This document shows, one piece after another, positions 1 through 64,000 of a stretch of DNA of 64,000 bases (positions are counted from its first letter, which is position 1; every line of letters begins with the position of its first letter). The notes beneath the pieces are model-generated. The model was not told the origin of the DNA. It saw only the letters and a program-made list of their open reading frames with translations, and ran no database searches. Both the position numbers and the translations under genes were made by a program. The stretch is from the NCBI RefSeq assembly GCF_021491375.1, contig NZ_JAKEVY010000005.1:186001-250000 (forward strand). Direction: 5' to 3'. The stretch comes from Flavihumibacter fluminis (GTDB lineage Bacteria > Bacteroidota > Bacteroidia > Chitinophagales > Chitinophagaceae).

Positions 1-1533
1 AGTTTCCAGTCGCAGGGCTGGACAGGTCAGGGAGTTCCTGCCAACTATATTGAGGACTACAATTTCCAACTGGTTAATTCTATCAATCCCCAGGCTGGCC
101 AGTACAGTGAATCCGGCATCATCGGGTACATGGCACGGATTAACTATGCATTTGATGACAAATACCTGTTGACTGCAACCTTCCGGGCTGATGGAGCTTC
201 GGTATTGGCGAAAGGTAATCAATGGGTAACCTATCCTGCGCTTTCACTTGGTTGGAATATTGACCGCGAAGGCTTCATGCAAAACCAGGATATTTTCAGT
301 AACCTGAAACTACGTGCGGGTTGGGGTATCAGTTCAAACGCGGGTATCAATCCTTATACTACCCTGGGAAGTTTGAGTACCGGTTTCTATAACTATGGAC
401 AGGGTACAACACCACTTGTGAATTTTGTAAACGGTTATACTATTAATACAATTCCCAACCCTAATCTCACCTGGGAAAAAACAAGAGGTATCAACTTCGG
501 ACTTGATTTCGGATTGTTGAACAATCGGTTGACCGGTACAATTGAATATTATAATACCAGCACAACAGATATCCTGCTGAGTAAGAGCCTGCCACGTAGC
601 CAGGGAGCCAACTCTATTCTAACCAATGTGGGTGAAACTGCCACCAATGGTATGGAATTCAGTTTAAGCAGTTATAATATTCAGGCTAAAAAACCAGGTG
701 GTTTTACCTGGAGAACAGATGTAAATGCATTTTTCAATCGTGAAAAAATTGTTGCCCTTCAACAGGGATTACAGCAGGATATTGCGAATGGCTGGTTTGT
801 TGGTCAGCCGATGACAGTGATTTATGATGTTCGGAAAATCGGTATCTGGCAATTAGGAGAGGAAGCAGAAGCTGCACAATACGGGCAGGCTCCTGGTGAT
901 ATAAAGTTGGAAGATGTTAATAAAAATAACGCAATTGGACCGGAAGACCGCCAGATCATTGGTGATTTTCAACCCAACCTGGTAGCAGGTTTAACCAATA
1001 GTTTCAGCTTTAAAGGATTTGATCTGAACGTAGTAATGTTTGGAAGATTTGGTCAAACTGTAGCAGCTACCTATTTGTCTGCTGATGGAGGTGCTGCAGG
1101 TTATCCCTTCTTCCTGAACAGCCGTGTCAATCAGCACAAAATCAACTATTGGACACCAACCAATCCAACCAACGACTTTCCTCAGCCTGATGCAAGCCGT
1201 GATGCTCAATTGTATACTTCCACATTAACCTACAGAGATGGTTCTTTCATCAAAATCAGGACTATTGATCTTGGCTATACATTCAAAAAGGCAATGTTAG
1301 AAAAGCTGAAGATGCAATCTTTACGGGTGTATGTATCTGCTCAGAATCCGTTCATTTTATGGGCGCCGCTGGTTCGCGATGGATTGGGAATTGATCCGGA
1401 AGGAAACGGCACTGGTAATGCTGTCAACTCCAATGCAGGTGGTGGATCTCCTGTTCAAACCAGGGCCATTACTGTGGGTATGGGTGTTCCGCCAAGTCGG
1501 TTATTCATTTTTGGCGTAAACCTGAATTTCTAA
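1..1533 (+). CDS. SusC/RagA-family TonB-linked outer-membrane protein (3' part only)
   Basis: The reading frame is open from base 1, so the gene begins outside the window and 510 C-terminal residues are visible. What is seen is the beta-barrel part of a SusC-type importer: repeated aromatic/Asn-rich strands, the stretch YLLTATFRADGASVLAKGN typical of the barrel, and the usual family ending in a short strand terminating LNF. It would take up an oligosaccharide or other large nutrient through the outer membrane with the SusD lipoprotein that starts 17 bp downstream. The plug, any STN domain and the signal peptide are off-window, so it cannot be said whether it signals to a FecR/sigma pair. The substrate cannot be read from the sequence; the GH43 gene downstream hints at a xylan- or arabinan-type glycan. 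Confidence 0.95.
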   Translation, partial: SFQSQGWTGQGVPANYIEDYNFQLVNSINPQAGQYSESGIIGYMARINYAFDDKYLLTATFRADGASVLAKGNQWVTYPALSLGWNIDREGFMQNQDIFSNLKLRAGWGISSNAGINPYTTLGSLSTGFYNYGQGTTPLVNFVNGYTINTIPNPNLTWEKTRGINFGLDFGLLNNRLTGTIEYYNTSTTDILLSKSLPRSQGANSILTNVGETATNGMEFSLSSYNIQAKKPGGFTWRTDVNAFFNREKIVALQQGLQQDIANGWFVGQPMTVIYDVRKIGIWQLGEEAEAAQYGQAPGDIKLEDVNKNNAIGPEDRQIIGDFQPNLVAGLTNSFSFKGFDLNVVMFGRFGQTVAATYLSADGGAAGYPFFLNSRVNQHKINYWTPTNPTNDFPQPDASRDAQLYTSTLTYRDGSFIKIRTIDLGYTFKKAMLEKLKMQSLRVYVSAQNPFILWAPLVRDGLGIDPEGNGTGNAVNSNAGGGSPVQTRAITVGMGVPPSRLFIFGVNLNF

Positions 1534-1550
1534 CCGAAAAAAATCAAACG

Positions 1551-3335
1551 ATGCGTATAAAAATAATTAACTACAGTTTAGTTCTTGCCCTGATTTCAGT
1601 TATTGCGGCAGGATGTAGCAAGGTGTTGGATGAACAGCCCAGAGCGGGAATTGATCCATCCTATTTCCGCACCCCGGAAGGTATCCAGGGTGGTATTGCA
1701 GGTATTTATTCTTCCTTCCGCGGTCATTGGGGTACACAAATTTTCACGCAGCTTTTTAATGCAGGTAGTGATGAATTTCAGAAAGGAGCGGCAGCGGATG
1801 TGCAGCATTGGTACACTTTCAATAATGCGCAGATCAGGACAGAAGCAAACAACTATGCCGGTTTTTGGAATTCCATGTTCATTAATATCAATACAGCGAA
1901 TGGTGTGCTCGAATATGGGGCTGCGGCCAATATGCCGGAAGCAACCAAGACCCAGGTATTGGCACAGGCCAAATTTTTACGTGCTTTCTGCTATTTCTAC
2001 CTGGTAACTACTTTCGGCGATGTTCCATTGCACATTGACTTTAATACAGAAGAATCCACGGCAGATTCACGCACTCCGGAAGGAGAAGTATATGCACAGA
2101 TCATTAAAGATTTAACAGAAGCCGCGCAGGATTTGCCTAGCCTCCCTGCGCCTGGAACAGGCAAACCAGCTACCAAGGCAACTGCTTTGTTTCTGCTTTC
2201 CAAAACTTATTTATGGAGAGGCTGGTCATCTGCTGCACAGTCTGGTGATTTCAACAGTGCGTACACCATTGCAAAAGACCTGATTGATAACAAGGCTCAG
2301 TACGGTTTAGACCTAATGCCTTATTTCCCTTCTGTGTTTGAGGAAGGAAATGAGTACAGTCCGGAAGTGCTGATGGTGATTGATCGTACCAAGGATCTTA
2401 AATTTGGCCAGAATTCAAATCCGGGAACTTTTGCCTCCAATCCTCAGGAGAACAAATCGAATTTCTTCTTTCGCCCCAACTATCCTGCGATTAATGCCAA
2501 CTATCCGGCAGGTGGTGGAGCCAATCTTACCGTGCGTGATGTAAACAATGGAAGACCTTTCCAGCGGATTCGTCCCAATACCCGATATGTTATTGATGTG
2601 GCATTCGCTAACCGGGAAACAGATTCCCGTTATGATGGTACCTTCCAAACAGTATGGTTATCGAATAGTTCTCCTATGTCAGCAGTTGGTTCACCTGGTG
2701 CTACTACTCCGCGTGGTCAGTTGATCAATGGTGTCGATACATCTATCTGGATGGCTGACAGAGTTGTGACCAGCCAGGAAAGAGCCAATTTTAAAGGAGT
2801 TATTTTTGAACCGGAGCATCTGCCAGGTGCCACTGTCCGGTACACAGCCAGTTATTATCCAAATCTTCGGAAATGGGATGATTCTACAAGGGCCGATATG
2901 AATGATTACTCAGATCGCCCATTCATACTCTTCCGATTTGCAGAAGTATATCTGATAGCAGCTGAGGCAGCTATTCAGGGAGGTGCAACTCCACAGGATG
3001 CTGCTGCCATGATAAATGTATTGAGGACAAGAGCTGCACTTAAACCGAATCAAACGCCGGCTGAATACAATGCTGCAGTTGCTGCTCAGCAAGTGAGTGC
3101 AGCTGACATGACGATTGATTTTCTACTTGATGAACGCAGCCGGGAACTTTTTGGTGAGTATACCAGGTGGTGGGACCTGGCGCGTACAAGAAGGCTTGTA
3201 CAACGTGTAAAAGCCTACAACCCTGAAGGTGCGGATGGAGTACAGGAGCATCATCGATTGAGACCGATACCCCAGGAACAAATTGACCTTGTAACAGAAG
3301 GTCCTGCATTCCCGCAAAATCCTGGTTATGAATAG
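1551..3335 (+). CDS. SusD/RagB-family nutrient-binding lipoprotein
   Basis: 594 residues. The N-terminus is a lipoprotein signal with lipobox AAGC (Cys22), so the mature protein is a lipid-anchored surface protein. The N-terminal part has SusD-type TPR helices (QAKFLRAFCYFYLVTTFGDVPL is the usual family signature, near residue 140), and the C-terminal part has the usual FAEVYLIAAEAA and DERSRELFGEYTRWWDL motifs before an RPIPQEQIDL ending. It caps the SusC barrel encoded 17 bp upstream and binds the ligand; the two genes are surely co-transcribed. A strong hairpin follows the stop codon. Ligand unknown. Confidence 0.95.
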   Translation: MRIKIINYSLVLALISVIAAGCSKVLDEQPRAGIDPSYFRTPEGIQGGIAGIYSSFRGHWGTQIFTQLFNAGSDEFQKGAAADVQHWYTFNNAQIRTEANNYAGFWNSMFININTANGVLEYGAAANMPEATKTQVLAQAKFLRAFCYFYLVTTFGDVPLHIDFNTEESTADSRTPEGEVYAQIIKDLTEAAQDLPSLPAPGTGKPATKATALFLLSKTYLWRGWSSAAQSGDFNSAYTIAKDLIDNKAQYGLDLMPYFPSVFEEGNEYSPEVLMVIDRTKDLKFGQNSNPGTFASNPQENKSNFFFRPNYPAINANYPAGGGANLTVRDVNNGRPFQRIRPNTRYVIDVAFANRETDSRYDGTFQTVWLSNSSPMSAVGSPGATTPRGQLINGVDTSIWMADRVVTSQERANFKGVIFEPEHLPGATVRYTASYYPNLRKWDDSTRADMNDYSDRPFILFRFAEVYLIAAEAAIQGGATPQDAAAMINVLRTRAALKPNQTPAEYNAAVAAQQVSAADMTIDFLLDERSRELFGEYTRWWDLARTRRLVQRVKAYNPEGADGVQEHHRLRPIPQEQIDLVTEGPAFPQNPGYE

Positions 3336-3379
3336 TTAGTAAGAGGCTGAAAAGCATATGGCTTGGTTATCCATATTCT

Positions 3380-3408
3380 GGAACAGGAAGGATTTTTCTT
3401 CCTGTTCC
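3380..3408 (+). terminator. Hairpin terminator/attenuator after susD
   Basis: Perfect 11-bp stem: GGAACAGGAAG (3380-3390), 7-nt loop, CTTCCTGTTCC (3398-3408), followed by only a short T run. It ends 22 bp before the haloperoxidase start codon, leaving no room for a separate promoter, so it more likely trims or attenuates a continuing transcript than ends it fully. Confidence 0.75.
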
Positions 3409-3430
3409 TTTCCATTTTAAGCAGTTTATT

Positions 3431-4879
3431 ATGGTTAGGCATTTCTTCCTTTTCGGGTTCCTTTTATTGAGCATAGCCGGTTCAACGCAACCTTCGGGCC
3501 TTAAAGAACCAACTGGAAAAAACAATCGCGCTCATCAATGGGGTGAAGTGATTATGACCTGCACCGCAAATGATACGGATCGTTTTCGGCCACGCCCCAC
3601 CGTTACCTCCCGTTTTCTGGGACTTATCTGGACAGCAGCATATGACGCATGGTCGAGGTATGATGACAAGGCTGTTCCGGTATATTTGTCTGATGTGGAG
3701 CGCCGTCCGGCTGTTGAACGGACACTGAAAAATAAAGAGCTAGCAATTAGTTATGCAGTATATCGGACTGCACTTATTTATTTTTATGCTGATTCGCTGC
3801 TACTGAAAGAGACAATGATAAAAATGGGTTTGAATCCCGATAACTTTTCAGTTGATCCAGGTACTGCAATCGGTATTGGGAACCTTGCCGCGAAACAAGT
3901 ATCAGAAAAAAGAGCGCGGGATGGCTCCAATCAATTGGGCGATGCTCCAGGCTCAGATGGGATGGCTTACGCTGATTATACCGCTTATCAACCTGTAAAT
4001 ACTGCTGACCATTTGGTTGAGCTGGCCAGGTGGCAGCCGAAATATTTTTCAGATGGAAAAGGAGGAAGATTTGCCCCATCCTGCCTTACCCCTCATTGGG
4101 GGTTGGTTAAACCCTTATTGATAGATTCCGCCAGTCAGTTCAGACCGGGGCCGCCACCTGCGATTGGTTCTGAACAACTCAAAAATGAAATCCGGCAGGT
4201 GGTGGAACTTCAGAGTAAGCTTACAGATGAACATAAGGCCCTGGTAGAATTCATGCGCGACGGGCCAAAATCGGTACAACAGGCAGGCCATTGGTTTATG
4301 TTTGGGCAACAGGTTTCCATCAGGGATCAACACACCCTGGATCAGGATGTTCAAATGTTCTTTCTGATTGAAGCTGCCGCGATGGATGCTTTTATCGCAT
4401 GCTGGGATGCCAAAATGCAATATGATTTTGCAAGACCTTATTCGCTGGTTCATGAGCTTTATGCGGATTCGATTATTAAGTTGTGGGCAGGTCCGGAAAA
4501 GGGTATGATAATGGCTCAAGGGCGGCACTGGCGACCTTATTCCCCCGAATCCTTTTTATGTCCGCCTTTTCCCTCTTATGTATCTGGTCACAGTACCGTT
4601 AGTGCAGCTTGTGCTGAGATCCTTCGCTTATTCAAAGGGAATGATCGTTTCGGGCATCATGTTACCCTGATTCCTGGAGCATTAACCGAGCCGGATCGTG
4701 CGGGAAAGCCAGTGGAATTGTTTTTTTCCACCTTTACTGAAACAGCAGAAATGGCTGGAATTTCACGCGTAATGGGTGGGTATCATATTCAATCTGAAAA
4801 TACTGAAGGATTAAAATTAGGCCGAAGCATTGCAGGAGCCATCTGGCATAAATACCGTCAATTTACCGGAAAAAAATAA
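3431..4879 (+). CDS. Vanadium-dependent haloperoxidase / PAP2-type phosphatase-fold protein, exported
   Basis: 482 residues with an N-terminal signal peptide (hydrophobic FFLFGFLLLSIAGS, residues 5-18), so probably periplasmic or secreted. The vanadate/phosphate-binding signature is complete in order: K328-x6-R335-P336, then SYVSGH with His387, then S445-R446-x5-H452. These correspond to the vanadate ligands and acid-base His of vanadium haloperoxidases and of PAP2 phosphatases. The long N-terminal helical region and total length fit bacterial haloperoxidase-like proteins better than the much shorter PAP2 lipid phosphatases. Whether it oxidises chloride, bromide or iodide, or acts as a phosphatase, cannot be told from the sequence. 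It lies between SusCD and the FG-GAP/UnbV lipoprotein with a 24-bp gap downstream, so it probably belongs to one transcript. Confidence 0.88.
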   Translation: MVRHFFLFGFLLLSIAGSTQPSGLKEPTGKNNRAHQWGEVIMTCTANDTDRFRPRPTVTSRFLGLIWTAAYDAWSRYDDKAVPVYLSDVERRPAVERTLKNKELAISYAVYRTALIYFYADSLLLKETMIKMGLNPDNFSVDPGTAIGIGNLAAKQVSEKRARDGSNQLGDAPGSDGMAYADYTAYQPVNTADHLVELARWQPKYFSDGKGGRFAPSCLTPHWGLVKPLLIDSASQFRPGPPPAIGSEQLKNEIRQVVELQSKLTDEHKALVEFMRDGPKSVQQAGHWFMFGQQVSIRDQHTLDQDVQMFFLIEAAAMDAFIACWDAKMQYDFARPYSLVHELYADSIIKLWAGPEKGMIMAQGRHWRPYSPESFLCPPFPSYVSGHSTVSAACAEILRLFKGNDRFGHHVTLIPGALTEPDRAGKPVELFFSTFTETAEMAGISRVMGGYHIQSENTEGLKLGRSIAGAIWHKYRQFTGKK

Positions 4880-4903
4880 ATAGCCTGAATAATACTAAAC
4901 ATT

Positions 4904-7900
4904 ATGCCTGCAAATAAAATAGTTCGTGACCTGGGGCTGCTTTTTGCATTTATTAGCCTGTTAGTTGCCTGCAATCAGAATCAGCCTGGCAAGACTGCCG
5001 AAACAAAAATATTCCGCAAACTGCCTTCCACCGAAAGTGGTATAACCTTTATGAACCTGGTGGATGAAAATTATCACAAAAACTATTTTGACAGTTTCGC
5101 TTATGTGTACAATGGTGCCGGAGTAGCAGTTGGTGATATTAACAATGATAGTCTGCCTGATATTTATTTTACCGGCAATGAAGTCCCTAATAAACTTTAT
5201 CTGAATCTGGGTGATTTAAAATTCAAAGACATTACTGCAGAAGCCGGTGTGGATGGAGGTGAAGGCTGGGATAATGGAGTTACGATGGTAGACATTAACA
5301 ACGACGGGTTGATGGATATCTATGTGTGTAAAGGAGGATACAGGGATACAGATGCATCCAGAAAAAATTTGTTGTATGTAAACCAGGGGAATCAGAAATT
5401 TAAAGAGATGGCTGCTTCCTATGGCATAGCAGATAGTGGATATTCGCAGCAGGCGTTGTTTTTTGATATGGACAATGACAATGACCTGGATCTTTATATT
5501 GCAGCACGACCGGACTCCTTTTACCTGGGATTGTCCCAGATGGTAAAAGGAAAAAGAAACCCTCCGGATCATAGCCGGAACAAACTTTACCGCAATGATC
5601 AGGGCAGGTATACAGAAATCGGTAAACAGGCCGGGATCGGAAATACCTATGGATATGCGCTTTCAGTTACCAATGCAGATTTGAATAATGATGGGTATGA
5701 GGATATTTTCATCTCCAATGATTATGCAGATAACGACTACATGTTCATTAATCAGGGAGATGGAACATTTAAAGATCTGATAAAAACAGCAACCAATCAC
5801 AACTCCCTTTTTTCAATGGGTGCTGATATTGCTGACATCAATAATGACGGAAGGGAAGATATTATGGTAATGGAAATGTTACCGGAAAATTATAAACGAT
5901 CCAAAGTATCTATGCCCCGTATGGATGTGGAAGGATTCTGGGCGATTGTTGACAGTGGATTTCAGCGTCAGTACATGCACAATGTTTTACACCTCAACCA
6001 GGGAAATCTTTTCTTTAGTGATATAGCTCAGCTTGCAGGAGTTTCCAAAACTGAATGGAGCTGGTCAACTTTACTGGCAGATTTTAATAACGACGGACAC
6101 CGGGACATATTTGTAGCAAATGGATACCGGCGTGACTTATTTGACGGAGATATCCTGGAAAAACAGAACGCATATGTAAAGGCGAATGTTCATAAATATA
6201 CATCGGCTGATGATATGTTTGAGCGTGGATTCAAGGAGTATATTGAAATCTATGATCCGATAAAAGTTCGTAATTATCTATTCAAAAACAATGGAGACCT
6301 CCATTTTGATAATGTATCGGAAAGCTGGGGATTTGAAGACAGTACATTTTCAAATGGTGCAGCGATCGCTGATTTTGATAATGATGGCGATATTGATCTT
6401 GTGATCAACAACCTGGAAATGGAAGCTCATTTGTATGAAAATACATCCAACGGAAAACACCGTTTTCTGCAATTGAAACTGCATGGTCCTAAGGGAAATC
6501 CAGATGGAATCGGTGCAAAAATATCCTTGTATTATGAAGGTAAAATGCAGCAGTATTTTGAACAGAAAACAGTAAGAGGATATTTGTCGTCCAATGATCC
6601 GCTGATTCATTTTGGCCTGGGTCAAATTAAAAAGATTGATAGTATAGTTGTCAGATGGTTAGATGGAAAGGAAAATAGAATAAGTGGAGCTGAAACGAAT
6701 CAAAAAATAAAGATTTGGCATACAGATGCAGAGATTCCATTTGCAAGCCCAACACAAAATCAGCCCTTATTTGTAGCAGAAAAAGGGTTGCTTTCTGCTC
6801 CCTTTGTTCACCGGGAAAACGAATATGATGAATATAAAGATCAGATCTTATTGCCACACATGTTTTCAAAATCAGGTCCATTCATTACCCTCGGTGATGT
6901 AACTGGTGATGGAAAAGAAGATGTTTTTGTTGGAGGGGCGGCCGGACAGGCCGGACGTTTATATATTCAACAGGGGGGTAAATTGCTGGCCCAGCCTCTT
7001 GCCGTATTTGAAGATGATGCTGCCTATGAAGATGAAGGTGTGCTATTTGCTGATGTGGATGCTGATGGAGATCTTGATTTGTATGTGGTAAGCGGGGGGG
7101 CAGCCTTTCCGGAAGGAGCTGAACAATATCAGGACAGGCTCTACATCAATAATGGAAAAGGACAGTTTACCAAAAGGGAACTATTGCCTACTGCCAGTAG
7201 TGGATCCTGTGTATCAGCTTTTGATTTTGATGGTGATGGAGACCTGGATATATACAGAGGCGGAAGGGTTGTTCCTCATCGTTACCCTTATGCGCCAAGG
7301 AGTTACCTACTGGTAAATGAAAATGGAAAACTGGTGGACAGAACGAAAGAACTGGCTCCCGCACTCCTTGAACCTGGAATGGTACATACTTCCACCTGGG
7401 CTGACCTGGACGGAGATACAAAAGCTGAACTGGTAGTTTCGGGCGAATGGATGCCTATCCGGATTTTCTCATTTGTGGGGGGTAAAATGGAAGAGCGTAC
7501 AGTTCAATTCCAGTTAAATGGTACGGAAGGGTGGTGGAATAAAATTACAGCAGCGGATATTGACAAGGATGGTGACCTGGATCTGATCGCAGGTAATCTC
7601 GGTGAAAATTACAAATTCAAAGCAAGTGCAAAAAAACCATTCGAGGTCTTTGCAAAAGATTTTGACAATAACGGCACCAATGATATTTTTCTTGCCAAAT
7701 ACAACGGAACTACGCAGGTGCCTATTCGGGGAAGGGAATGCACATCGCAACAATGTCCGTTTATAGCAGAGAAATTCCCAACTTTCTTATCCTTTGCTGA
7801 ATCCGATTTGAAAACAATTCTGGGTGATCAGATTGAATCCGCACTTCATTACAAAGCGCATCAGTTTTCGAGTATGCTATTTATTAATGAGGGAGGTAAG

Positions 7901-8230
7901 TTAAAACAACAACGATTACCGGTTGAAGCGCAATTGTCAACAGTAAATGGAATTATAGTACATGATTTTGATGCAGATGGGTATACTGATATCTTATTGT
8001 CCGGAAATAAGTTCGATGTAGAAGTGGAAACTACTCCTGCTGATGCATCACCGGGTTTATTTTTAAAAGGAACCGGTAAGCTTCAATTTCAACCATACGG
8101 AATAGAGGAATCAGGCTTTTTTGTACCCTACAATGTGAAAGATATGCAATTACTAAAGCAAGGACCGGGATTCGCGGTTCTGGTTAGTTCGAATAACGAT
8201 TCTCTTCGGACATTCAAACTAACCAGATAG
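4904..8230 (+). CDS. CRTAC1-type FG-GAP/VCBS repeat lipoprotein with ASPIC/UnbV domain
   Basis: 1108 residues; lipoprotein signal with lipobox Cys23 (SLLVAC). About fourteen Ca2+-type Asp/Asn loops of the form DxNxDGxxDI are visible through most of the protein (examples [48 protein letters not shown]), the hallmark of FG-GAP integrin-like beta-propeller blades. A UnbV/ASPIC domain sits in the middle (about residues 517-600: [13 protein letters not shown] ... IHFGLGQ ... [11 protein letters not shown]), separating two propeller halves. The family has no assigned biochemical function; surface binding or scaffolding is an inference from the fold and lipid anchor. The next gene starts 2 bp after its stop, so the two are translationally close. 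Confidence 0.9.
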
Positions 8231-8232
8231 AA

Positions 8233-10290
8233 ATGCGCTGGTTGCTGTTATACCTGTTTTTTGTGAGTGCTTGCAGGAATACCGACCTGAACCGACTGGG
8301 CTCAGCAAGTAGTCCCTATTTAAAGCAGCATGCCGATAATCCAGTGGATTGGTATGAGTGGGGAGAGGAAGCATTGACAAAGGCAAAGCTGGAGAATAAG
8401 CCTTTACTGATAAGTATTGGCTACGCTTCCTGTCACTGGTGTCATGTGATGGAAGAGGAATCCTTTATGGATACTGCTGTTGCAAGAATAATGAATGAGC
8501 AATTCATTTGTATAAAAGTAGATCGGGAAGAACGACCGGATATTGACAGGATTTATATGAATGCCTGTGAACTCATAACGGGCAATGCAGGATGGCCGCT
8601 CAATGCTTTTGCGTTGCCCGATGGTAGTCCGTTTTACGCAGGCACCTATTACGAAAAAGAGAGCTGGAAATCATTACTGTTGCAGATTAGTAAAACCTAC
8701 CGGCAACAGCCTGGCAAGGTAAAGTTGCAGGCCCAATCACTTTCTCACGGCATTGCACAATTGGAGTTTTCAGTAATTGATACTTCAGTAAATAGCAGCG
8801 CATTCACGGTAAGCGATTATTATAAAATTTATTCCGCTGTTCAAAACAAATTGGACACAGTTTTCGGAGGATTAACAGGAGCTCCCAAATTTCCAAACTC
8901 ACCGCTGCTGGAATATCAGTTGCAGTATGCTGCCATAACAGAGGATACTATCGCTTTGCAACAATTGCTAACTACCCTGTATAAAATGGCTTTGGGCGGA
9001 ATCTATGATCAGTTGGAAGGCGGGTTTGCAAGGTATACAGAGGATAGTGCCTGGGCAACGCCGCATTTTGAAAAAATGCTTTACGATAATGCACAGTTGA
9101 TCAGTGTCTATGCCAAAGCCTTTAAATTAACCCGTGATCCACTGCTGGAAAAAGTTGCGAGACAAACAATTGACTTCGTTTTTAAAACATTGAAAACTGC
9201 AGAAGGTGCTTATTTCAGTTCCACTAACGCAGTTTCTGAAGAAGGTGAGGGTTATTATTATACCTGGACCTATAAGGAATTAGAAACACTGATTCCTGAT
9301 TTCCTGTCGCAGTTCAGCAACTATTACCAGGTTAATAAATCCGGAAACTGGAAAAACGGCAGGTCTGTATTAAGAGCTGCTTTTACTGAAGAGCAATTTG
9401 CTTTATTGAATAAACTGAATCCCGAATCCTTCTCTGCTCAATTAGCAAGTGCCAATCAAAAACTGCTTGCTTACCGGGTTAAAAGAGCAAAACCATCGGT
9501 AGACACTAAAATTATAGTATCCTGGAATGCACTGATGGTAATGGCATATATGGATGCTTATACTGCATTCAGGGACACTGCCTACCTGAATAGAGCAACT
9601 CAGTTAGGTGAATTGCTGGCAGCAGAAATGGATAAGGGTATTCGCCATATCGCAGAAGCCGGGAAAGAAGAAGTGTTCCTGGAAGATTACGTACTAGTAG
9701 GTAAGGCGTTTCTGCAGTTGTATCAGCAGGATTTTAATAAGGAATGGTTATTCAGATCAGCCGGTATTTGTGAACAGTTAATTGAAAAGTTCTATGATAA
9801 TGAGGCTGGAATATTTTATTATACCAGTGCGGAGAAAGGCTATCCGGTCATCCGGAAAATTGGTTTGGCGGATACGGAAATTCCTGCTCCGAATGCAATT
9901 GCTGCGATTCTTTTGTATCAGATTGGGAGCTTATTGGATAATAAGGAATATCTGCAGCTATCAGCCAGCCTGTTTGGTAAAATTAAACTTGAATTAGTTG
10001 GTGATAAAGCACCGTATTACGGCACCTGGGCCCAATTGGCAGCCTGGTATGGGTATGGAACAAAGGAAGTTGCGATAGCAGGTTCTGATGCACTCCGGAT
10101 AAATCAGGAGCTTCAGCAAAACTATTTGCCGCTGGCTATTTTTCTTGGAACTGAAAAAGAGGAGTTTATTCCCCTCTTGCATAACAAAGTTACAATGACT
10201 AAAACGATGATTTATGTATGTGAAGATGGTACCTGTAAACGCCCTGTTGAAAATCCACGGCTGGCTTTAAAGCAAATCAATCAGAAGTAA
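8233..10290 (+). CDS. DUF255/YyaL (SPATA20)-family protein with thioredoxin-like CHWC motif, lipoprotein form
   Basis: 685 residues, the normal length for the YyaL/SPATA20 family. The family signature [19 protein letters not shown] is present near residues 24-44, followed by the thioredoxin-like segment [14 protein letters not shown] with Cys67 and Cys70, then [10 protein letters not shown]; the rest matches the helical AGE-like barrel of the family ([30 protein letters not shown]). Members are usually described as cytosolic. Here the protein begins with a short hydrophobic stretch ending VSAC (Cys14), a probable lipobox, so it is predicted to be exported and lipid-anchored. It starts 2 bp after the FG-GAP/UnbV gene. 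The family's reaction is not established. Confidence 0.88.
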
Positions 10291-10357
10291 AACATTTCTT
10301 CCCTTTAAATCGACAAAATTACTATCAGCCTGAATAGTTCACTGCTAATTTTAAGTT

Positions 10358-12028
10358 ATGAAAAGAGTTCTATGTTGGATGTTTCTGTTGCTGCTCATAC
10401 AACAAGTAAGAGCCCAGGAAACCAAAACTTATACGAATCCTATTTTGACCGGATTTTATCCTGATCCCAGTATTTGTCGTGCCGGGGATGATTACTATAT
10501 CGTGAATTCATCCTTTGCGTATTATCCGGGCTTGCCGATTTTTCATAGTCGTGATCTGGTAAACTGGAAGCAGATCGGTCATGCTTTGGATCGGCCGGAA
10601 CAATTGCCATTAATTGGTGCCGGAGTATCGAGAGGACTTTTTGCACCATCCATCAGTTATTATAAAGGTGTTTTTTACATTGTTTGTACCCTGATTGACA
10701 AGGGTGGTAATTTTGTGATAACAGCTACGAATCCTGCAGGACCATGGAGCAATCCGGTATACATCAAAGAAGTAAATGGTATAGATCCTTCTTTGTTTTT
10801 TGATGAAACAACTGATAAATCTTTCATTATTTACAACAGCGATCCTCCCAATCGGAAGACATTATGGAATGGGCATCGTACCATACGGATGTATGAATTT
10901 GATTATAAGTCTAAAAAGGTGGTAGGTGAAGAAATGTTAATGGTGAATGGAGGAGTTGATACGTCCAAACATCCGGTATGGATTGAAGCGCCTCATATTT
11001 ACAAAATTAAGGACTGGTACTACCTGATGTGCGCAGAAGGTGGAACCGGTTACAACCATTCTGAGGTTATATTCAGAAGTAAATCAGTAACTGGTCCTTT
11101 TAAACCCTGGGATCAAAATCCAATTTTGACACAACGACATCTGGATCGATCCAGGAAAAATCCCATAACCACTGCCGGACATGCAGATCTGGTTGAAACA
11201 CCGCAGGGTGAATGGTATGCGGTGTTTTTAGGATGTCGTCCTTATGAAGGCGATCATTATAATATTGGCCGGGAAACATTTCTTACGCCTGTAACCTGGA
11301 CAACAGATGGCTGGCCGGTTATAACCCGGGAAGAGGAAGAAGTACAGTATCGATATCCGTTGCCAAAAGGTGTTAAGGGGCAACTGGATAATGCGTTTAG
11401 CGGCAATTTTACTTTTAAGGATGATTTTAAGGAGAAAGCGCTGAATGTACGCTTTACGTTCCTGAGAACTGTAACCGATACCTGGTATTCAACAACCAGT
11501 CAGCCTGGTTGGCTGGAGATTTCGCTTCGTCCGCATACAGTAAGCGGACGCGATAACCCATCCTTTGTTGGATTTCGGCAGCATCACCATGAGGCAAGTG
11601 CAAGTACAAAAATGAAATTTTCTGCCGAAACTGAAAAGGAAAAAGCAGGATTGATCATTTTTCAGAATGAAACACATTTTTATTATTTATGTAAATCTGT
11701 TGAAGCAGGTAAACAGGTAGTGCAATTGTATAAATCTGAAAAGGACAGCATGCAATTACTGGTATCAAAACCGGTTAATAACAATAAAGAAGCTGTTTAT
11801 CTTAGGATTGAGCCTAATAAAGCAGTGTATACATTTTCCTGGTCGCCCGATGGAAAGCGTTGGGAAACCCTGAAGGAATTGGATGGCCGCTATTTAAGTA
11901 CGGCCACTGCTGGTGGGTTTGTAGGCGCGGTTTTCGGATTGTATGCAACCTCTATGGGTGAGCAAAGTATTAATAAAGCTTCGTTTGACTGGTTTGAATA
12001 CACTGGAAAGGATGCTGTATTCCGGTAA
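10358..12028 (+). CDS. Glycoside hydrolase family 43 with C-terminal beta-sandwich domain
   Basis: 556 residues; signal peptide of about 20 residues cut before ETKTY. The GH43 five-blade propeller has the three expected acidic residues: general base Asp36 in YPDPSI, pKa-modulating Asp143 in GIDPSLFF, and general acid Glu210 in WIEAPHIY. After about residue 330 comes a concanavalin-A-like domain of the kind that follows the catalytic domain in beta-xylosidases. Typical GH43 activities are beta-xylosidase or alpha-L-arabinofuranosidase; the exact one is not readable here. It is the only recognisable glycosidase of this locus and lies 67 bp after the DUF255 gene, so it may share the transcript or have its own weak promoter. 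Its stop codon is 1 bp from the stop of the convergent MFS gene. Confidence 0.92.
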   Translation: MKRVLCWMFLLLLIQQVRAQETKTYTNPILTGFYPDPSICRAGDDYYIVNSSFAYYPGLPIFHSRDLVNWKQIGHALDRPEQLPLIGAGVSRGLFAPSISYYKGVFYIVCTLIDKGGNFVITATNPAGPWSNPVYIKEVNGIDPSLFFDETTDKSFIIYNSDPPNRKTLWNGHRTIRMYEFDYKSKKVVGEEMLMVNGGVDTSKHPVWIEAPHIYKIKDWYYLMCAEGGTGYNHSEVIFRSKSVTGPFKPWDQNPILTQRHLDRSRKNPITTAGHADLVETPQGEWYAVFLGCRPYEGDHYNIGRETFLTPVTWTTDGWPVITREEEEVQYRYPLPKGVKGQLDNAFSGNFTFKDDFKEKALNVRFTFLRTVTDTWYSTTSQPGWLEISLRPHTVSGRDNPSFVGFRQHHHEASASTKMKFSAETEKEKAGLIIFQNETHFYYLCKSVEAGKQVVQLYKSEKDSMQLLVSKPVNNNKEAVYLRIEPNKAVYTFSWSPDGKRWETLKELDGRYLSTATAGGFVGAVFGLYATSMGEQSINKASFDWFEYTGKDAVFR

Positions 12029-12029
12029 T

Positions 12030-13232
12030 TTATTGGATCGTCATGCGAAAGCGTATGATCATGGCTGATAGAAAGGTGAGCAATGCAACTGCATAGATCG
12101 CGATATCCAGGTCAAAAAGATCAGCAAGCAGTCCGGTTAATAAGGCGCCAATAGCATAACCCAGATCGCGCCAGAGCCGGAAAATGCCAATGCTGGCGGC
12201 GCGGTCTTTGGGGTGTGTGCAATCGGCGATGGTAGCTAAAAAGGTTGGGTAAACCATCGCGGTACCTAATCCCAATAAAATTGATAAGGAAAAATAATGA
12301 AGTAGGGTGGCTGCAACCGGAAAAAGAAGTAGTGCGATAGCTTGCAATAACATGCCGATAAACAAGAGTTTTTTCTTGCTGTACAGGTCTGCCATATGGC
12401 CGGTGAACAGTTGGGCAATGCCCCATACCGCCGGATAGATGGCTGTAATGAACCCGATTTGTCCAATACTGAATCCTTTTGAAGCAAGCAGCAGGGGGAA
12501 TAGTCCCCATGCCATACCATCATTCAGGTTATTGATCAATCCGGCCTGTGTAACTGCCCCCAGGTTAGGATCTGCCCAGGTCGTTTCGCGGAAAAGTTTT
12601 TTTCTTATGGGAATATTACTATCGGCAGCTTCTTTTGCTACATGGTGCACCGTGTCTTTAATCAGAAATATACTGGTCAGTAACCCAGCCACTGCTAATA
12701 CAATACCGGTATAAAATGGAACGGGTCGAATGCCAAACCGGCCTGCGAGCCATCCCGTCAGAAAGGCTACGGCTGCCACGGCGAGATAACCTGCGAATTC
12801 ATTAAGGCCCATTGCAAAGCCTCTTTTTTTCTCTCCAACGAGATCAATTTTCATTACCACCGTGCTGCTCCAGGTAAGTCCCTGGTTGATACCGAGTAAA
12901 ACATTGGCAGCGATGATCCAGTTCCAGGAAGTTGCGTAGATCAGCAGGAAAGGGACCGGAAGACCAATAATCCAACCGGCAATGAGTAAACGCTTTCTAC
13001 CGAATTTATTTGCCAGTGATCCGGTAAAATAATTGGTCAGTGCTTTTACGACACCAAACACAATAATAAAAGAGAGGATAGCCGTCTTGGCAGCCATCTG
13101 GAAAGCCTGCTCTGCCAGTAAGGGCAGGATGGATCGTTCAAGCCCGACCATTCCGCCAACAAAAGCGTTGACGATCACCAGCAAGGTGAACTGTTTCCAG
13201 TTTTCTTTTAATCCGAGTTGAATGGAATGCAT
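12030..13232 (-). CDS. MFS transporter
   Basis: 400 residues with about twelve hydrophobic segments in the usual 6+6 arrangement. The loop between helices 2 and 3 carries the MFS motif LANKFGRKR, and the corresponding second-half loop reads MADLYSKKK. It would be an inner-membrane proton-coupled permease or efflux pump; the substrate is unknown. It is the last gene of a minus-strand run sulfatase, Crp/Fnr regulator, MFS. A palindrome TTTATC-N4-GATAAA lies 37-52 bp upstream of its start codon and may be the target of the regulator next door, so it may also have its own promoter. Import of a desulfated sugar or efflux of a by-product are both possible. Confidence 0.9.
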   Translation of the reverse strand: MHSIQLGLKENWKQFTLLVIVNAFVGGMVGLERSILPLLAEQAFQMAAKTAILSFIIVFGVVKALTNYFTGSLANKFGRKRLLIAGWIIGLPVPFLLIYATSWNWIIAANVLLGINQGLTWSSTVVMKIDLVGEKKRGFAMGLNEFAGYLAVAAVAFLTGWLAGRFGIRPVPFYTGIVLAVAGLLTSIFLIKDTVHHVAKEAADSNIPIRKKLFRETTWADPNLGAVTQAGLINNLNDGMAWGLFPLLLASKGFSIGQIGFITAIYPAVWGIAQLFTGHMADLYSKKKLLFIGMLLQAIALLLFPVAATLLHYFSLSILLGLGTAMVYPTFLATIADCTHPKDRAASIGIFRLWRDLGYAIGALLTGLLADLFDLDIAIYAVALLTFLSAMIIRFRMTIQ

Positions 13233-13268
13233 CTATATGCAAAGTTCCATTCGATTGCAGCGAGCAGA

Positions 13269-13284
13269 TTTATCAAATGATAAA
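13269..13284. promoter_or_regulatory. FNR-geometry palindrome upstream of MFS gene
   Basis: Perfect inverted repeat TTTATC-AAAT-GATAAA, in the 5-N4-5 half-site spacing that Crp/Fnr-family proteins use. It lies just after the Crp/Fnr gene and 37 bp before the MFS start codon. Seen in sequence; binding is inference. Confidence 0.45.
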
Positions 13285-13287
13285 AAA

Positions 13288-13854
13288 TCAACGGACTGCC
13301 CGGATCCGGCTAAGACTTACCTGGGTTATGCCCAGGAAGGAAGCGATGTATTTAAGGGGAACACGGTTGATTAAATCGGGACTGCTTTCAAGCAGGCTCT
13401 TGTAACGCTCTTCAGCACTGTTGAACTGGAGTGATTCAATCCGATTGATGGTGTCGATGTAGGCAGCTTCGATAATTTTTCGGAAAAGGCGTTCGATTTC
13501 GGGATAGGCATCAAAGAGGGCAAAAAACTTTTGCGAATCAATGGCAATCAGATCCGCAGTCTCCAACACCTGGATACCTTTTCGGCTAGGCCTACCCGTG
13601 AATAAACTTTCGGCTCGGGCAATGATGCTATTCTCAAAATAAAAACCTTCTGTTATATCAATTTCATCTTTCAGGTAATAAATACGTGCAATCCCGTTTT
13701 CCAGAAAATAAATGGTCTGGCAGGTTTGACCAATATGCTGTAGGTTCTTGTTTTTCTGAATGGTAATGGGTTTACAGATAGCTTCTATTGCTTCCAGTGC
13801 AGGGGCTGAAAGCGGTTGAAACTGGTTGAAGTATCGCTGAAGTGTCAGAAACAT
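13288..13854 (-). CDS. Crp/Fnr-family transcriptional regulator
   Basis: 188 residues. The N-terminal two thirds is a cyclic-nucleotide-binding-type beta-barrel (IGQTCQTIYFLENGIARIYY, GFYFENSIIARAESLFTGRPS), followed by a long dimer helix and a C-terminal winged-helix motif (VPLKYIASFLGITQVSLSRIRA) typical of small Bacteroidota Crp/Fnr proteins. The effector is unknown; the cAMP phosphate-binding residues are not obviously conserved, and no Fe-S cysteine cluster is present. It lies 43 bp downstream of a sulfatase and 55 bp upstream of an MFS transporter on the same strand, which suggests it controls this sulfatase/transporter group. Inverted repeat arms AAGTGTCAG and CTGACACTT flank its start codon. 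Confidence 0.9.
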   Translation of the reverse strand: MFLTLQRYFNQFQPLSAPALEAIEAICKPITIQKNKNLQHIGQTCQTIYFLENGIARIYYLKDEIDITEGFYFENSIIARAESLFTGRPSRKGIQVLETADLIAIDSQKFFALFDAYPEIERLFRKIIEAAYIDTINRIESLQFNSAEERYKSLLESSPDLINRVPLKYIASFLGITQVSLSRIRAVR

Positions 13855-13897
13855 GTCAGTACAATGTTAAGACAATGTATTGACTCTTGTCTGACAC

Positions 13898-15382
13898 TTA
13901 GAAATTCCAGGTAGCAAGCGGGCTATCCTGTCGTTCCCGCGCAACGATGGCATCAAAAGTTTTCAACAGATCAGGGTGTTTTGAAGCGAGGTCTGTTGTT
14001 TCAGATGGGTCTTTGGACAAATCAAACAATTGCCAGGGAGCAGCCGGATTATTTTTCAGACCGGTTTTCACTCCTTTCCAGTTTCCATACCGGATAGCAC
14101 GCTGCCCGCCTTTTTCAGGATACTCAAAATAGAGAAATTCATGTTGCTGTTGATTCTTGTCATTACCCAGCAAAGTAGGAAGAAACGAAATTCCATCATT
14201 GGGAGGGGCTGGTACTCCGGTTAGATCTGCGAGTGTAGCCATGAGATCGTATTGAACAGATACATGATCAGAAACAGCTCCGGCTTTAATTTTTCCGGGC
14301 CAGCGGGCAATAAACGGCATCCGGATTCCACCTTCATACAAATCCATTTTTAATCCTCTGAAACCTGCTGCACTATTGAAGAAACGGGCATCTACACCGC
14401 CATTAAATGTTGCACCGTTATCACTGCTGAAACAAATCAGGGTGTTTTCTTCAAGTCCTAGTTCCTTAATCAGTGCCATTATTTTCCCTACCTGTTCATC
14501 CAGATAGGAAATCATTCCGGCATAAGTTGATAAGGGATATTTGCTAGGTGTATAACCCTGCTGTCCAAAATAGGGTTGTTCCTCGAATTGCCCTTTATAC
14601 GCGTTCACCCATTTTTCAGGAACTTGCAGAGAAGCATGAGGAATGGTGTAGGGGAGGTAAAGAAAAAACGGCTTTTCTTTTTTTTCGCGAATAAATTTTT
14701 CTGCCTTTTCTGTCAATTTATCCGGCGCATAGTCTTTACCGATAAAAGAAGCAAATGCATCATCAGTTGCACTGTCTGGTGAAAGCTTACGATGTACATA
14801 AAAATAGGGTTGATCCAGTGTGTCCCATTTCCCGTTTTCCCATAAGTGCGAGGGGTAATAATTGTGGGCCTGCTTCTGATCAAGGTATCCATAACTGTAA
14901 TCAAATCCGTGCAGGAGGGGATTTCCTTCTGTGTTGGCCATTCCTAACCCCCATTTACCAATAATAGCCGTGCTGTACCCTTTTGTTTTTAAGACATCTG
15001 CAATGGTTATAGCAGCTTTAGGAAGTGGATATTGCCCGCGTTCGGCAGTGTCTGCAAATCCTCCTAGTTCATGATTGCCGCGAATGTAAGAATGTCCGCC
15101 GTGTAAGCCGGTCAATAACATGGCACGGGCTGGTGCACAAACCGGAGTAGACGTATAATGTTGGGTAAAGCGCATCCCTTCTGCAGCCATCCGGTCGAGA
15201 TGCGGTGTTTTGATTTTTGTCTGCCCATAACTACCTAATTCTCCATAACCCAGGTCGTCTGCGTAGACGTAAATGATATTTGGTGTTGCAGTACGAGTGG
15301 CTTTATTGGTCTCTGGAGCTTTACAGGAGATTAATCCTGTAATGAGGGTTATCAGGAAAATCAATATGGCAGGTAATTTCAT
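13898..15382 (-). CDS. Family S1 arylsulfatase, lipoprotein
   Basis: 494 residues. The lipobox GLISC (Cys20) predicts a lipid-anchored periplasmic or surface enzyme. The formalin-fold metal residues ADDLGYGELG (Asp42, Asp43) and the sulfatase signature VCAPARAMLLTG (Cys82 to be converted to formylglycine, Arg86) are present; the usual Ser of C-x-P-S-R is Ala, which still fits C-x-P-x-R. Further motifs GKWGLG, PFFLYLPYTIPHA and SDNGA supply the remaining metal and sulfate-binding residues. It would remove sulfate esters from a glycan. It is the first gene of a minus-strand run with the Crp/Fnr and MFS genes and diverges from the sigma-factor gene across 145 bp. Confidence 0.93.
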   Translation of the reverse strand: MKLPAILIFLITLITGLISCKAPETNKATRTATPNIIYVYADDLGYGELGSYGQTKIKTPHLDRMAAEGMRFTQHYTSTPVCAPARAMLLTGLHGGHSYIRGNHELGGFADTAERGQYPLPKAAITIADVLKTKGYSTAIIGKWGLGMANTEGNPLLHGFDYSYGYLDQKQAHNYYPSHLWENGKWDTLDQPYFYVHRKLSPDSATDDAFASFIGKDYAPDKLTEKAEKFIREKKEKPFFLYLPYTIPHASLQVPEKWVNAYKGQFEEQPYFGQQGYTPSKYPLSTYAGMISYLDEQVGKIMALIKELGLEENTLICFSSDNGATFNGGVDARFFNSAAGFRGLKMDLYEGGIRMPFIARWPGKIKAGAVSDHVSVQYDLMATLADLTGVPAPPNDGISFLPTLLGNDKNQQQHEFLYFEYPEKGGQRAIRYGNWKGVKTGLKNNPAAPWQLFDLSKDPSETTDLASKHPDLLKTFDAIVARERQDSPLATWNF

Positions 15383-15437
15383 GTTGACTTCTTTGGTGTT
15401 AAATAAATATCCTTTTTTATTCCAATCAATTTTTGAA

Positions 15438-15447
15438 CAAACGTTTG
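15438..15447. promoter_or_regulatory. Palindrome in sulfatase/sigma-factor divergent region
   Basis: Perfect 10-bp palindrome CAAACGTTTG in the 145-bp divergent intergenic region, of a type common in LacI-like operators. Nearby are an inverted repeat CGGTTA-N7-TAACCG (15487-15505) and the palindrome GGTTAACC (15505-15512), 16 bp before the sigma-factor start. No matching regulator is encoded in the window; function is inference. Confidence 0.3.
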
Positions 15448-15527
15448 CATTTGTCAGTGTTGTCAGGACTTGATATATTCAGTATACGGTTACTGCTAAT
15501 AACCGGGTTAACCAAACTCTGATTGCT

Positions 15528-16115
15528 ATGTATCAGGACCAACGGCCATCTTACGACTGCGAGCGGTTGTACCGATATTTTGAAGAGGTATATGAACAGC
15601 TTCTGCAAATCGGAAGAGCCCGCCAACTGGAGGAGTTGGTACAAAAGGACCTGATTCATGAATTGTTTCTGTCCTTTTACGAGAAACAGATTGATTTCGA
15701 TACGATCAGTTATCCGAATTCCTATATCATAACTTCCTATAAACGAAAGATCATTGATCTATTTCGGGAATCGCACAGGTATTCCCAGGATGATAACTGG
15801 ATGAATCATCCCCTTACCCTCATCCCTTCCCCGGAAACAACTCTCATGGAAAAGGAATCCATGCAGGAATTGACACAGTTGCTCAGGAAAGCATACGACC
15901 AATTACCGGAGCGCTGTAAGCGGGCCATTTTTCTGAAATATTACAAAGGGCTATCTGTTTCAGCTATTCAGGCAGAAACCGGCTGGTCGGCTCAAAGTAT
16001 TTATAATTATTTATCAATAGGTTTAAAGCAGTTGAAGGCCGAGCTGGTAGTGCATCCGAATCTGGCAACTGGTGGGTCTTCCATGCTGCTTTTGTTGCTT
16101 TTTGCAACGATTTAA
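15528..16115 (+). CDS. ECF-type RNA polymerase sigma-70 factor
   Basis: 195 residues with the two-domain layout of ECF sigma factors: region 2 around residues 40-90 (SYIITSYKRKIIDLFRESHR, core and -10 binding) and region 4 around 125-175 (LPERCKRAIFLKYYKGLSV then a helix-turn-helix SAIQAETGWSAQSIYNYL). It is followed after 67 bp by a FecR anti-sigma factor and then by an STN-domain SusC, the standard arrangement in which ligand uptake at the outer membrane releases the sigma factor to switch on the same locus. It diverges from the sulfatase gene, so sulfatase and uptake genes probably respond to the same signal. Confidence 0.9.
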   Translation: MYQDQRPSYDCERLYRYFEEVYEQLLQIGRARQLEELVQKDLIHELFLSFYEKQIDFDTISYPNSYIITSYKRKIIDLFRESHRYSQDDNWMNHPLTLIPSPETTLMEKESMQELTQLLRKAYDQLPERCKRAIFLKYYKGLSVSAIQAETGWSAQSIYNYLSIGLKQLKAELVVHPNLATGGSSMLLLLLFATI

Positions 16116-16182
16116 AAAAACTTCAGAAAAAGCAGGTAGATTCCTGTCTGTTTTCCGTCTTATCCTCATAACGCTGCTTGTG

Positions 16183-17295
16183 ATGGATAGAAAAAACAGG
16201 GATCAGTTACTGGAAGACGAATCATTTATTCGTTTTTGTACACGACCTACAGAAACTGATAAATCCCATTGGGCTGCTTACCTGGCTACTTATCCGGAAG
16301 AGTGGGCGACACTGGAAGATGCCAGGTTGCTGCTTGTATCGCTGTTCGGCGTACTCAAAGAAGAGGATAAAAAACAACAGCTCGACAGACTAAAGCAATC
16401 TATAGCTGAACAAAATCCGGAAATCAAAACCCCTGTTCCGGTTAAACGCTGGCTCGCCTATGCGGCGGCGGTCTTGTTGCCGGTGCTTATTTGGTATCAA
16501 TGGTTCGGCAACCCGACCCAGCCAGCCACTACCCCAACAACCAAAAAACTGGTGCAAAAAGCTGCGGATACTACAAAGCTTACAGCCAGTGAACAATATC
16601 TGACAACAGTTGGGGAAAAACGATCACTGGTATTACCGGATGGGTCAACAGTGGTTTTAAATGCCAATTCCTCTTTGAGCTTATCCGCTACATTTGGCAG
16701 TTCAAACCGCACTGTGCAACTGATCGGTGAGGCTTTTTTTGATATAAAACATGATCCGTCTGCTCCATTTTTTGTAACCACACCACAGTTTACCGTAAAA
16801 GTTCATGGTACCGCATTTAATGTACGGGCATTTAAAGGTTCAAGGCAGGCTGAAACTGCATTAATCAGAGGATCGGTTGAAGTGATTTTACCTGCTAAAA
16901 AAGATCGTTCCATATTTCTGGAACCCAACCAGAAGTTGGTATGGGAAGAAAAGGAACTTACTGCGGCTACCGTTTCCGGTTCAACCAGCGAAGTGGTAGA
17001 ACCAACTGCTACGGTACTACCCATCACCATTGGTAAAGATGGCAATTCCATTATTGAAACCGTTTGGACCCGGAATTCCCTTGAAATCAACGACGAACGC
17101 TTTGATCAATTAAAAGAAAAGTTTGAAAGATGGTTCCAGGTTCAGCTTGTTTTTGAGGATGAAGCCATTAAACAATACCGGTTTACTGCTTTTTTTGAGA
17201 ATATCCCCCTGGAACAGGCCCTAGAAGCTATGCAGCTATCCAATTCCTTTAGTTATGAATTAAACGATAAAATACTAAAAATCAGATCAAAATGA
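16183..17295 (+). CDS. FecR-family anti-sigma factor
   Basis: 370 residues from the ATG at 16183. An in-frame start further upstream at 16072 would overlap the sigma gene and add a Cys/Phe-rich tail unlike the family, so it was not used. The cytoplasmic N-terminal part (about 1-88) binds the sigma factor; one membrane helix follows (residues 89-108, RWLAYAAAVLLPVLIWYQWFG region); the periplasmic part has the FecR domain (VGEKRSLVLPDGSTVVLNANSSL, GEAFFDIKHD, FTVKVHGTAFNVRAF) and a C-terminal DUF4974 domain ending KILKIRSK. It passes a signal from the SusC STN domain to the sigma factor. A hairpin terminator follows the stop codon. Confidence 0.92.
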   Translation: MDRKNRDQLLEDESFIRFCTRPTETDKSHWAAYLATYPEEWATLEDARLLLVSLFGVLKEEDKKQQLDRLKQSIAEQNPEIKTPVPVKRWLAYAAAVLLPVLIWYQWFGNPTQPATTPTTKKLVQKAADTTKLTASEQYLTTVGEKRSLVLPDGSTVVLNANSSLSLSATFGSSNRTVQLIGEAFFDIKHDPSAPFFVTTPQFTVKVHGTAFNVRAFKGSRQAETALIRGSVEVILPAKKDRSIFLEPNQKLVWEEKELTAATVSGSTSEVVEPTATVLPITIGKDGNSIIETVWTRNSLEINDERFDQLKEKFERWFQVQLVFEDEAIKQYRFTAFFENIPLEQALEAMQLSNSFSYELNDKILKIRSK

Positions 17296-17305
17296 CAGAT
17301 AAATG

Positions 17306-17330
17306 AAAAGGGAGTTGCGCTCTCCCTTTT
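17306..17330 (+). terminator. Rho-independent terminator after fecR
   Basis: Perfect 9-bp stem AAAAGGGAG (17306-17314), 7-nt loop, CTCCCTTTT (17322-17330), starting 10 bp after the FecR stop. It separates sigma/FecR transcription from the SusC gene 73 bp further on. Confidence 0.75.
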
Positions 17331-17346
17331 CCATTAGTTTAACCCA

Positions 17347-17383
17347 CAGAAGCAGTGTTCAATTGGAGTTGGCAACTGCTCTG
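17347..17383 (+). promoter_or_regulatory. Leader hairpin upstream of susC
   Basis: CAGAAGCAGT (17347-17356) can pair with ACTGCTCTG (17375-17383), giving nine base pairs with one bulged A, 20 bp before the SusC start codon. It may be part of the 5' leader or a binding site. Low certainty; no promoter box is clear in this gap. Confidence 0.3.
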
Positions 17384-17403
17384 TATAAAACCAGAACAAA
17401 AGT

Positions 17404-20400
17404 ATGAAAAAAACAAAGGACCGCACGTGCCCTTTCCTGCCGAGGCAAGTGCTAAAAACACTGCTGCTTATGAAGTTAACGATCGCATTTATGCTGATTA
17501 CCTGTTTACAGGTTTCGGCAAAGTCCTATTCGCAGGAGCGAATATCTGTTAATTTTTCTCAAACCCGCTTGAAAAAAGCACTGAAAGAGATTGAACAACA
17601 ATCTTCTTACCGTTTCGTTTACAGCAGTGATAAGATCCCCGGAAATGTAACCGTTGATTTTAAAGGGGAGAATGTTCGGGTAGTCGAAATTTTAGGATCA
17701 ATCCTTTCTGCCAATGAATTAAAATTTAAGGAGCTGCCGAACCGAATTATAGTAATTACCGCTTCCAGTTCAGAGGATCAGAATAAAACGATCACAGGTA
17801 AAGTAACAGGCTCCAAAGGGGAACCCTTATCCGGAGCAACGGTTCAGGTAAAAGGCAGTTCATTGATTACCACTACGGATGATGCGGGACAGTTTTCAAT
17901 TGCAGTTCCGGACAATGATGCCATTCTAGTGGTTTCTTATGTTGATATGCAAACTGCTGAAATCAGGGTGGGAGTAAATGCGAATCTTATCATTCAGTTA
18001 AAAGCAGTGGATCAGTCGATGAATGAAGTGGTTGTTGTTGGATATGGTACTCAGAAAAAAGTCAGTATGACCAGTGCTGTAACCCAGGTTAAAGGTGAAG
18101 ACCTGGTAAGAAGACCGGTTTCCAATCTGCAGCAGGCATTACAAGGGCAGGCTCCTGGTCTAACAGTTTTAGACAGGGGAGGAGAGCCGGGCCGCTCTGC
18201 AGCCACATTGCGGGTAAGAGGTATTACCACTTTCTCCGGAAATAGTTCCGGAAATAGTTCCCCACTCATTATTGTAGATGGTGTGGAGCAACAGATGTTT
18301 AACCTGAATCCGGAAGATGTGGAAAGTATCTCTGTATTGAAAGATGCATCCTCAACAGCCATTTATGGTTCACGTGCCGCAAATGGAGTGGTATTGATTA
18401 CAACTAAAAGAGCTAAAACCGGAAAAGTTCAGATCGCTTATAATGGATATTATGCCATTCAGAAATCTGTAAACCAGCCGGAAAATATGGAATTGGAAAA
18501 ATACATGCGGTATCAGCAATTAGCCTATACAAACCAGGGATTAACAATTCCCGCTCGTTATACTGATGAAAGTATCGATACCTGGGTAAATTCTTCAGAC
18601 CGTTATAAATATCCGGATGTAAATACATGGTTCCAAACAGTATTGAAAGCTGCACCACAGCATAGTCATAATGTTTCCTTTAGCGGGGGAAATGAATTTT
18701 CCCGTACCCGCGTGAGTATGCGCTATATGGACCAGGGAGGGATTGCCCCGAATTATAGCGCATCCATTCGGGAGATCCGGATTAATAATGATATGCAACT
18801 CCACAAACGGCTGAAAATGAGTGCAGACTTTAACTATCGGTATAATATGTCCAGAAGTCCTTTTGCATCTGATGTGTTTAACCGTTTTTTTCATGGAACA
18901 TTGTTTGCAGCTCCAAAGTATCCGGATGGCACATACGGGCTTAGTCAACAGGGATTTAATCCGCTCCTCCTTGCTGAAAAATCAGGCAATAATAATATAG
19001 CCAGTAACTATTTTTACGCTTCTGGTAAAATGGAATATCAGTTGTTGAAAGGACTAACACTTAGTGCCCAGGTTTCTGCAGTTATGGATTTTACAGAGCA
19101 GAAAGCTTACCGGAATGCGGTAAATAATTTTGATTCTCTTACCGGAAGGCGATATCAGGTAGCAAATAACGCACTGACTGAAACACGTAATCGATATAGG
19201 GAAATTACAACCAACTATCTGGCGAATTATGCTACTAGTTTTGGTCGGCATGAGTTGAAAGCACTTGTTGGATTTTCAGAATTGTATAATAATGGCTATA
19301 ACTTGTCGGCTTATCGGGAACGGTTTTACAATAATGACATACAATCAATAGGACAGGGGGCCAATGATCCAACCAAGGATAATTCCGGAAATGAATACAA
19401 ATTCGGATTGCGCTCTTATTTTGCCCGACTTAATTATTCCTTTGACCAGAAATATTTGCTGGAAGTTAACGGCAGGTATGATGGATCATCCAGGTTTACC
19501 GGCAACAAACAGTATAGTTTTTTCCCATCCTTTTCTGCAGCCTGGAGAATTACAGAAGAGGATTTTTTTGATAACCTGAATACGCCATTTAATGAACTAA
19601 AGATTCGGGGGTCATGGGGGCAAACGGGTAATCAAACCGTTCCTCTCTACAGCTATTTTGCGTCATTAACACAGGGATCTTACACCTTTGGAGGCGTGGC
19701 TGCTCCAACTTTCTCGCAAACTGTTCTGGCTGATCCAAGCATATCCTGGGAAACCAATACACAAACCGATATTGGTATTGAGGGGAGCCTTCTTGGCTAT
19801 AAACTTTCTTTTTCTGTTGATTATTATAAAAAGCGAACCAGTGGTATATTACTGGCATTGCCATTGCCTGTAGTTACGGGTTTTACTTCATCCAATCAGA
19901 ATGCAGGTGTAATTGATAATAAGGGTTGGGAGATTTCATTAGGATATCGTAACAATGAGCATAAATTCACTTATGCCATCAGCGGTAATGTTGCAATCAA
20001 TAGAAATGAAGTGATTGATTTAAAAGGAGGTGGTCCATTTATCAATAGCTCATATGATCTGGACCCTCGTTACATAGTAAAAGAGGGATTGCCTTATAAC
20101 TCACATTGGGGGTATAAAACGGATGGGTATTTTCAAAGTCAGCAAGAAATTGATAATTATCCTACCATCGCACCCAATACAAAACCAGGTGATGTTAAAT
20201 ATGTTGATCTGAATAAGGATGGAAGAATCAATGCAGACGACTGGACAGTTATTGGGAACCCTTTTCCAAAATACACATTTGGTGCTACGGCAGAACTTGG
20301 TTATCGTAATTTTTCTCTGAACCTGCTTTTCCAGGGAGCTGCTGATGTAGATACCCGGTTGTCTGGGGCCTTGTCTGAATATGGAATCTTTGAGGGATTT

Positions 20401-20742
20401 ACACATAAAATTGTTACTGATAACTATTGGACACCTGAGCGTCCCAATGCACGTTTCCCTTTGCCAAGGAAAAGTGATCAGAGAAATGTTAATACATCAG
20501 ACAGGCTGATTATAGATGGATCTTACCTGCGACTGAAAAATCTCCAGCTAAATTATTCCGTTCCTTCACCACTCTTAAAAAAAGCTGGAATTAATGCAGC
20601 AAGAATTTATTTATCTGGAACGAACTTATTAACATTCTCAAAGTTGAACGAATGGAACCTTGATCCTGAAGCAGAATCAGGCAGGGGAATCTATTACCCT
20701 CAAACCAGTTTGTACACCTTAGGATTAAACCTGAATTTTTAA
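17404..20742 (+). CDS. SusC/RagA-family TonB-dependent transducer with STN domain
   Basis: 1112 residues. The start at 17404 gives a long N-terminal extension before a classic signal region (MKLTIAFMLITCLQVSAKSYSQ), common among Chitinophagaceae SusC proteins. Domains in order: STN secretin-like signalling domain (about 49-119), carboxypeptidase-regulatory-like beta-sandwich (about 130-205, ITGKVTGSKGEPLSGATV), plug beginning with NEVVVVGYGTQKK (about 206-330), then the barrel ending TLGLNLNF. It imports a glycan fragment with the SusD protein encoded 19 bp downstream and, through the STN domain, signals to the FecR/sigma pair upstream. The surrounding sulfatases suggest a sulfated polysaccharide; this is inference. 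Confidence 0.95.
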   Translation: MKKTKDRTCPFLPRQVLKTLLLMKLTIAFMLITCLQVSAKSYSQERISVNFSQTRLKKALKEIEQQSSYRFVYSSDKIPGNVTVDFKGENVRVVEILGSILSANELKFKELPNRIIVITASSSEDQNKTITGKVTGSKGEPLSGATVQVKGSSLITTTDDAGQFSIAVPDNDAILVVSYVDMQTAEIRVGVNANLIIQLKAVDQSMNEVVVVGYGTQKKVSMTSAVTQVKGEDLVRRPVSNLQQALQGQAPGLTVLDRGGEPGRSAATLRVRGITTFSGNSSGNSSPLIIVDGVEQQMFNLNPEDVESISVLKDASSTAIYGSRAANGVVLITTKRAKTGKVQIAYNGYYAIQKSVNQPENMELEKYMRYQQLAYTNQGLTIPARYTDESIDTWVNSSDRYKYPDVNTWFQTVLKAAPQHSHNVSFSGGNEFSRTRVSMRYMDQGGIAPNYSASIREIRINNDMQLHKRLKMSADFNYRYNMSRSPFASDVFNRFFHGTLFAAPKYPDGTYGLSQQGFNPLLLAEKSGNNNIASNYFYASGKMEYQLLKGLTLSAQVSAVMDFTEQKAYRNAVNNFDSLTGRRYQVANNALTETRNRYREITTNYLANYATSFGRHELKALVGFSELYNNGYNLSAYRERFYNNDIQSIGQGANDPTKDNSGNEYKFGLRSYFARLNYSFDQKYLLEVNGRYDGSSRFTGNKQYSFFPSFSAAWRITEEDFFDNLNTPFNELKIRGSWGQTGNQTVPLYSYFASLTQGSYTFGGVAAPTFSQTVLADPSISWETNTQTDIGIEGSLLGYKLSFSVDYYKKRTSGILLALPLPVVTGFTSSNQNAGVIDNKGWEISLGYRNNEHKFTYAISGNVAINRNEVIDLKGGGPFINSSYDLDPRYIVKEGLPYNSHWGYKTDGYFQSQQEIDNYPTIAPNTKPGDVKYVDLNKDGRINADDWTVIGNPFPKYTFGATAELGYRNFSLNLLFQGAADVDTRLSGALSEYGIFEGFTHKIVTDNYWTPERPNARFPLPRKSDQRNVNTSDRLIIDGSYLRLKNLQLNYSVPSPLLKKAGINAARIYLSGTNLLTFSKLNEWNLDPEAESGRGIYYPQTSLYTLGLNLNF

Positions 20743-20761
20743 TTCGTCAACTCGATTAATT

Positions 20762-22348
20762 ATGAAAAAACTTACCAACTTTACAATACTATCACTTTTC
20801 TTTTTTTCAGGGATAATGAGCTCCTGTAAAAAAGATATTCTGGAAACGATACCAAACGACAGGGTTTCTTCTGCCATTTATTGGAGAACTGAATCAGATG
20901 CTATTTATGGTGTTAATTCGGTGTACTCTGCATTGGATGCAGTAAATCTTTTTGTATTAGATGGCGTCTCTGATATTGGCCATACCAATACTACGTTCAC
21001 AGTAGAGTTCAATATTGAAAATGGAACCTACGATGCTTCTCATTCCAGAATTCAAACAGAATGGCAAAACGGATTTCGTGGGATTTTTCTGGCTAATGAT
21101 GTATTGGCTAATATTGATAAAATAACCACAACCAACACTGCACTGCTCGATCGGTTAAAAGCAGAAACAAGAGTATTACGCGCTTATTATTACCTCAAAT
21201 TAACTGGTTTGTATGGCGACGTCCCTTTGATTACAAATCCTATAACAGCAGCAGAAGGTCTGTCTATTGCACGTACTTCACAGGCAGATGTGTATGAATT
21301 TATTTCAACTGAATTGGCCGCTGCTTCAAGCGCATTGCCTGCTTCTTATCCAACAGCCGAAAAAGGCCGTATTACCAAAGGGGCCGCCCTTGCGTTAAAA
21401 GCTCGTGCTCACCTGTGGTCGGGGGATTTTGCACAGGCGGCTGAAGCTGCAAAAGCAGTCATTGATTTAAACGTTTATGGGCTTGTTGATGAATATGGTA
21501 AGCTATTTACTTATGCAATGGAAAATAGCAAAGAAGTAGTATTTGACAAGCAATTTCTGGCTGGTACACTAACGCACAATTCATTTGCCTATATGGGCCC
21601 CTATAGCCAGCGGAATAGTAGTAGTAATTTTGTTCCTACCAAAGCTCTGGCAGATTTGTATACTATGAAAAATGGAAAGGAAATTACCGATCCGGATGCT
21701 GGATTTGACCCGATGCAGCCATATTTAAATCGTGATCCAAGAATGCGATATACTATGTATCTGGATGGAGATCCATTGCCAAGCGGTATATTGTTCAAGC
21801 CTGTACCCGGACAAGGTGGAGCAGATGAAGTAGGTAAAACGCAATACAATACCAGTACAGGATATTCTCTTAAGAAATACGTTGTAGCTGAAGATCTTCA
21901 AACCCCGGGAGCGAGTGGCTTAAATTTCATTTTGTTGCGCTATGCTGAAGTATTGTTGACCTATGCGGAAGCGAAAATTGAATTAAACCAGCTGGATGCA
22001 TCAGTTTACGATGCAATTAATGCTATCAGAACTCGACCTGACGTTGGACTTCCTGAATTGCAAGCAGGTTTGTCACAGGATGAATTAAGAAAAATTGTTC
22101 GTAGAGAACGGACGATTGAACTTGCATTTGAGGGTTGGAGATTATTTGATATACGGCGCTGGAAAATTGGTGAACAGGTAATGCGTGGACCGGTTTATGG
22201 AATTACCTATTTCGAAAATGGGAACCCGGTTACAATTGAAGTTCCAAGTGTAACCCGTGTATTTGATCCGGCCAAACATTATATATGGCCTGTTCCACAA
22301 AAAGAAACAGCACTCAATCCAGCATTGGGTCAAAATCCTGGCTGGTAA
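20762..22348 (+). CDS. SusD/RagB-family lipoprotein
   Basis: 528 residues; lipobox MSSC (Cys22). SusD-type features are the helical segment LKAETRVLRAYYYLKLTGLYGDVPL near residue 140, the TPR-like GAALALKARAHLWSGDFAQAAEAA, the C-terminal LLRYAEVLLTYAEAKIEL and RRERTIELAFEGWRLFDIRRWK, and the ending ALGQNPGW. It binds ligand at the cell surface and caps the STN-SusC encoded 19 bp upstream. It is followed by a perfect 11-bp hairpin shared with the convergent sulfatase gene. Confidence 0.95.
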   Translation: MKKLTNFTILSLFFFSGIMSSCKKDILETIPNDRVSSAIYWRTESDAIYGVNSVYSALDAVNLFVLDGVSDIGHTNTTFTVEFNIENGTYDASHSRIQTEWQNGFRGIFLANDVLANIDKITTTNTALLDRLKAETRVLRAYYYLKLTGLYGDVPLITNPITAAEGLSIARTSQADVYEFISTELAAASSALPASYPTAEKGRITKGAALALKARAHLWSGDFAQAAEAAKAVIDLNVYGLVDEYGKLFTYAMENSKEVVFDKQFLAGTLTHNSFAYMGPYSQRNSSSNFVPTKALADLYTMKNGKEITDPDAGFDPMQPYLNRDPRMRYTMYLDGDPLPSGILFKPVPGQGGADEVGKTQYNTSTGYSLKKYVVAEDLQTPGASGLNFILLRYAEVLLTYAEAKIELNQLDASVYDAINAIRTRPDVGLPELQAGLSQDELRKIVRRERTIELAFEGWRLFDIRRWKIGEQVMRGPVYGITYFENGNPVTIEVPSVTRVFDPAKHYIWPVPQKETALNPALGQNPGW

Positions 22349-22365
22349 GAAAATCAGATATAAAA

Positions 22366-22392
22366 AAGCTGGTACCCAACCGGTACCAGCTT
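22366..22392. terminator. Bidirectional terminator between susD and convergent sulfatase
   Basis: Perfect 11-bp stem AAGCTGGTACC (22366-22376), 5-nt loop, GGTACCAGCTT (22382-22392). An A-run lies on the left and CTATTTTT on the right, so each strand has a U-tract after the hairpin. It serves the two convergent genes. Confidence 0.9.
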
Positions 22393-22425
22393 CTATTTTT
22401 CTCAATAACTGATATTCTGATGTAT

Positions 22426-23892
22426 TCACATTGCTCCAGCAGGCCGAACTTCTAAACCGGGTGTTTGTGTTAGACCATCACCCAATGTTCTGCGATAGTA
22501 GTCAGCTCTTTGATTTAATTCGTTAACTGCTTCCGGGTAAAGTTGTTGTACATCCCGGTCTTCTCCAGGGTCTGTCCAGAGATCATACAATGCCAGTTTA
22601 ACCGAGTCAGTACCATATTTGCCCGGGAATCCATTTAAATTTGGAAAAGCGGGAGGACCATAGGTTTGAGAATTTGCAGGGAACACCAGTTTGAAACGTT
22701 CATTTCGAATAGCCTTCAAATTGTTTTTGTCGTAGTAATAAACAAATTCCTTTCTGCCACTTTCCTTTGAACGCCCTAGTAACATTTCCGAAAGATTAAT
22801 GCCATCAATTTTTTGGCTAGGTGATGGTGCACTGCAGAATTTAACCAATGTAGGAAGGATGTCCATGGTGGTAGTTAGCTGGTTGCTAACTATACCTTCA
22901 GGTAATTTCCCTTTCCAACTCATTATACAGGGAACTTTCACTCCACCTTCCCAGGCTGTGCCTTTGCCTTCACGCAAGCCGGACGTATTTCCTGCATGAT
23001 TCCCAAAAGTCAGCCATGGACCATTGTCGCTGGTAAATATGATCAGTGTGTTTTCGAGGAGTTTGTTTTCCTGTAATGTTTGCATAATGGAGCCAATCGA
23101 CCAATCCACTTCTTCCATGACATCGCCAAACAATCCACCCTTGCTTTTCCCTCTGAATTGCTCACTGGCGGCAATCGGAACGTGGACCATTGGATGTGCC
23201 AGATACAGGAAAAAGGGAGATTTTTTATTTGCTTTAATAAATTGGTTGGCACGTTCTGTAAACCGCCGAGTTAAAGTTGCCTGATCCTCCAATGTACGTA
23301 TGAATTCAATTGGTTTATTTCCTTCGATTAAAGGCAATTGGGGATAAGTGGAACGAAAACTGCTAGTATCAGTCCATGGTTTGCCATCATAATGAACGGG
23401 CCACATATCATTGGAATAAGGAATACCCAGGTATTCATCGAAGCCATGCTGAAGAGGAAGATAAGGTTCTTTATGACCCAAATGCCATTTACCAACCATA
23501 CCTGTTTTATATCCGGCTCTTTTTAATAATTCAGGTATAGTCTCTTCGTTTAAGTTGAGCGCAATTTTGGATGTATGATTAATAGCACCCGATATTCCGA
23601 TGCGCGTTGGATAACAACCGGTAAGTAATGCACTACGAGATGCAGTACATACAGCCTGTGCTGAATAAAAGTTGGTGAACCGGATACCATTGTGGGCTAG
23701 TTTGTCGATATTAGGAGTTTGGTATGGACCACCTCCATAACAAACAGGGTCTCCATAACCCATGTCATCCATGAAGATCAGTACAATGTTTGGTTTTGCA
23801 GGATCAGGAGGCAGATCCGTTAGCCTTTTTTTCGGGTTGAAAGATACCAATATGGCGCAACCGAAAAGTAAAGAAAAATTTAATTTTCGCAT
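22426..23892 (-). CDS. Family S1 arylsulfatase
   Basis: 488 residues with an N-terminal hydrophobic signal; LLFGC (Cys12) could be a lipobox but the hydrophobic core is short, so signal type is uncertain. Metal-site residues MDDMGYGD (Asp42, Asp43) and the sulfatase signature VCTASRSALLTG (Cys82, formylglycine site; Arg86) are present, in the C-x-A-x-R form. GKWHLGHKEP, FFLYLAHPMVHVP and TSDNGPW complete the active site pattern, and a C-terminal sub-domain follows. It hydrolyses sulfate esters, presumably from the glycan taken up by the adjacent SusCD. It is convergent with susD and diverges from another sulfatase over a very AT-rich 96-bp gap that must hold both promoters. Confidence 0.93.
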   Translation of the reverse strand: MRKLNFSLLFGCAILVSFNPKKRLTDLPPDPAKPNIVLIFMDDMGYGDPVCYGGGPYQTPNIDKLAHNGIRFTNFYSAQAVCTASRSALLTGCYPTRIGISGAINHTSKIALNLNEETIPELLKRAGYKTGMVGKWHLGHKEPYLPLQHGFDEYLGIPYSNDMWPVHYDGKPWTDTSSFRSTYPQLPLIEGNKPIEFIRTLEDQATLTRRFTERANQFIKANKKSPFFLYLAHPMVHVPIAASEQFRGKSKGGLFGDVMEEVDWSIGSIMQTLQENKLLENTLIIFTSDNGPWLTFGNHAGNTSGLREGKGTAWEGGVKVPCIMSWKGKLPEGIVSNQLTTTMDILPTLVKFCSAPSPSQKIDGINLSEMLLGRSKESGRKEFVYYYDKNNLKAIRNERFKLVFPANSQTYGPPAFPNLNGFPGKYGTDSVKLALYDLWTDPGEDRDVQQLYPEAVNELNQRADYYRRTLGDGLTQTPGLEVRPAGAM

Positions 23893-23988
23893 ATTGTTTA
23901 ATTTGATTGAAGATACTTAAAAATCAGTCTGGATAAGCATTTCAGGGATATTGCTAAAAAAATATATTTATTCTTTTAATTTTTTAAT

Positions 23989-25419
23989 ATGAAAAATAAT
24001 TCACGGTTATTCACAAACGAATTACTGTTTCTGATGGTGCTTTTATTGATTTCATTTTCGACTGTTGCACAGCAAAAAAATCAGCCTCCCAATATTATTT
24101 ATATCCTGGCAGATGATCTTGGATATGGCGACCTGGGTTGTTATGGTCAGACAAAAATCAAAACCCCTAACATTGACCAATTGGCGGTGAGAGGAAAAAA
24201 ATTCACAAGTTTTTATGCCGGTAGTACGGTATGCGCTCCCTCCAGGGCAGCACTTATTACAGGCTTGCATACCGGTCATGTTTCGGTTAGGGGTAATGGT
24301 GAGTTCCCGCTTCCGAAAGAAGAAAAAATACTTCCGGAGTATCTGAAAGAAAAGGGATACGTGAATGGAATGATGGGCAAATGGGGATTAGGACTGCCCA
24401 CTACCAGTGGTTCACCTGAACAGCGCGGATGGGATTATTTTTCAGGTCATGTACATCATGTGGAAGGCCACTACCAGCATCCGGATTCTGCCTGGCAGAT
24501 TCAGGGAAATCAACTGAATAAGATTCGTATTCCCGGTGGCCAATATGCCAATGAATGGTTTACGAATGAAGCATTGAATTTTATCCGGAATGAAAAGGAT
24601 CGTCCTTTTTTTCTGTATCTCTCCTTCACGCTTCCACATGCCGAACTGGTGGTACCGGATCAATTCTTGCGACCCTATCTAAATGCTAACGGGGAGAGTC
24701 TTTTTGCTCCTGAAACAGCACACGCACCCGGGCAACATTATGGTCCACAAGCTTTTCCAAAGGCTGCTTATGCAGCCATGATTACTCAAATGGATTCCTA
24801 TGTTGGAAAAGTAGTGGATGAAGTCAGCAAACTTGGACTGACGGATAATACCATTATTATTTTTACCAGTGATAATGGTACCCACCAGGAAGGTGGCAGA
24901 AAACGGTCAGACGCAATGGACTATTTTAAAAGCAGTGGACCTTTAAAAGGCATAAAGAGAGATTTATATGAAGGTGGTATCAGGGTGCCTTTTATTGTTC
25001 AATGGCCGGGTGTAATTGAAGCCGGAACCAGCACCGATCTGCCAGCTGCCAACTGGGACATCGTTTCCACTTTCTGTTCGCTGGCCGGAATACAGGTGCC
25101 GGATACGGATGGAATTTCGTTGGCACCGGTTTGGTTGAACAAAGCCAGGCAATCGCTACTGAAAAAGATGCAGAACAGGCCCTTTTACTGGGAGTTCTAT
25201 GAGCAGGGGTATAAACAGGCTGTACGTAAGGGAAACTGGAAGGCCATTCGTTACTACCAGGGTGTGAATCCGGTTCGCACTGAATTATACAACCTGGAAA
25301 CAGATCCGGGAGAAAACAAGAATTTATCTTCTGCTAATCAGCAGTTAGTAAAAGAATTGGAAGCTGAAATGGAAAAGCTTCGTAAACCTGCCAGCAATCC
25401 TGCTTTCCAGATAAAATAA
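23989..25419 (+). CDS. Family S1 arylsulfatase, secreted
   Basis: 476 residues; signal peptide ends near TVAQ (residue 28). Metal residues ADDLGYGD (Asp42, Asp43) and the canonical signature VCAPSRAALITG (formylglycine Cys82, Arg86). GKWGLGLP, FFLYLSFTLPHAE and TSDNGTHQEGG are the other family motifs. It resembles the 13898-15382 sulfatase more than its divergent neighbour (shared LGYGxLGxYGQTKIKTP). It probably acts on the same sulfated glycan in the periplasm. All three sulfatases in this locus are of the Cys type and need a formylglycine-generating or anaerobic maturase enzyme, which is not in the window. Confidence 0.93.
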   Translation: MKNNSRLFTNELLFLMVLLLISFSTVAQQKNQPPNIIYILADDLGYGDLGCYGQTKIKTPNIDQLAVRGKKFTSFYAGSTVCAPSRAALITGLHTGHVSVRGNGEFPLPKEEKILPEYLKEKGYVNGMMGKWGLGLPTTSGSPEQRGWDYFSGHVHHVEGHYQHPDSAWQIQGNQLNKIRIPGGQYANEWFTNEALNFIRNEKDRPFFLYLSFTLPHAELVVPDQFLRPYLNANGESLFAPETAHAPGQHYGPQAFPKAAYAAMITQMDSYVGKVVDEVSKLGLTDNTIIIFTSDNGTHQEGGRKRSDAMDYFKSSGPLKGIKRDLYEGGIRVPFIVQWPGVIEAGTSTDLPAANWDIVSTFCSLAGIQVPDTDGISLAPVWLNKARQSLLKKMQNRPFYWEFYEQGYKQAVRKGNWKAIRYYQGVNPVRTELYNLETDPGENKNLSSANQQLVKELEAEMEKLRKPASNPAFQIK

Positions 25420-25422
25420 AAA

Positions 25423-25455
25423 AAACCATAACCGGCACTAAGCAGGTTATGGTTT
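25423..25455. terminator. Hairpin terminator between sulfatase and SWIB gene
   Basis: Perfect 11-bp stem AAACCATAACC (25423-25433), 11-nt loop, GGTTATGGTTT (25445-25455). The long A-run on its left becomes a U-tract on the minus strand, so it mainly terminates the SWIB transcript and may help end the convergent sulfatase transcript. Confidence 0.8.
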
Positions 25456-25474
25456 AACAAGTGTTCGGTGAAAA

Positions 25475-25924
25475 TTATTTCACGTTAGCACTCACGATTT
25501 TTGCCAGATCAAACATAGAGATCTGATTTTTGCCCCCGAAGAGCGTTTTCAGTTTTGCATCCGCATTGATCATGCGTTTGTTGGTGCTGTCCTGAAGTTT
25601 GTTCTTTTTGATGTAATCCCAAATCTTCTTGGTGATGTCCGGGCGGGAAGCAGGCTTGGCGCCAATTACATCAGCCAGTGCTGCACTCGGAGTTAAAGGT
25701 GCCATAAAGGCTGCATTGGGAGTGCGCTTTTTAGCAGCTTTTTTGGGAGCAGCTTTTTTAGCAGCTTTCTTAGGAGCAGCTTTTTTTGCAGGAGCGGCTT
25801 TCTTTGCAGCTTTCTTTGCAGGAGCAGCTTTCTTCGCAGCAGCTTTTTTAGGAGCAGCTTTTTTAGCGGCAGCTTTCTTTGGTGCGGCCTTTTTTGCGGC
25901 GGCTTTTTTGGTTGCTTTGGCCAT
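25475..25924 (-). CDS. SWIB/MDM2-domain protein with histone H1-like Lys/Ala tail
   Basis: 149 residues in two parts. Residues 1 to about 66 are a low-complexity basic tail of repeated KKAAPKKAA/AAKK units, as in histone H1-like bacterial proteins, and would bind DNA non-specifically. Residues about 75-149 are a SWIB domain (PLTPSAALADVIG, RPDITKKIWDYIKKNKLQD, MINADAKLKTLFG, ISMFDLAKIV), a fold first known from eukaryotic SWI/SNF complexes. It is likely an abundant chromosome-associated protein; a specific role is not established. It is a single gene with its own terminator, and its upstream region is long and structured. Confidence 0.93.
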   Translation of the reverse strand: MAKATKKAAAKKAAPKKAAAKKAAPKKAAAKKAAPAKKAAKKAAPAKKAAPKKAAKKAAPKKAAKKRTPNAAFMAPLTPSAALADVIGAKPASRPDITKKIWDYIKKNKLQDSTNKRMINADAKLKTLFGGKNQISMFDLAKIVSANVK

Positions 25925-26368
25925 GACGGTCTATTTTATAAGATTTTTGTTTACCGGAACAATTTAGGCATTAAAAGCAGATTGTTACCTGTTCTCCCTC
26001 GGGTGTTAATAAGTTACCCTCTATTTTGGGGAAAACGCCCCTTTTTTGGGCCTTTTCACCGGGGAAAACACCAAAAATTGGTCATTTCCCCTAGGGAAGG
26101 AACTGTTTTTTTGACAATTTGCTGCTTTCTTCCCCTGTGATAGCGCCCTTCTTTGCACTCCTGTCCCGGCTTTTCGCTAAGTTTTTAATCACTTTTCCGA
26201 GGTATCAGAACGATTTCTCAGTCACCCCAAAATGGATGTTTTACGAATGAAATATCAGCCGGAAAAGGATCCTAAAGCCGATTTTACAATTCGTTTATGC
26301 ATCACTGTTATTAAACTTTACCCTGTTTATTTTTGTATTCTTGTATACCGATTACAGGTAGTGATTTC
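25925..26368. other. 444-bp non-coding region with G-run hairpins
   Basis: No convincing gene was seen between the SWIB gene and the reductase gene. It must hold the SWIB promoter (minus) and the reductase promoter (plus). It also holds GGGG-AAAACG-CCCC followed by six T (26028-26047), which looks like a plus-strand terminator without an upstream gene, and a larger two-part hairpin at 26061-26091 (GGGGAAA/TTTCCCC outside, ACCAA/TTGGT inside). The 9-mer GGGGAAAAC occurs in both, 33 bp apart. A small RNA ending at the first hairpin is possible. Confidence 0.5.
26328..26335 (+). promoter_or_regulatory. Bacteroidota-type -7 box for the reductase gene
   Basis: TATTTTTG matches the TAnnTTTG consensus 33 bp before the ATG at 26369. 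An ACTG 20 bp upstream is a weak substitute for the -33 TTG. The box also shows that a TTG start at 26333 is unlikely, because it falls inside the promoter. Confidence 0.55.
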
Positions 26369-27391
26369 ATGGAACTCATTATACAGAAAAGAATTCAGCA
26401 AACAAGGGATGCAGTGAGTCTTTCAATTGCCAGGGCAGATGGAACTCCCATAGTTTACGAACCCGGACAATTTATCACGCTCATTTTTTCAACGCCATTT
26501 GGTGAAAAGAGGAGAAGTTATTCATTTTCTTCTTCACCAGCAGCCGGTGATGCACCAACCATTACAATCAAAAAAATCACCAATGGAGAATTTTCTAGAA
26601 AGCTGGTAGAACTGTCGCTGCCTGGTGACCAATTGCAGGCTAGTGCTATAAGCGGCTTGTTCACACTTCCAAAACAAATCAATCCGGGACAACAATTTTT
26701 TTTCTTTGCTGCTGGTAGCGGGATTACGCCCTGCTTTTCTCTCATCAAAACCTTGTTGTATACTTCCTCCTGTAGAATCGTGCTGATCTATAGTAATCGC
26801 GATCAGGAGTCAACTATTTTTTATAATGAACTGCTTGAATTAAAAGAACGATTCAAATTCCGGTTCGACATTCGTTTCCTCTTTAGTAATCTCTTTGATG
26901 TTTACAACAGTCGCCTTGGTAAATGGTTGCTTCCCCAACTGCTGGAGCAATACCGTAAATCAGAGAAATCCCTGCTTCAATTTTATGTTTGTGGTCCATG
27001 GGACTATATGCAGATGGTTCAACTCACCCTGTTAAGTGAAGACATAAAAATCCAGCAGATTCATAAGGAGCAATTCAGTACTCTGCCCCGTATGAAAAAA
27101 CCGGTTCCTCCTGATACCGATTCACATACAGTGCATTTTGATTTCAAGGATCAAAAGCATCGCTTAACAGTTCAATATCCTGTTTCCATCCTGATGGCAG
27201 CCAAAGCAGCCGGTATCCCAATGCCTTACAGCTGCGAATCCGGGAGATGCGGTAGTTGTGTTGCTACCTGCACCAAAGGAAAAGTATGGATGGCTTACAA
27301 TGAAGTGCTGATGGAGGAAGAAGTAAGTGCAGGCCGTTTCCTATGCTGCCAGGCCTACCCAATTGGTGGCGATATCGAGGTGCAGGTTTAA
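26369..27391 (+). CDS. PaaE-like ferredoxin-NAD(P)H oxidoreductase (FAD + 2Fe-2S)
   Basis: 340 residues from the ATG at 26369. Three domains in order: FAD-binding barrel with RRSYSFSSSP, NAD(P)-binding domain with AAGSGITPCFSLIKTLL and the C-terminal CGPWDYM motif, and a plant-type 2Fe-2S ferredoxin domain with Cys289-x4-Cys294-x2-Cys297-x29-Cys327. This is the layout of phenylacetyl-CoA epoxidase reductase PaaE and related flavohaem-type reductases, which feed electrons from NAD(P)H to an oxygenase or hydroxylase. No paaABCD genes or other oxygenase are nearby, so its partner is unknown. It is convergent with an AraC gene, their stop codons overlapping in TTAA. Confidence 0.9.
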   Translation: MELIIQKRIQQTRDAVSLSIARADGTPIVYEPGQFITLIFSTPFGEKRRSYSFSSSPAAGDAPTITIKKITNGEFSRKLVELSLPGDQLQASAISGLFTLPKQINPGQQFFFFAAGSGITPCFSLIKTLLYTSSCRIVLIYSNRDQESTIFYNELLELKERFKFRFDIRFLFSNLFDVYNSRLGKWLLPQLLEQYRKSEKSLLQFYVCGPWDYMQMVQLTLLSEDIKIQQIHKEQFSTLPRMKKPVPPDTDSHTVHFDFKDQKHRLTVQYPVSILMAAKAAGIPMPYSCESGRCGSCVATCTKGKVWMAYNEVLMEEEVSAGRFLCCQAYPIGGDIEVQV

Positions 27392-28260
27392 TACAGCAGC
27401 TCCAGCAATGAATTCTTCACACGTATTGCTCCCGGTGATTCTCCTGTGTATTTTTTGAATACCGTACTGAAATATTGCGGGGAGGAAAAATTCAGTTCAT
27501 AAGCAAGCTCGGTTAAATTCAGGGCAGGATCTGCTACGATTTTTCGTTGTGCTAACTCAATCTTTTTTCGCTGCATATAATCCGCCGGCGTAAAACCGGT
27601 TAGCTCCTTAAATAAATTTTTAAATCTTGACTCAGATAAGTTCATTTCACGGGCCAGTTCAGATACAGAAGGATTTTCCGTGAGTTTGGCATCTATAAAT
27701 TGGAGTACTTTATTCAATCGTTCGTTTTCAGCTTCTTTCGCCTGGCAATCGATCCGATCCAGCAGACATAGCAACAATTGCTGTATCTCCAGGTGAATCC
27801 GGATTCTTTTGATGTCCTCATCTTCCGGATTGGCTGCAATGGTATAAATATCTTCCAATACCCGTTTGATGTCTTTACTGCCACGGAAATGGCGCCGTTT
27901 CCGATCAATGATCAGGTTGCATAATTTCACCAGATTATTGGGAATAGATCTGTCCAGTTTGATCAGGATCCAGTACAGGCATCCCTTTTCTTCCGGATGA
28001 CCACCAGAGCCATGTACTTCACCCGGATAATGAATAAACACATCCCCGCCTTTTACCAGGAATTGTTTTCCATTTACTTCAAAATACTGGCTGCCCTTGT
28101 CGTAATAACAGATTTCAATCATGCCATTATGCACATGATTGGGAAGTTTTTCTTCCGCTTTATTGTAATTGTATTTTCCAAGGATCTGTAAATCTTCAAA
28201 TCCCAATTGTTTGAAATTGAGAATTTTTTTGCAGGATCCGGTTTCACGATCGAATAGCAT
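27388..28260 (-). CDS. AraC-family transcriptional regulator
   Basis: 290 residues. The N-terminal part is a cupin-type sensing domain (about 30-130; HNGMIEICYYDKGSQYFEVNGKQF, FIHYPGEVHGSGGHPEEKG), and the C-terminal 100 residues hold two helix-turn-helix motifs (VSELAREMNLSESRFKNLFKELTGFTPADYM, then LTELAYELNFSSPQYFSTVFKKYTGESP). Such cupin-AraC proteins usually sense a sugar or small metabolite and activate a nearby catabolic gene. Its 3' end overlaps the reductase gene by 4 bp, and the LLM oxidoreductase ends 72 bp upstream of its start. Target unknown. Confidence 0.93.
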   Translation of the reverse strand: MLFDRETGSCKKILNFKQLGFEDLQILGKYNYNKAEEKLPNHVHNGMIEICYYDKGSQYFEVNGKQFLVKGGDVFIHYPGEVHGSGGHPEEKGCLYWILIKLDRSIPNNLVKLCNLIIDRKRRHFRGSKDIKRVLEDIYTIAANPEDEDIKRIRIHLEIQQLLLCLLDRIDCQAKEAENERLNKVLQFIDAKLTENPSVSELAREMNLSESRFKNLFKELTGFTPADYMQRKKIELAQRKIVADPALNLTELAYELNFSSPQYFSTVFKKYTGESPGAIRVKNSLLELLY

Positions 28261-28332
28261 GGCAAGCAGTTTTGGTTGGTAATCCGCACTCTCAAGTTAG
28301 GAAATACCAGTCAATTACGCAAGCCGATGATT

Positions 28333-29382
28333 TTATTGCGGATTTGGGACCGATTGCAATGCTTTTTTTACTACCGGCGCCACTTTGGTGCCCAGCAGTT
28401 CAATGGATTTCATAGCCAGTTTATGAGGAAGCGCTCCGATAGACATCTGCGCCAGGTACCGGGTATGCCCAAATAATTCGTGCTCATACAGTATCTTATC
28501 AATTACCTGCTGCGGACTACCCACCAGTAAAGCACCCTGTTTTCCTGCGGATGCATCATACTGGGACCTGGATAATCCTGGCCAACCTCTTTCTTTTCCA
28601 ATCCGCGTCATCACATCCGCATAGGGCGGAAAGAATTCGTCGAGCGCCTGTTGCGAATTTTCGGCTATATATGTATGTGAGTTCACTGCCAGTTGCAGTT
28701 TGGCCGGATCATGCCCTGCCTGTACATACCGGTCGCGGTATAGTTGTGCATAGGGTTTGAACTGAGCCGGCTGTCCGCCTATGATAGCTAATGTCATCGG
28801 TAATCCATACTCAGCTGCCCGAACCACTGATTCCGGTGTTCCGCCAACCGCCACCCATATAGGTAAGCGCTCCTGTGCAGCTCTCGGGTATACACCCCTG
28901 TTAGGTATGGTCTGGGTTAGTTTGCCTTCCCACCGTATTTTCTCTTCTTCATTTATACGCACCAGCATTTCCAGTTTCTCTGCATAGAGCGCATCGTAAT
29001 CTTTCAGGTTGTAGCCAAACAAGGGAAAGGATTCAATAAAAGATCCGCGTCCCGCAAGGATCTCAGCCCGTCCATCCGACAAAAGATCCACCGTAGCGAA
29101 CTGTTGATAAACCCGCACGGGATCCTCAGAGCTTAATACCGTTACTCCTGATGACAATTTGATTCGTTTGGTCTTTACTGCCGCTGCCGCCAGCACAGTA
29201 GTGGGAGAGGAGACAGCATAATCCGGGCGATGATGTTCTCCTATAGCAAATACATCCAGCCCCAGCTGATCAGCCAGTTCAATTTCTTCCAGTAAATCTT
29301 TCAATCGCTGTTGTGCTGAAACCGACTCCCCGGTGATTGGATGAGTTCCGAGATCAGCAAATGAACAGATTCCTATTTCCAT
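28333..29382 (-). CDS. LLM-class flavin-dependent oxidoreductase (luciferase-like)
   Basis: 349 residues. Family features are the start MEIGICSFADLG, LADQLGLDVFAIGEHHRPDYAVSSP, SGVTVLSSEDPVRVYQQFATVDLLSDGRAEILAGRGSF and the C-terminal VGSPQQVIDKIL. This is the bacterial-luciferase TIM-barrel fold that uses FMN or F420; in Bacteroidota FMN is more likely. Substrate unknown. It starts 9 bp after the HxlR regulator gene on the same strand, so the two form an operon controlled from the promoter shared with the divergent SDR gene. Confidence 0.92.
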   Translation of the reverse strand: MEIGICSFADLGTHPITGESVSAQQRLKDLLEEIELADQLGLDVFAIGEHHRPDYAVSSPTTVLAAAAVKTKRIKLSSGVTVLSSEDPVRVYQQFATVDLLSDGRAEILAGRGSFIESFPLFGYNLKDYDALYAEKLEMLVRINEEEKIRWEGKLTQTIPNRGVYPRAAQERLPIWVAVGGTPESVVRAAEYGLPMTLAIIGGQPAQFKPYAQLYRDRYVQAGHDPAKLQLAVNSHTYIAENSQQALDEFFPPYADVMTRIGKERGWPGLSRSQYDASAGKQGALLVGSPQQVIDKILYEHELFGHTRYLAQMSIGALPHKLAMKSIELLGTKVAPVVKKALQSVPNPQ

Positions 29383-29391
29383 ACCTCTATT

Positions 29392-29766
29392 TTATATTTT
29401 TTGTTTTTCCTTGCGGGCAAATTGTTTGCGGGCTTTCTGGATTTCATCCAGGTGCGCATGTGCCCATTCCGATAACAGTACCAGTTGTTCGAGCAGGCTT
29501 TCTCCCAGGGGAGTCAGTGCATATTCCACGCGCGGTGGTCGCTCTGCATAAACAGTTCGCTTTACTAAACCATCTTCCTGCAAGGCCCTCAATGTTACCG
29601 TAAGCATGCGTTGAGAGATTCCTTCGATGGAGGATTTAAGCTCTGAAAACCGCAGGGTACCATGCTTGCCAAGCAACAGGATGCTGTGCATGGTCCACTT
29701 GTCGCCATAACGGGCCATGATGTCCTTAACCGGACAAACCGCTTCTATTTTTTTTCGATTTAACAA
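29392..29766 (-). CDS. HxlR-family winged-helix regulator
   Basis: 124 residues. The family pattern CPVKDIMARYGDKWTMHSILLLGKHG followed by LRFSELKSSIEGISQRMLTVTLRALQEDGLVKRTVY is clear; the Cys near residue 11 could be redox-sensitive as in other HxlR regulators. There is no ATG between the upstream stop and the conserved part, so the start is taken as TTG at 29766, directly downstream of a -7 box; the leader would be only a few bases. It is the first gene of the operon with the LLM oxidoreductase and probably represses itself and the divergent SDR gene through the palindrome at 29795-29809. Confidence 0.88.
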   Translation of the reverse strand: MLNRKKIEAVCPVKDIMARYGDKWTMHSILLLGKHGTLRFSELKSSIEGISQRMLTVTLRALQEDGLVKRTVYAERPPRVEYALTPLGESLLEQLVLLSEWAHAHLDEIQKARKQFARKEKQKI

Positions 29767-29794
29767 TTGCTTCCTGCAAAGTTAAGTAGCTTTG
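29767..29794 (+). promoter_or_regulatory. SDR gene promoter (-33 TTG / -7 TAGCTTTG)
   Basis: TTG at 29767-29769 and TAGCTTTG at 29787-29794, exactly 17 bp apart, match the Bacteroidota promoter consensus TTG-N17-23-TAnnTTTG. Transcription would begin near 29800, inside the HxlR-type palindrome, 14 bp or so before the ATG at 29814. Confidence 0.7.
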
Positions 29795-29808
29795 GTTACT
29801 TAAAGTAA
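29777..29808 (-). promoter_or_regulatory. HxlR operon promoter (-7 TAACTTTG)
   Basis: On the minus strand TAACTTTG (29784 down to 29777) matches TAnnTTTG. A TTA at 29808-29806, 21 bp upstream, takes the place of the -33 TTG and lies within the palindrome. The promoter overlaps that of the divergent SDR gene back to back. Confidence 0.6.
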
Positions 29809-29809
29809 C
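29795..29809. promoter_or_regulatory. Probable HxlR operator
   Basis: Perfect inverted repeat GTTACTT-A-AAGTAAC. It covers the expected start site of the SDR gene and the -33 element of the HxlR gene, so one bound dimer could repress both. Binding by the HxlR protein is inference from position and symmetry. Confidence 0.6.
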
Positions 29810-29813
29810 TATT

Positions 29814-30533
29814 ATGCAGTCATTAACAAATAAGACCGCCCTGGTTACAGGGGCTGGTAAGGGAATTGGCAAGGCCATCGCATTGGCGCTGGCAGCAGAA
29901 GGTGTTCACCTGGGTTTGCTGGCCAGGACGGAAAAAGATGTAAAAGAACTGGCACATGCTATTGAAGCAAGAGGTGGTAAGGCAGCTTATGCCACAGCAG
30001 ATGTCAGCAACCGCCTTGCTGTTGAAAAAGCAGTGGCCGATCTGAAAAGCAAGCTGGGTAAATTTGATATTCTCATCAACAATGCTGGTACCGGAACATT
30101 CGGTGGTTTCCTGGAGCTGGATCCCGAAACCTGGGAACAGCAGGTGAAAGTAAATCTCTTCGGGGTGTATTATGTTACCCGCGCCGTATTACCGGATATG
30201 ATTGAAGCAAAAGCAGGCGATATCATCAATATTTCCTCCACCGCAGGCAAGGCAGGCAGTCCGGTTACCAGCGCTTACAGCGCCTCCAAATTCGGTGTGT
30301 TCGGTCTATCCGAAAGCCTGATGCAGGAAGTCAGAAAACTGAATATCCGGGTAACTGCACTGGCACCAAGCACCATCGTAACAGACCTTGCACAAAGTGC
30401 CAACCTGATCAAAGGAGATCCTGAAAGAGTGATGCATCCTGAAGATTTTGCGGAACTCGTGATAGCACAGCTGAAACTTCATCCAAGATTGCTGCTGAAA
30501 GAGGCCAGTATTTTTTCTACCAATCCGGGTTAA
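29814..30533 (+). CDS. Short-chain dehydrogenase/reductase (3-ketoacyl-ACP reductase type)
   Basis: 239 residues, a classical SDR. The nucleotide-binding motif TGAGKGIG is at residues 12-19, NNAGT marks the central strand, and the catalytic Tyr155 and Lys159 are in YSASK with the Ser in NISSTAG. It reduces a ketone or oxidises an alcohol with NAD(P)H; many close relatives are annotated FabG-like, but it is not in a fatty-acid gene cluster. It is divergently transcribed from the HxlR/LLM operon, suggesting that the two oxidoreductases respond to the same stress or compound. A hairpin follows its stop codon. Confidence 0.93.
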
Positions 30534-30537
30534 AAAA

Positions 30538-30557
30538 GGGCGACTTACCAGTCGCCC
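30538..30557. terminator. Hairpin terminator overlapping DUF983 stop codon
   Basis: GGGCGACT (30538-30545), loop TACC, AGTCGCCC (30550-30557): perfect 8-bp stem. The A-run to its left gives a U-tract on the minus strand. The right arm and loop lie within the last DUF983 codons, so coding and terminator share bases. Confidence 0.8.
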
Positions 30558-31012
30558 ATATGCTCGGGAATAATTCTTTCCAGGGTAGTTTTATCTATTT
30601 CTTTTTCTTTCCAGTTTGGATCGTATTTCACAAACCAGCTCAACCACAAAGAGCGGGACAGGCGCATGAATACCGGTTGTAAAGCAATTAGCAATACTGC
30701 ATTGGTAATGCCCCAATACAATACTCTGTAATCGCCGTCTTCCAGTGAAAATCCAATCAATACCCACCAGGCAATAAAGGTTGCTACGGAAAACGCAACA
30801 GTAAGCGCATAACTTACATAGGCTGTTCCATAATAAAATCCAACTTCAATTTCAGTGGGCTGCTGACATACGGGGCATTTGTCATTCATCTTCAGAATCT
30901 TTCCAAACGCATAAGGGTTGGAGGATTCAAATATCTTTCCCTCCCTGCATCGGGGACAACGGTTAGATAATACTGTTGACAAATAGCCAGGGTGATTTGA
31001 TTCTTTCGCCAT
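30545..31012 (-). CDS. DUF983 membrane protein with zinc-ribbon cysteines
   Basis: 155 residues. The N-terminal part has two CxxC pairs (NRCPRCREGK and DKCPVCQQP), a likely zinc site, followed by two or three membrane helices (about residues 65-120) and a basic/acidic tail. This is the DUF983 family of unknown function, found across Bacteroidota and alphaproteobacteria. It lies 69 bp downstream of murF and has its own good -7 box, so it may be expressed both with and without murF. The gene's last codons are part of a terminator. Confidence 0.9.
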   Translation of the reverse strand: MAKESNHPGYLSTVLSNRCPRCREGKIFESSNPYAFGKILKMNDKCPVCQQPTEIEVGFYYGTAYVSYALTVAFSVATFIAWWVLIGFSLEDGDYRVLYWGITNAVLLIALQPVFMRLSRSLWLSWFVKYDPNWKEKEIDKTTLERIIPEHMGDW

Positions 31013-31029
31013 ATCCTTCCTGTTTTTTG

Positions 31030-31037
31030 CAAAGGTA
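31030..31037 (-). promoter_or_regulatory. -7 box of the DUF983 gene
   Basis: On the minus strand TACCTTTG matches TAnnTTTG, 17 bp before the ATG. The nearest TTG upstream is only 13 bp away, shorter than the usual spacing, so the -33 element is uncertain. Confidence 0.45.
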
Positions 31038-31081
31038 CCGGATGCAGCTCCAAGAAAAAGTGATTATTATCACCCTATTGG

Positions 31082-32368
31082 CTACAATACCTTTTCCATC
31101 TGCATACTGCGGGAGCCTTTGATCAACAGGTAAGCGTCTTTCAAATCCTGCTGCTTCAGCCATTCATGCGCTTCCATACTGTTCTGGAGCTGAATATAGG
31201 GATGTGTAATCTTTCCAAAATCTCCTCCTACCAGCACCACTGCCTTCCAGTTGCCGCTACCAATCAGATCAATAATACCCTGGTGCTCCACGATGCTTTC
31301 CTCACCCAGTTCTGCCATGGCACCGAGAAAAAGGTATTTATTGTCAACCTTTAGTTGCTTAAAGTTTTCAATCGCAGCCCGCATACTGGTTGGGTTGGCA
31401 TTATAGGCATCCAGTATGATATGCATGCCATCGCGCCTGATTAACTGGCTCCGGCTGTTTTCGGGCTGGTAAGATTCTATGGCTTTTTTGATGGCATCAT
31501 CCGGAACACCGAAACATTTTCCAACTGCCACTGCTGCCAATACATTGGGTGCATTGTAATCACCTACCAATTGCGTGGATACAAGACCGATAGCTGAACC
31601 TCTGGTCACCTGTACCTGTAAAAACTCCCGCTGGCCTTCGGGGTCCGGAACAGCTGTACCAACCACATCACCCTCTTTGGTGCCATACCGGATAACGGTT
31701 TCAATGCCCTGAGACATGCGACGCAGGTGTTCATCATCCCACATCACAAATGCTGTTGCTTCATGGGCACGCAGGTAATCGAACAGTTCTCCTTTTCCTT
31801 TACGTACACCCTCCACACCACCAAATCCTTCCAGGTGGGCTTTACCCAGGTTGGTTATTAGTCCGTGTGTTGGCTCTGTATAGGTACAATAACCTGCAAT
31901 CTCTTTCTGATGATTCGCACCCATTTCCACTACTGCCATATCCGCATCCGGCTGAATGCGCAGTAAGGTAAGCGGGATGCCAATATGGTTATTCAGATTG
32001 CCAACGGTTGTATAGGTTCGGTAAGTAGTGGCCAATACCTCGTGAATCAGTTCCTTGGTGGTTGTTTTTCCATTGCTGCCGGTGATGGCCAGTATGGGAA
32101 TCCTGAATTGCCGCCGGTGATGCAGGGCCAATTGCTGCAGACAGGTCAGTACATTGTCCACCACAATCATGCGGTCATTTTCCCGGTAAGCCGGTTCATC
32201 AATAATGGCATAGGCAGCACCTGCTTCCAGGGCTTTTTTGGCAAACTCATTGCCGTTGAAATGCTCGCCTTTAAGTGCAAAGAAGATATCTCCTTCCTTT
32301 AATTTCCGGGTATCGGTTTGAACGGAAGGATATTGTAAAAAGAGTTGATAGATTTCAGGAATGGTCAT
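31082..32368 (-). CDS. murF: UDP-N-acetylmuramoyl-tripeptide:D-Ala-D-Ala ligase
   Basis: 428 residues, normal for MurF. The N-terminal domain binds the UDP moiety (SVQTDTRKLKEGDIFFALKGEHFNGNEFA is the MurF-specific start), the central domain has the ATP-binding ITGSNGKTTTKEL (residues 95-107) and the Mur-ligase ATP/Mg motifs VGNLNNHIGIPLTLLR and VEMGANHQKEI, and the C-terminal domain has DAYNANPTSMRAAIENF. It adds D-Ala-D-Ala to the peptidoglycan precursor in the cytosol. It sits downstream of gldJ on the same strand, an order found in other Bacteroidota, with a terminator between them. Confidence 0.97.
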   Translation of the reverse strand: MTIPEIYQLFLQYPSVQTDTRKLKEGDIFFALKGEHFNGNEFAKKALEAGAAYAIIDEPAYRENDRMIVVDNVLTCLQQLALHHRRQFRIPILAITGSNGKTTTKELIHEVLATTYRTYTTVGNLNNHIGIPLTLLRIQPDADMAVVEMGANHQKEIAGYCTYTEPTHGLITNLGKAHLEGFGGVEGVRKGKGELFDYLRAHEATAFVMWDDEHLRRMSQGIETVIRYGTKEGDVVGTAVPDPEGQREFLQVQVTRGSAIGLVSTQLVGDYNAPNVLAAVAVGKCFGVPDDAIKKAIESYQPENSRSQLIRRDGMHIILDAYNANPTSMRAAIENFKQLKVDNKYLFLGAMAELGEESIVEHQGIIDLIGSGNWKAVVLVGGDFGKITHPYIQLQNSMEAHEWLKQQDLKDAYLLIKGSRSMQMEKVL

Positions 32369-32381
32369 ATACGAAAATAAA

Positions 32382-32407
32382 AAAGAGCCGCCATACAGCG
32401 ACTCTTT
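32382..32407 (-). terminator. Rho-independent terminator after gldJ
   Basis: Stem of AAAGAG/CTCTTT plus three inner pairs with one C-A mismatch, 6-nt loop, and an A-run to the left that becomes a U-tract on the minus strand. It ends 14 bp upstream of the murF start codon, so murF needs read-through or a promoter within gldJ. Confidence 0.65.
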
Positions 32408-32426
32408 ATAAGTAAGGTTTCAAAAA

Positions 32427-34001
32427 TTATCTCTTACGGGAATTCTGTTTTCTGCTCTTGTAGTTAATACCGGTTTTGCGACCGTTACCTTCAGGGCTAC
32501 CCACGCGGTCCATTGCACAACGGAAACCTACAGTTGAACTAGCCTGATCTTCCTCCAGGAAACGACGTGTACCAGGGCTCAGCCAATAAGCACGATCATT
32601 CCAGCTACCACCTTTGATTACGCGGCTCTTGTCGCCAATCAGGGTTGTGATACCGTATCCGTAGTTTACACCCTGGATCAGAGAATCACCATCCAGGTAG
32701 TTGATCACATCAGCACGCTGGTAGTTACGACGATCTTTGCTTTCGTCATCTGTCATCATACGATACTTGATACGACCCAGGCTATCACGGGTTGGTTTGT
32801 TTTCACTTGCATCGATATCAACAGTAGAGAATTTGTTACCACGATAAGGAGCAACATCATCAAAGTCGGTCAGTGAAAGCGGACGATACACATCAGCAGT
32901 CCACTCATTCACGTTACCACTCATGTTATAGATACCGAATCCATTTGGATAGAAAGACTCAACCGGAGCAGTGTATACAGCACGGTCGTTTAATCCGCCT
33001 GCAACACCCATATTATCACCTGATCCACGCTTAAAGTTGGCCATGAAAGTACCCTGCCAGCTTCCTTTACGGGTATCACGCAAACCGTTTACGTTGTTGT
33101 TCCAGGAATAAACCTGCTTGTTGGCAACCAGTTCTTCACCACGCTTACCTTCTTTTTTAGAGGGCTGCGGATTCTGGTTTACATAACCCAGTGCTGCGTA
33201 TTCCCACTCCGCTTCTGTTGGGAGGCGGTAGTTTGGCAACAGGATACCATCTTCGAAAGTAACCTGTGTACGGGGTGTGCCGTTCGGGTTTTTAAGCGTA
33301 TTCTTTTTAGACTTGGCAGCCTTACCAGGAGTTGCCTGAAATTCACCAGTCAGGTATGATTTGGTATTGAAGTTTTCTTCAGCAATACCGGAAATGTTCT
33401 TCAGTGACTTGTCGTTGATAAAACCTCTTTTAATCAACTCCAGCTCGTTCACGCGGTCAGTTCTCCAGAGACAGAAATCATTTGCCTGCTTCCAGGTTAC
33501 ACCAACCACCGGATAATAATTATAAGAAGGGTGGCGGAAATAGTATTCCACCATCGGCTCATTGTAAGCCAGCTCACTGCGCCAAACCAGCGTATCAGGC
33601 AGTGCACCATTGCGGATCGGAGCATGCTCATCTCCATCAAATACAGTATTGATCCAGTATAAATATTCGCGATAGTGAACGTTGGCAACCTCTGTGCGAT
33701 CAATATAGAAGGAATTCACCGTAACACGGCGGGGGGCATTGTTCCAGTCACCCATTACATCTTCTTCAGTTGCACCCATGGTAAAGGTACCACCCTGAAC
33801 AAAGATGAGACCGGGACCAGTTCTCTGCTCTTTCTCTTTGGAGACCTGGTAGCCTCCCTGGTTTTTGTCATTATAATTCCAACCGGTTACGTCCGATTTT
33901 TCGGGTTTTTTGCCAAATATCTTCCCGTTTTTACAGGAAGCTACCATTGCGGCGCAGGATACAAGGATTGTGAGGTTTTTCCAGTTCATATTGATAGCCA
34001 T
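32427..34001 (-). CDS. gldJ: Gliding motility lipoprotein GldJ (SUMF1/FGE-like fold)
   Basis: 524 residues; lipobox VASC (Cys23 from the ATG at 34001; a second ATG at 33989 gives a shorter but also good lipoprotein signal). The body has the sulfatase-modifying-factor fold (FVQGGTFTMGATEEDVMGDWNNAPRRVTVNSFYIDRTEV, NYRLPTEAEWEYAALG, NMSGNVNEWTADVY, VIKGGSWNDRAYW, VGFRCAMD). Together with its place next to porU and murF this identifies GldJ, a lipoprotein required for type IX secretion and gliding in Bacteroidota. It diverges from porU over 148 bp. Confidence 0.92.
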   Translation of the reverse strand: MAINMNWKNLTILVSCAAMVASCKNGKIFGKKPEKSDVTGWNYNDKNQGGYQVSKEKEQRTGPGLIFVQGGTFTMGATEEDVMGDWNNAPRRVTVNSFYIDRTEVANVHYREYLYWINTVFDGDEHAPIRNGALPDTLVWRSELAYNEPMVEYYFRHPSYNYYPVVGVTWKQANDFCLWRTDRVNELELIKRGFINDKSLKNISGIAEENFNTKSYLTGEFQATPGKAAKSKKNTLKNPNGTPRTQVTFEDGILLPNYRLPTEAEWEYAALGYVNQNPQPSKKEGKRGEELVANKQVYSWNNNVNGLRDTRKGSWQGTFMANFKRGSGDNMGVAGGLNDRAVYTAPVESFYPNGFGIYNMSGNVNEWTADVYRPLSLTDFDDVAPYRGNKFSTVDIDASENKPTRDSLGRIKYRMMTDDESKDRRNYQRADVINYLDGDSLIQGVNYGYGITTLIGDKSRVIKGGSWNDRAYWLSPGTRRFLEEDQASSTVGFRCAMDRVGSPEGNGRKTGINYKSRKQNSRKR

Positions 34002-34149
34002 TTAAGCTGGTTTTAGACAGTTATAACGGAACAGTTTATCTATTATTGTGTTATTTTCTTCGACCAAATGCGAATATAATCAGATAAAGCAATCAATACT
34101 CTTGCCAAAATCTTAAATCCGCAAGGCTTTATATTATTTTTGATCAACC

Positions 34150-37100
34150 ATGCTGTTTTACCTCCGCGTGCTTATCCTGGTTCACCTGTTTACCTTGCCT
34201 TTGTTGCTGAATGCACAGCGAAGCTATTCATCGCATTCGGTACTGGCAACCGGACAATGGTACCAGGTAGCCACCACACAGGCAGGGGTATATAAAATCA
34301 GCGGTACGGATTTGCAGGCGATGGGTTTCTCCTTACCAATGCCCTCCAGCCAGTTGCGGCTCTATGGCAGACCCTCTTTCCCACTCTCAGAAGCACCCGG
34401 CGGGCCCTATTCCGATGATCTCACTGAACTGGCCATCCAGGTCGAAGACGGAGGCGATGGACAGCTACAAGCCAACGATTTTCTCCTCTTTTATAGTGCC
34501 GGCCCGCATTATTGGTTAACAGATACCCTTCGCCAGGTGTTCACTCATCAGTTAAATATCTATACCGATACCACTTATTACTATATTACCAGAGGAGGCT
34601 CCGGAAAAAGGGTAGAACTGGCTCCTGTCGCCGGATCACCAACACACCAGGTTGCTGAGTATCAATACCGCTACTGGTATGAAAAAGACCTGTTTAACCT
34701 GCTTTCCAGTGGCCAGGAATGGTACGGGGAACGTTTCCTGGCAGAGTCTAACCAGGCCCTGCAATTGCCGGTATCTCTGCCGCAGCCTGTTGCCGGTCGC
34801 ACTGCAACGTTTTCTTCCACCGTCGCAGCCCGCTCAGTTGGATCCGTTGTTGGCTTTGAATGGTTGGCCAATGGAACTGTTTTTAGTACCCATACCATTG
34901 CCCCGGTAAGCGCTTCCAGTTTTGATCTGTTTGCAAGAGAAAGCAGGCTGGAGGCGGAATTCACACCGGCGCCAGCTACTAATCTGACATTGCGCTTTAC
35001 TTCCTCCAATGCATCAGCCATTGGATGGCTGAATCGTTTCCAGTTGCTGGCGGATTGCAGGCTCGACTGGGCTGGCCAACCGCTTCCTTTCAGAACCTGG
35101 GAGGGAAGAGGACCCGGCAGAGTGGCCAGCTATGAAATAAACAATGCCAATACAGCTTTGAGGGTCTGGAAACTTTCCAATAGCCTGGAACCAATCCAAA
35201 TGCGCAGTCAACTTTCAAGCAACAGGCTGATTTTCACCGACCTGCATGAATATCCCGAGGAATACCTGGTGTTTGATCCGGCTGCTGCCTTGCCAACGGT
35301 AACCCGGGTTGGACCTGTCGACAACCAGGATCTGCATGGTGCTGGTTCTGCTGATATGCTCATCATCATTTCAAAGGGCCTTGAACAACCGGCACAGCGG
35401 TTGGCCGACTGGCACCGTCAACACGATGGGCTGAGTTGCCTGGTGGTTCCGGTGGAATCCATCTATCATGAGTTTTCCGCAGGTGTGCCGGATCCAACGG
35501 CGATCCGGGATTATGTAAAAATGCACTACGACCGTGCAGGTGGCAGCGCTGGAAATGGCCCAAGGTTTTTACTGCTTTTCGGAGACGCTTCCTTTGACCC
35601 CAAAAACAGGGTGGTGGCTGGTTCAGGCGGGATTCCCTCCTTTCAGAGCAGTTTCTCGCTGGACCCGCTTAGCACTTATGTTTCGGATGACTATTTTGGT
35701 TTCCTGGATGATGGAGAAAACATCAATGGAGGGGTACAGGCCAATCAGCTGGACATCGCCATTGGAAGAATTCCGGTGTCAACAGTTTCAATAGCCAATC
35801 AATACATTGATAAGATAATTGCCTATCATGATCCCTCCCGCAGGGGAGCCTGGCGCAATGAACTGACTTTTATCGCCGATGATGAAGATGGAAACCTGCA
35901 TCTCCAGGATATGGAAACGATCACTCGGGATGCTGCCGGTGTGAATGACCGCTTTCAGCAACAAAAGATTTACCTGGATGCGTATCCCCAGGTGAGCGAT
36001 GCAGCAGGAAGCCGCTATCCACAGGTCAACCAAGCCATCAGCGACCAGATGCAAAAAGGTACACTGATCTGGAATTATACCGGTCACGGTGGATTTCGCA
36101 GGCTGGCAGATGAAGTGATCCTGGAGCAGCCCATTGTGGACGGATGGCAGCAAAATGGGCGACTGCCTCTATTTGTTACCGCAACCTGTGATTTCGCACC
36201 TTTTGATAATCCTACCATTAACTCCCTGGGTGAGTACCTGCTCACCAAACCGAATGCCGGTGCGATCGCACTCATGACTACCACCCGCCTGGTTTTTGCC
36301 TACAGTAACCGGATTCTCAATACCAATTATATGGAGACCGCACTCCAGAGGTTGCCGGGTGGAAGGTATCGGACCCTGGGAGAAGCTGCCCGGGATGCCA
36401 AAAACAAGACATTCGCCAGCTCCGGGGATCTTTTTAATAACCTCAAGTTTACGTTGTTGGGCGACCCTGCCCTCACATTGGCATTCCCCAGGTACCAGGT
36501 GCTGACCACTCACATTAACGGGCAACCTGCCAACCAGGTGGCCGATACGGTGAAAGCACTGCAGGAAGTCAGGATTAGTGGATTGATTGCCGACTCAACC
36601 GGGCAGCCCCTTAATGGATTTAATGGATGGGTGTATCCGGTGGTATTGGATCAGCCCTATGAAAAATCTACCTTGGGAAATGATCCGGGTAGCCAGCCGG
36701 CCCGGTTTACTGTTCAGGACAGGGCGCTTTACCGGGGACAGGTTTCTGTTACAGATGGTAAGTTTGAATTTGCGTTTTTCATCCCACGTGATATTGATTA
36801 CAGTGAAGGGAATATGAGGATATTGTATTACGCCTCGGATAGTCTATCAGATGCCCAGGGCGGCTACAGCAACCTTGTGTTGGCAGGTTCTGATCCGGCT
36901 CCGGCAGACAGGGAAGGGCCGGTTATTACAGCTTACTTGAATGACAGCCTGTTTCGGTCAGGGGATCTGACCGGCGACCGGCCTGTTTTGGTGTTACGCT
37001 TGTCTGACCCTTCGGGTATCAATGTACTGGGGCGTGGATTTGGTCACGATATCAGCATGGTACTGGATGATGCGGAGGATCAGCCTTTTATCCTGAATGC

Positions 37101-37563
37101 ATTTTTTGAAGCTGATGCGAATACCTACACGTCGGGCCAGTTGCGTTTTCAATTGCCTGCTTTGGAAGATGGCTGGCATCGGCTTCGGATAAAAGCATGG
37201 GACTTGTTGAATAACAGCTCCGAAACGGAAATTCGATTTCGGGTAAGAGCTGCGGAAGTATTGGAAGTAGAGACACTGGAGGCCTGGCCAAACCCATTCC
37301 GGGACAGGGTTCGGTTTGTTTTTACGCACAACCAGAATCAATTGCCAATACAGGCTCAGATTGAGCTTTTTTCACTGCAGGGGCAACTGATCAAAAAAAT
37401 AAACGGTACAATAATTGCCAGTGGAAACCGTTCCTACATGGACTGGGATGGCCGGAATCAGCAAGGGTTTCCGGTTCCTAATGGGATCTATGTATACAGA
37501 CTGGTATTGCGTTCCGCAAATGGCCAGACTGCAATAAGAGCCCGTCAATTAATCAGATTTTAA
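34150..37563 (+). CDS. porU: Type IX secretion system sortase PorU
   Basis: 1137 residues, usual for PorU. Signal peptide of about 22 residues (LLNAQ). The central part is the gingipain-like C25 cysteine protease domain with His646 in NYTGHGGF and Cys680 in TATCDFAP as catalytic dyad; LFGDASFDPKN and SDDYFGFLDDG are typical of it. The last ~95 residues (AWPNPFRDRV ... NGIYVYRLVL ... RQLIRF) form a T9SS C-terminal signal domain. PorU cleaves the C-terminal signals of secreted cargo at the cell surface and attaches the cargo to the outer membrane. It pairs with PorV, encoded 161 bp downstream. Confidence 0.95.
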   Translation: MLFYLRVLILVHLFTLPLLLNAQRSYSSHSVLATGQWYQVATTQAGVYKISGTDLQAMGFSLPMPSSQLRLYGRPSFPLSEAPGGPYSDDLTELAIQVEDGGDGQLQANDFLLFYSAGPHYWLTDTLRQVFTHQLNIYTDTTYYYITRGGSGKRVELAPVAGSPTHQVAEYQYRYWYEKDLFNLLSSGQEWYGERFLAESNQALQLPVSLPQPVAGRTATFSSTVAARSVGSVVGFEWLANGTVFSTHTIAPVSASSFDLFARESRLEAEFTPAPATNLTLRFTSSNASAIGWLNRFQLLADCRLDWAGQPLPFRTWEGRGPGRVASYEINNANTALRVWKLSNSLEPIQMRSQLSSNRLIFTDLHEYPEEYLVFDPAAALPTVTRVGPVDNQDLHGAGSADMLIIISKGLEQPAQRLADWHRQHDGLSCLVVPVESIYHEFSAGVPDPTAIRDYVKMHYDRAGGSAGNGPRFLLLFGDASFDPKNRVVAGSGGIPSFQSSFSLDPLSTYVSDDYFGFLDDGENINGGVQANQLDIAIGRIPVSTVSIANQYIDKIIAYHDPSRRGAWRNELTFIADDEDGNLHLQDMETITRDAAGVNDRFQQQKIYLDAYPQVSDAAGSRYPQVNQAISDQMQKGTLIWNYTGHGGFRRLADEVILEQPIVDGWQQNGRLPLFVTATCDFAPFDNPTINSLGEYLLTKPNAGAIALMTTTRLVFAYSNRILNTNYMETALQRLPGGRYRTLGEAARDAKNKTFASSGDLFNNLKFTLLGDPALTLAFPRYQVLTTHINGQPANQVADTVKALQEVRISGLIADSTGQPLNGFNGWVYPVVLDQPYEKSTLGNDPGSQPARFTVQDRALYRGQVSVTDGKFEFAFFIPRDIDYSEGNMRILYYASDSLSDAQGGYSNLVLAGSDPAPADREGPVITAYLNDSLFRSGDLTGDRPVLVLRLSDPSGINVLGRGFGHDISMVLDDAEDQPFILNAFFEADANTYTSGQLRFQLPALEDGWHRLRIKAWDLLNNSSETEIRFRVRAAEVLEVETLEAWPNPFRDRVRFVFTHNQNQLPIQAQIELFSLQGQLIKKINGTIIASGNRSYMDWDGRNQQGFPVPNGIYVYRLVLRSANGQTAIRARQLIRF

Positions 37564-37724
37564 ACGAATTATTTATTAATCACTATTTTCGCCGCGTATA
37601 GAAAAAATTTACCCGAACTATTTATTGAAACGTCCAGGCTTTCTGTGCCACCACAGGGTAAGTTTTTTATTCTATGGGCCCGTATCCGGCCGTTTCCCGA
37701 TTTAAACTTGAAAGATTCAATACA

Positions 37725-38882
37725 ATGAAACAGAAGTCCCTAAAGCTGGCCTTATCGTTTGTGATTGGCTGTATGGCGGTGAGTGAAGTGAATGCGCAGG
37801 ATGTACAACCAATCAACGTAGTAACTACAGCGGTTCCATTTTTAAGAATTTCTCCGGATGCAAGAGCAGGCGGCATGGGTGAAGTGGGTATTGCTACCTC
37901 ACCGGATGTCAATGCACCTTTCTGGAACCTGGCAAAAACACCTTTTAATACCAGCAAATTCCAGGTAGGTTTAACCTATACGCCATGGTTAAAACGCTTG
38001 GGATTAAATGATGTATTCCTTGGATCCATGAGTGGATATTACAAACTGGACGATGACCAGGCACTGTCTGCGACGCTTCGGTATTTCAACCTGGGAAGCA
38101 TTCAGTTTACCGATAACCTGGGTAATGTGTTCAGTGAAGGACGCCCGAGAGAATGGGGTTTTGATGTGGGCTATTCCCGTAAACTGTCTGAAAAAGTAGG
38201 TCTGGGTATTGCGTTGCGATATATCCATTCCAACCTGGCAGCCGGACAAACCATTGATGGTAATACCTATAAAGCAGGTAGTGCCGTTGCAGGTGACCTG
38301 AGTTTCTATTACAATGGGCAGAATGAAGCCGGAAATGGTTTCAGTGCAGGTGCAACCCTGACTAACCTCGGAAGTAAGATTGGATATACATCTGATGCTA
38401 CACAAAAAGATTTCATTCCGGCCAACCTCGGTTTGGGAGTAGCTTATACCAAAGTATTTGATGAAGACAATAAGATTACAGTGGGAATGGATGTGAACAA
38501 ACTGCTGGTGCCTACTCCGCCAAATGTGGGTGATTCAGCCGGACTGGTAAACTACCGTAACAAATCAGTAGTAAGCAGCTGGTTCAGTTCTTTCGGAGAT
38601 GCTCCCGGCGGATTTGGTGAAGAAATGCGTGAGTTCACTGTCTCTACTGGTGCAGAATACTGGTACCAGGATCAGTTTGCTCTGAGAGCCGGTTATTTCT
38701 ATGAAGATAAAACCAAGGGTAACCGTAAATATTTCACCCTGGGTGCCGGTATTCGCTACAATGTATTCGGACTGAATTTCAGTTATATCGTTCCTTCCGG
38801 ATCTGGTGTAAACCAGAACCCGCTTTCCAATACCCTGCGCTTCAGCCTGGTATTTGACCTCGACCAGGTAAGCGGAGAGTAA
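37725..38882 (+). CDS. porV: Type IX secretion outer-membrane protein PorV (LptO)
   Basis: 385 residues from the ATG at 37725; a longer frame exists but the usual signal peptide (MKQKSLKLALSFVIGCMAV, cut after NAQ) starts here. The mature protein begins with the PorV pattern ISPDARAGGMGEVGIATSPD then WNLAKTPF, and continues as FadL-like barrel strands to a final strand FSLVFDLDQV. PorV carries cargo to the PorU sortase and is essential for T9SS cargo maturation. A good terminator follows. Confidence 0.95.
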   Translation: MKQKSLKLALSFVIGCMAVSEVNAQDVQPINVVTTAVPFLRISPDARAGGMGEVGIATSPDVNAPFWNLAKTPFNTSKFQVGLTYTPWLKRLGLNDVFLGSMSGYYKLDDDQALSATLRYFNLGSIQFTDNLGNVFSEGRPREWGFDVGYSRKLSEKVGLGIALRYIHSNLAAGQTIDGNTYKAGSAVAGDLSFYYNGQNEAGNGFSAGATLTNLGSKIGYTSDATQKDFIPANLGLGVAYTKVFDEDNKITVGMDVNKLLVPTPPNVGDSAGLVNYRNKSVVSSWFSSFGDAPGGFGEEMREFTVSTGAEYWYQDQFALRAGYFYEDKTKGNRKYFTLGAGIRYNVFGLNFSYIVPSGSGVNQNPLSNTLRFSLVFDLDQVSGE

Positions 38883-38912
38883 CACACTTTAAATTTTAAG
38901 TAAGATTATAAG

Positions 38913-38940
38913 AAACGTCCTGCATCTTTGCGGGACGTTT
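38913..38940 (+). terminator. Rho-independent terminator after porV
   Basis: AAACGTCCTGC (38913-38923), 6-nt loop, GCGGGACGTTT (38930-38940): 11 pairs with one T-G wobble, followed by a T run to 38942. Confidence 0.88.
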
Positions 38941-38967
38941 TTGTATGGAAGAGGGGGAATGGAAGAG

Positions 38968-39031
38968 GGAGACAAAGGAAACTGGAGACAAAGGAGACGG
39001 GAGACAAAGGAGACGGGAGACAACGGAACAG
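38968..39031. repeat. Purine-rich 16-bp tandem array (four units)
   Basis: Units start at 38968, 38984, 39000 and 39016, each exactly 16 bp. The second and third are identical (GGAGACAAAGGAGACG), the first is GGAGACAAAGGAAACT and the fourth GGAGACAACGGAACAG. The whole tract is nearly all purine on the plus strand. It lies in the gap between the porV terminator and ispF-dut. Confidence 0.9.
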
Positions 39032-39042
39032 TGGTTCCAACT

Positions 39043-39104
39043 TCTCACGTCTCACTTCTGACGTTTCACGTTTTCTTCTCACGTCTCACGTCTCACATTT
39101 CACC
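39043..39104. repeat. Pyrimidine-rich 7-bp array in two blocks
   Basis: Two 28-bp blocks (39043-39070 and 39077-39104), each of four 7-bp units based on TCTCACG, 34 bp apart and agreeing at 24 of 28 positions. The last unit of both is TTTCAC-G/C. The reverse complement (GTGAGACGTGAGAC) shares the GAGAC core with the upstream purine array, so the two tracts can partly pair. Confidence 0.9.
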
Positions 39105-39141
39105 CAACTCAATACATAGGAGAACCTGTAACAATCTTCAA

Positions 39142-40074
39142 ATGAGTAGTAGTAATTATAAAATCGGTTTCGGCATTGATTTCCACCAGTTGGTGGAAGG
39201 ACGGGAGTTGGTAATTGGCGGGGTAACCATCCCCCATACGAAAGGAGCACTGGGACATAGTGATGCGGATGTACTGCTGCATGCGATCTGTGATGGCATG
39301 TTGGGCGCTTTGGCACTCGGCGATATTGGGGTTCATTTTCCCAATACCGATCCGGCTTATAAAGATATCGATAGCAAGAAATTGCTGGCCCATTGCCAGG
39401 AACTGATCCGTTCCAAAGGCTACCAGGTGATTAATGTGGATGCGGCCCTCACCCTTGAGAAGCCAAAGATTAAGCCACATGTCAGCGCCATGCAGGAAAC
39501 CATCGCGAAGATTCTGGATATCCCTACAGAGCATGTTTCAATCAAAGCCACCACCACCGAAACCATGGGATTTGTGGGAAGGGAAGAGGGATTGGTAGCC
39601 TATGCATCTGTATTACTGGAGGAAATCAGACCGGCGAAACTGTCTGTAAAGATTAAGAACGAATCTTCCTTCGACTTACCTGCCTATGCTACCAGCGGAT
39701 CAGCAGGTATGGATATCCGGGCCAATATTTCCGAACCACTGAGTCTGCAGCCTCTTGAAAGAACCCTGGTGCCAACCGGCCTGTATATGGAATTACCAGA
39801 AGGATATGAGGCGCAGATCAGGCCTCGCAGTGGACTGGCCATCAAGCAGGGTATAACCTGCCTCAATACGCCGGGCACGATTGATGCAGATTACCGGGGA
39901 GAGATTAAAGTGATCCTGGTTAATCTTTCCAATGAAATACAGGTCATAGCACCGGGAGACCGCATCGCGCAAATGGTAGTGCAGCGGGTTCAACAGGTGA
40001 ACTGGGTTCCTGTAGAAACTTTAACTTCAACAGAAAGGAATGCCGGAGGATTTGGGCATACCGGAAAAGCATAA
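39142..40074 (+). CDS. IspF-Dut fusion: MEcPP synthase joined to dUTP diphosphatase
   Basis: 310 residues from the ATG at 39142; the frame is open further upstream, but only through the repeat tract. Residues 1 to ~163 are a complete IspF: metal ligands Asp13, His15 and His47 ([19 protein letters not shown]), [13 protein letters not shown], and [15 protein letters not shown]. Residues ~168-310 are a complete dUTPase with all five motifs: [34 protein letters not shown] (catalytic Asp), RIAQMVVQ, and the P-loop-like GGFGHTGKA. No stop and no ATG or GTG lie in the junction. IspF makes MEcPP for isoprenoids, Dut hydrolyses dUTP; both are trimeric in other bacteria, so one trimer could carry both. 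DUF4292 follows 3 bp later. Confidence 0.93.
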
Positions 40075-40077
40075 CGA

Positions 40078-40896
40078 ATGAAGCAATTTGCATACCTGGC
40101 AATACTCATTGTAAGCATCGCATCAGTTGGTTGCCGGGCTACCAAAAAGATCAACACAGTAATTGCCAAAAAAGATTCGGCTGTTACAACCATCATTGCA
40201 GATGCTCACGCCGACTCTCTGCGCTATATCAGGGAAGTGTATGGGAAACTGGCAGAGAATACAATAGACTACAAAACTTTTAGTGCAAAGATGAAAGTGG
40301 AGTACTGGGACAAAGATGGCAAGGGTCCCGACCTCACGGTATTTGTACGCATGCAAAAGGATAGTGTCATCTGGCTGTCAGTTAATGCAACAGTTTTCAG
40401 TTACGAAGCCTTCCGGATTTTGATTACGCCAGATAGTGTAAAGCTGCTCAACAAGCAGGATAAAATCGTACAGCTTCGTTCGGCGAAATACCTGGAAGAA
40501 GTGGCGCAGATTCCTTTTGATTTTCATGCGGTACAGGAACTGATTATCGGTAATCCGCTTTTCCTGGATTCCAATATTGTATCGTATCGAAAAGGACCAG
40601 AAACAATCAGCCTGTTGAGTATGGGTGAATTGTTTAAAAACCTGATCACCATTGGAGTGGATAATTATCTGCTTCAGCATATCAAACTGGATGATCAGAA
40701 TGCCCGCCGGAATCGTACGGCAGATCTGAGTTTCAGCAATTATAATGGACAGGGAGGTGTAGCTTTTTCAACGTATCGCAAAATGAGTTTCACCGAAAAA
40801 TCCAAGATTGATGTGCAGATGGAGTTCAAACAGTATGCCTTTAACGAAAGTTTAAGCTATCCTTTCAGTATTCCGAAAAATTATAGCATTCAGTAA
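40078..40896 (+). CDS. DUF4292 lipoprotein
   Basis: 272 residues; lipobox SVGC (Cys19). The rest matches the DUF4292 family of Bacteroidota: SAKMKVEYWDKDGKGPDLTVFVRMQKDSVIWLSVNA and LNKQDKI, a LolA/LppX-like half-barrel fold in which a lipid or hydrophobic ligand could sit. Starts 3 bp after ispF-dut and is followed after 48 bp by the degenerate LytM gene; this DUF4292-LytM pair is common in the phylum. Envelope lipoprotein, precise role unknown. Confidence 0.88.
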   Translation: MKQFAYLAILIVSIASVGCRATKKINTVIAKKDSAVTTIIADAHADSLRYIREVYGKLAENTIDYKTFSAKMKVEYWDKDGKGPDLTVFVRMQKDSVIWLSVNATVFSYEAFRILITPDSVKLLNKQDKIVQLRSAKYLEEVAQIPFDFHAVQELIIGNPLFLDSNIVSYRKGPETISLLSMGELFKNLITIGVDNYLLQHIKLDDQNARRNRTADLSFSNYNGQGGVAFSTYRKMSFTEKSKIDVQMEFKQYAFNESLSYPFSIPKNYSIQ

Positions 40897-40944
40897 ACGT
40901 TGTAGTTTTTATATTTGAAGCATTCCATCTTCCAATTGAACAGC

Positions 40945-42297
40945 ATGATAAAAAAAATCTGGATACTCCTGTTAATTGTGGCCAGCAGTCTGGGCACATT
41001 TGCACAAAATGCCAGTAGCAGTGCCGATCTGAAAAAACAGCAGGCCGCCATTCAAAAGGAAATTGATGAGCTGAAACAACAGCTGGCTGAAACCAATAAA
41101 TACAAGCGTAAAAGCCTGGCTGAACTCAACCTGGTGCAGAAAAAATTGCGCCTCCGGGAATCCCAAATCAAAGTAATCAATGATCAGATCAACCTGATTC
41201 AAAGCGATATCAACCAAAGCTGGCGCGATATTGTGAAGCTGCGCGCGGAATTGGATACTCTCAAAATCCAGTACCAGAAAAGTGTGGTGTACGCCTATAA
41301 AAACAGAAGCAACTACGATTTCGTGAATTTTATTTTCAGCGCCGGCAGCTTCAATGATGCCTTAAAGCGGATGGCTTACCTGAAATCGTACAGGGCTTAC
41401 CGTGAGCAGCAGGCGATCAATATTGCGAATACTCAATCGCAGTTAGAGCAGAAGATCAACAACCTTAACCTGAGTAAGAAGGAAAAGAGTTCCGCCTTGG
41501 AAGAACAGAACAAACAGTTTAAAGTACTGGCAGAAGAACGAGCCGAAAAAAATGCGGTCGTGAGTAAGATCAAGAGTCAGGAGCGCGAACTTACCAAAGA
41601 GATGACTGCTAAACGCAAGCAGGATAATAAATTGAAATCGGCTATTTCTGCCGCCATCAAAAGAGAAATTGCGGCTGAGAAAAAAAGATTGGCTGAATTG
41701 GAAAAAGAAAGGAAAGCTAAGGAAGATGCCGCGCGAAAAGCAGCAGCTGCAGCAGCGGCTGCCGCAAAAAAGGAAGAAGGTAGTACCGCAGCTACGAAAA
41801 CACCAACAAAAACAGTTGAGGAAAAACCAGTTTCTAAACCGACCAGCGATGCGGATGTTATGGAGATACGTGAAGAAATTAAGCTTGCTTCAAATATATT
41901 CGAAAAAAATCAGGGTGGATTACCATGGCCTGTGAATTCACGCCGTATTACCATGAAATTCGGCAGAAATAAATACGAAGGCCTTAATGTTGATTATGAA
42001 AACGAAGGTATCACCATTGAGGCGGAAGCTAACAGCTCCATTAAAGCAGTGTTTGATGGCGAAGTTTCTGCAATTTTCACCATTGGCTCTGTACAGGCAG
42101 TAATTCTCAAACACGGAAAATATTTTACTACCTATAGCAATCTTTCACGCGTATTGGTTAGCAAAGGTGATAAAGTAAAAACAGGACAGTTAATAGGCCG
42201 CCTGGAGGAAAAAGAAGGAGGCCGTGGCGAACTTGAATTCTTAATCACCAACGACAACCAGATTAACCTGAACCCCGAGCTTTGGCTAGGTAAATAA
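40945..42297 (+). CDS. EnvC-like murein hydrolase activator with degenerate LytM (M23) domain
   Basis: 450 residues from the ATG at 40945, which gives a clean signal peptide (MIKKIWILLLIVASSLGTFAQ). After it comes a long coiled coil (about 30-260, charged heptads), then an Ala/Lys-rich linker (residues ~265-300), then a C-terminal M23/LytM-fold domain (about 330-450). The zinc residues are lost: the HxxxD site reads GLNVDYENEG, and the HxH site reads GELEFLI. It is therefore most likely not a peptidase but an activator of a peptidoglycan amidase during division, like E. coli EnvC. A strong hairpin follows. Confidence 0.88.
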   Translation: MIKKIWILLLIVASSLGTFAQNASSSADLKKQQAAIQKEIDELKQQLAETNKYKRKSLAELNLVQKKLRLRESQIKVINDQINLIQSDINQSWRDIVKLRAELDTLKIQYQKSVVYAYKNRSNYDFVNFIFSAGSFNDALKRMAYLKSYRAYREQQAINIANTQSQLEQKINNLNLSKKEKSSALEEQNKQFKVLAEERAEKNAVVSKIKSQERELTKEMTAKRKQDNKLKSAISAAIKREIAAEKKRLAELEKERKAKEDAARKAAAAAAAAAKKEEGSTAATKTPTKTVEEKPVSKPTSDADVMEIREEIKLASNIFEKNQGGLPWPVNSRRITMKFGRNKYEGLNVDYENEGITIEAEANSSIKAVFDGEVSAIFTIGSVQAVILKHGKYFTTYSNLSRVLVSKGDKVKTGQLIGRLEEKEGGRGELEFLITNDNQINLNPELWLGK

Positions 42298-42300
42298 TTC

Positions 42301-42336
42301 CACCCGTTGGATAACCTTCGGGTTACCCGACGGGTG
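42301..42336. terminator. Bidirectional hairpin shared with bshA 3' end
   Basis: Sixteen-pair stem (left 42301-42316, right 42321-42336) with one wobble and one mismatch, closed by a TTCG tetraloop. It starts 4 bp after the LytM stop. Its right arm includes the bshA stop codon and last four codons. Flanking U-tracts are weak. Confidence 0.75.
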
Positions 42337-43459
42337 TCTGTTCTAAACATTTTTCATACAATGCCTCGTATTGTGGCACGATGAAGTGAATATCAAAACG
42401 ATCACTCTGCACTTTTGCGTTCTCTTTGAACTGATCCAATTGCGCCTGGTTGCTGAGTAAGTCTATTGCATGACGGCTCATATCAGCCACATCTCCAATA
42501 TTGCTCAGGTAACCGGTCTCACCATGAATGTTGATCTCCGGCAATCCTCCTGCATTGGTGGAAATCACCGGTACGCCGGCTGCCATCGCCTCCAGGGCCA
42601 CCAGTCCAAAACTTTCGTATTCAGATGTCAGTAAGAACAAGTCCGCAATGGCCATGATCTCTTCCATTTGCTCCTGCTTTCCTACAAACCGGATATGATC
42701 ACAGATCCCTAGTTCACGCGCCAGGCTTTCTGCAGCAGGGCGCTCCGGACCATCACCCACAAACAATAATTTACTGGGCACTTTTTTCACCACATTGCCA
42801 AAGATCCGCACCACATCTTCAATGCGTTTGATCTTGCGGAAATTGGAAGCGTGCATCAGGATACGCTCTCCCTGTGGTGCAATCACCCTGCGAAAAGCGT
42901 CAATTCCCTTACGACGGAACCTGCCCACATCCACGAAGTTGTGGATCACTTCAATCTCTTTTTCAATCTTGAACCATTTGTAGGTTTCTTCCCGAAGGTT
43001 ATCTGATACCGCGGTAATCGCATCACTTTCATTAATCGAAAAAGTCACTACCGGCGCATAGGTTTTATCTCTGCCCACCAGGGTAATATCGGTTCCATGC
43101 AAGGTGGTTACCACCGGAATGGAGATGCCCTGCTTCAATAAAATCTGTTTGGCCATATAGGCAGCCGACGCATGCGGGATGGCATAATGCACATGCAGCA
43201 AATCCAGCTTGTTGTTGATGATCACATCCACCATGGTACTGGCCAGTGCTGTTTCATAGGGTGGATAATCAAAGAGAGGATAGGTTGGTACCCTCACTTC
43301 ATGATAAAATATGTTGGCGTTGAATTCATTCAGTCGAACAGGCTGCTGATACGTGATGAAATGCACCTGGTGGCCTTTATCTGCCAATGCTTTTCCCAGT
43401 TCTGTTGCCAATACACCACTTCCGCCAAAGGTTGGGTAACATACAATTCCGATACGCAT
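42323..43459 (-). CDS. bshA: N-acetyl-alpha-D-glucosaminyl L-malate synthase
   Basis: 378 residues, GT4 glycosyltransferase. The start MRIGIVCYPTFGGSGVLATELGKALADKGHQVHFI and HYAIPHASAAYMAKQIL, VTTLHGTDITLVG, TAVSDNLREETYK are BshA-specific; the donor-binding EYESFGLVALEAMAAGVPVISTNAGGLPEI is the GT4 EX7E motif. It joins GlcNAc to L-malate, the first step of bacillithiol synthesis, in the cytosol. It is monocistronic here; other bsh genes are not in the window. Convergent with the LytM gene, divergent from the M28 peptidase. Confidence 0.96.
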   Translation of the reverse strand: MRIGIVCYPTFGGSGVLATELGKALADKGHQVHFITYQQPVRLNEFNANIFYHEVRVPTYPLFDYPPYETALASTMVDVIINNKLDLLHVHYAIPHASAAYMAKQILLKQGISIPVVTTLHGTDITLVGRDKTYAPVVTFSINESDAITAVSDNLREETYKWFKIEKEIEVIHNFVDVGRFRRKGIDAFRRVIAPQGERILMHASNFRKIKRIEDVVRIFGNVVKKVPSKLLFVGDGPERPAAESLARELGICDHIRFVGKQEQMEEIMAIADLFLLTSEYESFGLVALEAMAAGVPVISTNAGGLPEINIHGETGYLSNIGDVADMSRHAIDLLSNQAQLDQFKENAKVQSDRFDIHFIVPQYEALYEKCLEQTPVG

Positions 43460-43526
43460 AACTTTATTTAGTTCCTTGTGAAGGTACTGGATTAAAATGT
43501 TTAGGTAATTTTAAAAAAACGTTTAC

Positions 43527-44933
43527 ATGATTAGAATTGTTTGGTTGCTCGCTCTGTTGGTGCAGGTGCTTAGTTTCATCCCAGCCCGTGCACAATCTTT
43601 TGATTTTCAGCAAGATTCAATTTTTTTCCGCAAACTGGCCGATGATGTTTTGAGCTCTCCTGCGGCGTATGAAAGTCTCCGGGTGCTGTGTAAAACCATT
43701 GGTCCACGCCTCGCCGGTTCCCCTGGTATGTACAAGTCTGAAGCCTGGGCTGAAAAAGCGTTGCAGACTGCCGGCGCCGACAAAGTCTGGAAACAGGCAG
43801 TACAGGTTCCTCACTGGGATCGGGGTGGTAAGGATGAAGCCTGGTACCAGTATACTGATGCCTCCGGAAAAAAAGTGAAAGTGGTTTTGGATGTACTGGC
43901 TCTCGGAAACTCAATGGGCACAGGTAAAAACGGTCTCCTGAAAAAAGCAGTCCTCATTCATGATTTTGAGGAACTCGAAAAGCGCAAAGATGAACTGAAG
44001 GATGTTATCGTGATTTTCAATAATGTATTTAATCCGCGTAATCTCTCCGTGGGACAATCCTATGGAGAATCAGGTGCCTATCGTCGTTCTGGCCCAAGCC
44101 GCGCTGCCAAATATGGCGCAGCTGCTGTATTGATTCGTTCAGTTACAGCCAGTGCAAATGACAACCATCCACATACAGGGGCGCTGGCTTACGATACCGC
44201 CTACCCGAAAATTCCGGCTGCAGCTATGGGGCTCAAAGATGCGGATCAGCTGATCGCCCAACTGAAAGCAGGCAAAGCGGTGCAGGTCTATTATAAAAGT
44301 ATGGCACATTTCAAGCCGGATGCAACCGGTCACAATATCATTGGTGAATTTACCGGTTCTGAATTTCCGGATAAGTTTATCACTGTTGGCGGACATCTCG
44401 ACAGCTGGGATCCTGCCGAAGGGGCGCATGATGATGGCACCGGTTGTGTGCAATCCATTGAGGTGATTCGCGCATTCAAAGCCATGGGCTATAAACCCCG
44501 CCATACCATTCGGGTGGTTTTATTTGCCAATGAGGAAAATGGTTTACGGGGCGGCAGTCAATATGCAAAAGAGGCAAAAACCAAAAACGAACAACATGTA
44601 TTCGCCCTGGAAAGTGATGCAGGTGGATTTACTCCCCGCAGTTTTGGCTTCACATTGGAAGCAGCCAAACTGGAGCGCATCCGGCAATGGGTACCTCTTT
44701 TTGTACCTTATGGTGTGTACCAGTTTGCCAATGGTGGTGGTGGAGCTGATATCGGTCCGCTTAACAGAAGCCTGGGAACCCCGGTGGCTGGTTTAAGTCC
44801 GGATGGCTCCCGATACTTCGATTTGCACCATGCCCGCAACGATGTTTTCGAAGCAGTCAACAAAAGAGAGCTGGATCTGGGTGCCCTGAATATGGCTTTG
44901 TTGATTTATATGATCGACAAATATGGATTATGA
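43527..44933 (+). CDS. M28-family zinc metallopeptidase, secreted (PGCP-like)
   Basis: 468 residues; signal peptide ends near PARAQ (residue 23). A protease-associated domain occupies roughly residues 130-240, inserted as in plasma glutamate carboxypeptidases. The two-zinc site is conserved: His290 and Asp292 in GGHLDSWD, Asp302/Asp303 in GAHDDGTG (bridging), Glu336/Glu337 in NEENG, and a later Asp and His (ESDAGGF, DLHHARND). It removes N-terminal amino acids from peptides in the periplasm or outside the cell. A small membrane-anchored gene of unknown function follows 29 bp downstream. Confidence 0.93.
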   Translation: MIRIVWLLALLVQVLSFIPARAQSFDFQQDSIFFRKLADDVLSSPAAYESLRVLCKTIGPRLAGSPGMYKSEAWAEKALQTAGADKVWKQAVQVPHWDRGGKDEAWYQYTDASGKKVKVVLDVLALGNSMGTGKNGLLKKAVLIHDFEELEKRKDELKDVIVIFNNVFNPRNLSVGQSYGESGAYRRSGPSRAAKYGAAAVLIRSVTASANDNHPHTGALAYDTAYPKIPAAAMGLKDADQLIAQLKAGKAVQVYYKSMAHFKPDATGHNIIGEFTGSEFPDKFITVGGHLDSWDPAEGAHDDGTGCVQSIEVIRAFKAMGYKPRHTIRVVLFANEENGLRGGSQYAKEAKTKNEQHVFALESDAGGFTPRSFGFTLEAAKLERIRQWVPLFVPYGVYQFANGGGGADIGPLNRSLGTPVAGLSPDGSRYFDLHHARNDVFEAVNKRELDLGALNMALLIYMIDKYGL

Positions 44934-44962
44934 TTATTTTCATATATCATTAAATCAACACT

Positions 44963-45376
44963 ATGGGAAGGTTTTTCACAATTGTTATTGTTGCCCTGAT
45001 TGCAATCGGCGCGGGATTATTCTACTGGCGTTTCTACTGGGTCTTCGGCGAAGGGGTAAAATCCGGGGAGCTGAACTTCGTGGTTAAAAAAGGTTACATC
45101 TTTAAAACCTATGAAGGAAAGCTGATCCAGAGCGGATTTCGTGGAGGCATGGCTGGTAGTATACAGTCCTATGAGTTTGAGTTTTCAGTAGAAAATGATC
45201 AGATTGCTACCACGCTGATGGAAAACAGTGGCAAGCAATTCGATCTGCACTACCGGGAATACTTAGGCGCTATTCCCTGGAGAGGTAATACCAAATACAT
45301 AGTTGACAGTATTCTTTCCATGAGTGGACAGCCTTCTGAGAAAGTGATCAAACCGAAGGCACATTCAACTGAATAA
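44963..45376 (+). CDS. Small protein with N-terminal membrane anchor, unknown function
   Basis: 137 residues, not recognised as a named family. One membrane helix at residues 4-22 (FFTIVIVALIAIGAGLFYW) is followed by a soluble part rich in beta strands (SGELNFVVKKGYIFKTYEGKLIQSG ... SYEFEFSVENDQIA). The soluble part would face the periplasm. A basic, charged tail ends the protein. It follows the M28 peptidase by 29 bp and may share its transcript. Its frame is well defined, starts with ATG, and ends before a plausible terminator, which supports it as a real gene. Confidence 0.75.
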   Translation: MGRFFTIVIVALIAIGAGLFYWRFYWVFGEGVKSGELNFVVKKGYIFKTYEGKLIQSGFRGGMAGSIQSYEFEFSVENDQIATTLMENSGKQFDLHYREYLGAIPWRGNTKYIVDSILSMSGQPSEKVIKPKAHSTE

Positions 45377-45377
45377 A

Positions 45378-46088
45378 TCAGGAACCTATCAGGAATACAG
45401 CCGGACGCTTATGCAGCTCCGGCTTATTTTTTTGCCAGTCGCGCAGGGTGCGGGTCTGAATCACTTCATTCGTCCCGGTAATATCTACCGCTACGCATAA
45501 CCGTGAGTCGGGCCGACATTGTTGTAAAATCGCTTCCAGCAAGGCATTGTTACGATAAGGAGTTTCAATGAAAATCTGCGTACATCCGGTTCGGATGCTT
45601 TCCTGCTCGAGCTCTTTCAATAGTTTATTGCGGGCGCCGGCATCAATCGGAAGGTATCCATGAAAGCGAAAATGTTGCCCGTTTAAACCACTTGCCATAA
45701 GGGCTAATAAAATAGAACTGGGCCCCACCAGTGGCTTTACTACTGCACCCATTTGTTGTGCTACTGCTACTAGCACCTGGCCGGGATCCGCCACGCCCGG
45801 ACAACCGGCTTCACTGATTATCCCAATATTCTTTCCTCTTTGCAGCTGCTGACGAAATTGGTCCTTCACCTCCATTTCAGCTTTGTGGATGGTGTACCAG
45901 TCGTAGTTGTCAATGATCATTTCCTTCCAGATTCGTTTCAGGAAACGCCTGGCGGTTCGCTCGTTTTCCACAAAAAATACCTGGCATTGCTGAACCGCTT
46001 CCAGCACATAAGGAGGAATCACTTCCAGGTGTTCTTCATCCAGGTAACAGGGAATCAGGTAAACAGAACCGAGTGCAGCACTGGCCAT
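45378..46088 (-). CDS. RsmI-like SAM-dependent methyltransferase (tetrapyrrole methylase fold)
   Basis: 236 residues. The fold of RsmI is visible: the start GSVYLIPCYL, EAGCPGVADPGQVLVAVAQ, and VKPLVGPSSILLALMASG (SAM-binding loops), RFHGYLP and QIFIETPYRNNALLEAIL. RsmI methylates the 2'-O of C1402 in 16S rRNA; this protein is shorter and more diverged than E. coli RsmI and lacks its C-terminal domain, so it may be a second, Bacteroidota-specific member with a different target. It is followed by, or in tandem with, the EI24 gene (2 bp apart, same strand). Confidence 0.85.
   Translation of the reverse strand: MASAALGSVYLIPCYLDEEHLEVIPPYVLEAVQQCQVFFVENERTARRFLKRIWKEMIIDNYDWYTIHKAEMEVKDQFRQQLQRGKNIGIISEAGCPGVADPGQVLVAVAQQMGAVVKPLVGPSSILLALMASGLNGQHFRFHGYLPIDAGARNKLLKELEQESIRTGCTQIFIETPYRNNALLEAILQQCRPDSRLCVAVDITGTNEVIQTRTLRDWQKNKPELHKRPAVFLIGS
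45399..45424 (+). terminator. Plus-strand hairpin inside the 3' end of the RsmI-like gene
   Basis: AGCCGGA (45399-45405), 12-nt loop, TCCGGCT (45418-45424), followed by TATTTTTTT. It would end the transcript of the small membrane protein gene and lies inside the last codons of the convergent gene. Confidence 0.6.
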
Positions 46089-46090
46089 AG

Positions 46091-46849
46091 TTATTTCTTT
46101 TCCATTTCACGAAAACTCAGGGTAGCAGCAATTACAGCATAGGAGGGAGCCAATACCCAGCCCAAAAAGGGGATGGCATGCATCAGATAAAAAAGCAACC
46201 CATTTCCAATTGCCAATCCCTTATGCTCACTGATAAACCGGATGCTTTCTGCCGGCGATAGTTTTCTTCTCTCACAACTATAATCCACCATCGAGAAACC
46301 GTAGTAATAGCATTCCACAAAAAGAGAGATCAGTGGGCTGATCCATCCTATCAATGGAATAAAAGAGAGCAGCAATATAGAAACTGTATACACCGTTTGC
46401 CAAAGCAAATTGCGCAAAGCGAGTTTGATGCCCCGAATAATATCTTTCATCAATTGTTTAAAACTAAAGGGGAAGTCGCGGCCTTCTATAATGGATTCCG
46501 TCTTTTCACTTAGGTAAGCAAATACCGGTGAGCCTACAATCAGGAAGAAAAACTTGAAAAAGGAGAAATAGAAAAACACGAGCAATACCTGCACCATGAT
46601 GCCTCCCATCATGAAGAGAAAACTGAGAATCCCACTTTTCTGTTCCTGCAACCAGCGGTCAATGCCAATCAGGTTGGTCAGGTAATTCACGGCATCATTG
46701 GCAGAACTGATAAAGAAATACATGCCCGTAATAAAGAGCAGCATGTAAATAATTCCAGGTATCAGAATCCATCTCCAGAGTTTATGCTGCACAATAAAAT
46801 GATGCGCCTTGTAGAAGGATTCAAATGCTATAATGAGTTCTTTCAGCAA
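46091..46849 (-). CDS. EI24-domain membrane protein
   Basis: 252 residues with about four or five membrane helices (residues ~25-55, 75-110, 140-175, 205-245). It matches the EI24/CysZ-like family of bacterial inner-membrane proteins (AHHFIVQHKLWRWILIPGIIY; IGWISPLISLFVECYYYGFSMVDY). CysZ is a sulfate permease in E. coli, but that role is not shown for Bacteroidota members. No ATG lies between the upstream stop and this start, so TTG at 46849 is taken. It starts the transcript that continues into the RsmI-like gene 2 bp downstream. Confidence 0.85.
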   Translation of the reverse strand: MLKELIIAFESFYKAHHFIVQHKLWRWILIPGIIYMLLFITGMYFFISSANDAVNYLTNLIGIDRWLQEQKSGILSFLFMMGGIMVQVLLVFFYFSFFKFFFLIVGSPVFAYLSEKTESIIEGRDFPFSFKQLMKDIIRGIKLALRNLLWQTVYTVSILLLSFIPLIGWISPLISLFVECYYYGFSMVDYSCERRKLSPAESIRFISEHKGLAIGNGLLFYLMHAIPFLGWVLAPSYAVIAATLSFREMEKK

Positions 46850-46907
46850 TAGTCGGTTATTTAAGCGCCTAAATTTATTACTTTGAACCTAGACCATTCG
46901 CAAAAAG

Positions 46908-47486
46908 ATGACAAAACTCCCGCTTTCCTGGTTTGAAGGTGCCGATGTAGTGGAAATGGCCCGTACTTTACTGGGTAAGATCATTGTTACTGAATTCGAT
47001 GGAATCCGTACCAGTGGCCGGATCAGCGAAACTGAAGCCTATGCAGGCGAGTCGGATCGGGCCTCGCATTGCTATGGTGGAAGAAGAACTGCAAGAACCG
47101 AGATTATGTACGGTCCGGGTGGTTTTGCGTATGTATATCTCTGTTATGGTATCCATCATTTGTTTAATGTGGTTACCAATAAGGCAGAAATGCCGCAGGT
47201 GGTGTTGATCCGGGCAATTGAACCGCTTGAAGGTATAGCCGTTATTCGCGAGCGGCTGGGCAAAGGAGCGCATGTTCCTGTGTACAAACTTGCAGGCGGA
47301 CCCGGATTGGTGACCAAAGCACTTGGAATAAAAACTGCTCATACCGGTCTGCCATTAACTGAACCTATCAGTATCTGGGATGATGCGTATATACCAGGAG
47401 AAATAATAGTAGGACCGCGTATCGGTATCGACTATGCGAAGGAAGACAAGGACCTGCCTTACCGGTTTCTGTACAACATGAAATAA
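46908..47486 (+). CDS. DNA-3-methyladenine glycosylase (AAG/MPG type)
   Basis: 192 residues, the normal size for the AAG family. Motifs: RISETEAYAGESDRASHCYGGRRTARTEIMYGPGGFAYVYLCYGIHHLFNVVTN, which supplies the catalytic Glu and the intercalating Tyr-containing hairpin, then QVVLIRAIEPLEG and the C-terminal GPRIGIDYAKEDKDLPYRF. It removes alkylated purines from DNA as the first step of base excision repair. It diverges from the EI24 gene over 58 bp; TTACTTTG at 46877-46884 is a near match to the -7 consensus. Convergent with the PorP/SprF gene, 4 bp apart. Confidence 0.95.
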   Translation: MTKLPLSWFEGADVVEMARTLLGKIIVTEFDGIRTSGRISETEAYAGESDRASHCYGGRRTARTEIMYGPGGFAYVYLCYGIHHLFNVVTNKAEMPQVVLIRAIEPLEGIAVIRERLGKGAHVPVYKLAGGPGLVTKALGIKTAHTGLPLTEPISIWDDAYIPGEIIVGPRIGIDYAKEDKDLPYRFLYNMK

Positions 47487-47490
47487 GGAA

Positions 47491-48501
47491 TCAGAACTTC
47501 GGACAGGGGATTTCTTTCTGCCCTTCTGATGGCCGCTTGATATAGATCAGCGAAATCTCGATACCACCCCGGCGTTGTGAGGCTGTTTTCAAACTGGAGG
47601 TATTCACATCATAGGTCATGCCTAACCGAAAATCAGTCCATTCAAATCCCATATAAGGAATGAGTGCATCCCCAAACCGATACCAGGAGCCGGCATAAAA
47701 GGCCGTGGGTCGCTCAAAATCATCATTCAGGTTAAAGGCAACTGCACCACCGATCAGGGTTTCAAAAGCCCCTGCCTGCCTGCTGTGCAGGGCAGATAAA
47801 TGCAGCGTACTGGTTTGGCCAACCGGCAGGTAGCCACCACCATGAACTGTCAATCGCGGCTGCAGGGTATAAAAAACATTGGTGAAATTTTCCTGCGGCC
47901 GGTTGATATGATACACCGAAGCACCAAAATAAAAATTGTTATCACCGTTAGTTGAACCACTGTACAACAAGCCGGCATTCACACCAACATAACTCACATT
48001 GATGCGGGTGCCATCAACTGCTTCCCCACTTGGATTGCTCCAGGTACCATCCAGGGCCAGTTCGTTTTCAAAATTTAATTGAGATCCATCGAGTCGTTTG
48101 TTACTGTACACTCCCTGGAAGCCTAATCCCAACTGATGAAACCCATCTTCATCCAGTGCTTTATGATAAGCAGTCGAGAAGGCTATATAGTTAGCAGTCA
48201 GCACGCCATTCGCGGTGCGGTCGGTCATCGCCATCCCACCTATGCCCCAGGTATCATTGTTGAGCCGGCCCCTCATGATAGGAGCATCCAGGCTGAGCGT
48301 AGAGGTGACAAAAGCTTTACTGATAGCGGGCCATTGATCGCGATAGTTGCCGGCAGCCCTTACAACCCCATTGAATTTGCCCGTAAATGCAGGGTTAAGG
48401 GTCATAGGAGAAGCAAAAAACTGCGAAAAATGTGGATCCTGGGCAAGCAAAGGCGAAGCAGAACATCCCAACAGCAGCAGTATTCCGACAAAAATTCTCA
48501 T
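47491..48501 (-). CDS. PorP/SprF-family type IX secretion membrane protein
   Basis: 336 residues from the ATG at 48501, where a signal peptide begins (MRIFVGILLLLGCSASPLLAQ). The mature start DPHFSQFFASPMTLNPAFTGKFNGVVRAAGNYRDQWP is the family hallmark, followed by outer-membrane barrel strands (GLGFQGVYSNKRLDGSQL, YHINRPQENF, GGYLPVGQTSTLHLS) to the end. PorP/SprF proteins anchor or help surface display of particular T9SS substrates, usually a large adhesin encoded next to them. No such partner is adjacent here. It lies 52 bp after upp on the same strand. Confidence 0.92.
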   Translation of the reverse strand: MRIFVGILLLLGCSASPLLAQDPHFSQFFASPMTLNPAFTGKFNGVVRAAGNYRDQWPAISKAFVTSTLSLDAPIMRGRLNNDTWGIGGMAMTDRTANGVLTANYIAFSTAYHKALDEDGFHQLGLGFQGVYSNKRLDGSQLNFENELALDGTWSNPSGEAVDGTRINVSYVGVNAGLLYSGSTNGDNNFYFGASVYHINRPQENFTNVFYTLQPRLTVHGGGYLPVGQTSTLHLSALHSRQAGAFETLIGGAVAFNLNDDFERPTAFYAGSWYRFGDALIPYMGFEWTDFRLGMTYDVNTSSLKTASQRRGGIEISLIYIKRPSEGQKEIPCPKF

Positions 48502-48553
48502 AATAGGATAAGTAAAATACAAAAATTGCCCAATGCCGGGGAATAATTTTCAG

Positions 48554-49204
48554 TTATGCCTGCTGTTTGGTTCCGTAGGCCAGATCGCCTGCATCCCCGA
48601 GTCCCGGTACGATATAACTTTTTGCAGTCAGTTCCTCATCAATTGCACCGCACCAGATCTTCACATTGGGTTCACTGCGGTGAACATACTCAATTCCCAC
48701 CGTACATGCAATAGCGCATACAATATGTACTTCTTTTGGTTTGCCTTCCTCCCGCAAAAACTGGATAGTTTTAACCAGGGAAGCCCCGGTGGCAATCATA
48801 GGATCGGAAATGATCAGGATACGATCTTCCAAATCCGGACTTGATACATATTCCATGCTGATCTCGAAACTTCCATCCGGGTGGTGTTTGCGATAGGCAG
48901 ATATAAACGCATTATCAGCGCGGTCAAAATAGTTCAGCAATCCCTGGTGTAAGGGCAGACCTGCCCGCAGAATAGTGGCCAGCACAGGTTGTTCCTGCAG
49001 CAGCTTGCATTGTGATGTTCCAAGCGGGGTGGGGGTTTCTACCTGCTTATGCGCCATGTGTTTGCTGATCTCATAGGCGGCTACTTCCCCGATTCGCTCC
49101 AGGTTCCGGCGGAACCTCATCCGGTCATGCTGAATGTCCACATTTCTGAGTTCACTTACAAAATCACATAACAGGGAATAATGCTTGCTTAAATTAACCA
49201 CCAT
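48554..49204 (-). CDS. upp: Uracil phosphoribosyltransferase
   Basis: 216 residues. The PRPP-binding loop LIISDPMIATGASLVKTIQFL is typical of Upp, as are ATILRAGLPLHQGLLNYF and the ending YIVPGLGDAGDLAYGT, where the uracil-binding residues sit. The enzyme makes UMP from uracil and PRPP in the pyrimidine salvage pathway. It diverges from anmK and is followed by the PorP/SprF gene. Confidence 0.96.
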   Translation of the reverse strand: MVVNLSKHYSLLCDFVSELRNVDIQHDRMRFRRNLERIGEVAAYEISKHMAHKQVETPTPLGTSQCKLLQEQPVLATILRAGLPLHQGLLNYFDRADNAFISAYRKHHPDGSFEISMEYVSSPDLEDRILIISDPMIATGASLVKTIQFLREEGKPKEVHIVCAIACTVGIEYVHRSEPNVKIWCGAIDEELTAKSYIVPGLGDAGDLAYGTKQQA

Positions 49205-49299
49205 GATTTTCCAATTTTTCTGCAGCTGCCAATCGTTGTAATTTGCACCCGCCCGACAAATCTAAAGGGCTGCCGGGTAAATCAAAAACTTTTTTGAGA

Positions 49300-50403
49300 A
49301 TGGTCTATAATGTTATTGGCTTGATGAGTGGGAGTTCGCTGGACGGACTGGATATCGTTTTTGTACAGTTTCATGCCACCGGTGGGAACTGGTCGATGGA
49401 AGTGCAGCAGGCTGCCACCTATCCCTACCCGGCAGAATGGGAAGAAAAGCTTCGGAATTGCACCAGCTTATCTGCCCAGGATTACCTGCTGCTGCACAGC
49501 GAATATGGACATTATACCGGCCAACAGGTGAATCGTTTTATTGAGGAATTTGGCCTGGAACATAAGGTGCATATGATCGCTTCCCATGGTCATACCAGTT
49601 TTCATATGCCCTCAAAGGGGATGACTGCCCAACTGGGCGATGGTGCTGCCATTGCTGCGGAAACCCGGCTGCCGGTGATTTCAGATCTGCGTGCGATGGA
49701 TGTAGCAGCCGGCGGAGAAGGAGCACCAATTGTACCAATAGGAGAAAAACTGCTTTTTGGAGATACTGCATTTCTGCTGAATATCGGCGGGATTGCCAAT
49801 CTCTCCATCAAAAAAGCTGATGGATATATTGCCTTTGATAGCTGCGCAGCCAACCGCGTGCTCAATATGCTGGCCCAGGATGCCGGAAAAGCATATGATG
49901 AAAATGGGGCACTCGCAGCAAGCGGATTAATCAATGAAGCATTGCTCTCCAGGTTAGGGGCGATGGCTTTCTACGCACAGGAATACCCTAAATCTCTGGC
50001 GAACAGTTTTGGAATTGAACAGGTTTATCCACTGGTGAAGGCAGCCGGCTTATCGGATGCCGATGCCTTACATACCTATACCCAGCATATCGCCATTCAG
50101 ATAGCAAAAGATCTGAAGCAGGCAGCAGCCAAAGAAGGCATTGCAACGGAGGGACAGCAATTGCTGATTACAGGTGGCGGTGCTTACAATGGATTCCTGG
50201 TGGATTGTCTGAAACAGCAACTCGCGCCGCTGGGCGTGACTGCACAGGTTCCGGATTCAACCCTGGTGGAATTCAAGGAAGCCATCATCATGGCCTTGAT
50301 TGGTGTACTGCGCTGGAGAGAAGAGTACACCGTGCTTGCTTCGGTAACAGGTGCCAGTCGCAATACCATTGGTGGTGCGCTTTGGCTGGGAAATGATGCC
50401 TAG
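49300..50403 (+). CDS. anmK: Anhydro-N-acetylmuramic acid kinase
   Basis: 367 residues from the ATG at 49300; the longer frame upstream starts with TTG and adds a non-conserved basic stretch. Motifs GLMSGSSLDGLDIVFVQF (ATP-binding phosphate 1), GHTSFHMPSKGMTAQLGDGAAIA, FLLNIGGIANLS, and ITGGGAYNGFL are AnmK-specific. It converts anhydroMurNAc from cell-wall turnover to MurNAc-6-phosphate. Its last 4 bases (CTAG) also contain the stop codon of the convergent LytTR gene. Confidence 0.95.
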   Translation: MVYNVIGLMSGSSLDGLDIVFVQFHATGGNWSMEVQQAATYPYPAEWEEKLRNCTSLSAQDYLLLHSEYGHYTGQQVNRFIEEFGLEHKVHMIASHGHTSFHMPSKGMTAQLGDGAAIAAETRLPVISDLRAMDVAAGGEGAPIVPIGEKLLFGDTAFLLNIGGIANLSIKKADGYIAFDSCAANRVLNMLAQDAGKAYDENGALAASGLINEALLSRLGAMAFYAQEYPKSLANSFGIEQVYPLVKAAGLSDADALHTYTQHIAIQIAKDLKQAAAKEGIATEGQQLLITGGGAYNGFLVDCLKQQLAPLGVTAQVPDSTLVEFKEAIIMALIGVLRWREEYTVLASVTGASRNTIGGALWLGNDA

Positions 50404-51131
50404 ATCCCCAGTTTTTCCTTTAGTTTCTGGTAACCGGTTTTACTAACGGGCAACTGTTTGCCACTTTTCAGTATAGCAGTATAACTATCCTTTTCCATGG
50501 GAAATAGTTTGCTGATCTCCTGCACATTGGCCAGGTAGGAACGATGGATTCGCACAAACTGTATAGCAGGTAATTGCTGCTCCATTGCTGCCATGGTTTT
50601 GTTTTTAAGCCAGTGCCCTTCTGCCGTTACAATCCTGATATAATCATCCGCCGCTTCAATGTAGTGTACCTGTGCAACAGGAATAATGCGGATGGTGGAC
50701 TGGTCTTTGATTACGATTCGGTCTTGTTGCTGGGGCGACTGACTGGCAGTGTTCAAAAGTTCGGAAGTAGCAGCACCAGGTTGTTGCTGCAAAAATTTCT
50801 GAACAGCTTTCTGAAATCGTTCTTTACTATATGGTTTTAGTAAATAATCAACCGCATGCTGGTCAAATGCTTTCATGGCGTACTCATCAAAAGCCGTGGT
50901 GAAGATAACCGCAGGATGACTGTCCAGTAGTTCCAGCATTTCGAAGCCATTGATCTTAGGCATCTGCACATCCAGGAAGATTAAATCAGGTTGAACCTGC
51001 TGGATGGCTTTTAATCCACTAAAGCCATCGTGGCAAACGCCGGTTACCTTGAATTGCGGAAACTCAGCCAGGTATTCCTGGACCAGGCTGCAGGCAAGTG
51101 GTTCGTCATCTATGATCAGGACTTTCAACAT
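50400..51131 (-). CDS. LytTR-family response regulator
   Basis: 243 residues. Receiver domain 1-~120 with the phosphoacceptor Asp54 (LIFLDVQMPKINGFEML) and the conserved Lys99 (YLLKPY), then a LytTR DNA-binding domain (~140-240; VHYIEAADDYIRIVTAEGHWLKNKTMAAMEQQLP, FVRIHRSYLANVQEI, LPVSKTGYQKLKEKLG). It responds to the sensor kinase encoded just upstream on the same strand; the two genes overlap by 26 bp, indicating translational coupling. It is the last gene of the LiaF-like/DUF4288/kinase/regulator operon. Confidence 0.95.
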   Translation of the reverse strand: MLKVLIIDDEPLACSLVQEYLAEFPQFKVTGVCHDGFSGLKAIQQVQPDLIFLDVQMPKINGFEMLELLDSHPAVIFTTAFDEYAMKAFDQHAVDYLLKPYSKERFQKAVQKFLQQQPGAATSELLNTASQSPQQQDRIVIKDQSTIRIIPVAQVHYIEAADDYIRIVTAEGHWLKNKTMAAMEQQLPAIQFVRIHRSYLANVQEISKLFPMEKDSYTAILKSGKQLPVSKTGYQKLKEKLGI

Positions 51132-52167
51132 AAACTTGCGGAATGATTACAGTGGTGATAAATTGGTTGGACTCCTGTTTTACCTGGAGTAAATCGGCTC
51201 TTCCGAAAAGCAGGTAGAGCCTGCGTTGTACGGATTGCAATCCGAATCCGGTGCCGGTTTTACGGGTGGGTGTTTCAGGATCAAAAGGGTTACTAACGGT
51301 GATGAATAATTGCTTATCCCGGATGGCTGTTTTTACTTCGATCAGTACCTCCCCGGTGGTTTCATACAAACCATACTTGATGGCGTTTTCAACCAGGGGC
51401 TGCAGGAGCAACGGTGGTATGCTTGCTTCAGCTTGTGTTTCATCCGATTCTATCAATACCTGTAACCGGTGGCCAAATCGCATGCGTTCAATTTGCAGGT
51501 AACGATTGATCTGGTCCAGTTCTTCTTTCAATGCCACCAGTTTATTTTCTTTTTGATGAATGGTTCCGCGTAAAAAGGAAGCCAGTTGTTCTGTCATATT
51601 TCGTGCTTCCTGCGGTCGGGTGCCTATCAATGCATTGATCGAGTTTAAACTGTTGAATAAAAAATGCGGTTGCAGTTGTTGCCGGAGTTTAAACAATTCC
51701 GCTTCCGTGGCCAGTTGCTGGATTTCCTGCCGATGTTTCTTCTCAGCCTCTTCTCTTTGCAGCAGATTAAAAAGTAAGATCAGTACGAGGATACTGATAA
51801 CCGTGAGCAGGGAAAACCCAATCCGGATTTGCATGGTTGCATTTAGCATATCAACGTACCCTGGATTATCAGGGATGATGGAGGTCAGCATTAGTTTTGC
51901 AGCAATCGGCAACAGGGTCGAAAATCCGGCTGTGAGAATGATCGCTGCCCAGAATCCGGTGGCATTGGGTGTGTAAAATCTGAATATGCGTCTAAGGGTC
52001 ACTGTTGCAAACACCAACAGAAAGCTATTGGTCAGCGATTCCGTAATACTGATGGAAAAGGAATAGCCATTGGTAAGCAGAGCAAAAAAATTGATCTGCC
52101 AGATCAGGTAAATAAAGATGCTGCTTAAGATTAGCAGCGATCTGTTATTAAAGGGAATCGATGGCAT
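51106..52167 (-). CDS. LytS/YehU-type sensor histidine kinase
   Basis: 353 residues. Four to five membrane helices occupy roughly 10-135, followed by a short coiled coil (~140-165) and a His_kinase domain with the phosphorylatable His168 in LQPHFLFNSLNS. The ATP-binding part has LLLQPLVENAIKYGL (N box) and GTGFGLQSVQRRL (G box). It has no large sensor domain outside the membrane, so it senses through its membrane helices or a partner. It overlaps the regulator gene by 26 bp and the DUF4288 gene by 20 bp, so all three are coupled. Confidence 0.93.
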   Translation of the reverse strand: MPSIPFNNRSLLILSSIFIYLIWQINFFALLTNGYSFSISITESLTNSFLLVFATVTLRRIFRFYTPNATGFWAAIILTAGFSTLLPIAAKLMLTSIIPDNPGYVDMLNATMQIRIGFSLLTVISILVLILLFNLLQREEAEKKHRQEIQQLATEAELFKLRQQLQPHFLFNSLNSINALIGTRPQEARNMTEQLASFLRGTIHQKENKLVALKEELDQINRYLQIERMRFGHRLQVLIESDETQAEASIPPLLLQPLVENAIKYGLYETTGEVLIEVKTAIRDKQLFITVSNPFDPETPTRKTGTGFGLQSVQRRLYLLFGRADLLQVKQESNQFITTVIIPQVYVESPDHR

Positions 52168-52504
52168 GTTCCTGTTTGTGTTGTAGTTGGATGGTCTTGT
52201 CTTTTACAAAATTGCGATAGCCTTCTGCGTGTTCAATTTCCCTGTGTTGCTGGTAGAGTTCCGCTCCGTGGAAAAAGCCGGGGAGGCTGATCAGTTCCTT
52301 TATTCCCAGGAATTTCCATTCTACTTTAGCGCTGTTGTTGAACTGCCAGACCAGCAATTCCTGCTGACCGATTTCATGCGCTGCATTCAGGGCTTCAGTT
52401 CTACTACCGGTTTCGAGTAGTCGAACCTGTTCTTCAAACTGCGGTGTGTGTGCACCTTCACCGCAGATGATCTCATAAACAAGTGTAGCCAGGTAATAAG
52501 ACAT
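52148..52504 (-). CDS. DUF4288 small cytoplasmic protein
   Basis: 118 residues without signal or membrane segment. It matches the DUF4288 family (YYLATLVYEIICGEG, then WQFNNSAKVEWKFLGIKEL). Function unknown. Its 3' end overlaps the kinase start by 20 bp and it lies 24 bp after the LiaF-like gene, so it is a fixed part of this operon; a role in linking envelope state to the kinase is possible but inferred only from position. Confidence 0.82.
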   Translation of the reverse strand: MSYYLATLVYEIICGEGAHTPQFEEQVRLLETGSRTEALNAAHEIGQQELLVWQFNNSAKVEWKFLGIKELISLPGFFHGAELYQQHREIEHAEGYRNFVKDKTIQLQHKQEHAIDSL

Positions 52505-52528
52505 AAGGATGGTTTAATGGTTAATGGC

Positions 52529-53275
52529 TTATACGGTGGTGATCTGTATTCCTCCAAATACGGCATTGGCCTCGAGGTACATGATCTTATCAGAATAGAT
52601 GCTGTGCTGCGGACGTTTGTCTTCTACTCCACCAAGTACTGCATTGTTCTCCATTTTCAATTGCCAGTGCGAGGGTACAATCAGTCGGATACTTCCAAAT
52701 ACGGCGTTGAGTTCCAGTTTGGGCGGCGTATCAAAATCTGCCTGCAGTAAGTTGATTTCCGCACTACCGAATACCGTGGATACTTCTCCTCCGCGGAAGG
52801 TTTTGGAGATCACAAATTTTCTGACGGTACCGAATACGGTGGATTCATCCAGTCTGTCGGTCATCGTTCCAGGAACTGGATCACCCTCTAGCGTGGCAGC
52901 TGCAACGCGTGCAGCTTTGTCAGTATTCCAGCGCCTGGGGCCCAGTATTAAAATGAGTCCCGCAACCACCATAAACACCGGCCAGAAAAATTCACGTGGG
53001 AAGAAATTGGGGAAAGCGCGTTCAGCCAAAAAGAAAGCACCAATTGCCATGGGCCAAATCCAGCCGGTTCCTTTAAAGCGCTGGCTTACACCTACTGCAA
53101 AACCAACTGCAATCAGGATCATCGGCCAGGAAAAAATCCAGCGCGGTATCAATAAGCCTGCTTTGCTGGCGAATAACAATCCGCCAAGCACAATCAGCAT
53201 AATTCCAAAAATATACCGTCCGTTTTTATCTCCTCTGCAGGGGCGCTGTCTCCGGTATCTATTTTCTGTGTTCAT
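52529..53275 (-). CDS. LiaF-like membrane protein (DUF5668 + LiaF C-terminal type)
   Basis: 248 residues from the ATG at 53275 (a TTG three codons upstream is less likely). Four short membrane helices in the first ~120 residues (IFGIMLIVLGGLLFASKAGLL, IFSWPMILIAVGFAVGV, IWPMAIGAFFLAERAF, PVFMVVAGLILILG), then a soluble right-handed beta part with three repeated VFG motifs (ESTVFGTVRKFV, STVFGSAEINLLQ, NAVFGSIRLIVPS, NAVFGGIQI). LiaF proteins inhibit the LiaRS cell-wall-stress system in Firmicutes. Here it heads an operon with a DUF4288 protein, a kinase and a LytTR regulator, a similar logic with a different regulator family. Confidence 0.87.
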   Translation of the reverse strand: MNTENRYRRQRPCRGDKNGRYIFGIMLIVLGGLLFASKAGLLIPRWIFSWPMILIAVGFAVGVSQRFKGTGWIWPMAIGAFFLAERAFPNFFPREFFWPVFMVVAGLILILGPRRWNTDKAARVAAATLEGDPVPGTMTDRLDESTVFGTVRKFVISKTFRGGEVSTVFGSAEINLLQADFDTPPKLELNAVFGSIRLIVPSHWQLKMENNAVLGGVEDKRPQHSIYSDKIMYLEANAVFGGIQITTV

Positions 53276-53384
53276 GAGTTTCAAATTTTAAGTAAAACTA
53301 AGGCAGGGCAATTCCCTTGGCAAGGAGATTCCCGCCATTTCACCTGCTTTCTCGGTAAAGCCCGGATTTTCGTCGGTCAATTCT

Positions 53385-55016
53385 TCAAAGGAACCGAAAC
53401 TGCCGGCCATCAAACAGACCGCGGTCAGAGAGTTTGAGTTCAGGGATCACCAGCAGCGCCATAAAAGAAAGGGTCATAAAGGGGGCAGACAACCTACTGC
53501 CCTGAGCTTTGGCCATGGTATCGATTTGTGTATAAGCAGCAGCTACTTCCAGCCCATCATCTGCGCTCATGAGTCCGGCTACCGGCAAAGGCAACACTGC
53601 CGACTCGGAAGCATTCACACAACTTAAACCTCCCTGCTCCCGAATCACCAGGTTGATTGCTTCCACCAAAGAAGCATCATCCGCACCTACGGCGATAATA
53701 TTATGCGAGTCGTGCGCCACTGAGGAGGCAATTGCCCCCTGCTGTAAACCAAACCCCTGTATAAATGCCTTGGCTACAGGAGCCGGCTGATATCGGTTCA
53801 CAACTACCAGTTTCAATAAATCATTGGATGGGTTGCTGCACCAACCGCCTTCCTGCACCACCAGATCAGCTGCACTGATTTCCCTGGTGCCTGTTATCAA
53901 TTGTCCATCATAGGCCACAATCGCAGGTAGCGGTGTTCCAACTGCCGGCATAAAAACAGTGTGCTGTTCAATTGGTGAACAATGAAATTGATTAATCGGT
54001 TCCACAGCAATCTCGGGGATCCTGCTCTCCCCATTTTCATATACACATTCCCCATTGATCCAGGTGGATTCCACTTCAAAATGTTCCAGGTCGCGCAGCA
54101 ACACAAAATCCGCCCAATCACCTTCCCGCAACAATCCCACATCCATCTTATAATGCTCCACCGGGTTCACACAGGCTGCTTTCAATACATCAAATAAATC
54201 CAGTTCATGTGTCACTGCCCGGGCACAGAGCTGGTTGATATGTCCCAATAGCAAACTGTCCGGATGTTTATCATCACTGCAGAACATGATCTGATCCGGA
54301 TGCGTCCGCAGCAACTCAATCAATGCTTCAAAATTCTTGGCGGCACTGCCTTCGCGGATCAGGATTTTCATCCCCTGCTGTGCTTTGTCCAGCCCTTCTT
54401 CATAAGTAAAACATTCGTGATCGGTACTCATTCCGGCCGCGATATAATGTGCTGCCTGCTCACCTCTTAATCCGGGTGCGTGCCCATCGATCGGTTTGCC
54501 CAACTCCTGCGCAGCTACAATCTTGGCCATCACTTCCGGATCGCCATTGAGCACGCCGGGAAAATTCATCATCTCACTGAGGTAGTAAATATCATCGCGT
54601 TCCAGCAATCGCTTTACTGCTGCCAGGTCCAGCACGGCCCCGGCAGTTTCAAACACTGTGGCTGGTACACAACTGGGTGCACCAAAATGAAATTTAAAGG
54701 GGACAGCTTTCCCATTTTCGATCATAAATTCCACCCCGGCTTCTCCGCAAACATTGGCTATCTCATGCGGATCCGAAATCGTGGCAACTGTTCCATGTTT
54801 CACCGCCAGTTTCGCAAAGGCAGAGGGCACCAGCAAGGAACTTTCAATGTGTACATGGGCATCCACAAAACCCGGACAGATATAATGCGCCGCCGTATTC
54901 GGGTTCTCAGAAAGATGCCGGATCTCCTTGATCCGTTGACCCTCCAGGTGGATTTCGGCATAATATATGTTTCTGTTTGGGATATCAACCAGGTTGCCCT
55001 GCAGGATCTGTTCCAT
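53385..55016 (-). CDS. ade: Adenine deaminase (amidohydrolase type)
   Basis: 543 residues, usual for Ade. Metal-binding HVHIESS with PGFVDAHVH near residue 50, ATISDPHEIANVCG, DGHAPGLRG, STDHECFTYEEG, and SDDKHPDSLL contain the conserved His/Asp of the TIM barrel; the C-terminal SVAHDSHNIIAVGADD is also characteristic of this family. It turns adenine into hypoxanthine and ammonia for purine salvage, with Mn2+ or Fe2+. It is a single gene; the next minus-strand gene begins 109 bp downstream. Confidence 0.95.
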   Translation of the reverse strand: MEQILQGNLVDIPNRNIYYAEIHLEGQRIKEIRHLSENPNTAAHYICPGFVDAHVHIESSLLVPSAFAKLAVKHGTVATISDPHEIANVCGEAGVEFMIENGKAVPFKFHFGAPSCVPATVFETAGAVLDLAAVKRLLERDDIYYLSEMMNFPGVLNGDPEVMAKIVAAQELGKPIDGHAPGLRGEQAAHYIAAGMSTDHECFTYEEGLDKAQQGMKILIREGSAAKNFEALIELLRTHPDQIMFCSDDKHPDSLLLGHINQLCARAVTHELDLFDVLKAACVNPVEHYKMDVGLLREGDWADFVLLRDLEHFEVESTWINGECVYENGESRIPEIAVEPINQFHCSPIEQHTVFMPAVGTPLPAIVAYDGQLITGTREISAADLVVQEGGWCSNPSNDLLKLVVVNRYQPAPVAKAFIQGFGLQQGAIASSVAHDSHNIIAVGADDASLVEAINLVIREQGGLSCVNASESAVLPLPVAGLMSADDGLEVAAAYTQIDTMAKAQGSRLSAPFMTLSFMALLVIPELKLSDRGLFDGRQFRFL

Positions 55017-55125
55017 GGTGAAAGCTTAGATACGCAATATACCCAACAACCACAGAAATGATAAAAAACCGTGTTTTCTCTGTAATGATTTGGATGATCG
55101 GTCAACTAATAGATTAAGAACCGGC

Positions 55126-55133
55126 TAAATTTG
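55126..55133 (+). promoter_or_regulatory. -7 box for the first LolA-like gene
   Basis: TAAATTTG matches TAnnTTTG, 16 bp before the ATG at 55150. No TTG was found at the proper distance upstream, so the -33 part is weak. Confidence 0.4.
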
Positions 55134-55149
55134 ATTCAAATTGCGCACT

Positions 55150-55899
55150 ATGACGAAAGGAACTGCTTTTACCTTACTGACCTGCCTGGTCTTTGGCTTT
55201 TTTACCGTCCAGGCACAAACGGTGGATGAGGTATTGGCCGGATATGAAAAAGCCCTCGGTGGAAAAGAAAAACTACAAACACTGAAATCGGTTTATATGG
55301 AAGGCGTGTCCATCGCCGGCAATGGAAATGAGATCACTTCCAAAATGACCAAAGTGGATCAGCAGCTCATGCGGTCCGAAATCAATTTTGGTATGGGCTC
55401 TTTTAATGTATTGCTAACTGATAAAGGCGGATGGGTTTCCAATCCACGTAATGGCGGGAAGTTTGAACCCATGCCGGAAGAACGTTACAAAGCAGCACTG
55501 GGTGAGCTGGATCTGATCGGGCCACTTTATAATTATGCTGCCAAAGGCCACAAAGCCCAGCTCGAAGGAAAGGAATCCATCAATGGAAAAGAAGCCTATA
55601 AAATCAAACTGACCCTCGCAAACGGAAATGAGGTAACCTATTTCATTGACGCCACCAGCTACCTGCTGGTACGTGAGATCCGCAAGGGTGGGGGCATGTT
55701 TGGAGGCGGACAAAGAAGAGGCGCCAATGCCGACCAGCAACCCCAGGAGGTGATTACCGATTACAGCGATTACCAATCCACCCCGGAAGGTTTTTTATTC
55801 CCTTTTACAGTTAAACGCAACGGAATGGGGGGAGAAACCATCTATGAAAAGATCGAGGTGAACAAACCGGTAGATCCGAAGTTATATAAAGCAGAATAA
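55150..55899 (+). CDS. Secreted LolA-like (lipoprotein-sorting-protein-like) protein, copy 1
   Basis: 249 residues from the ATG at 55150 (the frame also has a TTG three codons earlier). Signal peptide ends near TVQAQ (residue 23). The mature protein begins TVDEVLAGYEKALGGKEKLQTLKSVYMEGV and has the repeated beta strands of the LolA/LolB half-barrel (KINGKEAYKIKLTL, TYFIDATSYLLVREI, ITDYSDYQSTPEGFLFPFTV). Similar exported proteins are common in Bacteroidota with no proven role; lipid or lipoprotein carriage is a guess from fold. The next gene (41 bp later) encodes a paralogue of the same build. Confidence 0.8.
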   Translation: MTKGTAFTLLTCLVFGFFTVQAQTVDEVLAGYEKALGGKEKLQTLKSVYMEGVSIAGNGNEITSKMTKVDQQLMRSEINFGMGSFNVLLTDKGGWVSNPRNGGKFEPMPEERYKAALGELDLIGPLYNYAAKGHKAQLEGKESINGKEAYKIKLTLANGNEVTYFIDATSYLLVREIRKGGGMFGGGQRRGANADQQPQEVITDYSDYQSTPEGFLFPFTVKRNGMGGETIYEKIEVNKPVDPKLYKAE

Positions 55900-55939
55900 G
55901 GACACACTCAAATACCAACTATACATTAAACAGAAACAC

Positions 55940-56662
55940 ATGAAAGCATTGAAACTTGCATTTTTAGGAGCTGCTCTTTTGGGAACTATGACTGGTTTCT
56001 CTCAAACAGCAGATGAGATCGCCAACAAGCATATTGACGCTATTGGCGGAAAGGATAACTGGAAAAAAGTGAAGTCCGTGATCATGGACGGAACCATGAG
56101 TTTCCAGGGTATTGATATCGCCGTTACCACCACTTCCGTACACAATACAGGCAGTCGCCAGGATCTGAACATCATGGGTCAGGCAAACTATGTAATCATG
56201 ACGCCCACTGCCGGATGGATGTATATGCCTGTACAGGGCCAAACCAACGTGGAGCCTATGACAGAAGAAATGGTTAAAAAAGGAGCCGACGAACTGGATA
56301 CCCAGGGTGCCCTGGTTGACTACAAGGAAAAAGGCCATAGCCTGGAATACCTCGGTAAAGAAGATGTGGAAGGAACAGAATGTCATAAACTGAAACTGAC
56401 CCTGAAAGGCGGAAAAGTTACTACGTACTTTATCGATCCTGCTTCTTTCCTCTTGCTCAAGTCTACTGCCAAGCAGGAAGTAAACGGACAGGAAATGGAA
56501 ATGACTACCGGTTACAGCAACTACCAGAAATTACCGGAAGGTATCTCCATGCCGATGACCATCAGTGTGCCACTCGGACCAGGAATGAATGCTGACATGG
56601 TAATCAGCAAAATTCAAATCAACAAGGAAGTTCCTGCAGAAACATTCCAACCCGCCAAATAA
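55940..56662 (+). CDS. Secreted LolA-like protein, copy 2
   Basis: 240 residues; signal peptide cut near TGFSQ (residue 22). It has the same layout as its neighbour: TADEIANKHIDAIGGKDNWKKVKSVIMDGT at the mature start, then GTECHKLKLTLKGGKVTTYFIDPASFLLLKS and TTGYSNYQKLPEGISMPMTI. It is clearly a paralogue by position-by-position motif match, from an old tandem duplication. A strong terminator ends the pair. Confidence 0.8.
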   Translation: MKALKLAFLGAALLGTMTGFSQTADEIANKHIDAIGGKDNWKKVKSVIMDGTMSFQGIDIAVTTTSVHNTGSRQDLNIMGQANYVIMTPTAGWMYMPVQGQTNVEPMTEEMVKKGADELDTQGALVDYKEKGHSLEYLGKEDVEGTECHKLKLTLKGGKVTTYFIDPASFLLLKSTAKQEVNGQEMEMTTGYSNYQKLPEGISMPMTISVPLGPGMNADMVISKIQINKEVPAETFQPAK

Positions 56663-56676
56663 TTGACCGATTCCTG

Positions 56677-56697
56677 AAGCCCGGTTTATCCGGGCTT
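56677..56697 (+). terminator. Rho-independent terminator after LolA-like pair
   Basis: AAGCCCGG (56677-56684), loop TTTAT, CCGGGCTT (56690-56697), continuing into a T run to 56704. Ends 20 bp before the next gene's start. Confidence 0.93.
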
Positions 56698-56723
56698 TTT
56701 TTTTCCTGACCAAAACAAATCAC

Positions 56724-59700
56724 ATGAAACAACTGCTTCTGTCTATTTGCGTTTGTTCTATATCGTTAGTCTCCTTCTCCCAATCGAATGTTAACTCTGC
56801 CACCTTCGGCATGCTGGAAGCCCGTTGGCTCGGCCCAGGCACAATGAGTGGCCGTATTACTGCTATCGAAGGTGTAAACAAGGATGGCAAAACACTTTAC
56901 ATAGGAACTGCTGGTGGCGGCATCTGGAAATCCACCAACGCCGGTGCTTCTTTCAAACCCATTTTTGATCGCTATTGCCAAAGCATTGGCGCCCTTGCCA
57001 TTGACCAGTCCAAACCGACTGTTGTGTATGCTGGTACTGGTGAAAGCAATATGCGGAACTCTGTTTCCATCGGTAATGGTTTGTACAAATCAACTGATGG
57101 TGGCGATAACTGGACTAAAATCGGGCTGGATTCCACTGAGCATATTTCCAAGATTGTAATTGACCCCTCTAACTCTAATATTGTTTACGTGGCTGCTCCT
57201 GGTCCGCTTTGGAGCGACAGTGAACACCGGGGTTTATACAAATCAACAGACGGTGGCAAAACCTGGTCCAAATCCCTCTATATTTCAGATAAGGCAGGTT
57301 GTGCCGATGTGAGCCTTGATCCCAATAACCCAAATATTGTATATGCCACTACCTGGGAATTCCGTCGCCTTCCTTACCTGTTTAATTCAGGTGGCAAGGG
57401 ATCCGGAATTTTCAAATCAATGGATGGTGGTAAAACCTGGAAGGAACTCACAAATGGATTGCCTGCCAAACCTTTCGGAAGAACTGCATTGGCCCTTGCA
57501 CCCAGCGCTCCGGAGAACCTGATCGCTATTGTGGAAGCCAAGGATACCAAAATGTATATTTCCAAAGATGGTGGCGAAAGCTGGAAAGAACAGAGTGCCA
57601 CCCTCAATGTGGTATCAAGACCTTTTTATTTTAGCACCCTGGTGATTGATCCCAAAGATCCCAAACGGGTGTATCGTCCGGCTTTCTCTTTCAGCTATTC
57701 AGATGATGGAGGTTATTCCTTTGCAGAAGCATCAGGAGAAGGGGGTTGGGTACATTCAGATCACCACGCCCTCTGGATCAATCCGAATAATACCAACCAA
57801 TTATACCTCGGTACCGATGGTGGTGTATACATCAGCCTGGATAGAGGTGTTACCTGGATCTTTGTATCCAACCTGCCAGTCGGGCAGTTTTACCATGTTG
57901 CAGTTGACAACCGCGAGCCTTACAATATTTACGGAGGCTTGCAGGATAACGGTTCCTGGTATGCGCCATCTGCTAAACCCAATGGAGTTAACAATGGCGA
58001 CTGGACCGCGATTTATGGAGGTGATGGTTTCTGGACAGTACCGGATCCTACTGACCCCAATATCGCCTATGCAGAATACCAGGGTGGAAATATGGCGCGG
58101 GTAGATTTGCGTACCCTGAAATCCGTTTCCATCAAACCGCAGGCAGCAGCTGCCGATGGCAAATTGCGCTGGAACTGGAATACACCGATTCATGTGGGAC
58201 AGACAAATCCAAAGAACCTCTACACCGGTGCGCAGTATCTGTTCAAAAGCACCGATCAGGGTAGAAACTGGGTGCGCATTTCTCCAGACCTCACTACCAA
58301 CGATAAGATAAAACAGGAGCAGGATAACAGTGGCGGCTTAAGTGCTGATAATACATCTGCTGAAAATCATACCACCATTTTTGCGATTGCGGAATCTCCT
58401 TTAGATGAAAATATCATCTGGGTAGGTACCGATGATGGTAACCTGCAATACACTACTGATGGTGGTAAAACCTGGACCAATGTTTCTGCAAATGTAACAG
58501 CAGCCGGCTTGCCTGCGCAGACTTGGGTGAGCAGTGTAGAGCCATCCCGCTTCGACAAACAATTGATTTATGCCAGCTTCGATAATCACATGTATGGCGA
58601 TCATAAAACCTATGTGGGAAAATCCTCCGACATGGGTAAAACCTGGACCCTTTTCAAAAGTGATGAGTTCACCGGGTTTGCTCATAAAATCAAGGAAGAT
58701 CTGGTAAACAAAGACCTGCTGTTTGTTGGAACTGAAATGGGCATGTTTGCTTCGGTTACAGGTGGACGTGAGTGGTTCAGGATGAAAAACAGAATTCCCG
58801 AATATGCATTGGTGAGAGATATTGTGATTCATCCCAAAACACATGATCTGATTCTTGGAACTCATGGCCGGGGTGTGATTGTGGTGGATGATATCCGCCC
58901 GATGCGCGAGCTCGCTGGAGAAACTTCCAACAAACCTGTGCATATTTTTGCAGCAGCACCTCAGCCCATCCGCGATGGCCAGTTTGGCAATGGAGGCTTT
59001 CCTCCAACCGGTGGCTGGTCGGCCGGTAATCCGGCAGGCATTCCACCTATTCAGTATTACCTGAAAGATCGAATCATGTCTGGTGATGTGAAAGTGGAGA
59101 TCTTTAATGATAAAGGCGAACTGATCCAAACCATGCCGGGCTCCAAGCGCAAAGGAGTAAATAAAGTGTACTGGAACCAGCGCATGACACCTAATAAATC
59201 GGCAGCCGGCGGAACCAAAATGGACCGTGGTGGTATGGTGGCGCCTCAGGTATTACCTGGCACCTACACACTGAAGCTGACAGTAGGCAAAGAAGAATAC
59301 AAGCAGCCGATTGTATTGGTGCATGATACTTCAAACACTACGTACAGCCTGGAGGATCGCGTTGCACAACACAAGGCATCCATGGAATTGTATAACATGC
59401 AGAAAGAGCTGAATGGATTGATTGAAGAAGTAAACGGTGAACAGAAATTACTGAAGGAAAGTGGCGACAAGATCAAAAATGAAAAAGTAAAAAAACTCTT
59501 GAAGACCTATAATCAATCACTGGAAGAATTCCGATCCGGCTTACTGGCTACTAAACAAACCAGTATTTTTGCAGATGAAGAACAGTTGAGAGAGCGCTTG
59601 TCTGAATTGTACACAACCATCGCCGGTAATGAGGCGAGGCCGAGTAATCTTCAATTGGAAAGATTGCAATCTCTCCAGGGCGAACTTGCTGCCGCCAAAG

Positions 59701-59804
59701 CAAAACATGCTGCCATTAGTAAGCAGTATGCCGACAAAGTTCGGCAGGCTATGGCAAAAGAAGGTGTTACAACCCCGGCGTTAAAAACAACGTCTGTTAA
59801 ATAG
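56724..59804 (+). CDS. Large secreted BNR/sortilin-like beta-propeller protein, copy 1
   Basis: 1026 residues; signal peptide of about 20 residues (SLVSFSQ). The first ~730 residues have at least nine Asp-box/BNR repeats of the form S-x-D-x-G-x-T-W (KSTDGGDNWTK, KSTDGGKTWSK, ISKDGGESWKE, KSTDQGRNWVR, YTTDGGKTWTN, KSSDMGKTWTL), as in sialidase, Vps10 and photosystem assembly propellers. Then comes a FlgD-like beta domain (VEIFNDKGELIQTMPG ... RMTPNKSAAGG) and a C-terminal helical coil (~880-1026). No catalytic sialidase residues and no T9SS C-terminal signal are seen. Role unknown; a related gene follows. Confidence 0.85.
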   Translation: MKQLLLSICVCSISLVSFSQSNVNSATFGMLEARWLGPGTMSGRITAIEGVNKDGKTLYIGTAGGGIWKSTNAGASFKPIFDRYCQSIGALAIDQSKPTVVYAGTGESNMRNSVSIGNGLYKSTDGGDNWTKIGLDSTEHISKIVIDPSNSNIVYVAAPGPLWSDSEHRGLYKSTDGGKTWSKSLYISDKAGCADVSLDPNNPNIVYATTWEFRRLPYLFNSGGKGSGIFKSMDGGKTWKELTNGLPAKPFGRTALALAPSAPENLIAIVEAKDTKMYISKDGGESWKEQSATLNVVSRPFYFSTLVIDPKDPKRVYRPAFSFSYSDDGGYSFAEASGEGGWVHSDHHALWINPNNTNQLYLGTDGGVYISLDRGVTWIFVSNLPVGQFYHVAVDNREPYNIYGGLQDNGSWYAPSAKPNGVNNGDWTAIYGGDGFWTVPDPTDPNIAYAEYQGGNMARVDLRTLKSVSIKPQAAAADGKLRWNWNTPIHVGQTNPKNLYTGAQYLFKSTDQGRNWVRISPDLTTNDKIKQEQDNSGGLSADNTSAENHTTIFAIAESPLDENIIWVGTDDGNLQYTTDGGKTWTNVSANVTAAGLPAQTWVSSVEPSRFDKQLIYASFDNHMYGDHKTYVGKSSDMGKTWTLFKSDEFTGFAHKIKEDLVNKDLLFVGTEMGMFASVTGGREWFRMKNRIPEYALVRDIVIHPKTHDLILGTHGRGVIVVDDIRPMRELAGETSNKPVHIFAAAPQPIRDGQFGNGGFPPTGGWSAGNPAGIPPIQYYLKDRIMSGDVKVEIFNDKGELIQTMPGSKRKGVNKVYWNQRMTPNKSAAGGTKMDRGGMVAPQVLPGTYTLKLTVGKEEYKQPIVLVHDTSNTTYSLEDRVAQHKASMELYNMQKELNGLIEEVNGEQKLLKESGDKIKNEKVKKLLKTYNQSLEEFRSGLLATKQTSIFADEEQLRERLSELYTTIAGNEARPSNLQLERLQSLQGELAAAKAKHAAISKQYADKVRQAMAKEGVTTPALKTTSVK

Positions 59805-59824
59805 TTTTTTTGTAACAGGTATAT

Positions 59825-59854
59825 ATGGCTGGTCGGCAGATGCTGACCAGCCAT
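59825..59854 (+). terminator. Rho-independent terminator between the two BNR genes
   Basis: ATGGCTGGTC (59825-59834), 10-nt loop that can partly pair itself, GACCAGCCAT (59845-59854), then seven T. Starts 20 bp after the stop. Confidence 0.92.
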
Positions 59855-59894
59855 TTTTTTGCGTACTTTGAATACCTGATTTAAATACCTACAC

Positions 59895-62800
59895 ATGAGA
59901 AAATTACTGTTAGTAGCCTGTTTGCTGCCCGGACTCCTGGCTCAGTCGCAGCGCAAAAAAACAGCGCCTCCAACCAAGGCTCCCAACTACGATTCCCTAT
60001 TATTTGCCAACACCAAATACCGGCTGATTGGTCCCTGGCGGGGCGGAAGATCTGCCGCGGTAGCAGGTTCCTACACCAACAAGCAAACCTTCTTCATGGG
60101 GGCAACCGGAGGTGGACTCTGGAAAACCACCGATGGAGGAAGCAACTGGACCAATATCTCCGACAAATACAATATCGCCAATATAGGAGCCATTGCCATA
60201 GCGCCTACTGATGAGCAAATCATGTATGTAGGAGAGGGCGAGAATACATTAAGAGGCAATGTGGCAGAAGGACTCGGAGGCATCTGGCGCTCCGATGATG
60301 GCGGCAGAACCTGGCAGAACAGGGGATTGAAAGATGGCCGACATATTATCAGAATCCTAGTGCATCCCCGCAATCCGGATATCGTTTGGGCAGGGGTGAT
60401 AGGTCACCTCTTTGGCCCCAATGAAGAAAGGGGTGTATTCAAATCAACGGATGGAGGTAAAACCTGGAAACGCACCCTGTTTGTCAATAACCAAACCGGG
60501 GTGAGCGACCTGGTGATGGATCCAACCAACCCATCTATCATGTATGCCGGCACCTGGAGAATCATACGTACACCGTATAGTTTGGAAAGTGGTGGTGAAG
60601 GAAGTGGCTTGTGGAAATCTACCGATGGAGGTGAAACCTGGACCAATATAACAGCCTCCAAGGGCCTGCCCAAAGGAGTATGGGGAATTGTTGGGGTGGC
60701 CATCGCGCCTTCCAATCCGGATAAAGTAGTAGCCCTGATTGAGAATGAAAACGGAGGCTTATACACCAGCATGGATGCGGGCAAAACCTGGAGCCTGACC
60801 AGCAATGATAACAATATCCGCCAGCGTGCCTGGTATTATACCAAAGTGTTCATCGATCCCAAAAATGAAAATGTAATCTATGCGCCGAATGTTGGCTTCA
60901 TGCGCAGCAGGGATGGCGGCAAAACCTTCCAGGGAATCCGCACACCGCACAGCGATCACCATGATTTATGGATTGATCCAAAGGATCCGAATCGTATGAT
61001 TGTGGCGGATGATGGAGGCGGACAGGTAAGTTATGACGGTGGCAATAGCTGGAGCACTTATATGAACCAGCCAACCGCGCAGATTTATCGCGTGAGTACA
61101 GACAACAGCTTCCCTTATCGTATACTTGGAGCACAGCAGGATAATTCAACATTCCGCATTCGGCACAGAAGTTATGGTTCGGTTATATCTGACAGTGACT
61201 GGGAAGAAACTGCCGGAGCAGAAAGTGGATATGTGGTAGCCGACCCTCTGAATCCGGATATCGTGTACGGAGGAAATTACGGCGGTTATTTGTCAAGGTT
61301 AGATCACAAAACAGGAGAGAACCGGGCCATCACCGTATGGCCTGATAACCCAATGGGTGCAGGTGCCGATGTATTGAAATACCGTTTCCAGTGGAACTTC
61401 CCGATCTTCTTTTCTCCGCATAACCCAAAACGTTTGTATAGCGCGGGTAATGCTTTGTTTGTAACAGAAAATGAAGGGGCAAGCTGGGAGCAGATCTCTC
61501 CGGATCTGACTACCAATGATAAATCCAAACAGGGCCCAAGTGGTGGTCCGATTACAAAAGACAATACCAGTGTTGAATACTATTGTACCATTTTCACTGC
61601 TGCAGAAAGTGCATTGGAAAAGGATCTGTTGTGGACAGGTTCAGATGATGGATTGGTGCATGTGAGTAAGGATGGAGGAAAAAACTGGACCAATGTAACA
61701 CCGGCTGGTGCTCCTAAATGGATTATGTGGAATGCCATTGAAACACATCCTACGAAAAAAGGAGTTGCGTACATTACAGGCACCCGCTACAAGCTGGATG
61801 ATTTCGAACCTTATGTGTATAAGACAACCGATTATGGTGCTACCTGGACGCGTATCACACGTGGCATTGATCCCCTGCATTTTACCAGGGTAGTAAGAGC
61901 CGATCACAAACGCGATGGCTTGCTCTATGCAGGCACTGAATACGGTATGTATATCAGTTATGATGATGGCGCCAACTGGAGAAAATTTCAGTTGAATCTG
62001 CCGGAAGTGCCCATCACGGATTTAACTATCAGGGACAATGACCTGATTGTGGCTACACAGGGTAGAGCGTTCTGGGTGCTGGATGATTTGACAATGGTAC
62101 AGGCCTATGATCCTGCCTTGGTGAATAAATCCTTGCATGTGTTTCCGGTTCGGGAAACCTGGAGAATTCGTGCTGCAGGAGGATTCCGCGGAGCAACACC
62201 TGTGAATGCAGGAAAGAATCCACCAACCGGAGCCGTGATCAATTTTTATGCAGGCAAGGTGACAGATTCTACCAAAGCAACGGTGACCATCCTGGATAAG
62301 CAGAAAGCAGTTATCAAAACCTTCTCAACCCAATCCAAAGAAGAAAAACTGGAATTGAATCCGGGTATGAACCAACTGGTTTGGAACCTGTTGTATCCGG
62401 AAGGAAAGAAGATTGATGGAATGATTTTATGGAATGGTGTACCAGGCAGTATCCTGGCGCCTCCCGGCAATTATTATGCGAGAGTGAAGATAGGTTCGGA
62501 TTCTACTGAAGTTCCCTTTGTAGTGAAAGCCGATCCCAATTACAAAGTGTCTACAGCCGATTATGAAGCACAGTTTGATTTCCTGAAGCAGGTGCAGGGA
62601 ACCTTTAATGATGTGCAGCAGGCAATTCTGGACATCCGCAGTTTGAGAAGCCAGATCAATGATTTTGTAGGCAGACAGGGTAAAGGCATTCCGGCGGATG
62701 TGAAGCAACAAGCAGACACCATCAACAAACAGTTGACCAAAGTGGAGGAAGCGCTGTACCAGACCAAGGCAAAAAGTTTCCAGGATGTACTGAACTTCCC

Positions 62801-63017
62801 GATCCGCCTCAATGATAAATTATCCGGAGTGTTTGATGCTGCGAACAGTGGTAATATGGCACCGAGTAAACAGGCAAAGGATGTATATGCGGAATTACAG
62901 CAGCAGGCCAAGGTGGAATTGAACCGGTTGGAGCAATTGAAATCGGGACAAATAGCCGAGTTCAACAAGCTGATCCGGGAGAAGAGTCTGCCTGTGATCG
63001 GGATCAAACCGGATTAA
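59895..63017 (+). CDS. Large secreted BNR/sortilin-like beta-propeller protein, copy 2
   Basis: 1040 residues, a full-length paralogue of the preceding gene. Signal peptide ends near LLAQS. Eleven Asp-box-like repeats are visible (KTTDGGSNWTN, RSDDGGRTWQN, KSTDGGKTWKR, KSTDGGETWTN, TSMDAGKTWSL, VSYDGGNSWST, VSKDGGKNWTN, KTTDYGATWTR, ISYDDGANWRK), followed by the same beta domain (VTILDKQKAVIKTFS, MNQLVWNLLYPEGKKIDG) and helical C-terminal part. Same unknown role; probable outer-membrane-facing or periplasmic protein. It is separated from copy 1 by a terminator, so each copy has its own transcript end. Confidence 0.85.
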   Translation: MRKLLLVACLLPGLLAQSQRKKTAPPTKAPNYDSLLFANTKYRLIGPWRGGRSAAVAGSYTNKQTFFMGATGGGLWKTTDGGSNWTNISDKYNIANIGAIAIAPTDEQIMYVGEGENTLRGNVAEGLGGIWRSDDGGRTWQNRGLKDGRHIIRILVHPRNPDIVWAGVIGHLFGPNEERGVFKSTDGGKTWKRTLFVNNQTGVSDLVMDPTNPSIMYAGTWRIIRTPYSLESGGEGSGLWKSTDGGETWTNITASKGLPKGVWGIVGVAIAPSNPDKVVALIENENGGLYTSMDAGKTWSLTSNDNNIRQRAWYYTKVFIDPKNENVIYAPNVGFMRSRDGGKTFQGIRTPHSDHHDLWIDPKDPNRMIVADDGGGQVSYDGGNSWSTYMNQPTAQIYRVSTDNSFPYRILGAQQDNSTFRIRHRSYGSVISDSDWEETAGAESGYVVADPLNPDIVYGGNYGGYLSRLDHKTGENRAITVWPDNPMGAGADVLKYRFQWNFPIFFSPHNPKRLYSAGNALFVTENEGASWEQISPDLTTNDKSKQGPSGGPITKDNTSVEYYCTIFTAAESALEKDLLWTGSDDGLVHVSKDGGKNWTNVTPAGAPKWIMWNAIETHPTKKGVAYITGTRYKLDDFEPYVYKTTDYGATWTRITRGIDPLHFTRVVRADHKRDGLLYAGTEYGMYISYDDGANWRKFQLNLPEVPITDLTIRDNDLIVATQGRAFWVLDDLTMVQAYDPALVNKSLHVFPVRETWRIRAAGGFRGATPVNAGKNPPTGAVINFYAGKVTDSTKATVTILDKQKAVIKTFSTQSKEEKLELNPGMNQLVWNLLYPEGKKIDGMILWNGVPGSILAPPGNYYARVKIGSDSTEVPFVVKADPNYKVSTADYEAQFDFLKQVQGTFNDVQQAILDIRSLRSQINDFVGRQGKGIPADVKQQADTINKQLTKVEEALYQTKAKSFQDVLNFPIRLNDKLSGVFDAANSGNMAPSKQAKDVYAELQQQAKVELNRLEQLKSGQIAEFNKLIREKSLPVIGIKPD

Positions 63018-63032
63018 TAATTTTAGATTGAT

Positions 63033-63701
63033 ATGCGATTATTGAATTCAGGAGAGCGTGCGTTTTGTAACCAGTTAGCTGGTTACAAAACGCCGCATTT
63101 TTATTTTGGCGAGCTGGTTGATCGGCGATTGAAAAATGCGGCGGTCAGGGTGGATACCACTAATCGAAAAGTTTCACTGTTATTACCAGCTGGTTCAAAA
63201 GAAGAATCAGAGCGATTGCGATTTGAAGCAATTGCAGAATTACTTGTAATGATTTCTGTATTGGAGTTATTAGAAAAGGATGGCTATGTGTTGTTGTTTC
63301 GGGTGTCTGGGCGGACCGGAGAATTGTATGAATTTGGCAGAAAGGATTTAGAGCCAGGCAATATAGAGGAGGTTCCCATTATTGACGACCGGACGCTTAC
63401 CTTGTTATGTAAGTACAGCAGAAAAGATATCATTCCTACGGATGAATTCCGGCGTTTTTGCAGCAGGGGTTTTATTGCAAGAGATGAGCAGCGTTTTCAG
63501 CGGCAGATCCATTTTACGGTTGGCGCTTTGGCTGTTTCTACCTTGCTGTTGGTGCTGAATATGGCATTTACCTTTTGGCCAAAAATGACAGGGGAGTCAA
63601 AGAAAACCCTGATCAAACTGGATTCGATGATCACGGATATTCATGAAATCCGGTCAACCCTTTTTTTGCCGAAAAAAACTGACAGCCTAAAGGTAAAATG
63701 A
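63033..63701 (+). CDS. Unknown protein with one C-terminal membrane helix
   Basis: 222 residues, not recognised. Residues 1-160 look soluble and mixed alpha/beta (RRLKNAAVRVDTTNRKVSLLLPAGS; EELLVMISVLELLEKDGYVLLFRV region); one membrane helix lies at about 165-187 (HFTVGALAVSTLLLVLNMAFTFW), followed by a short tail. It starts 15 bp after the BNR gene, so it is on the same transcript. Codons 10-21 encode a perfect 15-bp hairpin, unusual inside a coding region; if that hairpin is only a terminator, the true start may be a TTG near 63130. The ATG at 63033 is used because the whole frame is open. Convergent with the DUF1801 gene, 3 bp apart. Confidence 0.7.
   Translation: MRLLNSGERAFCNQLAGYKTPHFYFGELVDRRLKNAAVRVDTTNRKVSLLLPAGSKEESERLRFEAIAELLVMISVLELLEKDGYVLLFRVSGRTGELYEFGRKDLEPGNIEEVPIIDDRTLTLLCKYSRKDIIPTDEFRRFCSRGFIARDEQRFQRQIHFTVGALAVSTLLLVLNMAFTFWPKMTGESKKTLIKLDSMITDIHEIRSTLFLPKKTDSLKVK
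63060..63093 (+). terminator. Perfect 15-bp hairpin in 5' end of the unknown gene
   Basis: GCGTTTTGTAACCAG (63060-63074), loop TTAG, CTGGTTACAAAACGC (63079-63093), then CGCA and five T. It has all the traits of a terminator for the BNR gene that stops 43 bp upstream, but it lies 27 bp inside the next reading frame. Confidence 0.65.
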
Positions 63702-63704
63702 TGC

Positions 63705-64000
63705 TTATTTTTTGATGGATTTCTTAGCTGCATTTTCTTTCACTCTGAAAGCGGTGATCTTTTTCACCAGGTCCAGCGGCAATTTTTTATCATAGGGAAA
63801 CTGGATCGCGCCCTTGGAAGTAGGGTATGGTACAAGTTCCTTTTCAAATTGGGTGATTCCACTTGGAGCCGGATAAAATCCGATATGGTTTTTATTGGCA
63901 GCAAAATGCACCAGGTTGCCATGCAGCACAAAAGTGGGCATACCATACTTGATGGCTTCTGTAGCCTCCGGAGCAGCCTGCTGAATCGTTTTCCGCATTT
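63705..64000 (-). CDS. DUF1801 (YdhG-like) protein, 5' end cut by the window
   Basis: The visible 98 codons contain the DUF1801 core (TIQQAAPEATEAIKYGMPTFVLHGNLVHFAANKNHIGFYPAPSGI and GAIQFPYDKKLPLDLVKKITAFRVKEN). A Met at 63998 is probably internal, because family members normally have about 20 more residues before this point (the usual opening helix), so the gene very likely starts off-window. Small soluble protein of the YdhG fold, role unknown in bacteria. Ends with a Lys-rich tail. Confidence 0.85.
   Translation of the reverse strand, partial: MRKTIQQAAPEATEAIKYGMPTFVLHGNLVHFAANKNHIGFYPAPSGITQFEKELVPYPTSKGAIQFPYDKKLPLDLVKKITAFRVKENAAKKSIKK

Follow-up and report, generated by a model that had tools for sequence, protein, structure and literature searches.

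The window analyzed here, a 64,000-nucleotide stretch of the Flavihumibacter fluminis genome, opens on a glycan-uptake locus whose vanadium-haloperoxidase-fold protein (VHPO throughout) belongs, as we hold with high confidence, to a conserved xylan-linked module. Xylan-eating bacteria of soil and water carry this conserved, VHPO-centred surface set within or next to their xylan-import gene cluster, which suggests that they may apply halogen chemistry to the plant wall.

Organization of the locus and identity of its proteins

The + strand of the window encodes, in this order, the tail of SusC, SusD, VHPO, an FG-GAP/UnbV lipoprotein, a DUF255 lipoprotein and GH43, with Pfam domains backing the identity of all six. 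A sequence-only reading had described six same-strand genes separated by 17, 95, 24, 2 and 67 bp, and all re-checked coordinates agree. As an outline of the locus this description was incomplete. The segment at 1..1533 codes for the last 510 of the 1056 residues of a SusC/RagA TonB-dependent receptor (Pfam TonB barrel), and its gene begins outside the window, 1637 bp to the left (G000:C37:184363). Beyond this start lies a divergent gene for a 1367-aa hybrid two-component regulator (HTCS). SusD/RagB (1551..3335, 594 aa, Pfam SusD_RagB) is a lipoprotein with a lipobox pattern ending at C22. The locus presents the SusC-SusD tandem pair of a polysaccharide utilization locus (PUL), together with glycan-active enzymes and a PUL-type regulator (GH43; HTCS, GH3, GH2, GH95, sulfatase). 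A hairpin with a 13-bp stem and a T-rich tail (3380..3408, + strand) occupies the gap between SusD and VHPO; since it resembles a terminator or attenuator, a single transcript is uncertain. The consensus scan that located this hairpin returned 16 terminator-like sites versus 8.9 in shuffled sequences, and 14 promoter-like sites, fewer than the 25.0 in shuffles and hence uninformative.

VHPO itself (3431..4879, 482 aa) contains the Pfam domains DUF6851, VCPO_2nd and PAP2. It is followed by the FG-GAP/UnbV lipoprotein (4904..8230, 1108 aa), with ten FG-GAP_3 stretches and a UnbV_ASPIC domain. The first ~600 residues of this protein are CRTAC1-like, an FG-GAP propeller followed by UnbV_ASPIC, and a second FG-GAP region gives integrin-alpha-like matches; CRTAC1 is the top match in both the profile search and Foldseek. 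The DUF255 lipoprotein (8233..10290, 685 aa; Pfam Thioredox_DsbH, PF03190) carries a CxxC within its CHWCH motif and is 37% identical to a signal-less copy in the same genome. DUF255/Thioredox_DsbH proteins include YyaL/SSP411. GH43 (10358..12028; Pfam Glyco_hydro_43 and GH43_C2) has top PDB matches named beta-xylanase, GH43_12 and beta-xylosidase. This gene had been counted into the joint set; we reject it as a module member, because it adjoins the block in Flavihumibacter only and is a local addition outside the conserved part. Export signals, earlier ascribed to every protein, were judged by visual inspection and by a simple lipobox pattern. In the window, SusD, FG-GAP and DUF255 match this pattern and VHPO does not; among 14 VHPOs, six fit the pattern and three further ones appear lipoprotein-like by eye.

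The vanadate site of these enzymes follows the motif K-x6-R-P, SGH, S-R-x3-G-x-H. The complete site claimed for the window VHPO (K328, R335, H387, S445-R446, H452) is present, and K328, R335, S385-G386-H387, S445-R446 and H452 do not vary across 31 aligned sequences, comprising this protein and 30 relatives picked from sequences at hand. The predicted structure (pLDDT 86.8) has the two-domain fold expected from VCPO_2nd, with Foldseek TM scores of 0.78-0.80 to NapH1, NapH3 and XhnO11 and of 0.63-0.66 to the Zobellia iodoperoxidase. By sequence, the window VHPO is a haloperoxidase-fold protein with the vanadate residues and a putative halide-oxidizing activity. VHPO also belongs to the PAP2 superfamily, a fold in which vanadate and phosphate sites are shared, and its top Foldseek match, NapH3, is by title a rearrangement enzyme. 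It could thus be a phosphatase or, like NapH3, a non-redox enzyme, with phosphorylated or other compounds as its substrates. We consider this improbable. Class A acid phosphatases consist of one PAP2 domain of about 210-230 aa, whereas the 482-residue VHPO shows the haloperoxidase two-domain architecture (DUF6851 + VCPO_2nd); acid phosphatases among the best 50 matches reach TM 0.22-0.33 by query length versus 0.78-0.80 for NapH1. In the four alignments printed, NapH-type relatives have no histidine at the SGH position, and the residue absent from NapH3 is present and invariant here as H387.

Conservation of the block and its xylan-type neighbourhood

The joint role proposed from the window sequence hinged on co-occurrence beyond this genome, and SusC-SusD-VHPO-FG-GAP-DUF255 was indeed found in other genera, a recurrence that points to more than chance. 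Synteny of VHPO, FG-GAP and DUF255 holds in all six other genomes of the family with an orthologue, with SusC-SusD preceding in five; within the genus of the window, VHPO is absent from at least four of six genomes. Forty of 55 named loci have at least 5 kb on each side (the other 15 are L080 and L084, with no VHPO frame called, and 13 with less than 5 kb of flank). Of the 40, 27 have Sus genes together with a long FG-GAP protein, and the remaining 13 carry neither. An FG-GAP-type gene lies no more than 80 bp from VHPO in all 27 Sus-bearing loci; in 19 of 20 Flavobacterium loci this nearest gene encodes a shorter TPR/FG-GAP protein. Duplicate genomes link the two locus sets (L028/L034, L031/L038, L032/L083), so the sets are not additive.

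That unrelated genes are hitch-hiking as neighbours in one lineage is very improbable and already disfavoured. VHPOs without these neighbours do exist, and in the tree Flavobacterium forms one clade, where synteny is partly by descent. However, in the 20 Flavobacterium loci the same VHPO, FG-GAP and DUF255 trio accompanies different SusCD genes in a different order, with a DUF255 protein within 30 kb in 20/20 loci versus 0/20 control stretches, and FG-GAP proteins pair repeatedly with another VHPO family (see below). The Chitinophagaceae-type loci do not form a single clade (five changes). As a side observation, the five proteins have correlated distances (r 0.81-0.93, 10-14 loci), which may merely mirror ancestry.

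Judged by phmmer similarity to chosen reference proteins, the basis of the neighbour labels throughout, which for the xylan markers were drawn from these same loci, xylan or feruloyl-esterase-like genes lie near 11/11 Chitinophagaceae-type Sus loci, and xylan-type markers near 0/21 loci without Sus and FG-GAP genes. The latter group includes L080 and L084; L041, L042 and L085, whose short contigs have FG-GAP but lack Sus genes, are in neither group. Flavobacterium loci were lengthened by up to 20 kb per side, most to about 40 kb, and compared with 20 control stretches of 20 kb, taken at round coordinates from five large contigs of five of the same Flavobacterium genomes. Xylan or feruloyl-esterase-like genes appeared in 18/20 loci versus 2/20 controls (feruloyl-esterase-like 18 versus 0, GH43 15 versus 1). 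Three loci (L053, L061, L062) were extended after the places of GH43 in six genomes were known, the remaining 17 without such a choice. The first 10 kb contain a marker in 7/20 loci (GH3 in seven, GH43 in one), and the xylan link in Flavobacterium appears at 10-30 kb. These Flavobacterium data add weight to the module but none to the putative chemistry. Pfam and NCBIfam checks, made on representatives only, identified GH43, GH8, GH31, GH67, GH30, GH127 and GH97 by profile and a xylose isomerase above the cut-off; the feruloyl-esterase-like matches score under a model cut-off that is set for a two-domain protein.

With the SusC-SusD pair, the HTCS and xylan-type neighbours, the glycan-linked uptake setting first read from the window is borne out. 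The suggested connection to a plant aromatic-glycan complex gains support from neighbours that point to glucuronoarabinoxylan and from the feruloyl-esterase-like genes, while its halogen part stays putative. DUF6851-type VHPOs of marine Flavobacteriaceae have no recognized Sus or xylan genes within 10 kb, so xylan is not necessarily the substrate of the enzyme.

Proposed function and alternatives

We propose that the locus serves the utilization of xylan, probably feruloylated glucuronoarabinoxylan, and includes an extracellular oxidative module. Outside the cell, VHPO would convert H2O2 and halide to electrophilic halogen species, which may attack or detoxify phenolic parts of xylan such as ferulate cross-links and lignin-carbohydrate bonds. 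The FG-GAP/CRTAC1-like lipoprotein could be a scaffold or docking partner holding enzyme or substrate at the SusCD transporter, and the thioredoxin-domain DUF255 lipoprotein might keep nearby surface proteins reduced or clear oxidized products. Released oligosaccharides would be imported via SusCD and trimmed by GH43 or other local glycosidases. Against this proposal, no H2O2-forming oxidase was recognized in the block, and no xylan gene was recognized near the four other SusCD-FG-GAP-VHPO loci of this genome, most of their neighbours being without profile annotation. For the overall picture, a surface module that couples haloperoxidase chemistry on glucuronoarabinoxylan phenolics to SusCD import, we see a chance slightly below even; that VHPO acts on the phenolic parts by halogen chemistry we advance tentatively, with somewhat less assurance.

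Defence or detoxification is an unlikely alternative: VHPO may remove H2O2 from plants or competitors, or make hypohalite against competitors, and simply be induced together with xylan uptake. Some VHPOs lack uptake genes, and excerpts of PMC9296495 describe the Zobellia iodoperoxidase gene vIPO3 as up on Ascophyllum and discuss it with algal ROS and halogen defence. A DUF417-similar gene lies near 12/20 Flavobacterium loci (8/8 tested pass the Pfam cut-off), and an excerpt of PMC12096828 places RclC, a DUF417 protein of E. coli, in the hypothiocyanite response. Yet defence leaves the tight SusC-SusD/FG-GAP/DUF255 pairing and the xylan gene content unexplained. Moreover, 0/4 tested marine DUF417-like genes pass the Pfam cut-off, and the genome of the window has no DUF417, so that we treat the idea of DUF417/RclC as a marker for hypohalite stress in general as a lead only. 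An NCBIfam scan of one DUF417-like gene gave no match.

Rather than being peculiar to this locus, the FG-GAP type partners SusCD in general as well as a second VHPO family (VHPO440). Of 63 VHPO440 genes, at least 40 have a gene for the same long FG-GAP type within 5 kb, versus 1.6% by a rough uniform estimate of chance, and 39 of these share its strand. Among 60 genomes, 30 contain both VHPO440 and FG-GAP, 27 neither, one only VHPO440 and two only FG-GAP. These two pairings would also fit a scheme in which VHPO matures a surface complex by halogenating or cross-linking one of its proteins, the FG-GAP lipoprotein or SusD, with the glycan incidental. We regard this as rather improbable: FG-GAP proteins adjoin SusCD without a recognized VHPO at four loci (L023, L024, L025, L026), and the two genomes with FG-GAP alone also speak against it. 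A bolder and, on present evidence, unlikely generalization of the xylan module is a general surface system of Bacteroidota in which the CRTAC1-like double-propeller lipoprotein is a dedicated VHPO partner docked on SusCD. Each copy would act by localized halogen chemistry at the transporter mouth, its target being a polymer that is aromatic or carries aromatic decorations, and the window copy with DUF255 would be the xylan version. If this is true, halogenated organic matter in soil would have a bacterial, glycan-coupled source.

The usual view of glycan loci in Bacteroidota is that they work by hydrolysis. With a conserved haloperoxidase module in xylan loci, oxidative halogen chemistry would join this repertoire, and the FG-GAP/UnbV and DUF255 lipoproteins gain a concrete setting. 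Such a module would also offer a testable gene-level candidate for the halogenation of soil organic matter, whose key enzymes and organisms an excerpt of PMC4926216 calls largely unknown. In the open-access literature searched, we did not find vanadium-dependent haloperoxidase, SusD and Bacteroidetes together, nor SusD among the five matches listed for ASPIC/UnbV; two papers, PMC9296495 and PMC12188728, combine vanadium, haloperoxidase and polysaccharide utilization.

Comparison with known systems

NapH1, NapH3 and XhnO11, from Streptomyces-type hosts, are among the closest solved structures to the window VHPO by sequence and fold (24-30% identity). The window VHPO keeps SGH (H387), whereas the four relatives printed have S or F there, and its setting is glycan uptake, unlike the antibiotic synthesis that is the context of NapH-type enzymes. 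The vanadium iodoperoxidase of Zobellia galactanivorans (4cit/4usz) has TSGHS at the place matching this SGH, but the window VHPO is distant in fold and carries DUF6851; the Zobellia enzyme is a full-length relative of one tested second-family VHPO (L013) in the genome of the window. The vanadium chloroperoxidase of Curvularia inaequalis, whose active site is of the SGH type, matches the window VHPO in fold (E 2e-11 to 6e-10), but it is fungal and 14-15% identical.

Mammalian CRTAC1 (9etn) combines propeller and UnbV domain as the FG-GAP protein does in its CRTAC1-like part; the window protein differs as a bacterial lipoprotein with an extra FG-GAP region. DUF255/Thioredox_DsbH proteins (7tkv, 3ira) have the thioredoxin-like domain with CHWCH in common with the window protein, which differs by its lipoprotein-type N-terminus. 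With xylan PULs of Bacteroidota the locus shares SusC/SusD, an HTCS or LacI regulator, xylan-type glycosidases, esterases and nearby xylose catabolism; in contrast to these, window-type loci add VHPO and the 1100-aa FG-GAP/UnbV and DUF255 lipoproteins as a conserved set.

A conserved haloperoxidase neighbourhood

Frame calling returned the six plus-strand reading frames of the locus (window 1..12028), and the gaps between them, as the sequence-only reading had described them. By Pfam these encode, in order, a SusC barrel, SusD, a DUF6851/VCPO_2nd/PAP2 protein (the vanadium-haloperoxidase-fold protein VHPO, window 3431–4879), an FG-GAP protein with UnbV, a DUF255 protein and GH43. A hairpin with a T-rich tail (3380–3408) lies between the SusD and haloperoxidase genes. 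In the genome stretch to the left, the full SusC gene (1056 aa) starts 1637 bp left of the window; beyond it lie an HTCS-type hybrid two-component regulator in divergent orientation and then GH3, GH2, sulfatase and GH95 genes. A convergent MFS gene, one base past GH43, closes the block. The GH95 gene (L009:9376–11832, roughly 6–9 kb to the left of the window) is broken into two frames (profile 1–323 and 348–408 of 408) and therefore looks frame-disrupted or mis-sequenced. At window 15528–22348, 5 kb downstream, we observed a probable second SusC–SusD pair with two sigma- and anti-sigma-factor-like genes ahead of it.

Co-occurrence beyond this genome, on which the sequence-only reading had staked its proposal, was found: the set recurs in other Chitinophagaceae genomes and in Flavobacterium. 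VHPO, FG-GAP and DUF255 adjoin in that order in all six other family genomes fetched, and SusC and SusD lie ahead of them in five; in genome G035, SusD is on the other side and opposite strand, with no SusC before the contig end. Among the 40 loci from named genomes whose called VHPO is flanked by 5 kb or more on each side, 7 contain Sus, FG-GAP and DUF255 genes, 20 contain Sus and FG-GAP genes, and 13 contain neither. All 20 of this second group come from Flavobacterium and have another SusCD and a 180-aa gene; in 19 of them a shorter TPR/FG-GAP protein separates VHPO from the long FG-GAP protein. GH43 had been counted as a member of the set; it follows the block solely in the Flavihumibacter copies (window, L034 and L035).

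VHPO orthologues (E 1e-60 or better) occur in 7 of 294 family genomes and 4 of 101 genera, and are absent, at this threshold, from four of the six genomes listed for the window's genus. Ten of 395 genomes drawn from Bacteroidota have an orthologue at E 1e-100. A scan of named genomes gave 55 VHPO loci, the best from Flavihumibacter cheonanensis (91% identical), which makes Flavihumibacter the probable genus of the window. In a quick tree of 57 rows the 20 Flavobacterium copies form one clade (SH-aLRT 100), loci without neighbours amount to three changes and Chitinophagaceae-type loci to five. With these counts a single origin of the arrangement is only one possibility; the tree may be compatible with it, as with several. 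L041, a contig with VHPO and FG-GAP filed under a gammaproteobacterial MAG, is probably mis-binned, since in this tree its VHPO clusters with the copy from a Chitinophagaceae MAG.

The same DUF6851 haloperoxidase has a second context in nine marine-type Flavobacteriaceae loci (L043, L044, L045, L048, L049, L050, L051, L055 and L081), in which no Sus genes were recognised. A DUF417/DoxX-like gene is present in 6/9, and in 7/9 a probable outer-membrane protein family of ~360–400 aa, marked by QGCVA(I/V)R near the N-terminus, which recurs beside haloperoxidase genes of different types. Three representatives (L010:10807–11889, on contig C36 of the window's own genome; L045:11860–13002; L064:17257–18450) match one another with E below 1e-57, one of them also matching Phenol_MetA_deg.

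Xylan-related genes around the loci

This conserved set of surface proteins is linked to xylan. With labels assigned by similarity, 11/11 Chitinophagaceae-type Sus loci contain one or more of xylose isomerase/xylulokinase, GH67, GH43 and feruloyl-esterase-like genes, as against 0/21 loci that lack Sus and FG-GAP genes, some of which are on short contigs. Since the marker references were partly drawn from the same loci, the former count is descriptive and the contrast with the 21 loci is the informative part. Profile-checked representatives near the SusC–SusD–VHPO–FG-GAP–DUF255 cassette include GH67, GH30, GH127 and GH97; the xylose isomerase representative scores above its profile cut-off, and the xylulokinase and XynC-like matches below theirs. 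The best PDB matches of the window GH43 are structures named beta-xylanase, GH43_12 and beta-xylosidase.

In Flavobacterium, just 7 of the 20 loci had a marker in the first 10 kb (GH3 in 7, GH43 in 1). Lengthened by up to 20 kb per side and scored with the same references, they contain DUF255 (20/20), GH3 (19/20), feruloyl-esterase-like (18/20), GH43 (15/20), GH97 (13/20) and GH95 (11/20) genes, and 18/20 contain one or more of GH43, GH67, xylose isomerase, xylulokinase and esterase. Little contig remains at the two loci without a marker (L052, L068). As a control, 20 stretches taken from five of these genomes, 20 kb each against ~40 kb for most extended loci, gave no DUF255 or esterase gene and one each of GH43, GH3 and xylulokinase-like. 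Thus VHPO, a long FG-GAP protein and a DUF255 lipoprotein associate in two families, with differing SusCD and gene order. Profiles identified DUF255, GH43, GH8, GH9, GH31 and SASA/putative esterases among representatives from L061 and L062. The seven esterases tested matched the feruloyl-esterase half of the NCBIfam xylanase/feruloyl esterase model, all below a cut-off that is set for a two-domain protein.

The FG-GAP and DUF255 partners

The FG-GAP protein is a SusCD partner. All ten long FG-GAP proteins of the window's genome (E 1e-80) are encoded next to SusC/SusD genes, four SusD-like labels and one SusC tail being assigned by Pfam and the rest by phmmer. Nine of the genes lie downstream of SusC/SusD on the same strand, separated from them by at most two genes or by a further FG-GAP gene; the tenth, at L024, is beside them on the opposite strand. 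Four of the ten loci also encode a member of a second VHPO family of ~440 aa (VHPO440). Its L013 copy, the sole one compared with solved structures, is related over its full length to the Zobellia iodoperoxidase. A long FG-GAP gene lies no more than 5 kb from at least 40 of the 63 VHPO440 genes in 60 family genomes (E 1e-60), on the same strand in at least 39 cases and upstream in at least 36 (~1.6% each expected). The 60 genomes divide into 30 with both, 27 with neither, 1 with VHPO440 only and 2 with FG-GAP only; as they are related, a Fisher value for this joint presence serves only as an indication. The model of the FG-GAP protein (pLDDT 87.8) matches murine CRTAC1 over ~600 columns, and a second FG-GAP region has integrin-alpha matches. 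Beside two SusCD–FG-GAP–VHPO440 loci (L013:3524–5427, L012:10216–11700) are an AhpC/TSA protein, a Cu-monooxygenase-like protein and an FG-GAP protein with CxxC near its start, all putative further redox-type proteins around the same module.

A simple lipobox pattern is matched by 9 of 13 cassette DUF255 copies, and a further 3 are lipoprotein-like by eye, the start of the L033 copy being uncalled; of the Flavobacterium copies, 19/20 start with what by eye resembles a lipoprotein signal, and the start of the last is poorly called. All 12 cassette-type copies and 3 from Flavobacterium that were compared keep CHWCH, as does the genome's signal-less copy, to which the window protein is 37% identical. 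Other thioredoxin-like proteins nearby are of the AhpC/TSA kind, beside the L013 locus and far upstream of this PUL. The DUF255 protein may serve in oxidant tolerance. In 12/20 Flavobacterium loci a membrane protein of DUF417 (RclC family) is encoded within a few genes of the haloperoxidase (for example L053:17246–17734), a possible link to reactive-halogen stress.

The haloperoxidase among known enzymes

The chemistry of the haloperoxidase set is inferred. By sequence, the window protein (482 aa) matches NapH-kind vanadium haloperoxidases in the PDB (best four, E 5e-52 to 3e-37). Its AlphaFold model (mean pLDDT 86.8) superposes on NapH1, NapH3 and XhnO11 with TM 0.78–0.80, on the Zobellia iodoperoxidase with 0.63–0.66, and on the acid phosphatases among the 50 matches listed with 0.22–0.33. 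The vanadate site proposed earlier holds: K328, R335, S385, G386, H387, S445, R446 and H452 show no variation across 31 aligned sequences (the window VHPO plus 30 relatives chosen from the sequences available). That the enzyme acts as a phosphatase is unlikely, and a function of the haloperoxidase in protein maturation scarcely less so.

Open-access searches did not find "vanadium-dependent haloperoxidase", SusD and Bacteroidetes together, or SusD among the papers listed for ASPIC/UnbV, and the two papers joining FG-GAP and SusD concern other matters, judging by title and abstract opening. Vanadium, haloperoxidase and polysaccharide utilization do co-occur in two papers, one of them PMC9296495, in which a Zobellia iodoperoxidase rises on a brown alga and is treated as a response to algal defence. 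Defence or detoxification by the haloperoxidase appears rather unlikely, if the least so of these alternatives. Where the window VHPO has H387, the four NapH-like chains of the printed alignments show S or F. The histidine at this position, which we take to be the acid–base residue of classical haloperoxidases, is shared by the window VHPO and the Zobellia enzyme.
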